NCBI RefSeq assembly: GCF_018069755.1
Contig: NZ_JAGQDE010000034.1
Location: forward strand, 1 to 36,912
DNA from: Ideonella aquatica
Lineage (GTDB): Bacteria; Pseudomonadota; Gammaproteobacteria; Burkholderiales; Burkholderiaceae_C
Direction of reading: 5' to 3'
DNA length: 36,912 bases
A model generated the notes under the pieces. That model was not told the DNA's origin and did not search any database. It worked only from the letters and a program-made list of their open reading frames with translations. Each line of letters opens with the position of its first letter. Position 1 is the stretch's first letter. The position numbers and the translations under genes are program-made. Positions 1-36,912 of this stretch are shown here, in pieces.

Positions 1-658
1 CGTATTCGACGTTGGCGAAGGCACCGACGGGCTTGCCCGCCTCGTCAATGCCGGGTTTGAACTTGCAGGCGCTCAGCGCATCGACCGCGGTGCGGTCGAG
101 CAGGCGGTGCTCGCGGCTCGAGCCCGAGGGGCCGGTGATCTCGGCCTTCGAGACCTTGCCCTCGGCATCGACCGTGAAGCGGATGCGGGTGATGCCGGTG
201 GCCTCGGCCCGCGCGGCGGCGCCGGGGTACTCGGGCTTGGCGCAGCTGCCCACGTCAATTTGCGCCGGGCGGGCCTGCGGCTTGGGCGGCGCGGGCGGGG
301 CCGGCGGCGCGGGCGGCGCTGCGGGCGCGAACACCGGAGCCGGCGGCGGCGCGACGTTGGTGGTGGTGATCGTCGGCGCGTTGGTCGGCTGCGGCGCCAC
401 GTTGACCTCGGGCGGCGGCACGAAGGACGGCGGCGGCGGCAGGTTCTTCGGCGGCGGCGGCAGGTTCTCGGGCGGCGGCGGCGGCGGCGGCTTGACCTCC
501 TCGATGATCTTGGTCTCGATCGGGGCCTTGACCACCTCGACGATCTTGCGCGCCAGGCCGTTGACCAGCGCGTAGCCGACCACCACGTGCATCAGCGCCA
601 CGACGATCAGACCCACCGGATGTTTGGTGGGGCTGCGCTGCGATTCAGCGAAATCCAC
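1..658 (-). CDS. tonB: Energy transducer TonB (C-terminus cut by window edge)
   Basis: TonB links the inner-membrane proton motive force (ExbB/ExbD) to outer-membrane receptors. Read on the minus strand from a GTG at 658-656, with an SD-like GGAGG at 669-665, the protein has a short cytoplasmic start, one N-terminal membrane anchor (about residues 15-33, GLIVVALMHVVVGYALV), a long proline-rich periplasmic spacer (PPPPPP, ENLPPPPKNLPPPP, then Pro/Ala-rich), and a C-terminal TonB domain with GxxxxxRFTVDAEGKV and ACKFKPG motifs. The frame is open to the window edge at FANVEY, so only the last residues are missing. The GTG start gives no long ATG-initiated frame, which makes the gene easy to miss; GC-rich frames on the plus strand are its shadows. 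No exbB or exbD is seen in the window. Confidence 0.9.
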   Translation of the reverse strand, partial: MDFAESQRSPTKHPVGLIVVALMHVVVGYALVNGLARKIVEVVKAPIETKIIEEVKPPPPPPPENLPPPPKNLPPPPSFVPPPEVNVAPQPTNAPTITTTNVAPPPAPVFAPAAPPAPPAPPAPPKPQARPAQIDVGSCAKPEYPGAAARAEATGITRIRFTVDAEGKVSKAEITGPSGSSREHRLLDRTAVDALSACKFKPGIDEAGKPVGAFANVEY

Positions 659-669
659 TCGGTTCCTCC

Positions 670-973
670 AGTCACCCCGTGTGGGTGCTGTACTTGTCGT
701 TGAAAAGGGCCTCATGAGCCCCGGTAACTGGCACTATAGCCGTCATCAGGGCGTCGGCGGCACAGGCAATCACCCTATAGAAATGCGCCGGTGACCGCCT
801 TGCATAGCTTAAGCAGGTTGCGTACCTGGGTCTGAGCCGAGTGGTTGCCAGTTTGTCAGTTTGGTGACTGGAGGCAAACTACAGCTTCTTGTCGGTGAAT
901 GAAGTAGCAATACTACATCGACTCAACCAGGCCGATCCTCCGGACTTGCCCCAGTACCAGGCGAAGCGCCCGG
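670..973. other. Intergenic region upstream of tonB
   Basis: About 300 bp without a convincing gene. A TATAGT hexamer on the minus strand (738-733) could be a -10 for tonB, but no good -35 sits at the right distance. No protein-like frame is seen. This is chromosomal sequence outside the left island boundary. Confidence 0.3.
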
Positions 974-1011
974 AAAAAAGCAAAGGGCTGCGACCGGATG
1001 GTGCAGCCCTT
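974..1011 (-). terminator. Intrinsic terminator, probably the displaced terminator of the tRNA-Ala gene
   Basis: Stem arms 983-991 (AAGGGCTGC) and 1003-1011 (GCAGCCCTT) close an 11-nt loop. On the minus strand the hairpin is followed by TTTGCTTTTTT (down to 974). It lies 49 bp beyond the left copy of the tRNA 3' half in the same orientation, so before insertion it would have followed the tRNA-Ala gene now at 25139-25214. The hairpin is seen; its former role is inferred. Confidence 0.75.
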
Positions 1012-1059
1012 GCGCTGACCGGGCACCTGGCGGTGATCGGTAGGGGTGTGGTGGCTCAG

Positions 1060-1104
1060 TGGTGGAGACGAGGAGGATCGAACTCCCGACCTTCGCATTG
1101 CGAA
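1060..1104 (-). repeat. Left attachment site: orphan 3' half of tRNA-Ala
   Basis: These 45 bp are identical to 25139-25183. They cover the tRNA from the anticodon loop through the T arm and acceptor strand to the encoded CCA. Beyond 1104 the sequence diverges and no tRNA 5' half follows. This is the classic footprint of tyrosine-recombinase integration into a tRNA gene: the incoming element rebuilds the gene's 3' end at one boundary and displaces the original 3' end to the other. Confidence 0.92.
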
Positions 1105-1157
1105 AGCCAATGTCACACCAATGATTGCAGGGCCTACAAATCAATCTGTGAATTGAT

Positions 1158-1174
1158 GCCACAATTTTGCCACA
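1158..1174 (+). other. Possible integrase arm-type sites, left end
   Basis: Two GCCACA hexamers start 11 bp apart (1158 and 1169), between the left att copy and the integrase gene. The right end of the island has the same pair with the same 11-bp spacing (25040 and 25051). A matching pair just inside both att copies is what arm-binding sites of a tyrosine recombinase could look like. Binding is inferred only. Confidence 0.35.
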
Positions 1175-1198
1175 CTCCAACAGAGCAGGCGAGGCATC

Positions 1199-2302
1199 GT
1201 GGCAGCGATCCGCAAACGAGGGCCGTACCAGTGGGAGGCCCAGATCCGCAGGCGCGGCTACCCCGCGCAGAGCAAGACCTTCAACACCAAGGCCGAGGCC
1301 GAGGCCTGGGCCAAGATGATCGAGTCCGAGATGGCTCGGGGCGTCTGGATCAGCCGTGGCGAGGCTGAGGCCACGCTGTTGCACGAGGCGCTGGCTCGCT
1401 ATGAGGCCGAAGTGGTGCCCCACAAGAAGGGTGCCGTGCAAGAGGCATCGGTGCTCAAAGCATGGTGCGCGCAGCCCCTGGCGAAGCGGCCACTCTCGGC
1501 CGTGCGCAGTTCCGACCTGGTCAAGCTGCGCGACGAGTGGCTGAAGACCTACCAACCGGCCACCGTGTTGCGCCGCCTGGCGGTGCTGTCGCACGTGTTC
1601 AGCGTGGCGCGCAAGGAATGGGGCATGGAGAGCCTGTCCAACCCCGTCGAGCTGGTGCGCAAGCCCCAGCCCAACAACGGCCGTACGCGGCGTTTGGCGG
1701 CCTCTGAAGGCCCCTCGGATGCAGCGGAAGGGGAAGGGCAGCGCCAGGCCAGCGATGGCGAGCTGGAGCGCGTTGTGGCGGCCAGCGGCTCGGCCGTGCT
1801 GCCGGCCATCGTCTGGCTGGCCGTGGAGACAGCCATGCGCCGTGGCGAGCTGGCCGAGCTGCGCTGGGAGCACGTCGACCTGGCCAGGCGCGTTGCGCAC
1901 CTGCCGGCGACGAAAAATGGCAGCTCGCGCGATGTGCCGTTGTCCTCTCGGGCGGTGGCGGTGTTGGCTGAGCTGAAGGCGGCCCGCGAGGCGGAGTCCG
2001 AGGATGTCGCAGCCGGGCGAGTGTTTCCTGTCCGCAGTGACGCCATCACGCGGGCGTTCGAGCGCGCGGTGCTGCGCGCTCGGGAGGCCTATGTCGACGA
2101 GTGCAAGGCGGCGAAGCGCAAGCCGGAGCCGGCCTTGCTCACGGACCTGCGCTTTCACGATCTTCGGCATGAGGCCACGTCGCGACTGGCCTCGATTTTT
2201 CCGATGCATGAGCTGACCAAGATCACCGGGCACAAGGACCCAAGGATGCTGATGCGGTACTACCACCCCAGAGCGGAGGACCTGGCAAAGCGCCTGGCTT
2301 AG
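1199..2302 (+). CDS. Tyrosine-type site-specific recombinase (island integrase)
   Basis: A 367-residue phage-integrase-family protein that would insert and excise the island at tRNA-Ala. The N-terminal half (about 1-165) holds arm- and core-binding domains; residues about 185-365 are the catalytic domain. Visible catalytic residues are R214 (AMRRGEL), K239 (ATKNG), H320 and R323 (FHDLRHEA), H345 (TGHKD) and the nucleophile, probably Y354 (LMRYYHP), so it appears intact. The start is a GTG at 1199; an ATG further in would lose the N-terminal domain. It lies 94 bp inside the left att copy, reads into the island and converges on the defence operon with only 16 bp between stop codons. Confidence 0.93.
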   Translation: MAAIRKRGPYQWEAQIRRRGYPAQSKTFNTKAEAEAWAKMIESEMARGVWISRGEAEATLLHEALARYEAEVVPHKKGAVQEASVLKAWCAQPLAKRPLSAVRSSDLVKLRDEWLKTYQPATVLRRLAVLSHVFSVARKEWGMESLSNPVELVRKPQPNNGRTRRLAASEGPSDAAEGEGQRQASDGELERVVAASGSAVLPAIVWLAVETAMRRGELAELRWEHVDLARRVAHLPATKNGSSRDVPLSSRAVAVLAELKAAREAESEDVAAGRVFPVRSDAITRAFERAVLRAREAYVDECKAAKRKPEPALLTDLRFHDLRHEATSRLASIFPMHELTKITGHKDPRMLMRYYHPRAEDLAKRLA

Positions 2303-2318
2303 GCGCCACCGGGAACCA

Positions 2319-3287
2319 TCAAGCGAGCGCCTTCGGTGTTCCCGCTCGCCCTTCGTAAGCGGCCAGGATGAACGGCTTGGCGGCGTCCAGATCTGCCAGT
2401 GAGGTTAGCGAAACCGCGACATCCCCTGTGCCCCAGTGCCCCTTCTGTGACACATCCTCGGCGTTGGGCAAGGCCTTCGTCACCGCGGCTGGCTCCAGGT
2501 GCAGGTAGAGCAACAGTCGGCCCTTTTGGGGCACCAGCGTGGCGAAGTTCTTCAAGCGCTTGAAAGCGACGTACAGGCGCAGCTCCTTGCGTTGCACGTC
2601 ATCGCCCAACGATAGGGTGTAGTCCTCCAGTGAGGCCAGCACGGCCAGCAGTGGCGCGGGCAAGGTGGCCAGCGTCTCTGCGTAGGTCTTGTCAGGGCCA
2701 ACGACCTTCTCCGTACCAGACTCGTTGGCGTCCTTGGCCGGCTTGGCGGCCTTGCCCGCCGCAGTAGGCTTGGGAGCCGAGGCCGAGGTGGCGTTGACCA
2801 GCTCGAACAGCAGCAGGTCGGTGCCAAACCGGCGGTAGCGGATCAGCTCAATGTTGCGGTCGATCTGCTGCACCGCGTGGCCGTCATACTTGGTGAAGTC
2901 CGCCGCGATGCACACCAGCCGCGGTCCACTCCAGTCGATGGCGTCCGCCGCTGCCGGGCCAAACTTCTCCAGCACCAGCAGCTTGAACTCGGCCTTGTGG
3001 TCCATCAGCCAGTCCAGGTAGAACAAGCCCTGGTTGATGACGTTCTCGCCGACTGAGCGCTTGTACTCCAGGATCACCGGGCAGTGGTTCTCGTCCAGCC
3101 CCAGGCTGTCGATGCGGCCACCATGGGTCTTGCCGGTCGAATACTCGGTGGCCAGGAAACGGGCTCCCAGCAGCGGCTCCAGGTTGGCCTCAATCAGCGA
3201 TTGCAAGGGCTTTTCCAGATCGGACGCCTCGCCCTTGAGTTCAGTGGCTTGGCCGTTGGCGAGGCGGAACAGTTGGATGTCGCTCAT
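2319..3287 (-). CDS. NucS/DUF91-like PD-(D/E)XK nuclease with C-terminal DUF5655 domain
   Basis: The start used is the ATG at 3287 (MSDIQLFRLANG), which has GAGGA 5 nt upstream; a longer frame exists but would overlap the preceding gene. Of 322 residues, roughly 20-150 look like a restriction-endonuclease fold: GGRIDSLGLD followed by ILEYKR gives a D...ExK pattern as in NucS/DUF91 nucleases. A low-complexity Ala/Lys linker (about 180-210) leads to a C-terminal region resembling DUF5655 (LSLGDDVQRKELRLYVAFKR). It is the last gene of the eight-gene minus-strand cluster, 7 bp after the previous stop. The nuclease fold is inferred from motifs; substrate and role within the restriction locus are unknown. 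Confidence 0.75.
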   Translation of the reverse strand: MSDIQLFRLANGQATELKGEASDLEKPLQSLIEANLEPLLGARFLATEYSTGKTHGGRIDSLGLDENHCPVILEYKRSVGENVINQGLFYLDWLMDHKAEFKLLVLEKFGPAAADAIDWSGPRLVCIAADFTKYDGHAVQQIDRNIELIRYRRFGTDLLLFELVNATSASAPKPTAAGKAAKPAKDANESGTEKVVGPDKTYAETLATLPAPLLAVLASLEDYTLSLGDDVQRKELRLYVAFKRLKNFATLVPQKGRLLLYLHLEPAAVTKALPNAEDVSQKGHWGTGDVAVSLTSLADLDAAKPFILAAYEGRAGTPKALA

Positions 3288-3294
3288 TGGGTCC

Positions 3295-4650
3295 TCACTG
3301 GATGCGTTTTCGCCTGTCCGCAGCGGTCTTTGCTCCGCTGCCCTTGATGACCGCGTACATTGCCCTTCGCCCATCCGCTTGGCCGGCCTTGATGACGGCT
3401 GAGATCAAAGCGTAGCCGCGCTGGTCACAGCCGATCCAGCCTTCGCGCGCCAGATCAACGAACTGGGTATTGTTGAGGTACCTCGGGCAATTGCTGTATC
3501 CGATGCGTTTGCCGCCGTTTGCCCCAATGGCTTCCGGTAACTCGAGGAATCTCTTGAGGTGGGAATGGCCGAGAGTTATGCCAGCGACCAACGCATCGTC
3601 CCTGGCGTCGGGGCTGGTGGTTTCGCAGAACTTGAAGTAGAAAGTCTCCTCACTCAGCCGCCAGTCTCTCATCGAAGTCGACGCAGGCATGGGTAGGAGT
3701 CTTATCGCATTCATCGCGGTGTCCATGGCCTTGATTTGTTTGCTGAGCTGGGGGTCGACTAAGTAAGACCAAGTCTTGCCATGATCGTCACTTTTGGGTT
3801 CCATGCATTTGTACTGCAGGAGCAGGTATGATTTGAAGTCTGCCAAGAAAATTAACAGGTCGATGCCGAGTACCGTCTCCAAGGGCTTCTTGTCGTACAC
3901 GTAAACGCGCACCTCGCGATCACCAGTGCCTTCGAAACGAGCTGCTTTGAAATCATCGAGTTTCAATAGGCCTTTGAAGACTCTCTGGTCTTGCCTGATC
4001 AGATCCTGTTCTTGCAAGGGCTCAGCATCCAACAGTTCCAAGGCCGAACTAGCTGCATCTATATGCGAAAGATCTGCCTTCCGCAAAATGGCCTTCCGAT
4101 TTAGTGATGCAATATCCAGTGCCAAACCGATTGCGTCACGCTGCTCGGTCAGACGACGAATTTTCTTGTCATTCCCAGCCAGATGGCGCTGCTTTTCTCG
4201 CATTGCAACCAAGGCATCAATTCGTTTGGCCAATGCGGGGCGAACCCGCTTGATCGCTTCCAGTACCAGCGGCCACTCAATAGATGGGATTCGCTTGAAC
4301 CTCTCAGCAGTGCAGAGCCGATCCACAGCAGGAAATTCATCTGCAATCTCTCCTGGTTTGATTGGGTCTTCGATGATCACCGGAGACCACATGCGCATTT
4401 TCAGCGTGCCAGTGCCGCCACTACCGTGCATCCGATCCATCAACACCAGGGCGCCTATGGTGAACTCCCCGGGTTCTAGTGAGAGTAGAGCGACTTCTCG
4501 TCGCTCGAATTTCCAGTCCATCGCTGAAAAGGACTCAGAAGCTTCGCCAGGGTTGTGGAGGCGTTCAGCGACCTTTTCCGTTCGCGCGGGCTCGAAGGCA
4601 AGGAAGTAACCAGAATAGCTAGTCCGTGATGCGTTGGGGTTACGTGCCAT
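3295..4650 (-). CDS. Unrecognised protein with a possible D...QxK nuclease core, in the defence operon
   Basis: The start used is the ATG at 4650 (MARNPNASRTSYSGYF), preceded by AGGAGG at ideal distance; the frame is open 26 codons further upstream but there overlaps the HNH gene. The 451-residue protein matches no family I can name. The middle (about 135-180) is charged and helical, perhaps a coiled coil. Around 255-285 the pattern ETVLGIDLLIFL...LLLQYKCME places E258, D264, Q279 and K281 as in Mrr-like nucleases of the PD-(D/E)XK superfamily that use QxK. The C-terminal third has YSNCPRYLNNTQFVDL and GWIGCDQRGYA motifs. The gene lies 16 bp after the HNH gene and 7 bp before the DUF5655 nuclease gene. 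The nuclease idea is an inference from one motif. Confidence 0.7.
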   Translation of the reverse strand: MARNPNASRTSYSGYFLAFEPARTEKVAERLHNPGEASESFSAMDWKFERREVALLSLEPGEFTIGALVLMDRMHGSGGTGTLKMRMWSPVIIEDPIKPGEIADEFPAVDRLCTAERFKRIPSIEWPLVLEAIKRVRPALAKRIDALVAMREKQRHLAGNDKKIRRLTEQRDAIGLALDIASLNRKAILRKADLSHIDAASSALELLDAEPLQEQDLIRQDQRVFKGLLKLDDFKAARFEGTGDREVRVYVYDKKPLETVLGIDLLIFLADFKSYLLLQYKCMEPKSDDHGKTWSYLVDPQLSKQIKAMDTAMNAIRLLPMPASTSMRDWRLSEETFYFKFCETTSPDARDDALVAGITLGHSHLKRFLELPEAIGANGGKRIGYSNCPRYLNNTQFVDLAREGWIGCDQRGYALISAVIKAGQADGRRAMYAVIKGSGAKTAADRRKRIQ

Positions 4651-4666
4651 GCCTTCCTCCTGGGAG

Positions 4667-5506
4667 CTATTGGTCTGCCTTGACAATGTCTTCGGGTTGA
4701 GCGCAGAACGCGCCCGCGCCCATGGCAAACATCTTTGATCTGGCTGCCCGTGCGTAGGGTGCGCTGGGAACCGTGGCCTCGCGCATTTGCTCCTGGAGCC
4801 TGTCTACAGCTGCCATGTCTGCCGCATTGCCGACGATATCCATGAGGTTCTTGTAATGGTTCTCTACGTCGCGCATCACCCGCTTGCGGGCGGTGATCAG
4901 GTTGCCCAGATTGAGACCATAGAGCTCGATGGATCTGGCAACGCGAAGCTGCTTAGGTGCACCAAGGCAGGTTCTGCTGGCGACGGCTCGGCCATCGTCA
5001 GGGTCGATGTCAATGAGTGCCACATCACCCCTCACCGTTGGGTCGAGCAGCACTGGCCTCTCTTGGTCGACACATCTGTCAACCCACGACGCGCACGGGC
5101 TGCCGTCCAACAACGGAAACCAGCTGCCCTTGCCTACCGTTTCTTCGGTGGCTTCGTCAGTGCTCAGCCTGTTTGACCTGCCCGCCGCGTACCGAAAGTT
5201 CGCGACTGAGAAGGCCAACCACGGGTAGCCATCGTCCTCTTTGGCATCGGCTCGCTTGGCCGCCTTCTTCGGCCGAAAGTGATCCACGTCAAAGAACGAC
5301 TGTGGGTCATTGCTCTCCGAGTACCAGCATTTTCCGTAGGACATCTTGGCCAGGTACCGAGCAAACGCACGCCAGACGTGAGCCTTCTTCTCGATGAACG
5401 CCTTTCTCTCGGCCTCTGGCTTGGCCTCCAACGCAGCCTGTGCTCTTGCCGCAACGTCAAGCACCTTCTGCGGGATCATGGTCGGGTCGCACCTCACATA
5501 GATCAA
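4667..5506 (-). CDS. HNH-type nuclease, PtuB-like, with most zinc-binding cysteines replaced
   Basis: A 279-residue protein using a TTG start at 5506, which overlaps the ATPase stop by 4 nt (TTGA). An ATG at 5479 (M10) is the alternative start. Recognisable elements of the HNH proteins that accompany retron/Septu ATPases are: GKCWYSES (C60), DVDHFRPKK with catalytic H76, GYPWLAF, RSNRLS with N112, WFPLLDG and PVLLDP. These relatives usually carry two CxxC pairs; here only C60 of the first pair remains, and serine or alanine fills the other positions, while the His and Asn of the HNH core are kept. It probably cleaves nucleic acid together with the ATPase encoded just upstream. The family is fairly clear; activity is inferred. 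Confidence 0.82.
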   Translation of the reverse strand: MIYVRCDPTMIPQKVLDVAARAQAALEAKPEAERKAFIEKKAHVWRAFARYLAKMSYGKCWYSESNDPQSFFDVDHFRPKKAAKRADAKEDDGYPWLAFSVANFRYAAGRSNRLSTDEATEETVGKGSWFPLLDGSPCASWVDRCVDQERPVLLDPTVRGDVALIDIDPDDGRAVASRTCLGAPKQLRVARSIELYGLNLGNLITARKRVMRDVENHYKNLMDIVGNAADMAAVDRLQEQMREATVPSAPYARAARSKMFAMGAGAFCAQPEDIVKADQ

Positions 5507-7113
5507 GGCTTGGCCCCTTCCTCGGTCAGCTTCCTGATCAACAGTTTCATCCCGGCTTGTCGCCGCTGAAGCTCGTCTGGCGTCAACGGTGGTCGGTCTG
5601 CATACCGGACGTCATGCCATGCGCGCAAGAAGTCCTGGTACAGGGGTTCGCGGTCTTCGTAGAGGAAGCCGAGTCGTGCGAGATCGTCATTGAGTTGAAT
5701 CAGGCGGCGCTCGTCGGCGTCAGTCCTCGTCGGGCTCTGTGCTAACAAGTTGCGGTCATCTATCAAGCGCTGGGTCTCGACGTCCAAGCTCGTTGGCATG
5801 CCGAATATCTCGGTGAGCGTGGCCGTAAAGCCCATGCCCTTCGGGTCTGCATACGGAGCGCCGGCCGTCACTCGCCCGTCCGCTTCCTGCGTGATCACCC
5901 GCACCTCATTGCGCGTCAGTGCTGAGATTGTCAGCGGGTTGTGGGAGGTCAGCACGATGTGGCAGTTGTCGGCGTCAGCGGCGATACCCGTCCAGTCCTG
6001 GATCAGCTTCAGGTAGCTGTGTTGCCAGTGCGGGTTGAGGTGGGTATCCGGCTCGTCGAGCAGGAAAAGCGCGCGTTGGCCGCTGGAGACACGGATCAGG
6101 CCCAGCACCATCAGCAGTTGGCGTTCGCCGTCGGAAAGATCGGCAAAGCCCACATCACCCGAAGCATCGTTGCTGCGAAGCACCCACACCAGCATGTCGC
6201 GGATGAGGTCCGAGATGTCCATGGCCTCCAGCGCATAGAACAGCTCTCGCTCGCTCTTGAAGTTCTTTGCGAATGCCTTCAGCGCGTCAGGCGAGCGCAG
6301 GTAGGCGGCGTATTGCGACTCGCTCTGCTGCTTGTCGCGGTAGTCGTCGATCGCGTTGCCCTGCAGGGCGAACGGGTAGAAGGCGGCGGCCTTGAACGCG
6401 TGGGCCGTGCGGCCTGCGGGGCCGGCGGCGCCCCACAGGTTCTCGGGCGAGCGGTCCACCCCCTTGCTCTTGCTCTTGGCAAACCAGGGCTGACGCAAGT
6501 GTGCCAGCAGCGAGTGAAAACCTTGGATGCCCAGCCGCTCGCCTAGCTCCCGCGTGACCCGTTCATCAGGGAAGGCGAACAACGAGATCAACGCCAGCAC
6601 GCCATGAATCGGCCGGCAATAGAACAGCCGCCGCTCGCTTTGCGCGGCGGTGCACAGCGCGGGGTCGTCTTCCAGCTTGATGGCATCGTAGTAGCGCCGC
6701 TGGTGCGCGTCGAACAGCGACTCCAGGCGACGGCTGCCGCCCGAGTAGTAGCCAAACACGAGATCGGGGAACCAGTGGGCTTTGTTGCGCTCGAACTCGG
6801 CGCGCGTCACCGCTGTGCCCTCCACCGCCAGCTCGGGCTCGCCAGGGCGGTTGCTCAGCGTGATATGCACAGGCTGGTTGACCAGGCTGTGTCTGTCCTG
6901 AGGGTTGATGCGGTAGTCCACCCTGTAACGGAACGGCGGTGCTTGGCGGCGCATGTCCACCCACCGAAATACATGCACCAGCGCCTCGATCAGGTTGGAC
7001 TTGCCCGCCCCGTTCTGGCCGATCAGAACCGTGGTGAGCTGGCGTTCATCAAAGTCCAGCGCCAAACCCTTTAGGTTCTTGAAGCCGTCGATGTAGACCC
7101 GATCAAGCCTCAT
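5503..7113 (-). CDS. ABC-type AAA ATPase (OLD/PtuA-like, restriction-associated)
   Basis: A 536-residue soluble ATPase of the RecF/SMC-like type (AAA_15/AAA_21). Visible motifs: N-terminal RVYIDGFKNL, Walker A GQNGAGKS (32-39), ABC signature LSDGERQ (326-332), Walker B ALFLLDEPD (348-356) and H-loop LTSHNPL (H391). There is no Toprim domain, which argues against a true OLD nuclease. Immediately following it is an HNH gene, the order of the anti-phage Septu pair PtuA-PtuB; related ATPases also occur beside restriction systems. The ATG at 7113 lies inside the hsdS 3' end (11-nt overlap). By analogy it would sense or hold nucleic acid and license the HNH nuclease. The identity of the ATPase is clear; the Septu-like role is inferred from gene order. 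Confidence 0.88.
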   Translation of the reverse strand: MRLDRVYIDGFKNLKGLALDFDERQLTTVLIGQNGAGKSNLIEALVHVFRWVDMRRQAPPFRYRVDYRINPQDRHSLVNQPVHITLSNRPGEPELAVEGTAVTRAEFERNKAHWFPDLVFGYYSGGSRRLESLFDAHQRRYYDAIKLEDDPALCTAAQSERRLFYCRPIHGVLALISLFAFPDERVTRELGERLGIQGFHSLLAHLRQPWFAKSKSKGVDRSPENLWGAAGPAGRTAHAFKAAAFYPFALQGNAIDDYRDKQQSESQYAAYLRSPDALKAFAKNFKSERELFYALEAMDISDLIRDMLVWVLRSNDASGDVGFADLSDGERQLLMVLGLIRVSSGQRALFLLDEPDTHLNPHWQHSYLKLIQDWTGIAADADNCHIVLTSHNPLTISALTRNEVRVITQEADGRVTAGAPYADPKGMGFTATLTEIFGMPTSLDVETQRLIDDRNLLAQSPTRTDADERRLIQLNDDLARLGFLYEDREPLYQDFLRAWHDVRYADRPPLTPDELQRRQAGMKLLIRKLTEEGAKP

Positions 7114-8821
7114 GGTGGGCAGGCTCCATCAGTGGGTCCAAGTCCTTCACATGGCCTTCGGCGATCTCCCAGGTGAGCTGCTTGTAGAAGTCGGCGACCG
7201 GCAGTTCGGAGGCCTCATACAAGGTCTTGGCGTCCACTGGTCGGCCCAGGCGGCGCAGGTGACCGGCGAGGTAAGGCAGGCCTTTTACGTCTTCGTCTTG
7301 GCGGCTTTTGGTGGGCATGGCTGTGCTTGAGGATGACTTGGACGGCAGAGTGCGCGCGGCGCGCGGGGCGCGGGCTTTGCGCGCTTTGGGTTCCGCATTT
7401 GCCTGATTGCGGGCTGTAGTGAGGCGAGCAAGCAGGGCGCTGGCTGGCTCGTCATTGGCATCTTGCGGTAGCAAGTCACCGCGGAAGGCCTTCTGCAGGA
7501 CCTGCGGAAGCAACCGCTGCGCACGGGCTCTTGAACCGTACCAGCGCGCTTCGATATGCTCTGCCAAGAAGAAGAGCTCATCAACTCGGCGCACAATCTC
7601 ATTCTGCTCAGTCAAAGACGGCAGGGGAATTTGAAGTGCACGTACATCGCCGATGTTGATTCCGCGGACGGCGACGCCACGCACAGCATTCGCCATACGT
7701 CGCTGCGCGTCGGGAGACAGCAACGCGTAGTAGACAAATCGAGCATTGAGGCGCGGGTTAATCGAGAGTCGTGCCGTGTCCTGCGTGATATTTGCGCCCT
7801 CAAGTGAAGGCGGAATCACAATCAGCCGGCCAACGCTGCCGCGGATGGATAACAGCAGGTCGCCTCCTATCAATCTGGCGCGTTTGAACTGAAGGTCGAT
7901 CGCCGGACTTGTACGTTTAATGGATTGCAGGTTCAGCTTGTTCCCGGGGAAATCCGCGACACGGATGTATGGAACCCCTTCGTCCAGTTCAGGTCCGGGT
8001 TTCAGAATGCCGTAGGTAATCGGTCGACCAGGGAGGCAGCAGTCACGCAGGGTGCTGATCTCCCAGCCACCTGGAAGTCGGGCAGAAGTGAGATCGTGGG
8101 CTTCTTGAGTTGGCTCAGATGCATTGCCGCGCTCATGCCCTCCGGCGGCCATGTGATCTGCATTCATCGCATGGACCAGCTCTGTTGTCGGTGGCAACGA
8201 ATCCTGTTCGTTCCGCCAGTCTTCGGTAAGACTACCGAAAGTCGCGGCGTCGAGCACCGCCTGCCGAAACCGCCTGAGCAGCCCCGGGATGGCATCGAGG
8301 TGATCGTTGCAGGCCTTGATGCGGGCCATCAAGGTATCGAGATGGTCGGCGATGCGGGTTTGCTCAGCAACCGGCGCAACAGGGACCGGATACACGGCCA
8401 CTCGTTTGGGCTGCGCCCGCGTGAGTGAGCCACCAACACCAGCTACTTCACTGCACAACAGATCTCTAAAGGCCAGGCTCTTGAAGTAGTAGTTCGCGAA
8501 CGCTGGCTGTACTGCTTCCGACCGAAATCCGATCCACTCCGACGACGCTATTTGCGGCTTGTCCGTCTTCGGCCCAACGGTCCAAACGCGATTGATGCGA
8601 GGGTTGATCTTGCAGATCAAAACGTCGCAGGGTGCGACGGTCTGCTTCGTTGAACCAATAGCGCTCCCGAGTGTTAGCTCTGGCCGTCCACTAGGGAAAC
8701 TGGGAACGCTGTACAGCTCAAAGACTTGGTCAGGCCGTGCAGACGGGTCAACGGAGCTGCTTGAGAACTGATTGAGTTCGCCAAAGGGCCGTACTGTCCA
8801 GCTATCTGGTAATTCACTCAT
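7103..8821 (-). CDS. hsdS: Type I restriction specificity subunit HsdS with extra C-terminal domain
   Basis: HsdS sets the DNA target of the HsdM/HsdR complex. Two target-recognition domains are separated and followed by helical conserved regions: first VAPVAEQTRIADHLDTLMAR (about 150-170), later PLPSLTEQNEIVRRVDELF (about 405-425) with LPQVLQKAFRGDLLPQD. After a basic, Ala/Ser-rich linker (about 470-505) comes a further segment of about 60 residues (GLPYLAGHLRRLGRPVDAKT onward) that ordinary HsdS proteins lack and that could be a small helical interaction domain. Start: the ATG at 8821 is preferred because GGAGG lies 9 nt upstream; another ATG at 8827 sits almost on the ribosome site. It overlaps the preceding stop by 8 nt and the ATPase start by 11 nt. 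The total of 572 residues is long for the family. Confidence 0.9.
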   Translation of the reverse strand: MSELPDSWTVRPFGELNQFSSSSVDPSARPDQVFELYSVPSFPSGRPELTLGSAIGSTKQTVAPCDVLICKINPRINRVWTVGPKTDKPQIASSEWIGFRSEAVQPAFANYYFKSLAFRDLLCSEVAGVGGSLTRAQPKRVAVYPVPVAPVAEQTRIADHLDTLMARIKACNDHLDAIPGLLRRFRQAVLDAATFGSLTEDWRNEQDSLPPTTELVHAMNADHMAAGGHERGNASEPTQEAHDLTSARLPGGWEISTLRDCCLPGRPITYGILKPGPELDEGVPYIRVADFPGNKLNLQSIKRTSPAIDLQFKRARLIGGDLLLSIRGSVGRLIVIPPSLEGANITQDTARLSINPRLNARFVYYALLSPDAQRRMANAVRGVAVRGINIGDVRALQIPLPSLTEQNEIVRRVDELFFLAEHIEARWYGSRARAQRLLPQVLQKAFRGDLLPQDANDEPASALLARLTTARNQANAEPKARKARAPRAARTLPSKSSSSTAMPTKSRQDEDVKGLPYLAGHLRRLGRPVDAKTLYEASELPVADFYKQLTWEIAEGHVKDLDPLMEPAHHEA

Positions 8822-9917
8822 CTGCATCCCCCTCCAACAACACCCCCCGCCTCGCTATCGTCTCCCTCGCCTCCACCAGCGCCTGATGCAGCCGCTGCTC
8901 GAGATCCGCCTTGGGCGGCAGCTCGGTCCAATACTCAGCCACGGTGATGCCGTCCTTGTGCATCTGCAGCAGCTCCACTTGCTCGCGGCTGGATTCGGCG
9001 CAGAGGATCAGGCCGATTGGCGCCTCTTCACCGGGCTGGCGCTCGTGCTTGTCCAGCCATTTCAGGTAAAGCTCCATCTGGCCCTTGTGCGCGGCCTTGA
9101 AGCGGCCGAGCTTGAGCTCGATGGCCACCAGGCGACGCAGGCGGCGGTGGAAGAAGAGCAGATCCAGGTAAAAGTCATCGCCATCGATGACCATGCGTTT
9201 TTGCCGCTCCACAAAGGCAAAGCCGCGGCCCAGCTCTAGGATGAAGGCCTCCAGTTGGCGCAGGATGGCGGCTTCGAGGTCGGCCTCGTCATAGCCTTGG
9301 CGCAGGCCCAGGAAGTCCAGGAAGTAAGGGTCCTTGAAGACTTGGGCCGGTGGCGTGAGGGTGAGCGCACTCGCGTTGGCACCGTTACCCGTGCTGGCCG
9401 TGGTCAGCGGTGCCGCGCCCAGCTGGGCGCTGGCAATCTGGCTGCGCTCGAAGGCCTTGCGGTCGATCTGGCGGCGTAGCTCGCGCACGCTCCAGGCTTG
9501 CTCGGAGCACTGCGCGGCGTAGAACTGCCGGGCGGCGGCGCTCTTGAGGGGCAGCAGGCCCAGGATGTGGCTCCAGCTCAATTGTCGTGACAGCGTCGCG
9601 ACAATCTCGACGGCGGGGAAGGCCTGGGCAAACTGGCGCATGCGCTGCAGGTTCTTGGCCTCAAAGCCGCGGCCGAACTCGCTGGCCAGCTGCGTGCCCA
9701 ACTCGTTGATGAGGCGCGCGCCGTAAGCGGCACGCTCGCCTTGCAAGAGCTCGGTGTGGATGCGCTGGCCCACGGTCCAGTACAGGCGGGTGAGCTCGGC
9801 GTTCACCGCGCCGGCCAGGCGCTGGCGGCTGGTGGCGATCAGCGTGCGCAACTCGGCGTGGAGGTCTACCGCCAGCAGCGCGCCGCCATTCGGCAGAGTG
9901 GGCTCTGGCTGGCTCAC
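8814..9917 (-). CDS. DUF1016/YhcG-type PD-(D/E)XK nuclease
   Basis: A 367-residue protein of the YhcG family. The N-terminal DUF1016 part (about 15-165) includes LYWTVGQRI, FGRGFEAKNLQRMRQFAQAF and LSWSHI. The C-terminal nuclease domain (about 190-345) has the D...ExK signature in DDFYLDLLFFHR (D252) and VAIELKLG (E267, K269). An Ala/Ser/Thr-rich linker separates them. The start is a GTG whose last two bases overlap the hsdM stop (GTGA, 4 nt). Its place between hsdM and hsdS is not part of canonical type I operons, though such genes are often seen inside restriction loci. It may add nuclease activity or control to the restriction complex; the target is unknown. Confidence 0.88.
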   Translation of the reverse strand: MSQPEPTLPNGGALLAVDLHAELRTLIATSRQRLAGAVNAELTRLYWTVGQRIHTELLQGERAAYGARLINELGTQLASEFGRGFEAKNLQRMRQFAQAFPAVEIVATLSRQLSWSHILGLLPLKSAAARQFYAAQCSEQAWSVRELRRQIDRKAFERSQIASAQLGAAPLTTASTGNGANASALTLTPPAQVFKDPYFLDFLGLRQGYDEADLEAAILRQLEAFILELGRGFAFVERQKRMVIDGDDFYLDLLFFHRRLRRLVAIELKLGRFKAAHKGQMELYLKWLDKHERQPGEEAPIGLILCAESSREQVELLQMHKDGITVAEYWTELPPKADLEQRLHQALVEARETIARRGVLLEGDADE

Positions 9918-11524
9918 GCGCCGGCCCCTTCTCGGGTATCGACATCGCCGGCCTCGTCGGGCAGCAGTTCGTCCAGTTCCACGTCGGGGTCTTCGCCCAG
10001 GGCTTCCACCAGGGCGCGCAGCTCCAGCAGGGCAGCGTTCATCTCGCGCATGGCCAGGCGGGCCAGCAAGGCGGGGTCTTCGCGCTGTTGTTGGTCGGCG
10101 TCGCCGCCATCGTCCTTGAGCCAGGCCAGGTCCAGGTTGTCGCCTCGATCGGCGATCTGCTGCCGGGTGAACTTGCGCCAGCGGCCGGTGTCGCCCGTGT
10201 CCACACGTTGGGCAAGGGCGGCAGGGCCGCCCTTGGGGTCTGGGCCGAAGACGTCTTCGAACTTGTCGCGCGGCACATCGGCGGGCGCGTCAGCGGGCGT
10301 GCGGAAGTAGTCGCGGGTGAATGGGGTGCGCTTGCCAAACTGCGGCATGTTGGCGCGCATGTCGTAGACCCACACTTCCTTGGTGTTGCTCTTGTCGCTG
10401 TCTTTGCCCCTTCCTTCGCCCTTGGCGAAGAACAGCACGTTGGTCTTCACGCCCTGGGCGTAGAAGATGCCGGTGGGCAGGCGCAGGATGGTATGGAGGT
10501 TGCACTTGTCCATCAGGTCGCGGCGGATGCTGGTGCCCACGTTGCTTTCGAAAAGCACGTTGTCGGGCAGCACCACGGCGGCACGGCCGCCGGGCGCCAG
10601 GTTGCGGTAGATGTGCTGTAGAAAGGCGAACTGCTTGTTGCTGGTCTCGTAGGTGAGGTCTTTGCGGGTGGGCAGGCCGCCGCCCTTCTTCGTGCCGAAG
10701 GGTGGGTTTGACAGGATGAGGGTGGCAGGTGGCAGCTGTGTGCCTTCGTCGCCCAGGGTGTCGCCATAGGCCACGCCGCCTTCAATGCCATGCAGCAGCA
10801 TGTTCATCAGCGCCAGGCGGTGGGTGTCTTGCACCAGCTCCATGCAGTAGAAAGTGGCGTGCCGATAGCGGCGTTGCGCAGCTTCGTCCAGGCTGTCGAA
10901 ATTGTTGTGGGCGCGCAGGTAGTTGTTGGCCGCAATGGGGAAGCCACAGGTGCCAGCTGCTGGGTCCTGGATCACGTCGCTGAGCTGTGGCTTCATCACG
11001 GCCACGATGCTGTCGATGAGGTGGCGCGGGGTGAAGTACTGACCGGCACCGCTCTTCTTCTCAGTGGCGTTGCGTTCCAGCAGGTTCTCGTACAGGTCGC
11101 CCAAGTCATCGCGCTGCACGCTGTACCAGTCCAGCGCGTCAATCTCCGTCACCAGCTTGCTGAGGGTGGCAGGTTTGGTGATGAAGGTGTTGGCGTTGGC
11201 GTAGATCGCTTGCACGGCGCCGTGGCCGTGCAAACCGTAGCTCAGCAGCATCTCTTTGTAGGTGTCCAACCGTTCTGGCGCCGAGGCGCTGAGCAGGTCG
11301 TCCCAGCGGGTACCGGGTTGCTCCACAGCGGGCTCGGATTTCCTGGGGCGGATCCACACCTTGAGCCGGTCTTCCTGGCCGGTCTCCTTCATCATCTTCA
11401 GGAAGAGCAGGTAGGTCAGCTCGCTGAGGTACTGGTGGTAGGTGACGCCGTCGTCACGCAACACATGGCACAGCGACCAGAGTTTGGCGCCAATGTCTTG
11501 GGCGGCCTGGGGGGAGGTGGACAT
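9914..11524 (-). CDS. hsdM: Type I restriction-modification methyltransferase subunit HsdM
   Basis: An N6-adenine DNA methyltransferase of 536 residues, the modification subunit that protects host DNA and forms the core of the type I complex. The N-terminal helical domain covers about 1-140. The catalytic domain carries QYFTP (162-166), SAM-binding motif I DPAAGTCGF (187-195) and catalytic motif IV NPPFG (273-277). The C-terminus is acidic. Its ATG lies 12 bp after the hsdR stop with only a weak ribosome site, suggesting coupled translation; its own stop overlaps the YhcG-type gene by 4 nt. All motifs look intact, so modification is probably functional. Confidence 0.96.
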   Translation of the reverse strand: MSTSPQAAQDIGAKLWSLCHVLRDDGVTYHQYLSELTYLLFLKMMKETGQEDRLKVWIRPRKSEPAVEQPGTRWDDLLSASAPERLDTYKEMLLSYGLHGHGAVQAIYANANTFITKPATLSKLVTEIDALDWYSVQRDDLGDLYENLLERNATEKKSGAGQYFTPRHLIDSIVAVMKPQLSDVIQDPAAGTCGFPIAANNYLRAHNNFDSLDEAAQRRYRHATFYCMELVQDTHRLALMNMLLHGIEGGVAYGDTLGDEGTQLPPATLILSNPPFGTKKGGGLPTRKDLTYETSNKQFAFLQHIYRNLAPGGRAAVVLPDNVLFESNVGTSIRRDLMDKCNLHTILRLPTGIFYAQGVKTNVLFFAKGEGRGKDSDKSNTKEVWVYDMRANMPQFGKRTPFTRDYFRTPADAPADVPRDKFEDVFGPDPKGGPAALAQRVDTGDTGRWRKFTRQQIADRGDNLDLAWLKDDGGDADQQQREDPALLARLAMREMNAALLELRALVEALGEDPDVELDELLPDEAGDVDTREGAGA

Positions 11525-11536
11525 CAGAAAACAGGA

Positions 11537-14500
11537 TCAGGCGCTTTGAGCAGGTGGTGCCCAGAGCGCATCATTGAAGGCGTCCAGCACCGGTTGGAGC
11601 TGGCCATTGAACACTTTATCCAAACGAGCGAACCCGCCGCCCTCTCGCTTGAAGAGCAGGTCTGGGTCGTCCAAGGCTTCGCGGTCAACAAGGCCGTTGG
11701 CCTTGGTCTGCGCGGCGATGCGCTTGAGCCAGTCGCGCTGCGGCGTGGTCCAAGGCTTGCCGCCAGGCGGCTGGGCCAGCAGGGTTTGCAGGGCATGATC
11801 GACCCGCTCACTGTAGGGCAGCAGGGCGTCGCCCAAGGCGGCTTGGCGAATGTAGCCGACGATGTGGGCGGCAATGTCCTGGTTGCTCAGTTCGCGCCAG
11901 GCGGTGGCCAAGCGGGCTTCGCTGAAGCCTGCTTTGTCCAGCGCCAAGGCCAGCTCTTTCAGCTGCTTGCGGGTGAGGTCGCGCGGCTTGGTCAGCACGG
12001 CCATCAGGGCAGGCAGCTCGTTGCTGTGGCTGTTAATGAAGGCCTTGAACTCGTCCAGGTAGTCCTGGGGCTTGCTGGCCTTGCCGTATCCACGGTCTGC
12101 ACGCAGAAACTCGTCGGGGTGGTCGGAGACATACATGGGCTGGCCAGCGGCCGCTGACTTGCGATCCAGGATCTCGGCCAACCCGGGGTTCTGGGTGAAC
12201 CAGCTGGCCACCTCGGACAGGCTCAAGGCCTTCAGCTGCTTGATGAAGGCATCCGGCGGCATGCCAGCCTGAGTTTCAAAGTCTTGGGCCGCCTGGCCTT
12301 TCAGGTGGCGCTTCTTGACCTGCAGCTTGGCCAGGAATTGCTCGCGCACCAGCTCGCGCGCGGCATCGTTGTCGACCTGGGTGAGTTCTTGTGCCAGCTG
12401 CGCGAAGCTCAATTTTGGGTTGACCACCACGGGCTTCATGTCGGTCATGTCGCCAATGGCCTCGAAGATGCGCACGGCGTCGAACACGCGGAAGCTGTCC
12501 TTGGCCTCGCCGTTGAAGCTGCACAGGCGGGTGGCACGGCCGAGCATCTGATCGAACAGGATGCGGCTGTTCACCTGGCGCAGGAACACCAGGTTGCAGA
12601 TCTCAGGCACATCCACCCCGGTGGTGAGCAGGTCCACCGTCACGGCCACATTGGGCAGGCGTTCGTTCTTGAAGCGGCGGATCAGCTCCAATGGCTTGTC
12701 GGCGTTGCCGGTGATCTTGATGACGGCGTCGTCTTCCACGCTGCCGTACTGGGCCTCTAGCGCCTCCTTGAGCACGTCGACCACCAGGTCGGCGTGGTCG
12801 CTGCTGACGCAGAAGATCAGGGTCTTGCGACGGCCGCTGGGGTCGATTTCTTGAGCCAGGTACCCGCAGATGGCCTCGTTGAAAGGGCGGGTGATCACCT
12901 TGCGGTTGAAGTCTTCAACCTGCAGCTTGATTTCGTCAGGCGCCTTGAACAGCTCGATCTGGCTGCGTTGCGCGTTGTAGACCTTGACCTCTTCGCCCAC
13001 CTTCCAGGTCATGCCGTTTTCGGTCAGCTGGGTCTTGATCTGGATGGGGGGCTCGTAGTCGACCAGGAAACCGTCGATCACCGCCTCACGGTAGCTGTAG
13101 TTGAAGACGGGCGGGCCAAAGATCTCGCTGGTGTGCAGGGCGGGGGTGGCGGTCAGACCGATCTTGACGGCGTCGAAATAGTCCAGCACGCGCCGGTACT
13201 TGGAGATGTAGTCGTCAAAGCCACGGAAGCTCAGTTCCGTGTCGGACATCTCTCGGTCCAAGGTGTAGCCGCGGTGGCATTCGTCGACCACGATGCAGTC
13301 GTACTGGTCGACAGTGGGCGGCGCTACGCCCTCAGCGGGCAGCAGCAGCCGGCGCATCATTCCTTGCACGGTGGCGATGTGGACGGCGGTGTCCGCCTCC
13401 GGGCTTTGGGCGTCCAGCTCCTTGATGCCGAAGGTCTCGGCAAAGGTCCGCAGGCGCTCCATGCGGGTGTCTTTGAAGGCGTTGGCTGCTTGTTCGCCCA
13501 GGGCGGACCGGTCCACCAGAAACAGGATGCGGCGGTATCGCTGCGCCTTGAGTAGCCGGTAGATGAGGGCAATGCAGGTCTTGGTCTTGCCGGTGCCAGT
13601 GGCCATCGCCAACAGGATGTCGCGCTGGCCCGCCGCGATGCATTCCTCGGTCTTGCGGATGGCTGCCTGCTGGTAGGGCCGCAAAGGGAAGCCGTAGTTG
13701 AACGGCGTGCCGCTCAGCTCGGCGTCGGCTTTGGCCTCATCGCGGCGGAGCAGGGCGGTCAGGCCCTCTGGGCTGTACCAACCATCAAGCGCCTGGCTGC
13801 GGTTGGCGGGGCGCCGAAGGTCGCAAAACCAGATGCCGCTCTTGGTGGCCAGCTGCCGCAGGTACGGCCGGCCATTGGTTGCAAAAACGAAGGGGATGCG
13901 GAACTGACCCTGGTCGCCCCAGTTCTGCGGGTGGAGCGACGTGTTCTCGCTGGGTGAGAACGTCCGGCTGTAGCGCTTGGCCTGCTGGATGTCGGCGGAA
14001 ACGTCCTTGGTTTCGCGCTTGGCCTCCACCACCGCCATGGGCACCAGGCCTTGGAACAGCACGTAGTCAGCCGAATAGCCTTCACAGGGCCATTCCGCGA
14101 TGGCGATGTTTCGGCCTCGCTCCGGGCGGGTGCCCTGGCTGTATCGCAGCACTTGCGAATCCGCCTCCCAGCCCGCTTGGCGTAGTTGCTGGTCGATGAT
14201 CCGGCGGGTTTCGGCTTCGTCCAGCTGAACCAGGCTGGCGGCCTGGTTCGCAGATGCGACAAACTTGCTGAAGTCGGCTTGGGGCGCTGCCGTGGCCTGG
14301 GCTTGCAGGCTGGCCAGTTGCTCGGCCAGCTTTGCCTTGTCCTGCTCGGTCTCGGTGGCGATTTGCTCCCAGAGCTGGCGTTCCTCGCTGACAGCCGAGA
14401 GTTGACTTCTTGCAGCCTTCAGCGCGTCCGACACCTTCTCGCCATTGGCCATGTGGTCGGCAACGGCTTGGCGCAGCGACGCCAACTCGCGCTTCAGGTC

Positions 14501-14941
14501 TGCGGATTCGTCTGCGGGCGGTGAAGGCGGGATGAACGGGCCAGAGCGATAGTCGGCTGCCTTAAAGGTACGGTGGAACCACAGGCTGAGTTGCCAGGAC
14601 AGCTTGAGCGTGGCCAGCGCCTTGGCATGGTCCCCCTCCAGCGCGTGGCTGGCGGCATTGCCGGTGACCCGAATCTGGTCGAACAACTGCCTGACCTCGC
14701 GCGGCAACAGGCCCTCGCCTTGCAGGCGGCGGATCAGGTCGTACTGGCTCTCTTCCTGAGAGACGTAGAGGCCACCACGAGCAGCGAGCGACTGGGCCAG
14801 CAATTCAGCGTGCTGCCGCAGCTTGAGCAAGCTGGTGTTGGGGTCTTCGGAGAAATAGCGCTCTGCCAGCGCCCCCAGGCGCCAAAGCTGCGGCTCGTAC
14901 GCGCGCAGCATGTCGAAATTCGAGCGTATCGCTTCTGGCAT
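11537..14941 (-). CDS. hsdR: Type I restriction endonuclease subunit HsdR (EcoEI-like)
   Basis: The motor and nuclease subunit, 1134 residues. Domains in order: an N-terminal DUF4145-like region (about 1-135), a helical region (about 145-215), the HsdR_N nuclease domain with D292 and E306-A-K308 (ADYVLF then VVEAKRE), a superfamily 2 helicase with Walker A ATGTGKT (447-453), DECH box (553-556) and GLTATPA, a C-terminal helicase domain with TTGVDVPEI and QMLGRATRL, and an EcoEI-type C-terminal domain. The ATG at 14941 follows GGGAGAGAG. It is the first gene of the eight-gene minus-strand cluster, and a 323-bp region with two palindromes lies upstream. Length and motifs are complete, so the subunit looks functional. 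Confidence 0.96.
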   Translation of the reverse strand: MPEAIRSNFDMLRAYEPQLWRLGALAERYFSEDPNTSLLKLRQHAELLAQSLAARGGLYVSQEESQYDLIRRLQGEGLLPREVRQLFDQIRVTGNAASHALEGDHAKALATLKLSWQLSLWFHRTFKAADYRSGPFIPPSPPADESADLKRELASLRQAVADHMANGEKVSDALKAARSQLSAVSEERQLWEQIATETEQDKAKLAEQLASLQAQATAAPQADFSKFVASANQAASLVQLDEAETRRIIDQQLRQAGWEADSQVLRYSQGTRPERGRNIAIAEWPCEGYSADYVLFQGLVPMAVVEAKRETKDVSADIQQAKRYSRTFSPSENTSLHPQNWGDQGQFRIPFVFATNGRPYLRQLATKSGIWFCDLRRPANRSQALDGWYSPEGLTALLRRDEAKADAELSGTPFNYGFPLRPYQQAAIRKTEECIAAGQRDILLAMATGTGKTKTCIALIYRLLKAQRYRRILFLVDRSALGEQAANAFKDTRMERLRTFAETFGIKELDAQSPEADTAVHIATVQGMMRRLLLPAEGVAPPTVDQYDCIVVDECHRGYTLDREMSDTELSFRGFDDYISKYRRVLDYFDAVKIGLTATPALHTSEIFGPPVFNYSYREAVIDGFLVDYEPPIQIKTQLTENGMTWKVGEEVKVYNAQRSQIELFKAPDEIKLQVEDFNRKVITRPFNEAICGYLAQEIDPSGRRKTLIFCVSSDHADLVVDVLKEALEAQYGSVEDDAVIKITGNADKPLELIRRFKNERLPNVAVTVDLLTTGVDVPEICNLVFLRQVNSRILFDQMLGRATRLCSFNGEAKDSFRVFDAVRIFEAIGDMTDMKPVVVNPKLSFAQLAQELTQVDNDAARELVREQFLAKLQVKKRHLKGQAAQDFETQAGMPPDAFIKQLKALSLSEVASWFTQNPGLAEILDRKSAAAGQPMYVSDHPDEFLRADRGYGKASKPQDYLDEFKAFINSHSNELPALMAVLTKPRDLTRKQLKELALALDKAGFSEARLATAWRELSNQDIAAHIVGYIRQAALGDALLPYSERVDHALQTLLAQPPGGKPWTTPQRDWLKRIAAQTKANGLVDREALDDPDLLFKREGGGFARLDKVFNGQLQPVLDAFNDALWAPPAQSA

Positions 14942-15111
14942 TCCGGCTCTCTCCCCTACACCCCAGCCGGATCGTACGTCAGCCAGGTGGTGGGGGACGG
15001 ACTCAGAAGCTCTCCGAGGAGAACGGAATCGAAGGCCGTGCGGTTAACGCGGGCTGGCGGCAGTCCGCTCGGATCTTGGCGGCGCCATGCCTGCTGACGA
15101 GGCTGCCGCCG

Positions 15112-15131
15112 ATTTTCGCGGACGCGAAAAT
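15112..15131. promoter_or_regulatory. Palindrome copy 1 (ATTTTCGCG arms)
   Basis: Arms ATTTTCGCG (15112-15120) and CGCGAAAAT (15123-15131) are separated by 2 bp. It is one of three copies of this palindrome in the island. It could be an operator for an island-encoded repressor, or a small dispersed repeat. Confidence 0.65.
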
Positions 15132-15176
15132 GTGCCGTGGCTGGCTGAAGCCGGGTTCAAGGTGCGCCGCGTTCCC

Positions 15177-15198
15177 GATTTTCGCGCCCGCGAAAATC
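15177..15198. promoter_or_regulatory. Palindrome copy 2 (GATTTTCGCG arms)
   Basis: Perfect 10-bp arms GATTTTCGCG (15177-15186) and CGCGAAAATC (15189-15198) with a 2-bp CC spacer. The core is the same as at 15112-15131 and 18021-18038. Confidence 0.65.
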
Positions 15199-15264
15199 AG
15201 CCGACCTGCGCCCCAGCGAGGGGATGCGCCTACGGCCTGCGCTGAAGAACTCCCGCGCGCTTTC

Positions 15265-15513
15265 TCAGGCCGCCTGCCGCCAGGCGCGCACCTGAGCCCC
15301 GTATTCCTCTCGTATGCGCGCAATCTCGGCTTCGTCCGTCAGCCGCAGCGCTCGCCGCTCGGTCTGCAGGCGGGCTAAGTCAGCTTCCAGCTCGGCGGCC
15401 CGCTCTGGGGCTGGCGAGCTGGTGTGCAGCTCGCTGATGCGAATGGCGATCAGGTGGCCAATGCACTCCCGTGCAGCCTCAAAGGCGATGGCTTGTTCCT
15501 GGGTCCATGGCAT
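15265..15513 (-). CDS. Small hypothetical protein, helical
   Basis: An 82-residue acidic, Ala/Glu/Arg-rich protein, predicted to be almost entirely helical, with a possible coiled coil at about 37-70 (ERAAELEADLARLQTERR). No signal peptide or membrane segment is seen. The ATG at 15513 lies 9 bp after the lipoprotein stop, so the two genes are probably co-transcribed. I do not recognise the family; the setting suggests a plasmid or conjugation accessory protein. Confidence 0.6.
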   Translation of the reverse strand: MPWTQEQAIAFEAARECIGHLIAIRISELHTSSPAPERAAELEADLARLQTERRALRLTDEAEIARIREEYGAQVRAWRQAA

Positions 15514-15522
15514 GGCGGTGTC

Positions 15523-16116
15523 TCAGTGCGGTTGGGCGTCGATGACCCGTAGTGTGCCTTCGGCCGCGAGCACGCGCAGTGCGCGCGGGGTGTGGAGTCG
15601 TTCGCCGTTGACCAGAGCGGCCAGCTTGGGCACAGCATCGATCACGGTCGGCTGGGTTGCCCATGCCGGGCGGTCGGCCAGGCGGAAGGTGAAGTTGACC
15701 AGGAACTCGCCGGGCTTGGCTGTCTTGGTGATGGCCTGGATCTGGTCGGCCTGCATGGTGCCCGCGCAAAGCCGGCCCTCTTGTTGGCGGGTGACGGCCA
15801 AGCCCACCGACTTGCCAGTCTGTTCGGCGAACCACTGCTCTGCACCGCTGGCGACGGCGAAGGTCTTGCCGCTGCCTTCGGCTTTGGACTGAAGGACGCC
15901 CGCACCTTCCAGCGCCACGAACTGCCGCCCCACGCCGTGGGTCAACTCCATGGCGTTCAGCACGGCGGGGAACTGCTTGCCCAGACCGAAGCACGCGGCG
16001 CCACTGGCGGCCAGGTATTGGTCTATCGCCGAGCGGAAGTCGGCTTCGCTGGGTGCCCGGTCACTGCAGGCCGAGAGCAGGGCGATGGAAATGGCGAGTG
16101 CGATCTTTGATTTCAT
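15523..16116 (-). CDS. Putative lipoprotein of unknown function
   Basis: A 197-residue protein starting at the ATG at 16116, with AAGGGA just upstream; a longer upstream frame would bury the signal peptide. Residues 1-17 (MKSKIALAISIALLSAC) form a lipoprotein signal with lipobox LSAC and C17 as the lipidated residue. The mature part has no motif I can name; it includes GAACFGLGKQFP and NFTFRLADRPAWA. The gene is transcribed away from the virB-like cluster, so the two share a divergent intergenic region with operator-like repeats. An envelope role linked to the ancestral transfer system is possible but not shown. Confidence 0.75.
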   Translation of the reverse strand: MKSKIALAISIALLSACSDRAPSEADFRSAIDQYLAASGAACFGLGKQFPAVLNAMELTHGVGRQFVALEGAGVLQSKAEGSGKTFAVASGAEQWFAEQTGKSVGLAVTRQQEGRLCAGTMQADQIQAITKTAKPGEFLVNFTFRLADRPAWATQPTVIDAVPKLAALVNGERLHTPRALRVLAAEGTLRVIDAQPH

Positions 16117-16160
16117 GAGAATCCCTTTTGAGGGGTGGATTCTCCGGCGGGTCTCGGTGA

Positions 16161-16198
16161 TTCGCAATTGCGAAATAGCGTGTTTTGCAGATGCAAAA
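16161..16198. promoter_or_regulatory. Paired operator-like palindromes upstream of the lipoprotein gene
   Basis: A perfect 14-bp palindrome TTCGCAATTGCGAA (16161-16174) is followed 23 bp later (centre to centre) by TTTTGCA/TGCAAAA with a 2-bp spacer (16183-16198). Each is followed by ATAG on the plus strand, and a looser half-site (TCTTGCAGAA) comes next at 16207-16216. Two similar palindromes at about two helical turns, 45-85 bp upstream of the ATG at 16116, suggest a dimeric repressor site for the lipoprotein gene. Confidence 0.6.
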
Positions 16199-16315
16199 TA
16201 GGGCGTCTTGCAGAATTATTGTGACGGGTTGATACCGGGCTGGTTGCCTCAGATCGTGTCGCCGGATTCCTGGCTGTACTCGGCCGCGCTAGCAATTTCG
16301 GATAGCCGCTGAACC

Positions 16316-16377
16316 GCCTATCCTGCCCTCGGATTCATTTTGCTAGCAAACGGCGGCGCCAACGCCTATCCTGCCCT
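16316..16377. repeat. Duplicated 14-bp element GCCTATCCTGCCCT
   Basis: Copies at 16316-16329 and 16364-16377, 48 bp apart. Each is preceded by GCTAGCAA (16288-16295, 16342-16349). A reverse copy of the core (GGATAG, 16300-16305) faces the first unit. Probably a duplicated regulatory module or a target of an unknown DNA-binding protein. Confidence 0.5.
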
Positions 16378-16443
16378 AGATACTTCATCTCCCAGCGGCC
16401 CATGTTCATGCAGTCAAGCTCGATCACGGTCTGCACACGTGAT

Positions 16444-16520
16444 GAATACAGTTTGACCACTGTCGACCAATAACGCGCCTACTCCGCGAATACAGTCTGA
16501 ATACACCTTGAATACGTGTT
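16444..16520 (+). repeat. Helically phased GAATAC boxes, 11-bp period
   Basis: GAATAC occurs at 16444, 16488, 16499 and 16510. The last three form perfect 11-bp tandem steps (GAATACAGTCT, GAATACACCTT, GAATACGTGTT), and the first lies exactly 44 bp (4 x 11) before. All boxes therefore face about the same side of the helix. They end about 115 bp before the first transfer gene and are probably a cooperative regulator site. Confidence 0.6.
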
Positions 16521-16634
16521 GGACATAGATTGCGCTGATTTACTTGGTTGCCTTGCTTTGGCGACTCCTGCGACGTTTATTTCTTGGGCTGGAGTCACCA
16601 TAATGACCGCCTGCTTCATAACTCAGGGATCGTG

Positions 16635-16955
16635 ATGGTCTACTACCTCTTGGCCGCAGTTGCGGTCTTATTGACCACCAGCATGGTTTGGCTCAGATAC
16701 CTCCGGAGAATCTCCGGTGGTGGACTCGGCCAGGCCTTGTCACCCACCTTGGCGGGGGTGGGCTTGCACCACGTGATGTTGTCGCTTGGCGCCTTGTTTG
16801 CGGTGCGGCAGCTCTACCTGGCGACGCTGGGCCTGTCTGATTCGCCCGCTGCGCTGCCCGGTGCTCTGGCGCTGTTCGCAGGCCTGGCAGTGCTGTGCAT
16901 GAAGTCGACGGCCGCATTGCCTGCCAAGTCGGCACTGGCCGCTGAAAGGACCTGA
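16635..16955 (+). CDS. Small integral membrane protein preceding virB6
   Basis: A 106-residue protein starting at the ATG at 16635 (MVYYLLAAVAVLL), with AGGGA upstream; a longer frame from 16548 begins with unlikely sequence. Three hydrophobic segments are visible (about 3-18, 35-58 and 73-90) with the short basic loop LRYLRRISGG after the first. It ends 2 bp before the virB6 start, so the two are almost certainly co-translated. It is not recognisably VirB2 or VirB3; a conjugation-associated membrane protein is the best description. Confidence 0.65.
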   Translation: MVYYLLAAVAVLLTTSMVWLRYLRRISGGGLGQALSPTLAGVGLHHVMLSLGALFAVRQLYLATLGLSDSPAALPGALALFAGLAVLCMKSTAALPAKSALAAERT

Positions 16956-16957
16956 CC

Positions 16958-18010
16958 ATGGCCGACTTCCACTTCTACACCGACACCTTCTCGCGCGTCT
17001 CCACGGTGCTGGACACCTACGTCAGCGAAACGGCTGCGTCGGCCATGGCCTCGTTCTCTGGCGTGGTCTACAGCATGCTGATGGTCTACATGATGCTGTG
17101 GGGCTGGTCGACGCTGCGCGGCATGATCAATGAGCCCATCACCGATGGCGTGACCCGAGTCGTGCGCTTGTCGGTCATCGCTGGCCTGGCGCTGAACATG
17201 GGCATCTACAACGCCTACATCAAGGACTTCCTCTGGAACAGCCCCGAGGCCCTGGCTGCCGTGGTCGCCGGAGGCTTCGCGGATGGCACCAGCAACGTGA
17301 ACTTCCTGGACGTGCTGTTCGGCAAGATCTATGAGTTTGGCGCCGGCTACATCGAGAAGGCCAATGCCAGCGCTGGCCTCGTGCCGGACGTCGGGTTGCT
17401 GGCGGCTGGCTGGTCCGTGTGGATTGTGGGCGTGGTGGCCACGCTGTACGGCGCGTTCCTGCTGCTGCTGTCCAAGACCTTCCTGGCGCTGCTGTTGGCC
17501 GTGGGCCCGCTGTTCGTGATCGGTCTGCTGTTTGAGGGCACCAAGCGCTTCTTCGAGTCCTGGCTGGGGCAGGTCCTGAACTTCGTGTTCATGGTCATGC
17601 TCACGGCCGGCGTCATCAAGATGCTGTTCGTGATCATCAGCAGCTACCTGGACCTGGTGTTCACCGGCTACGGCGATGCCGGCGGCGCCGACCCAGGCTT
17701 TGAAGGCATCTTCCCGCTCCTGGCGCTGTGTGGCGTGAGCGTGCTGGTGTTGATGCAGGTGCCTTCTGTGGCGTCGGCCCTGGGCGGCGGCGTTGCGGTT
17801 TCCACGCTCAATGCGGCTGCATGGGCCTACGGCAAGGCTGGTGGCGCGGTGTCCTCCATGCGGCCGACCAACGTACGCAGGGCCATGCTGCATGCCCGCT
17901 CCGATGTCCGCATCGCGCGCAACGCCGCCCGGGCAGTAGGCGCTGCGCCCCTGGCGGTCTATCGCCGCGTCACGGGTGGCACCGGCAACCGGCTGAAGCG
18001 CGCCGCCTGA
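16958..18010 (+). CDS. virB6: Type IV secretion system protein VirB6 (TrbL/VirB6 family)
   Basis: VirB6 is the polytopic inner-membrane component of type IV secretion channels. This 350-residue protein has a short N-terminus, about six hydrophobic segments (two at about 40-85, then a cluster about 145-190, one about 205-225 and one near 245-265), a conserved loop with FEGTKRFFESWLGQVLNF, and a basic cytoplasmic tail. The ATG at 16958 has GAAAGGA upstream. It follows the small membrane protein gene by 2 bp and precedes virB5 by 74 bp. The rest of a transfer apparatus (VirB1-4, VirB7-11, VirD4) is missing from the island, so this is a remnant or a donated module. Confidence 0.85.
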   Translation: MADFHFYTDTFSRVSTVLDTYVSETAASAMASFSGVVYSMLMVYMMLWGWSTLRGMINEPITDGVTRVVRLSVIAGLALNMGIYNAYIKDFLWNSPEALAAVVAGGFADGTSNVNFLDVLFGKIYEFGAGYIEKANASAGLVPDVGLLAAGWSVWIVGVVATLYGAFLLLLSKTFLALLLAVGPLFVIGLLFEGTKRFFESWLGQVLNFVFMVMLTAGVIKMLFVIISSYLDLVFTGYGDAGGADPGFEGIFPLLALCGVSVLVLMQVPSVASALGGGVAVSTLNAAAWAYGKAGGAVSSMRPTNVRRAMLHARSDVRIARNAARAVGAAPLAVYRRVTGGTGNRLKRAA

Positions 18011-18020
18011 CTGGCCAAGA

Positions 18021-18038
18021 TTTTCGCGCCCGCGAAAA
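18021..18038. promoter_or_regulatory. Palindrome copy 3 (TTTTCGCG arms) between virB6 and virB5
   Basis: Arms TTTTCGCG (18021-18028) and CGCGAAAA (18031-18038) with a 2-bp CC spacer, 11 bp after the virB6 stop. The core and spacer match the copy at 15177-15198. It lies inside the transfer transcription unit and may regulate virB5. Confidence 0.6.
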
Positions 18039-18084
18039 AGCGCTGGGCGACCTGAGCAACCGCAACCCCAAGGAGCCTCCATTC

Positions 18085-18804
18085 ATGGCCCGACTCTTTC
18101 GAACCCTGTTCCTGACGCTGTGCGTGCTCGCCACGCCCCCCTCCAAAGCCGGTATTCCTGTGATTGACAACGCGAACCTGCAGAACTCGATGCAACAGGT
18201 GATCGCCTGGGGCTCGCAGTACGCCCAGATGGCCCAGCAGTACCAGCAGCTGGTGCAGCAATACAACCAGGCCGTCAGCACCTTCAACAGCCTGAACGGC
18301 GTGCGCGGCATGGCCGACCTGGTGAACACGCCAGCCCTGCGGCGCTACCTGCCCAACGAGTGGAGCGAGGCAATGAACCTGCTGCAAAGCCCGGGCGGCT
18401 ACACCAACCTTCAGGGCTCCATCAACGCCCTGAGGGCGGCCAACCGCATCGCCGGCATCGAGGACACCACCCTCAACCCCAACAGTGCCGCAGGCCGAGC
18501 GATGGTGGGCGCACAGAACCAGACCGCCCTTAATCGCGCCTTGGGCGAGGAGGGCTACAAGCAGGCCAGCGAGCGCATCGCCGCCATCCAAACCCTGATC
18601 GACAAGGTGAACGGCGCGCCCGAGCAGAAAGATGTGCTCGACCTGCAGGCCCGCATCCAGTCGGAGCAGGCCATGGTGCAGAACGAAAGCGTGAAGCTGG
18701 CCTTGATGGCTCAGCTGCAGCAGGCCCAGCGCGACATCCAGGCGCAGCAGGCGCGGGAGGTGTCGATCAAGGCCCTGCGGGGCTCGCCGCCGCCGAGGTT
18801 CTGA
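18085..18804 (+). CDS. virB5: Type IV secretion system protein VirB5
   Basis: VirB5 is a minor pilus-tip component exported to the periplasm. The 239-residue protein starts at the ATG at 18085, which has AAGGAG 9 nt upstream. Residues 1-23 (MARLFRTLFLTLC then VLATPPSKAG) form a signal peptide. The mature part begins IPVIDNANLQNSMQQVIAWG, typical of VirB5/TrbJ proteins, and continues as a Gln/Ala-rich helical protein with long coiled stretches (MAQQYQQLVQQYNQAV; LMAQLQQAQRDIQAQQAREV). The order VirB6 then VirB5 is the reverse of the Agrobacterium order. A terminator-like hairpin follows, so this is the last gene of the transfer fragment. Confidence 0.83.
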   Translation: MARLFRTLFLTLCVLATPPSKAGIPVIDNANLQNSMQQVIAWGSQYAQMAQQYQQLVQQYNQAVSTFNSLNGVRGMADLVNTPALRRYLPNEWSEAMNLLQSPGGYTNLQGSINALRAANRIAGIEDTTLNPNSAAGRAMVGAQNQTALNRALGEEGYKQASERIAAIQTLIDKVNGAPEQKDVLDLQARIQSEQAMVQNESVKLALMAQLQQAQRDIQAQQAREVSIKALRGSPPPRF

Positions 18805-18842
18805 TGTTATCGGGCGGGTGCGAGCGCTGCCACGCTGACGTG

Positions 18843-18866
18843 AAGCCGGGCCTCGCGCCCGGCTTT
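18843..18866 (+). terminator. Intrinsic terminator after virB5
   Basis: Stem AAGCCGGGC (18843-18851) pairs with GCCCGGCTT (18857-18865) around a 5-nt loop, followed by a short TTT. It lies 39 bp after the virB5 stop in the right orientation. The poor T-run lowers confidence. Confidence 0.6.
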
Positions 18867-19175
18867 GTCATCTCGGTCAAACAAAGCCTAGAGATCGCTC
18901 GCCGCTGGGCATCACCCGGGGGCACCTGCAGAGCCCCCGAGCGAGCCCGCCAGCGTACTCAATGCAGCAGCGTCAAGGGTCCGCTGCGCCGCGATCCTCA
19001 CCCGGTCCTGGCCTTCGGCCAGGCTGCGGCTTGCGACCGCGCCCTTGACTCGGCGCCCGAACCGTAGGGCGGCATATCGGCGGCTCGAACCGGAAGGGTC
19101 CCACAACGCCATGAATGCCCTGGCTTAGGGAATCTAACCTCAAAATCTATTGTATCCAAATAAACTGCGCGCAAA
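18867..19175. other. Gene-free stretch between transfer remnant and patatin-like gene
   Basis: About 310 bp. A 7-bp GC hairpin (CGGGGGC 18917-18923 with GCCCCCG 18933-18939) and another (CCTGGCC 19007-19013 with GGCCAGG 19017-19023) are visible, neither with a T-run. A 66-codon minus-strand frame (19112-18912) could be the tail of a lost plasmid gene but has no support. At about 19125 composition drops abruptly to AT-rich, marking a junction with DNA of another origin. Confidence 0.4.
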
Positions 19176-22094
19176 TTACTGTCGGTTACCTCTATTGCTG
19201 CTGCACGATACGCTCTTTTCGCAAATAGATTGAAATAAATCGATGGCCTTTTGGATGTCGTCCCATTCAGTGTACCTGCCGGGTGAGTCGGGACGAGCTG
19301 TCAGTGCTTTCAAAATGGCGTCGCGCGACGACTCAGATAATCTCCAAGCGAGTTGTGGATTGGGGAAGGTGCGTGAGCCGTATCCTACGCTCGGTCTATC
19401 AATAATTAGACTATCACTACCCGACTTCGGGCTATTGGAATCGCGCAATAAACGGCCCAGGCGCACATCCACCCAGCTACCTATGGAATTATCTTTAATT
19501 CCGTCATCGATACGCATTTCTTGTAGGTAGTCCTTCATCTGACGCTCCGCGGTCAATCCCCGTGCCTCACGAGCACTCAGCACTGCATCGATCGGTACTA
19601 GCGACTCTGTCTTCATGAGAGAGTTATCTATAAGGCTGTCAATAGGTGTGGTTTCGCCCATCATGGCTCGCAATTCGCGAGTGTCATAAGAACGGGCAGC
19701 CGGCCAAATTGACCCGAATCGGCGCTCTCCACTTGGCTGTATATCCGAACTCTCTCCGTCATTTGCGATCGATGGGTATGGCGAATTGGTTGCGGCTTGA
19801 TATAATAGATACTCACGGTCAAGCGGATCATTTCCCAAGTCAAGCGGGTCGTTTACAAGAGATAGACCAAGTATGTGAAGCTTAATTCTATTGGATAATC
19901 TACCAGAGGCTCGTAGTCGTCTCCAGCTGTCGCGAATGGCCTTTATCGTTTCAAGCGCAGTGGTTGCTCCAAAATTCTCGACGTATCCGCCATCAACAAC
20001 TTGGCCCCAAATTACACTTGGAACACTTGGCCAGTCGTGATCCTCATCTCCCCATCCGTGCCACTCCCACTGCCTCGCGAAATATGCCTCCCAAGCCCAC
20101 TTGTCCGGAGAGCTGACGATTGTGGCTGCTGGACTGAGAAAGGTGAATCGAGCACTGAGATGTATAGCGGTGGCCAATGGCATATCACGAATTCCATGTA
20201 ATGAGCATCGACTTCTTGCGATGTAAGCGTCAGGATGCCATGCATTTGATAGCGCAGTGCCGCTAACCAGGAACCGCTTGCCGGAGTTGATTTCAGTCGC
20301 GTTGAATATGATTAACGGCGGCTCGATATTGCCCAGATCAGTCAATCTCCCAAGTCCTTCTGTAGAGGACTGTATTCCTTCGCTCGCAAAGGACGCAATG
20401 GCAGCGCTCCAGGCTAGATTCCAACTTTCTTCCAATATCTGGTCACGAGTGGCCCCAGGTATCTTTGCTGGGAAAAGAAGCTGCGCTGCATCGTGCAACA
20501 GCATGCCGCCGATAACTGGTCCAAAAAAGTCATGGCTATAAAATCGGTTCAAGAGTTCGAGGCTGGCCATTTCTCTGCCGGGGCCGAAGATTGCTCGCGC
20601 TTTCGCCCAGGTCGCAATACCCAGGCTGGCACCCGATACTGTACTTGCCGCAAAAATGTAGTCGCCGAATTTTCCATTAGTTCTGCGATCGAGCTGATTA
20701 AGGGACTTTGCGGTGAATTCAGCAGCCCGTATCCCACCGCCTGAGCTAGTTGCGATGATTAGAGGAATCGTTTCTTCTGCGGTTGACTCGCCTTGTTTAA
20801 TAGTTCTTGCATTAATCCAGTTCAATAGTCGCAGATCTAGTTCATTGGTGGTTTCAAGGCGTTCAGTTCTAAAGCATTGACTAAGTGATTTGCTGTTTTC
20901 CGAGAAGAGTGACTTGGGATCTGGTTGGCTTGCCAGTGATGGTATTTTATGGTTGTCTACCGAGTGTCCAAATATGAGTACTAGAAGAAATGGTGCGGCA
21001 GCTAACGAAGGGGCGCCCAATCGCTGTGGCAAAACCACAAAAAATAATGACATCATCGTCGCCCAGAAGGTGCAGATAGATGCAATCACTCCGACCGAGC
21101 CGATTTCTTGTGCTGCAATAACTGGACTATAAAGGAGCGATGAAATGGCAACTAAGGAGATCGATAGTGTGAATAGTGTTGATCTCTTTGTTATACACGA
21201 TATGCCGTGTTCTGACTGTTGTTGAAGGAATCTATTTATTAGCCATCTCGCTGAGGATCTGTGGCGAAATAGGAGTAAGGCTGAGGCTAGAAATGGAATT
21301 ATTCGTAGCCATATGTCGGGCGATAAGTGGTGCGCGTCACTTATCGCTTCATATATCGTGTACGAGTGGTGAACGGCGCTTGAGCTTATGTCTCTTGGGA
21401 AGTGTTCGGGTGGGATGAATAGCAGAAGACTAAACGTCGCCAAGAGGATGATAGGGTAAGTTGATAGTATTAGCCAGTGAGGTCTTGCGAGCGATTCTTG
21501 TCCTTTCGATATTGTGGATCTTGGTGAGAATTGGTTTTTGCTGATGCTATTTCCTAGTGTGACAAAGGCAATTATGCTCCCCAGGGCAAGGATCGATATT
21601 ATGCTGCAGCCTCGATAGAATAGTATTGCTTTTAGATCTCTTGTTGGTGCAATGGCATTATGTACATCTTCAAGTTGGTCTGCTAGTATTAACATGAAGA
21701 ATGGGGCCGCTGCGCAAGTCGCTAGGTAAGCAGGAGCCAGTGTTAGGAGATATTTCGCTTCCTTGTCTTCCGAGCGAATTCTGGAGAAGTTGGATAGTGT
21801 GTTCTTTATTGGTTGATTGCTAAGAATTCTGGAGATATTGAAAATTGAGATAGCAAAGATGCTTGCGATTGACAATAGATAGACTTTGGAGTGGCCTTGT
21901 AGAATTTCGTTTGGGCCGTTATAGTAGTTTCCCATCCAGTAGTCTTGCAGCAGTTCTTCCCCTTGGCTGGAAATGAACAGTGTTCCATTGAAAATCAGGA
22001 TTCCTAGTATTGGGTAGATGTTTAGCAGGACGAGGGATGCAAGTAGTTGGATCCGCCATACCATGCCGCCTAGGAGAGAAGTTATATAATTCAT
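19176..22094 (-). CDS. Polytopic membrane protein with C-terminal patatin-like phospholipase domain
   Basis: A 972-residue protein starting at the ATG at 22094 (a TTG 6 codons upstream is possible). The N-terminal ~375 residues hold about nine hydrophobic membrane segments. The C-terminal part is a patatin-like lipase: oxyanion-hole motif SSGGGIRAAEF (about 450-460), nucleophile elbow GASLG with S490 (AASTVSGASLG), the conserved LSARFTFLSPA stretch (about 646-656) and catalytic aspartate D701 in VVDGGYVENFG. The Ser-Asp dyad is therefore complete, and the enzyme should hydrolyse membrane lipids or acyl esters at the inner membrane. The gene is far more AT-rich than its neighbours, a sign of separate transfer. 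No partner gene encoding a nucleotide cyclase or sensor is adjacent. A role in phage defence is possible but only inferred from location. Confidence 0.85.
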   Translation of the reverse strand: MNYITSLLGGMVWRIQLLASLVLLNIYPILGILIFNGTLFISSQGEELLQDYWMGNYYNGPNEILQGHSKVYLLSIASIFAISIFNISRILSNQPIKNTLSNFSRIRSEDKEAKYLLTLAPAYLATCAAAPFFMLILADQLEDVHNAIAPTRDLKAILFYRGCSIISILALGSIIAFVTLGNSISKNQFSPRSTISKGQESLARPHWLILSTYPIILLATFSLLLFIPPEHFPRDISSSAVHHSYTIYEAISDAHHLSPDIWLRIIPFLASALLLFRHRSSARWLINRFLQQQSEHGISCITKRSTLFTLSISLVAISSLLYSPVIAAQEIGSVGVIASICTFWATMMSLFFVVLPQRLGAPSLAAAPFLLVLIFGHSVDNHKIPSLASQPDPKSLFSENSKSLSQCFRTERLETTNELDLRLLNWINARTIKQGESTAEETIPLIIATSSGGGIRAAEFTAKSLNQLDRRTNGKFGDYIFAASTVSGASLGIATWAKARAIFGPGREMASLELLNRFYSHDFFGPVIGGMLLHDAAQLLFPAKIPGATRDQILEESWNLAWSAAIASFASEGIQSSTEGLGRLTDLGNIEPPLIIFNATEINSGKRFLVSGTALSNAWHPDAYIARSRCSLHGIRDMPLATAIHLSARFTFLSPAATIVSSPDKWAWEAYFARQWEWHGWGDEDHDWPSVPSVIWGQVVDGGYVENFGATTALETIKAIRDSWRRLRASGRLSNRIKLHILGLSLVNDPLDLGNDPLDREYLLYQAATNSPYPSIANDGESSDIQPSGERRFGSIWPAARSYDTRELRAMMGETTPIDSLIDNSLMKTESLVPIDAVLSAREARGLTAERQMKDYLQEMRIDDGIKDNSIGSWVDVRLGRLLRDSNSPKSGSDSLIIDRPSVGYGSRTFPNPQLAWRLSESSRDAILKALTARPDSPGRYTEWDDIQKAIDLFQSICEKSVSCSSNRGNRQ

Positions 22095-22289
22095 TGCCTG
22101 CCCGAGAAGCAAGATTTGACTCTAATTTAGGTTTGCGCAAGATTCGGCCTCGAATGGCAGTGCGCTGAACCGATTTGCATTTGATGCGCTCGTTCGCAAA
22201 TTCGCAGCCTTTGCACGCCTCAGGGCTGCAGAATTGAGGGTGGCCTGGCTCATCTGCCTTGCAGCAGAGGCACTCATTTCATCACTGCG

Positions 22290-23052
22290 GTGAGTTTCAT
22301 TCACTAGCCACCTGTTGACTAGCGCAATCAGCGTATGCGGTCGCGACGTTTGCTTGGCCGATGCTCGGATGGGCAACTCTGCATGTCCTAACTGGAGTCT
22401 GAAGATTCGGCCCTGAACTTCTATGCGAGCAAGGACGCCTGTTTGGACCTTCTTTTTGTTCGACCTGTCGAGCTTTCGGATTAGTGAGGTCCAGCACCCT
22501 GCGAGAGTTCGGGCGTATGGCGCTGTGCCAAGTTACCTTTCCGCTAGCTAGGAGACGCCTGCTTGCTCCTCGGTAGCCGTGTTCTGCAAAGACGACGCGC
22601 CTGTTGACGCTGTTCTTAGTGAACCCTGGCGCTGCAATCAGGGGGGCGCCTACGAGCTTCGCGCTCTTGGCGTTGCGCAACTCATTGCCGGTTCGCAGGA
22701 TCTTTACGGCTGGCTTGTGCTTCCTCAGCGAGTCCCTTAACGACTGGATCGTGGTCGTGTCGGACGGCTGTTCGTCCCAGTCTTCCTGCCTTACGAACTC
22801 ACGGAGCACCGGCATGTCATGCAGCGCGCCTTCCAGCGCCGTGTCGCTCAGCACGAACCACTGCAGCATGAGGTGGATGCGCAGCCTGGTCTTTGTCGAG
22901 AACGGCGGGCTTCGGCGCCTGCGTTGCGGGAGACTCTGCGACACCAGGTCTACAAACTCGGTCCATGGAATGACCTTCTCCATATCGGCCAGGAACTCCC
23001 GGCGCCGCGTTTGCTTGACCCTCAGTCCCAAACCCAGGTTGTGCTGCTTCAT
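22290..23052 (-). pseudogene. Decayed IS5-family transposase
   Basis: The N-terminus is typical of IS5 transposases: TRRREFLADMEKVIPWTEFV, TRLRIHLMLQWFVLSD, GALHDMPVLREF and IAAPGFTKN. The reading then jumps to VVFAEHGYRGASRRLLASGK and VTWHSAIRP, which in intact relatives lies far downstream, so much of the DDE core is deleted. After about residue 190 the frame shifts; the expected C-terminus (PHTLIALVNRWLVNE) continues in another minus-strand frame, ending near 22290. An IS5-like end GGGAAGG sits at 23121-23115, about 65 bp upstream of the start codon; the other end was not found. The element cannot transpose by itself. It directly precedes the AT-rich patatin-like gene and may mark how that gene arrived. 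Confidence 0.85.
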
Positions 23053-23186
23053 GGTCCCTATCGTATCAGGGCTTCACGTCGGTGCCAAGTGCGGCTTGGG
23101 CCGATTTATGCAGACCTTCCCTTGTAGATTAGGGAGAGATTAGAAATAGATTAGCGATCTTGGCTGGTTGAAAAAGCTGTTTGTAA

Positions 23187-24281
23187 TCAACGGGTTGCAG
23201 TCGCCTTGCGGGTAATGTGCACTGACTCTGTCCCCCGCAATTTCAGGTCCAGTCCCCCGGATGTTGAGGGCTCTATCCCCCCTCGGCGGACTCTGTCCCC
23301 CGCTGAAGTCGGGTTCTGTCCCCCCGACTTGTCCACAGCCGTTCGCGACATCAACTTGTTGAGTTGCCGCCCGCCGGACCGCGCGCCGGCTCGGGCTGAA
23401 TTCACCTGCAGAAGGCCGGCCTTGTCGATGGTCCAGCTGAAGGTCAACCCGGCCTCCCGGCTTGTCGCTTGGACTGCTTGCAGTGCCGGGACGAGGCTGT
23501 CGTCACGCCAGCCCAGCAGCGCTTTGCGGTGCGCGGCCACTGTGAGTCCACCGCCGCCACATGCGCTACCGCACAGTTTGTGCAGAGTCTGCAGCTTTAT
23601 CGGAAACGGCTGCTCGTGACTGGCATAGAACCCGTGGACCCATTGGGCAAGCGGATGGCCCCGGAGGGCCTGCCGGATGCGCCAGTCCAGCCAGGTGTAG
23701 CTGCTGCTGCCGAACAGAGCCTTCATGGCGGGGCTGATGATCAGCACGTAGTGGCCGGTGCGCTCATCCCGGAAGTAGTCGCCGATCAGGGAGCCGACGT
23801 AGACGTGTGGGCCGTTGCGGATCTCCACGGCGGTGGCCTTCAAGCGGATCAACACCTTGCGCAGCCAGTCCCGGTCGCTCTTGCCGATACTGTGGCCATC
23901 GGGGCCGCCTCGGCCGATCAGGCGCAGGAAGCCACGCTCGGTGAACCGAACGTGGTCGCCGAGCGGTTGTTCGCGGGCCAGGTGCAGGGCGCCGGCAAAG
24001 ACATCGAAGTCCGACTGGTCGAGGCGGGCGCCGGTGTAAATGATTTCCACGCCGCCGTAGGACGCGATGGCCTCACGCTCCAGATAGCGGCGTTTGCCGC
24101 GTTTGATGGCCCCGAAGAGCGCCGAACGCAGCATGGGGTTGGGCGCGCCGCGTTTGCTGTCGGGCCACAGCGGCAACTGGTTGGGGCGTCCTTCGGCCAG
24201 CTCCTGGGCTCGGCGGCGAATGCGCTCCATGGCGCTGCCTGGCTGCGCCAATGGGCGCTCGCCGTGGTGGGGGCTCGCCAT
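23187..24281 (-). CDS. trfA: TrfA-type plasmid replication initiator
   Basis: A 364-residue protein starting at the ATG at 24281, 2 bp after the stop of the HTH gene upstream. The TrfA family binds origin iterons and opens the plasmid origin. Family-typical segments are RRRAQELAEGRPNQLPLWPD, LRSALFGAIKRGKRRYLERE, YTGARLDQSDFDVF, FTERGFLRLIGRGGPDGHSI, YVGSLIGDYFRDERTGHYVL and YTWLDWRIRQALRGHPLAQW. The last ~50 codons run through an array of 22-bp direct repeats (23225-23325) and encode a repetitive tail (GGQNP, GDRV, GGIEPS, GGLDL, RGTESV) that probably adds nothing to the fold. The gene shows that the island descends at least partly from a plasmid; whether it still fires replication after excision is unknown. 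Confidence 0.88.
   Translation of the reverse strand: MASPHHGERPLAQPGSAMERIRRRAQELAEGRPNQLPLWPDSKRGAPNPMLRSALFGAIKRGKRRYLEREAIASYGGVEIIYTGARLDQSDFDVFAGALHLAREQPLGDHVRFTERGFLRLIGRGGPDGHSIGKSDRDWLRKVLIRLKATAVEIRNGPHVYVGSLIGDYFRDERTGHYVLIISPAMKALFGSSSYTWLDWRIRQALRGHPLAQWVHGFYASHEQPFPIKLQTLHKLCGSACGGGGLTVAAHRKALLGWRDDSLVPALQAVQATSREAGLTFSWTIDKAGLLQVNSARAGARSGGRQLNKLMSRTAVDKSGGQNPTSAGDRVRRGGIEPSTSGGLDLKLRGTESVHITRKATATR
23225..23325 (-). repeat. Iteron-like array at the 3' end of trfA
   Basis: Five TCCCCC cores on the plus strand start at 23231, 23253, 23276, 23296 and 23319, so spacings are 22, 23, 20 and 23 bp, close to two helical turns. On the minus strand the unit reads approximately GGGGGACAGAGTC. 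Phased direct repeats next to a replication-initiator gene are the usual form of a plasmid origin, so this is a candidate oriV or autoregulatory iteron cluster. It overlaps coding sequence. Confidence 0.65.
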
Positions 24282-24283
24282 GT

Positions 24284-24601
24284 TCAGGCCCGGCGTGCAG
24301 GGGAGGGCGCCGCAGCGGCCGATGCGCGCTGCTTGGCCAACTGCTGGGCCTTGGTGGGGCGGCCACGGCGCGGGGCGGGGGACAGATCCGGTCGCTGCAT
24401 GGCGGGCGCTGGGGCCTCGCAACGCACGTGCTGGCCAATCCAGGCTTGGACATCCTCGATCCGCCACAGCAGGCGCTTGGTGCCTGGCAGCCGGCAGATC
24501 GGCGGCAGGGATTGCGGGTTGCGGGTGGAGTCGCTGCGGATGCTGGCGACCGATTTGTGCAGGTAGGTGGCGAGTTCTTCAACCGTGAGCAGAGCTTGCA
24601 T
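24284..24601 (-). CDS. AlpA-like helix-turn-helix DNA-binding protein
   Basis: The start used is the ATG at 24601 (MQALLTVEELATYLHKS); a GTG at 24646 is an alternative. The 105-residue protein has an AlpA/excisionase-type HTH at about 1-60: LTVEELATYLHKSVASIRSD, then LPPICRLPGTKRLLWRIEDV and QAWIGQHV. The tail is basic and Pro/Ala-rich with an AT-hook-like PRRGRPTKAQQLAKQ. Such proteins regulate replication or excision genes in plasmids and islands. Its stop lies 2 bp before the trfA start, so the two form an operon; it may control trfA or act as recombination directionality factor for the integrase. Both roles are inferred. Confidence 0.78.
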   Translation of the reverse strand: MQALLTVEELATYLHKSVASIRSDSTRNPQSLPPICRLPGTKRLLWRIEDVQAWIGQHVRCEAPAPAMQRPDLSPAPRRGRPTKAQQLAKQRASAAAAPSPARRA

Positions 24602-25138
24602 GTGCGTGATCAGTCCGGGCCACGTCGACCGGGGTCGGCATGGCACGGATGAGTACGCGGCAGTCCGGCCTTCTCGTCGGGATCTGGCTGGCTCTGCCGA
24701 GCTGGCCGGGGAGACGACCGGACGGGGTTGTGCCCCGCATGAACTGCTTTCCCAGGAGCGCTGCGCGTGGTTTCCGGCCTCATCCTGACCGGCGGCGGCA
24801 CTCTCTCAGGCGATGCCTGTCGGCATCCTTTCTGCTGGCCAGCTACTTCCGCTTTTCGCGGGCCAGGTGCTGAACGGTACGCGGCTTTGGCTGTTCGACC
24901 GTGGCGGTGCATGGACACCACGCTCGTTGCTTGCTGTTTTCACCAAAGCGCTTGAACGCCCTCAGCGCAATGAGCCGGATGGTACACGCAGAGTGCGGCA
25001 ATGTGCGGCACTTGGCCCGGGTGGCGGTTGAGGCGGCTTGCCACAAACTCGCCACAGCGCGAGTGCAAAAACCTGCTTCCAAGAGCAAAACAGCGCGCAA
25101 CACTGCAAGGCGTAACGCGTTGATTTGACTGGATAAGT
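24602..25138. other. Gene-free right end of the island
   Basis: About 540 bp between the HTH gene and the att copy. Short frames exist on both strands but none looks like protein. It should hold the promoter of the HTH-trfA operon and the right recombination arm. Repeats seen are two GCCACA hexamers 11 bp apart (25040, 25051), mirroring the left end, and two TGCGGCA boxes 10 bp apart (24994, 25004) that resemble the reverse complement of the same element (TTGCCRCAC). Confidence 0.5.
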
Positions 25139-25214
<76 letters not shown>

Positions 25215-25282
25215 ATGAGCAACGCGCAGTATAGCATTGAGCATCGCCCCGACCGCGCCGGTCGACACGCAGGAGATGCCGC

Positions 25283-26134
25283 TTGAACGCCTTCGATCCC
25301 GTCTGGCTGGACCAGCAGTACAACAACCGGGCCCGCATCCCCGAGCATGCACAGTTGTTCGAGCGCTGGCGGCAGGCCTCGGCGCTGGCTCGGCAGCAGT
25401 TGAACTGGCGGAGCGACCTGGCCTACGGCGATGCGCCGACGCAGACGCTGGACGTGTTTCTGGCCGAGCGCCGTGACGCGCCAGTGCTGATCTTCATCCA
25501 CGGCGGATACTGGCGTTCGCTGGACAAGGCCGACCACAGCTTCGTTGCGCCGGCCTTTGTGGCCGCAGGAGCGCATGTGGTGGTGCCGAACTACAGCCTG
25601 TGCCCATCGGTGGGCATTGCTGACATTGCGCTGGAGATGACCCGCGTCGTGGCCTGGACCGTGGCCCATGCGGGCGAGCTGGGCATGGATCCGGCGCGCA
25701 TCGCGTTGGCTGGCCACTCGGCCGGCGCGCATCTGGCGGCGATGTTGCTGTGCTGCCGCTGGAAGGATGTGGACCCCGCGTTGCCGCCGCAGCCGCTGGC
25801 GGGCGCGCTGGGCATCTCGGGCCTGTATGACCTGGAGCCGCTGCGTCACGCCCCGTTCATCCGCGACGACCTGCGCCTGAGCGAGCGCGATGCCTGGCGG
25901 CTGAGCCCGGCCTTCTACCCGCGCCCGCGCAAGCCCTTGTACGCAGTGGCCGGCGGTGACGAGTCCGAGGAGTTCATCCGCCACAACCGCCTGATCCGCG
26001 ATCAGTGGGGTCCCAGCAGCGTGCCCGTCTGCGAGACGCTGGCGCGTCACCACCACCTGGACATCCTGCACAACCTGGCCGATCCGGCTGGGCGCCTGCA
26101 CGAGCTGGCCTTGCGTCTGCTGGGACTGCGCTGA
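25283..26134 (+). CDS. Alpha/beta-hydrolase (arylformamidase/HSL-like esterase)
   Basis: A 283-residue soluble hydrolase. The oxyanion motif HGGYW lies at 73-77, the nucleophile elbow GHSAG at 144-148 (S146), a likely acid in GGDESEEF (about residue 231) and a C-terminal His within HHHLDIL. This matches kynurenine formamidase-like and carboxylesterase relatives of the hormone-sensitive-lipase group. The start is a TTG at 25283 with AGGAG 7 nt upstream; the nearby ATG at 25276 is in another frame. First gene of the conserved chromosome beyond the tRNA. No tryptophan-degradation neighbour is present, so the substrate is open. Confidence 0.85.
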
Positions 26135-26293
26135 AGCCTCCGTGCGGGATAACCCCCGCCTGCATAGCGCCGCCCTATGCGTGGCATTGACGGGATGCAT
26201 TGGCGGCGCCTGAACCCCCTGTGATACCTTGCTTCGGTGCCTGCGGGATCATCAGGCCCGCGGCCGTCGTCAACCACTCACCAGGAGCGAGAC

Positions 26294-26713
<420 letters not shown>

Positions 26714-26811
26714 GCCGGCGCTGCCGGACCCGCCCTCGCCGACGGCCGCCCAGCCGGCGGCGGGTGGCGTCTGGCCCATCGTTCGTCGCGGTTTTGCGCA
26801 GGAGTCGCTCC

Positions 26812-28161
26812 ATGCCCCCACGCGAAGGCAACCTCGAAGCCCCGACGCGTCACCCCGTGCCCTGGCGCGAGGCCTCGTTCTACGATGAGGCCGATTGCCA
26901 GCGCGAAATGGCCCGCGTCTTCGACATCTGCCATGGCTGCCGCCGCTGCGTCAGCCTGTGCCAGTCTTTCCCCACGCTGTTCGACCTGGTGGACGCCACC
27001 GAGGACGGCGAGCTGCACGGCGTGGACGCCAAGGACTACGCCAAGGTGGTGGACCAGTGCTACCTGTGCGACCTCTGCTACATGACCAAGTGCCCCTATG
27101 TGCCGCCGCACGAATGGGGCCTGGACTTTCCGCACCTGATGCTGCGCGCCAAGGCCATCAAGTTCAGGAAGGGCGAGGTCGGTCGCGGCGAGCGCCTGCT
27201 GGCCTCCACCGATACCCATGGCCAGTTCGCCGGTATTCCGGTGGTGGTGCAGGTGGTCAATGCGGTCAACCGCACGCAGCCGATGCGTCGCCTGCTGGAC
27301 AAGACGCTGGGTGTACACCCCCAGGCCTGGCTGCCCGAGCTGGCCAGCCACCGGCTGCGTTGGAGCGCGCCGAAGCAGGGCGTTGCGCAGGTTGTCACCA
27401 ACGGCCAGCGCACGCCTGGCAAGGTGGCAGTGTTCGCCACCTGCTATGTCAACTACAACGAGCCCGGCATCGGCCATGACCTGCTGAAGGTGCTGGACCA
27501 CAACGCCATCCCCTGGACCCTGGTCGAGAAGGAGCGCTGCTGCGGCATGCCCAAGCTTGAGCTGGGCGACCTGGAGGCCGTGGCCGAGCACAAGGCTGCC
27601 AACATTCCCGTGCTGGCGCGCTATGCGCGCGAGGGCTGGGCCATCGTCAGTGCCATCCCCAGCTGCACGCTGATGTTCAAGCAGGAACTGCCGCTGCTGT
27701 TCCCTGAAGACGAGGACGTGCAGGCCGTCAAGGCGGCGATGTTCGACCCTTTCGAATACCTGGTGGCGCGGCACAAGGACGGCCTGCTGAAGACCGACTT
27801 CTCGCGCCCGCTGGGCAAGGTCAGCTACCACATCCCCTGCCACGGCCGGGTGCAGAACATCGGCCGCAAGACAGAGGAGATGTTCAAGCTGATCGGCCAG
27901 ACCGTGCAGGTGCAACTCAACACGGTCGAGCGCTGCTCGGGCCATGCCGGCACCTACGGCGTCAAGACCCCTTACCACCCGGTGGCGATGAAGATCGGCA
28001 AGCCGGTCTTCAAGGCCATGGCCAAGGACGAGCCCGATGTCATTGCCAGCGATTGCGCGCTGGCCGGGCACCACATCGCCCAGGGCATGAGCCAGGCCGG
28101 CACGCCGCCCAAGGCGCTGCAGCACCCGCTGACCCTGCTGCGCATCGCCTACGGACTCTGA
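26812..28161 (+). CDS. Fe-S oxidoreductase (GlpC/heterodisulfide-reductase-like)
   Basis: A 449-residue protein starting at the ATG at 26812 with AGGAG 8 nt upstream. Two [4Fe-4S] clusters are indicated by C40-x2-C43-x2-C46-x3-C50 and C83-x2-C86-x2-C89-x4-C94-P. The C-terminal half holds two CCG-type modules: ATCYVNYNEPGIGHD with ERCCGMPK, and PCHGRVQN with VERCSGHAG, where the second module has Cys-Ser-Gly in place of the double cysteine. It probably passes electrons between a quinone or thiol pool and a partner, here likely rubrerythrin. DUF3501 follows 12 bp downstream. Confidence 0.9.
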   Translation: MPPREGNLEAPTRHPVPWREASFYDEADCQREMARVFDICHGCRRCVSLCQSFPTLFDLVDATEDGELHGVDAKDYAKVVDQCYLCDLCYMTKCPYVPPHEWGLDFPHLMLRAKAIKFRKGEVGRGERLLASTDTHGQFAGIPVVVQVVNAVNRTQPMRRLLDKTLGVHPQAWLPELASHRLRWSAPKQGVAQVVTNGQRTPGKVAVFATCYVNYNEPGIGHDLLKVLDHNAIPWTLVEKERCCGMPKLELGDLEAVAEHKAANIPVLARYAREGWAIVSAIPSCTLMFKQELPLLFPEDEDVQAVKAAMFDPFEYLVARHKDGLLKTDFSRPLGKVSYHIPCHGRVQNIGRKTEEMFKLIGQTVQVQLNTVERCSGHAGTYGVKTPYHPVAMKIGKPVFKAMAKDEPDVIASDCALAGHHIAQGMSQAGTPPKALQHPLTLLRIAYGL

Positions 28162-28173
28162 ACGCTTGCGCCC

Positions 28174-28755
28174 ATGACCATCACCCGCGACACCCTGCTG
28201 ACCCTGGAAGCCTATGCCCGCCAGCGCAAGGCGCTGCGCGCCGAGGCCATTGCCCATCGCCGCCTGCGCAGCATCGGCCTGGGCGAGCACATGACGCTGC
28301 AGTTCGAGGACGAGCACACCATCCGCCGCCAGATCCAGGAGATGCTGCACATCGAGAAGATCTTTGAGGACGAGGGCATCCAGGCCGAGATCGACGCCTA
28401 TGCGCCGCTGGTGCCCGATGGCCACAACTGGAAGGCCACGGTGCTGCTGGAGTACCCCGACGTGCACGAGCGTCGGCGAGAGCTGGCGCGGCTGATCGGC
28501 GTCGAGGACCGGTTGTTTGTTGAGGTGGAAGGCCACGCCCGCGTCTACGCCATAGCCGATGAGGACCTCGACCGTGAAACCGCCGACAAGACCTCGTCGG
28601 TGCACTTCGTGCGTTTCGAGCTGCCCGCGGCGGCACGGCAGGCGGTGCGGGCCGGCGCCCAGGTGCGCGTGGGTTGTGACCACACGAACTACCCGGCCCA
28701 CCTGTCGATCCCGGCCGAGACGCTGGCCAGTCTGGCGGGTGATCTGCGCGGCTGA
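28174..28755 (+). CDS. DUF3501 family protein
   Basis: A 193-residue soluble protein with the DUF3501 start (MTITRDTLLTLEAYARQRK), LRSIGLGEHMTLQFEDEHTI and IRRQIQEMLHIEKIFEDEGI near the N-terminus, and VRVGCDHTNYPAHLSI near the end. Function is unknown; the family accompanies rubrerythrin and the two-cluster Fe-S protein, as here, so a shared redox or stress role is likely. It lies 12 bp after the Fe-S gene. Confidence 0.9.
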   Translation: MTITRDTLLTLEAYARQRKALRAEAIAHRRLRSIGLGEHMTLQFEDEHTIRRQIQEMLHIEKIFEDEGIQAEIDAYAPLVPDGHNWKATVLLEYPDVHERRRELARLIGVEDRLFVEVEGHARVYAIADEDLDRETADKTSSVHFVRFELPAAARQAVRAGAQVRVGCDHTNYPAHLSIPAETLASLAGDLRG

Positions 28756-28808
28756 AGGCCGCAAACTGGCGCCCCAGGCAGGCGCTGTTCCGCCGGGCAG
28801 GCGGTGAT

Positions 28809-28843
28809 CCGGCCTGTTCCAATTGGGGCAGCAAGCAGGCCGG
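28809..28843. promoter_or_regulatory. Inverted repeat over the ribosome-binding region of the HDOD gene
   Basis: CCGGCCTG (28809-28816) and CAGGCCGG (28836-28843) form an 8-bp perfect inverted repeat ending 1 bp before the ATG at 28845. In mRNA the hairpin would hide the ribosome site; as DNA it could be an operator. The two cannot be told apart from sequence. Confidence 0.4.
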
Positions 28844-28844
28844 C

Positions 28845-30353
28845 ATGAGCGCACAGACCGATTTCAGCGAGCTGGGCCCGGTGACGCCGCCGGCGCCCGA
28901 GGACTCGATCACCGCGGGCGACGACACGCTGGCGCGGCTGCTCGACCGCGTTTCGCGCCAGCCCGACTTCCCGTCGCTGGGCCAGGCGCTGTCGGGCGTG
29001 CGCCGCGTGGCGCGCTCCGAAAAGGCCCGCCTTCAACACCTGACCGAAGCGCTGATGCAGGACGTGGGCCTGTCGGCCCGTGTGCTGCGCATGGCCAATT
29101 CGGCCCACTACGGCTCGGTGGGCGCTGGCGAGATCGACACGCTCGAGCGCGCCGCCGCGGTGATGGGCTTCGTCGAAGTGGGGCGCCTGGCGCTGACCGC
29201 GCGGTTGGTGGATTCGCTGCGCACCTCGGTGCCTGGCCAGGCGCTGCGCGAGCCGTTCCTGCGGGCACTGCTGTCCGGCCAGATGGCCCATGCCCTGGCC
29301 CACAGCCAGGCCGAGGACGGCACGCTGATCGCCGTGCTGCGCAACCTGGGCCGTCTGGTGGCGGCGATGCACTTGCCCGAGGAGGCGCTGGCGGTGCAGC
29401 AGGCCAGCGCCGATGTCTCGCCCGAGGCCGAGGCGTTGGTGGCCCGTCGCCTGCTGGGCACCGACTACCACCGCCTGGGCCAGGCCGTGGCTGAGCGCTG
29501 GGGCTGGCCACCGTCTTTGCGACGGGCGATCGGTCACGGCGAGGATCCACCGCGCCACTACCCGCATTCGCGCACCGAGCAACTGCGCTGCATGGGCTGG
29601 CTGGCCAATGAGCTGACCGATGTGCTGCTCTACCTGCCGGATGCGCGCCATGACGAGGCGGTGGCCACCCTGGCCAGCCGCTTTGGCGCGGCCACCGCGC
29701 ACGATGGCGACAGCCTGGCGGCCGCGCTGCAGCGGGTTCGGCCAGCGGTCGCGCCGCTGTGCGAGCAACTGGGCCTGCCGGCCGCTGCGCTGCCGCGACC
29801 GCGAATCACCGCTGCCGCCGCTGCCGCCGCCGTGCCGCTGGTCGCGCCGGCCGTGCTGCCCGAGCCGCTGCCACCTGCGCCACCGCCCCCGGCCGCGCCC
29901 GACCCGCTGCCCCGCCGCGTGCTGCTGGGCCTGCTGCGCCTGACTGGCGCGCAGCGCGCGGTGCTGTGCTGGCGCCGTGGCCGCGCGGGTGAGCTGGTCG
30001 GCGAGCAGGGCCTGGCCGAGGGCATCGATCCCGGCCACAGCCACTTCCTGGTGCCGCCTGACGACGACCAGGACCTGTTTTCGCTGCTGTGCCGACGCGG
30101 CGCCGACACCTGCATTGACGACACCGCCGACCCGGCGATCGCGCGCTATCTGCCGCACTGGTGGCGCAGCCGCATCGGCGCGCGCAGCCTGCTGCTGCTG
30201 CCGATGCGCCACGAAGGTCAGGTGCTGGGCCTGCTCTATGCCGACGCGCCGCGTGCGGCCAGCCTGCGGCCCGACGAGGCCACGCTGGCGCGGCTGCGCG
30301 CCTGGCGTGACGAGTTGCTGCAGGAGCGGCTGGGCTATCGTTCGGCCCCATGA
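28845..30353 (+). CDS. HDOD-domain signalling protein with C-terminal GAF-like domain
   Basis: A 502-residue cytoplasmic protein. The HDOD domain spans about 35-235 (LQHLTEALMQDVGLSARVLR, MANSAHYGSVGAGEIDTLER, VMGFVEVGRL), followed by a Pro/Ala-rich linker (about 310-350) and a GAF-like domain (about 355-495). HDOD proteins are regulatory relatives of HD phosphohydrolases, usually without the catalytic HD pair, and often act in second-messenger pathways. The stop overlaps the dusC start by 4 nt (ATGA), so the two are co-translated, though no functional link is obvious. Confidence 0.88.
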   Translation: MSAQTDFSELGPVTPPAPEDSITAGDDTLARLLDRVSRQPDFPSLGQALSGVRRVARSEKARLQHLTEALMQDVGLSARVLRMANSAHYGSVGAGEIDTLERAAAVMGFVEVGRLALTARLVDSLRTSVPGQALREPFLRALLSGQMAHALAHSQAEDGTLIAVLRNLGRLVAAMHLPEEALAVQQASADVSPEAEALVARRLLGTDYHRLGQAVAERWGWPPSLRRAIGHGEDPPRHYPHSRTEQLRCMGWLANELTDVLLYLPDARHDEAVATLASRFGAATAHDGDSLAAALQRVRPAVAPLCEQLGLPAAALPRPRITAAAAAAAVPLVAPAVLPEPLPPAPPPPAAPDPLPRRVLLGLLRLTGAQRAVLCWRRGRAGELVGEQGLAEGIDPGHSHFLVPPDDDQDLFSLLCRRGADTCIDDTADPAIARYLPHWWRSRIGARSLLLLPMRHEGQVLGLLYADAPRAASLRPDEATLARLRAWRDELLQERLGYRSAP

Positions 30354-31324
30354 CGATTCTGCTGGCCCCGATGGAGGGGCTGCTCGACCACGACCTGCGC
30401 GAGGTGCTGACCCGGGTGCCCGGTATCGACCGCTGCGTCAGCGAGTTCATCCGCGTGACCGACCAGGTGCTGCCGGCCCGCGTGTTTCTGCGCATCTGCC
30501 CCGAACTGGGTCGCGGCGGGCGCACCCGCTCGGGCGTGCCGGTGCGCCCGCAATTGCTGGGCTCCGACCCGGCCTGCCTGGCCGACAACGCCGCCGTGCT
30601 GGCCACGCTGCAGCCGCCGGGGATCGATCTGAACTTCGGCTGCCCGGCCAAGGTGGTCAATCGCCACGGCGGCGGCGCCATGCTGCTGGATGACCCCGAG
30701 GGCCTGACCCGCATCGTGGCGGCGGTGCGCCGCGCCGTGCCGCCCGAGATCCCGGTCTCGGCCAAGATGCGCCTGGGCACCGACGACGACCGCCGTGCGG
30801 TGGAATGTGCGCAGGCGCTGGCCGATGGCGGTGCCGCCGAGATCGTCGTGCATGCCCGCACCCGCGCCCAGGGCTACCGGCCGCCGGCGCACTGGGCGCG
30901 CATCGCCGACCTGCGCGCTGCGGTGGCCGTGCCGCTGGTGGCCAATGGCGAGATCTGGAGCGTCGAGGACGCGCAGGCCGCCCGGGCCGCGTCAGGCTGC
31001 CATGCGCTGATGATCGGCCGCGGCCTGGTGGCCGACCCGTCGCTGGCGCTGCGCCTGGCGCAGGGCTCGGACGCGCTGCTGGACGAGGCCACGCTGGGCG
31101 ACATGCTGCACCATTACTGGGCGCAGATCTCGCAGCGGGTGGAGCCGCGCCACCGCGCAGGGCGTGTCAAGCAGTGGCTGAACTTTCTGCGTCGGCGCTA
31201 TCCGCGTGCCGAGCAGGCCTACCAGGCGCTGCGGGCGCACAACGACAGCCGCCACTTCGGCCTGGCGCTGGCGCAGTGGTTTCCGCTCACCGGTGGTCAC
31301 GAAGCGGCCGTCGCCCCCCGATAG
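30350..31324 (+). CDS. dusC: tRNA-dihydrouridine(16) synthase DusC
   Basis: A 324-residue FMN enzyme that reduces uridine to dihydrouridine in the tRNA D loop. The start MTILLAPMEGLLDHDLRE lacks the common MEGVTD form and matches the DusC branch. Other motifs are SEFIRV, the catalytic-cysteine segment LNFGCPAKVVNRHGGGA (C98), VSAKMRLG, VHARTRAQGY and ANGEIW. It overlaps the HDOD gene by 4 nt. Confidence 0.93.
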   Translation: MTILLAPMEGLLDHDLREVLTRVPGIDRCVSEFIRVTDQVLPARVFLRICPELGRGGRTRSGVPVRPQLLGSDPACLADNAAVLATLQPPGIDLNFGCPAKVVNRHGGGAMLLDDPEGLTRIVAAVRRAVPPEIPVSAKMRLGTDDDRRAVECAQALADGGAAEIVVHARTRAQGYRPPAHWARIADLRAAVAVPLVANGEIWSVEDAQAARAASGCHALMIGRGLVADPSLALRLAQGSDALLDEATLGDMLHHYWAQISQRVEPRHRAGRVKQWLNFLRRRYPRAEQAYQALRAHNDSRHFGLALAQWFPLTGGHEAAVAPR

Positions 31325-31374
31325 AATCGCGGCTTTCCTCCCTGCGGTGCCCCGGTGGCACCGGCTGACGATTC

Positions 31375-32121
31375 ATGGCCGTTTCCTCCCGGGCCGGCGC
31401 CGCGGCGGCGCTTGAGCTCAAGAGCGCCACGCTGGACCTGCTGGCGCTGCAGCTGAAGACCCTTGACCTGAACGAACTCGACGCGGCGCTGTCGGCGCTG
31501 GTGGGCGATGGCCCCGCCGCCTTCGACAACGAGCCGGCCTGCCTGGACCTCTCGGCGCTGTCCCCGGACGCCGAGGCCCCCGACTTACATGCGCTGACGC
31601 AGCGCCTGGCGCAGCACGGCCTGCGCCTGGTGGCGGTGCGTGGCGGCCAGGTCGCCTTCACGGAGGCGGCGCGCGCGGCCGGCCTGTTCGAGGCGGCGCC
31701 CGCCGCCGCCCCGCGCGCAATGGCTCCGGCACCGGCGCCTGCGGCCGAGCCGGTGGCCCCGGCGCCGGTCGCGGTGGCGCAGCCGGTGCCGGCGCTGATC
31801 ATCGACAAGCCGCTGCGTTCCGGCCAGCAGGTCTATGCCCGCGGCGGTGACCTGATCGTGCTGGCGGTGGTCAGCTTTGGCGCCGAAGTCATTGCCGACG
31901 GCAGCATCCACGTCTATGCGCCGCTGCGCGGCCGCGCCATTGCCGGCGCGCGTGGCGACACCAGCGCGCGCATCTTCGCCGCGCAAATGGAGCCGCAACT
32001 GGCCTCGGTGGCCGGCATCTGGCGCAATTTCGATGCCGACCTGCCGCCCGAGGTGGCCGGCAAACCCGCCCAGGTGCGCCTGGACGGCGAGTCGCTGCGC
32101 ATCGAGCCGCTGAAGTTCTGA
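31375..32121 (+). CDS. minC: Septum site-determining protein MinC
   Basis: The FtsZ-ring inhibitor that keeps division away from the poles. Of 248 residues, about 1-110 are the FtsZ-binding N-domain, about 111-138 an Ala/Pro linker ([16 protein letters not shown]), and about 140-240 the C-terminal beta-helix that binds MinD ([33 protein letters not shown]). No strong ribosome site precedes the ATG at 31375. A TAGAAT hexamer at 31322-31327 is a plausible -10 for the min operon, with no clear -35. Confidence 0.96.
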
Positions 32122-32158
32122 TTCATTTCCAACGCATCTCCTGAAAGGACGAAGAGCG

Positions 32159-32974
32159 ATGACCAAGATCGTCGTGGTGACCTCCGGCAAGGGTGGGGTC
32201 GGCAAGACCACCACCAGCGCCAGCTTCGCCTCCGGCCTCGCCCTGCGCGGCCACAAGACCGCCGTGATCGACTTCGACGTCGGCCTGCGCAACCTCGACC
32301 TGATCATGGGCTGCGAACGCCGCGTGGTCTACGACCTGATCAACGTGATCCACGGCGAGGCCAACCTGAACCAGGCGCTGATCAAGGACAAGCAGTGCGA
32401 CCAGCTGTTCGTGCTGGCTGCCTCGCAGACGCGCGACAAGGACGCGCTGACGGTGGAGGGCGTCGAGAAGGTGCTGAACGACCTCGCGGCGATGGGCTTC
32501 GAGTACATCGTCTGCGACTCGCCGGCCGGCATCGAGACCGGCGCACTGATGGCCATGCACTTTGCCGACGAGGCGCTGGTGGTGACCAACCCCGAGGTCT
32601 CCTCGGTGCGCGACTCTGACCGCATCCTGGGCATCCTGGCCAGCAAGACGCGCCGCGCCATCGAGGGCCGCGAGCCGGTCAAGGAACACCTGCTGATCAC
32701 GCGCTACAACCCCAACCGCGTGGACACCGGCCAGATGCTGTCGATCGACGACATCCGCGAGATCCTGCGCATCGAGCTGATCGGCGTGATCCCCGAGAGC
32801 GAGAATGTGCTGGACGCATCCAACCAGGGCCTGCCGGCGATCCACCTCAAGGGCACCGAGGTGGCCGAGGCCTATGGCGATGTGGTGGGCCGCTTCCTGG
32901 GTGAAACGCACCCGATGCGCTTCACCGAGGCGGCCAAGCCGGGCTTCTTCAAGCGCATCTTTGGCGGGAGGTGA
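32159..32974 (+). CDS. minD: Septum site-determining ATPase MinD
   Basis: A 271-residue membrane-associated ATPase that recruits MinC and oscillates with MinE. The deviant Walker A KGGVGKTT lies at 11-18, then [14 protein letters not shown] and [11 protein letters not shown]. The C-terminal amphipathic membrane-targeting helix is [10 protein letters not shown] (262-271). AAAGGA precedes the ATG, which is 37 bp after minC. Confidence 0.98.
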
Positions 32975-32979
32975 GCACC

Positions 32980-33252
32980 ATGTCCTTCCTCTCCTTCCTG
33001 CTGGGCGAGAAGAAGTCCACGGCCAATGTGGCCAAGGAGCGCCTGCAGATCATCCTGGCGCACGAGCGAAGCGGCCGCAACCCGGGCCAACCGGATTACC
33101 TGCCGCAGCTCCAGCGTGAGCTGGTGGCGGTGATCTCGAAGTACGTGAAGATCAACCCGGACGACATCAAGGTCCAGCTGGAGCGCCAGGACAACCTGGA
33201 GGTGCTCGAGGTCAAGATCGAACTGCCCGAGCAAGGCCGGCAGCCGGCCTGA
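32980..33252 (+). CDS. minE: Cell division topological specificity factor MinE
   Basis: A 90-residue protein that stimulates the MinD ATPase and drives the polar oscillation. The N-terminal membrane-binding segment is [12 protein letters not shown], followed by the anti-MinCD helix [17 protein letters not shown] and a C-terminal dimerisation domain. The ATG at 32980 is preferred over the GTG at 32971 because GGAGG lies 8 nt upstream. Together with minC and minD it forms a complete operon. Confidence 0.97.
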
Positions 33253-33268
33253 GTGGCAGGATGCGGTC

Positions 33269-34165
33269 TCAGGCCGCGTCCAGCACCGCGCGCAACTCGT
33301 CTTCCCAGATGGCGAGTTCGTCCTCGTCGATGGCCAGCCAGTGCAGCGCGGCGCCGTGGTGGCCCGACCAGTCGGCGTCCGGGTCCAGGCCCTCATGGCG
33401 GCGCATCAGGTGCTCGGCCACCAGGCCGGCGGCCACCAGGGTGTGGACCTCGGGCTCGGTGTCTTCCGAGCCCAGCATGTCCAGGTCGTGGTGGCGCCGG
33501 ATGGCGGCCATCACCTCGGGTGCCAGGCGCCAGACCCGGGCCACCAGCGCACCGACCACGGCATGGTCGGTGCGGTGGTTGGCGTTCTCGGTCGCCACAT
33601 AGGAACGGTCGATGCGCGCACCGGCCTCGACGATTGTCGAGCCGTAGCCCTTGACGCTTTGCAGCATCACCGGTGTGCCGACATGGCAGAACAGGCCGTA
33701 GGTGTGCGCCAGATCGGCCGACATGCCCGGCAGGCGGCGGGCGATGAAACCCATGGCGTTGGCCCGCTTGGCGGCGCGCTCCCAGAAGCGCTTGAGATGC
33801 GGCGACTGCAGCGGCAAGCTGCGCTGCAGCAGGAAGGCGGCCATCTCGGCAGCGGTGCGCTCCAGGCCCAGGCGGTTCATCGCCTGGCCGATCGTCTGCA
33901 CCGGCTGGCCGGTCAGGTAGGCGGGAGAGTTGGCAACGCGGATCAGTGCCGCCGACATCGCCACGTCGCTGCCAACGATGCGGGCCACCTCGGTCAGGTC
34001 AGGATCGACCTGCGCCATCGCGTCGCGCAGACGCTGCAGCAGCGCCGGGCAGGGCGGAATGATGATGGTCCGGAGCGGGCCCGTGTCACGCGCCTGGTCC
34101 AGTTCGACCTGGATCTGGCGCATGCCATGGCGCAGGGGAGCGGTGCTGAGGGTATCGGCCGGCAT
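33269..34165 (-). CDS. HDOD-domain protein
   Basis: A 298-residue cytoplasmic protein consisting mainly of one HDOD domain (about 45-245): MAQVDPDLTEVARIVGSDVA, IRVANSPAYLTGQPVQTIGQ and AMNRLGLERTA. It reads towards minE on the opposite strand. Signalling partner unknown. It is the second HDOD gene within 6 kb, but the two are not close copies: this one lacks the GAF-like part. Confidence 0.87.
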   Translation of the reverse strand: MPADTLSTAPLRHGMRQIQVELDQARDTGPLRTIIIPPCPALLQRLRDAMAQVDPDLTEVARIVGSDVAMSAALIRVANSPAYLTGQPVQTIGQAMNRLGLERTAAEMAAFLLQRSLPLQSPHLKRFWERAAKRANAMGFIARRLPGMSADLAHTYGLFCHVGTPVMLQSVKGYGSTIVEAGARIDRSYVATENANHRTDHAVVGALVARVWRLAPEVMAAIRRHHDLDMLGSEDTEPEVHTLVAAGLVAEHLMRRHEGLDPDADWSGHHGAALHWLAIDEDELAIWEDELRAVLDAA

Positions 34166-34229
34166 GCCGACAAGATACCCGGCCTGGCCCGGACCGATCC
34201 CGGGAAATGCCTGGGAGGGGCCCCGGTAA

Positions 34230-34640
34230 TCAGGCGCCCAGCAGCGCGGCGATGCCGGCCTTGGCGATCTGGGCGTCCTCGATCGACTTGACGCCGCTCA
34301 CGCCCACCGCACCGGCCACCTGACCGTCGACGACGATGGGCACGCCGCCTTCCAGGATGCCGTCCAGGTCCGGCGCGCTGAGGAAGGCCGTGCGGCCGTC
34401 GTTGATCATTTTCTCGAGCACCGCGGTCTCCCGCTTGGCGAGCGCGGCGGTGCGGGCCTTGGCCGGGGCCATGCGGGCCGACATCGGCGGTGCGCCGTCG
34501 AGGCGGAAGTGACCCAGCAGGTGGCCGCCGTCGTCGCAGACGGCGATGCTCACCGCCCAGCCATTGGCCAGGGCTTCGGCCTTGGCGGCGTTCAGCACGG
34601 TGATCACGTCGTCGTGGGTGAGGCAGGGCTTGGTGTTCAT
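34230..34640 (-). CDS. GlcG/HbpS-family protein (DUF336, heme-binding-like)
   Basis: A 136-residue protein starting at the ATG at 34640 (MNTKPCLTHDDV); a GTG 7 codons upstream is possible. Family features are AKAEALANGW, VSIAVCDDGGHLLGHFRLDG, KARTAALAKRET and the Gly-rich end GILEGGVPIVVDGQVAGAVG with GVSGV. Members bind heme or corrinoid, or accompany glycolate and diol metabolism; the function here is not known. Confidence 0.88.
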   Translation of the reverse strand: MNTKPCLTHDDVITVLNAAKAEALANGWAVSIAVCDDGGHLLGHFRLDGAPPMSARMAPAKARTAALAKRETAVLEKMINDGRTAFLSAPDLDGILEGGVPIVVDGQVAGAVGVSGVKSIEDAQIAKAGIAALLGA

Positions 34641-34734
34641 GGCATGGCAGGGTGAGGACACAGATGCCCGAGAGTATCGACCGCGGCGGCGCAGGGATTG
34701 CCTGTGGCCAGGTCAGGACTGAATCGACCTGGTT

Positions 34735-35280
34735 TCAGCCCGTCAGCAGCCGGTGCACCAGCTCCGCCGTGGTGCTGGCCCCCACCTTGCGCATCAGCCG
34801 CGCGCGGTAGACATCCACCGTGCGCGGGCTGATGCCCAGCTTCTTGCCGATCTGCTTGCTGGTGGCGCCGTCGATCAGCAGCGCGGCGATCTCGCGCTCG
34901 CGCGGCGTGAAGTCGACCTTCAGAACGCGCCGTGCCGACAGGTCCTCGAAGCTCCAGATGCCGGCGGCATGCGGGTCGGTGGCCTCCAGCGCGCGGCCGC
35001 TGACGTGGCACCAGAAGAGCTCGCCATCCACCCGCTTCATCACCCGGTCGTCGGCATAGCGGCCGTCGCGGTCCAGGCTGGCGACGATGCGCTCGCCGGT
35101 GCGCAGGTACTCCTCGGTGCTGGGGTAGAGCAGCTCGAAGGATTGGCCGATCAGTTGCTCGCGCTCGGCGCCGAACATCGCCAGCAGGTGCTGGTTGCAG
35201 TCCACCATCTGGCGGTGGCGCGAGATCACCAGGCCCACAGGGGCCAGGTCAAAAGCGGTGCGGTAGTCCAGCGCGATCAT
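34735..35280 (-). CDS. PAS-LuxR transcriptional regulator
   Basis: A 181-residue one-component regulator. The PAS domain (about 8-115) includes DLAPVGLVISRHRQMVDCNQ and the C-terminal LuxR-type HTH (about 122-181) includes LKVDFTPREREIAALLIDGA and SKQIGKKLGISPRTVDVYRA. There is no receiver domain. It is transcribed divergently from scoA with a perfect palindrome between them, so it very likely controls scoAB and perhaps itself. The ligand is unknown. Confidence 0.9.
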   Translation of the reverse strand: MIALDYRTAFDLAPVGLVISRHRQMVDCNQHLLAMFGAEREQLIGQSFELLYPSTEEYLRTGERIVASLDRDGRYADDRVMKRVDGELFWCHVSGRALEATDPHAAGIWSFEDLSARRVLKVDFTPREREIAALLIDGATSKQIGKKLGISPRTVDVYRARLMRKVGASTTAELVHRLLTG

Positions 35281-35309
35281 GGCTCGGCCTTAAGCAATCT
35301 GACGTACTG

Positions 35310-35331
35310 ACTACGTAATGTGTTACGTAGT
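35310..35331. promoter_or_regulatory. Perfect palindrome between the PAS-LuxR gene and scoA
   Basis: 9-bp arms ACTACGTAA (35310-35318) and TTACGTAGT (35323-35331) around a TGTG spacer. It lies about 30 bp from the regulator's ATG and 40 bp from that of scoA. The two-fold symmetry suits a dimeric LuxR-type HTH, so this is the likely operator of the neighbouring PAS-LuxR protein. Confidence 0.75.
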
Positions 35332-35371
35332 ACCCTTCGCTCCCATCCGAACAAGCCCGGAGGCTTTTCTC

Positions 35372-36070
35372 ATGAACAAGGTGTACCCGAGCGCGGCTGC
35401 TGCGCTGGACGGCATCGTCCACGACGGCCAGTTGATGGCGGTGGGCGGCTTCGGCCTGTGCGGCATCCCCGAGGCGCTGATCGACGCGCTGCAGGCCAGT
35501 GGCAAGAAGGACCTGACGGTCATCTCCAACAACGCCGGTGTCGACGGTTTCGGCCTGGGCAAGCTGCTGGCCACGCGGCAGATCAAGAAGATGATCTCCA
35601 GCTATGTGGGCGAGAACAAGGAGTTCGAGCGCCAGTACCTCAGCGGCGAGCTGGAGCTGGAATTCACGCCCCAGGGCACGCTGGCCGAGAAGCTGCGCGC
35701 CGGCGGCGCCGGCATCCCGGCCTTCTTCACCAAGACCGGCGTGGGCACGATCGTCGCCGAGGGCAAGGAAACCCGCGAATTCGATGGCGAGACCTACGTG
35801 ATGGAGCGCTCGCTGGTGCCCGAGGTCTCGCTGGTCAAGGCCTTCCGCGCCGACAAGAGCGGCAACCTGCAGTTCCGCCGCACCGCGCGCAACTTCAACC
35901 CCAACGTGGCGATGGCCGGCCGCATCACCGTGGTCGAGGTCGAGGAGATCGTCGAGACCGGCGCGATCGACCCGGACCAGGTGCACCTGCCCGGCATCTT
36001 CGTGCACCGCATCGTGCTGAACACGACGCCGGAAAAGCGCATCGAACAACGCACCGTCCGCAAGGCCTGA
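35372..36070 (+). CDS. scoA: 3-oxoacid CoA-transferase subunit A
   Basis: The alpha subunit (232 residues) of succinyl-CoA:3-ketoacid CoA-transferase, which activates acetoacetate with CoA from succinyl-CoA in ketone-body and polyhydroxybutyrate breakdown. Motifs are [35 protein letters not shown] and [20 protein letters not shown]. The ATG at 35372 has GGAGG upstream; the frame extends further 5' but would cover the operator region. The beta subunit gene follows 11 bp downstream. Confidence 0.95.
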
Positions 36071-36081
36071 AGGAGAACGAC

Positions 36082-36720
36082 ATGGCATGGACCCGCGATG
36101 AAATGGCCGCCCGCGCCGCCAAGGAACTGGCCGACGGCTTCTACGTGAACCTGGGCATCGGCCTGCCGACCCTGGTGGCCAACCACGTGCCCGAAGGCAT
36201 GGAGGTCTGGCTGCAGAGCGAGAACGGCCTGCTGGGCATCGGCCCCTTCCCGACCGAAGACCAGGTGGATGCCGACATGATCAATGCCGGCAAGCAGACC
36301 GTCACCACGCTGCCGGGCAGCAGCATCTTCAGCAGCGCCGACAGCTTCGGCATGATCCGCGGCGGCAAGATCAACCTGGCCATCCTGGGCGCGATGCAGG
36401 TCTCCGAGAAGGGCGACCTGGCCAACTGGATGATCCCGGGCAAGATGGTCAAGGGCATGGGCGGCGCGATGGACCTGGTGGCCGGCGTGAAGAACGTGGT
36501 GGTGCTGATGGAGCACGTGGCCACCAAGAAGGACGGCACCACCGACATCAAGATCCTGCCGCACTGCACCCTGCCGCTGACTGGCGTGGGCGTGGTCGAC
36601 CGCATCATCACCGACCTGTGCGTGCTGGACGTCACCCCGCACGGCCTGAAGATCGTCGAGCTGGCGCCCGGCGTCACGCGCGAGGAAGTGCAGGCCAAGA
36701 CCGGCGTGCAGGTGCACTGA
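36082..36720 (+). CDS. scoB: 3-oxoacid CoA-transferase subunit B
   Basis: The beta subunit (212 residues) carries the catalytic glutamate E47 in [12 protein letters not shown], which forms the glutamyl-CoA thioester. Also typical are [20 protein letters not shown] and [25 protein letters not shown] precedes the ATG. A terminator-like hairpin follows at 36736-36756. Confidence 0.95.
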
Positions 36721-36735
36721 CACCGGGCACGCACC

Positions 36736-36756
36736 ATCGCGGGGCCGTCCCGCGAT
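36736..36756 (+). terminator. Hairpin after scoB
   Basis: ATCGCGGG (36736-36743) pairs with CCCGCGAT (36749-36756) over a 5-nt loop, 15 bp after the scoB stop. No T-run follows, so termination is only likely. Confidence 0.45.
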
Positions 36757-36843
36757 CAAGGGCTTCCAGCGGGTGGGGTCGGGACGTTATTGATCCGGCA
36801 TTGAAATGTTGAACTTTTCCGGACGCGTAGAGTCTGACCCTGC

Positions 36844-36912
36844 ATGGACAAGATCGACTCTCGAACGCTGCCGCTGGAGGCCCTCAACGAGCGCAGGCGC
36901 CGGGCGGTGAAG
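36844..36912 (+). CDS. IS630-family transposase, first 23 codons only
   Basis: The frame starts at the ATG at 36844 (MDKIDSRTLPLEALNERRR) and runs off the window. This is the characteristic start of IS630-type transposases (MDKIDxRxL...EAL...RRxAV). The element's left end should lie in the ~100 bp before it, after the scoB hairpin, but I could not define an inverted repeat without the other end. Whether the copy is intact cannot be judged. Confidence 0.7.
   Translation, partial: MDKIDSRTLPLEALNERRRRAVK

Follow-up and report, generated by a model that had tools for sequence, protein, structure and literature searches.

The window analyzed here, a stretch of 36,912 nucleotides, carries eight collinear open reading frames (ORFs) between positions 2319 and 14941, all on the minus strand, as an earlier sequence-only reading of this DNA had stated and an ORF check bore out. 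Family searches were performed against Pfam, NCBIfam, and PADLOC. The genes and features of the locus are as follows.

11537..14941, minus strand: hsdR, EcoKI-like type I restriction subunit, 1134 aa (HSDR_N, ResIII, EcoEI_R_C; NF008521)
9914..11524, minus strand: hsdM, N6-adenine methyltransferase, 536 aa, with an NPPFG motif (N6_Mtase)
8814..9917, minus strand: yhcG, YhcG/DUF1016 PD-(D/E)XK nuclease family (DUF1016_N and YhcG_C; PADLOC PDC-S02)
7103..8827, minus strand: hsdS, specificity subunit with an appended C-terminal domain, 574 aa (Methylase_S)
7106..7375, minus strand: C-terminal appendix of HsdS, residues 485-574, a linker and a small three-helix domain (residues ~518-562)
5503..7113, minus strand: ptuA-like ABC/AAA ATPase, 536 aa (PADLOC PtuA1), Walker A motif GQNGAGKSN at ~6994-7023
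4667..5506, minus strand: ptuB-like HNH protein, 279 aa, TTG start (PADLOC PtuB1)
~5171-5329, minus strand: conserved CWYxE...DHFRPK...N..N of ptuB, with the HNH positions conserved
3295..4650, minus strand: gene 7, PD-(D/E)XK-like family, 451 aa, with E258, D264, and Q279-Y-K281 at ~3808-3879
2319..3287, minus strand: gene 8, weakly NucS-like N-terminal part and DUF5655, 322 aa (PADLOC candidate PDC-S18)
1199..2302, plus strand: tyrosine integrase, convergent with the operon (mobile-element context)

The starts of gene 7 (4650) and gene 8 (3287) were set from the sequence. The junctions agree with those read earlier from the letters: a gap of 12 nt between hsdR and hsdM, overlaps of 4 nt between hsdM and yhcG, 11 nt between hsdS and ptuA, and 4 nt between ptuA and ptuB, followed by gaps of 16 and 7 nt. 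The overlap of yhcG and hsdS amounts to 8 or 14 nt, as hsdS has two candidate ATG starts. A simple scan for the sigma-70 consensus across positions 2200-15400, which carries little weight, returned no site. TrbL/VirB6 and T4SS-family genes lie at 16958-18804; taken with the integrase beside the operon, they make it probable that the operon sits on an integrative conjugative element.

The restriction-modification (R-M) backbone is EcoKI-like (type IA by the nomenclature of PMC3874165), and its activity is predicted. This assignment draws on three matches. HsdR, which has both nuclease (HSDR_N) and helicase (ResIII) domains, scores 1540.7 bits against NF008521 (cut-off 729); over 331 bases, hsdM matches its E. 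coli K-12 counterpart at 76%; and the best solved-structure match of HsdS in a PDB sequence search is EcoKI HsdS (2y7c, 1.3e-30). The same three matches led us to drop an assignment to type IB. HsdM matches N6_Mtase in Pfam with an E-value of 1.5e-68. In HsdS, Pfam detects the second recognition domain only, while in the predicted model two recognition domains alternate with two helical spacers (long helices at residues 153-197 and 405-448), and the body of the model matches solved HsdS in Foldseek.

Relatives of the window PtuA were drawn from genomes of the same order, a phylum sample, a class sample, and another order, and further from plasmids, viral contigs, and E. coli (three of eight E. 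coli matches included). Relatives such as Polaromonas suggest that the shared order is Burkholderiales. Every locus came from a similarity search with one protein or its profile; the set is phylogenetically non-independent, and clusters were used in the statistical test. Of the loci collected, 20 carry the PtuA subfamily (the window, L020-L028, L036-L042, and L054-L056), and the count of 18 assessable loci omits L036, which starts at a contig edge, and L038, a duplicate of L037. Outside this count are the more distant ATPases of L043, L044, L045, L052, L053, and L061, as well as the short partial matches L046-L051.

In all 18 assessable loci, hsdS lies upstream of ptuA, and ptuB follows ptuA in all 18 as well. 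The hsdS and ptuA genes abut (gap of at most 22 nt, or overlap) in 17 of them, the exception being L021 with one intervening gene. Among plasmids, tblastn returned the same five records at 1e-60 and at 1e-15, every one of them hsdS-linked; viral contigs, scanned with ptuA alone, gave no relative. The recurring core is hsdS-ptuA-ptuB. With the window hsdM as query, 26 loci were collected, none of which shows this ptuA (in 7 of the 26, hsdS was undetected or cut by a contig end). Thus, this ptuA goes with hsdS, whereas hsdS mostly occurs without ptuA, and the view that the ATPase/HNH pair is no chance neighbor of the type I genes holds.

The sequence-only reading had gone further and described a full, fixed set of eight genes, which turned out to be complete in the window alone (1/18 loci); an eight-gene fixed system was rejected on this count. 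Gene 7 accompanies ptuA in 1/18 loci and gene 8 in 2/18 (the window and L037). That all eight products form one physical machine, as the same reading proposed, would suit eight tightly packed collinear genes. However, the rarity of the full set and the occurrence of genes 7 and 8 as a pair of their own, or without either neighbor, make such a machine very improbable.

Parts of the arrangement do recur. The order R-M-yhcG-S-ptuA-ptuB is repeated exactly in L022, from the order Burkholderiales, with one extra gene in L021, and in L020 with a yhcG match limited to residues 18-162 in a 254-aa ORF. The R and M proteins of these three loci are only ~29% identical to those of the window over the matched part, which argues against one recently spread operon. 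Elsewhere, with A and B standing for ptuA and ptuB, the order is S-A-B-M (L023, L025, L041), R-S-A-B-M (L037, L039), M-S-A-B (L024, L026, L028, L040, L054-L056), or R-M-S-A-B (L042, and likewise L027, where an Abi gene lies between R and M). Additional genes also differ: L027 has another PDC-S02 protein after ptuB, L020 has a PDC-S11/NucS_C protein, and L037 has gene 8 (64% identical) after hsdM, so the place after the core appears to collect different nucleases.

The HsdS proteins encoded beside this PtuA carry an extra C-terminal domain of ~60 residues. These ptuA-linked HsdS (n = 18) are 524-763 aa long, the value of 763 possibly arising from a wrong start, compared with 353-557 aa for HsdS without a detected ptuA-like neighbor (n = 24), some of which are possibly incomplete. 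In the sample, EcoKI-family HsdS end at the motif (N/D)EPAS-LL, and the extra length follows it at the C-terminus: 94-111 residues lie past the motif in linked HsdS (10/18, where the motif was found), and 20-48 residues in the controls (6/24, where it was found). The last ~60 residues align across the linked set. Profile HMMs built by leaving out one cluster at a time recovered the tail in 8/9 clusters (17/18 proteins), always at the extreme C-terminus and with 5.1-53.4 bits; recovery was somewhat favored by the left-out HsdS having been aligned jointly with the training proteins before the split. The weaker recoveries include the window (8.4 bits) and the cluster of L020, L021, L022, L040, and L042 (5.1-12.0 bits, with L020-L022 and L040 at 5.1-7.9), and the tail of L027 was missed by these HMMs. 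The best score of any other HsdS (n = 29) in any round was 2.2 bits.

The tail was present in 0/24 HsdS without a detected ptuA-like neighbor (Fisher p 6.5e-7, on clusters). An HMM from all 18 tails gave no match at E <1 among the 19 HsdS present in the hsdM-drawn sample, in which one further HsdS (L063) is contig-cut and six loci have no detected HsdS. A 72-residue tail query found two plasmids only, both already ptuA-linked. In the structure model of the window HsdS, whose confidence is moderate (mean pLDDT 62.7; ~66-78 in the tail), a low-confidence linker (482-517) leads to helices at 520-527, 533-540, and 544-556. Foldseek rows of ~53-63 columns to AspA and Lrp-type regulators had E >1 and were left unused. 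We propose that this domain is a docking tail for PtuA; it could also bind DNA, or simply move along with ptuA within a single recombination block. A more distant ATPase follows hsdS at L052 as well, yet the HsdS there lacks such a tail; this counts against a universal tail rule.

Another tail was found with another ATPase on a close relative. At L061, HsdR is 69%, HsdM 82%, and gene 8 72% identical to the window proteins, and neither gene 7 nor yhcG was detected. Its HsdS aligns over residues 4-484, and the tail beyond is unrelated to that of the window; its ATPase aligns only partially with the window PtuA (31% over residues 317-453), and the gene after it, of 357 aa, is a different one. Judged by eye, the HsdS proteins of L044, L045, L053, and L061 share a tail pattern of their own. 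The ATPases of L045 and L053, the two covered by a direct scan, pass the TIGR04435 cut-off of 300, and the L061 ATPase probably belongs to the same type, given an HsdS tail like those of L045 and L053. TIGR04435, the 'restriction system-associated AAA family ATPase', resembles the window case in that a related ATPase gene follows hsdS (L045, L053). In contrast, the window PtuA scores 127 against this model (cut-off 300), the HsdS tail at these two loci is of the other type, and the partner gene there encodes a different, weakly HNH-like protein. No other observation points as strongly to a physical link as a tail and an ATPase that differ together on a near-constant backbone, although one recombination block may have carried both.

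Such a block is central to one alternative, in which independent defense modules have recombined into a type I hotspot, their coupling is transcriptional and translational only, and the tail simply moved in with that block. The exchangeability of genes 7, 8, and yhcG would fit this account, and so would published cases of unrelated defenses embedded in type I R-M operons, namely TgvAB (PMC11411939) and DarTG2 (PMC12255303). Like the window, those operons hold a second defense system between hsd genes, whereas their effectors are different and the portions of the two papers at hand mention no HsdS adaptor; PMC12255303 also mentions Septu in Hma. Nevertheless, in none of the 18 assessable loci was the PtuA subfamily found away from hsdS, and the tail persists where the PtuA protein, as far as measured, shares only ~31-35% identity with that of the window. 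We therefore regard purely independent modules as distinctly unlikely.

As for the nature of the pair, PADLOC models would label it Septu, the window PtuA scoring 565.9 bits against PtuA1 and the window PtuB 297.7 bits against PtuB1. The combination of an ATPase and an HNH protein is shared with Septu (PtuA-PtuB, including the retron Ec78/Eco7 effectors). However, the pair falls far under the NCBIfam cut-offs (PtuA 64.5, cut-off 500; PtuB 17.5, cut-off 150) and is located downstream of hsdS, and no assessable locus is a self-standing ptuAB locus, as hsdS precedes the pair in each of them. Unlike retron Septu effectors, the window operon has no reverse transcriptase. M, S, and AAA ATPase genes are also combined in MADS, and membership in that system was rejected with the curated MAD2, MAD3, and MAD5 models (HsdM 76.3 vs. 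720, PtuA 19.4 vs. 420, and HsdS 35.5 vs. 400, respectively). To our knowledge, the way in which Septu-type ATPase-nucleases sense infection is unclear. Regarding substrates, cleavage of tRNA-Tyr is reported for PtuAB of retron Eco7 (PMC11555353) and of Septu EcB88 (PMC13096335), and cleavage of nicked phage DNA for PtuAB of another Septu, as cited in PMC11555353.

An example of an effector held by a type I enzyme is PrrC, which, as reported in PMC3874165, is encoded in the EcoprrI operon, sequestered in the enzyme, and released on T4 infection. The window likewise has an ABC ATPase effector gene inside an hsd operon, and the PtuAB family, like PrrC, has published tRNA cleavage. The differences are that the ATPase and the nuclease of the window are two proteins, that the nuclease is HNH-type, that the proposed tether is the HsdS tail, and that EcoprrI is assigned to type IC in PMC3874165. 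The reading that we favor, with modest confidence, is an EcoKI-like R-M operon in which HsdS tethers or drives a second, Septu-type effector, as EcoprrI holds PrrC, accompanied by swappable nuclease modules. HsdM2S would read methylation at its target, with HsdR as the ordinary restriction effector, and the HsdS C-terminal domain, on its flexible linker, would dock PtuA and keep PtuAB on the R-M enzyme, so that M2S would serve as the sensor for both HsdR and PtuAB. The trigger may be foreign DNA left uncleared by HsdR, or a phage anti-restriction protein that disables the R-M enzyme. Release or activation of PtuAB would then let the HNH nuclease PtuB cut DNA or tRNA and so halt phage growth at the expense of the cell, in the manner of PrrC in EcoprrI.

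The distribution of hsdR bears on this mechanism. In the flanks of 10/18 loci (L023-L026, L028, L040, L041, and L054-L056), hsdR was undetected by blastp, which here means that none was detected in the stretch at hand, with large unlabelled ORFs partly checked. Guarding HsdR is thus hardly the general role of PtuAB, and the hsdR-less loci favor a direct-effector role there. In a rival reading, PtuAB would be the direct effector of HsdMS and no back-up: M2S would find unmodified sites and pass the DNA to PtuA-PtuB for cutting, in parallel to HsdR or instead of it. Eight of the 18 loci (L023, L025, L026, L028, L040, L054, L055, and L056) suit this account, having M, S, ptuA, and ptuB with no hsdR detected although the flank covered on either side is ~3-9 kb; L024 and L041 add to them with short upstream flanks, and the tail was recovered in all ten hsdR-less loci. 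However, the window and seven other loci do have hsdR, where two effectors would be redundant, and HsdR could be encoded elsewhere in the hsdR-less genomes. Overall, we consider this rival reading rather unlikely, and tethering by HsdS is retained as the preferred reading.

Beyond the window, the loci may represent a class of type I-like systems so far without a name. In it, a dedicated HsdS C-terminal adaptor would recruit one of several interchangeable ATPase-HNH effectors (PtuAB, or the ATPase of TIGR04435 type with its partner), tail and effector would be swapped together, and the effector would be able to replace HsdR (M-S-PtuA-PtuB); we see the chances for and against such a class as evenly balanced. 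Defense genes within type I operons are already known, and NCBI already names a related ATPase 'restriction system-associated'. The new findings are the extra C-terminal domain on the HsdS encoded beside this PtuA and the tie between a Septu subfamily and HsdS. No description of Septu-HsdS coupling or of an HsdS adaptor tail was found in the parts of the open PMC literature that were searched, subscription papers and preprints lying mostly outside that search. If the proposal is true, one recognition module would drive interchangeable weapons against phages, generalizing the case of PrrC and EcoprrI. A Septu subfamily hard-wired through a small domain to the sequence-specific, methylation-reading subunit would constitute a directly testable sensor-to-effector link. 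The rule offered, that the HsdS tail type predicts the effector type, could help to find more systems in existing R-M annotation.

The remaining products, YhcG and those of genes 7 and 8, are best read as further nuclease modules swapped at the locus, all three being predicted nucleases. Gene 7 gave no match at E 0.01 in Pfam, NCBIfam, or PADLOC, and its homologues occur in 7/399 genomes of the order, with the own genome included and fragments counted. The D...QxK motif noticed in the sequence-only reading is real and is conserved without exception in all 16 aligned rows (the window plus 15 homologues); this alignment omits L005/L015 (one broken copy) and L016 (a fragment). The residues kept across these homologues, which are ~25 to 71% identical, are E214, D221, E258, G262, D264, Q279-Y280-K281, R331, and K340, a pattern that fits a predicted PD-(D/E)XK nuclease with Q for E. 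In Mrr-type enzymes, Q likewise stands in place of E in this core. The structure model of gene 7 has a mean pLDDT of 44.3, with residues 156-451 below 50.

The surroundings of gene 7 vary. Genes 7 and 8 form a pair without hsd genes in L001 and L002, L003 has the order hsdS-gene 7-gene 8 without ptuAB, gene 7 follows hsdM-S-R in L004, and a broken copy stands beside an opposed hsdS in L005 (same contig as L015). No hsd match was found by blastp at L014 and L016-L019, nor is hsdR, hsdM, or hsdS annotated beside gene 7 in any of the plasmid records covered (seven out of eight), three of which (L007, L010, L013) have an adjoining AAA or ATP-binding gene. Viral contigs scanned with gene 7 gave no relative.

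Gene 8 scores 450.5 bits against PADLOC PDC-S18 and contains DUF5655 together with a weak NucS similarity; a PDB sequence search with it returned nothing. Linkage of gene 8 to hsd genes was seen in the window, L003, L029, L030, L031, L037, and L061, and it occurs without detected hsd genes in L001, L002, L032-L035, L059, and L060. Its plasmid contexts cover 7 of 13 records, with the unannotated L030 and L035 judged by ORFs and L032 beginning at the start of its record. With neither hsd genes nor ptuAB beside it, gene 8 is found on the one Staphylococcus plasmid covered (L033) and on two phage-like contigs (L059, L060).

The hsdM-hsdS-ptuA-ptuB gene order, with a tailed HsdS (a specificity subunit carrying an extra C-terminal domain), occurs in three Escherichia coli chromosomes (L054, L055 and L056), and no hsdR gene was detected in the flanks of these loci. 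E. coli strains carrying them are accessible hosts in which the system could be tested. A tyrosine integrase lies near the four genes in all three chromosomes. Fic genes occur near four ptuAB-linked loci (L025, L026, L054 and L056), and an FRG-domain gene lies upstream of hsdS in L025. One R-M-S-ptuA-ptuB locus has a further gene directly upstream of hsdR:

L042:8-3730, RVT_1 (reverse-transcriptase-domain) protein, 1240 aa

The close relative L061 is a sister locus that shares the window's EcoKI-like backbone, and these genes lie where that backbone ends:

L061:319-5229, a different ATPase, a 357-aa gene that has no match, gene 8, and a gene with a Macro domain
L061:319-1527, the Macro-domain gene

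Several ATPase systems may employ gene 7 as their nuclease. On three plasmids (L007, L010 and L013), the gene after a distant gene 7 homologue is of the AAA or ATP-binding type, with a UvrD-type helicase nearby in two of them; a NERD-UvrD helicase precedes gene 7 in L001, where genes 7 and 8 are paired without hsd genes. Gene 8 has a homologue (49% identical) around position 10001 of the phage-like contigs L059 and L060; it stands as a single gene, opposed to genes that, judged by eye, resemble phage structural genes, and it looks like a phage-borne cargo gene.

Other genes were noted in the window:

19176-22112, minus strand, 978-aa protein with a membrane-like N-terminus and GGGIRA and GASLG motifs
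16958-18804, plus strand, a TrbL/VirB6 gene and a T4SS-family gene

The 978-aa protein had no Pfam match; its motifs are patatin-like, and its gene lies within a lower-GC stretch (44-52%).
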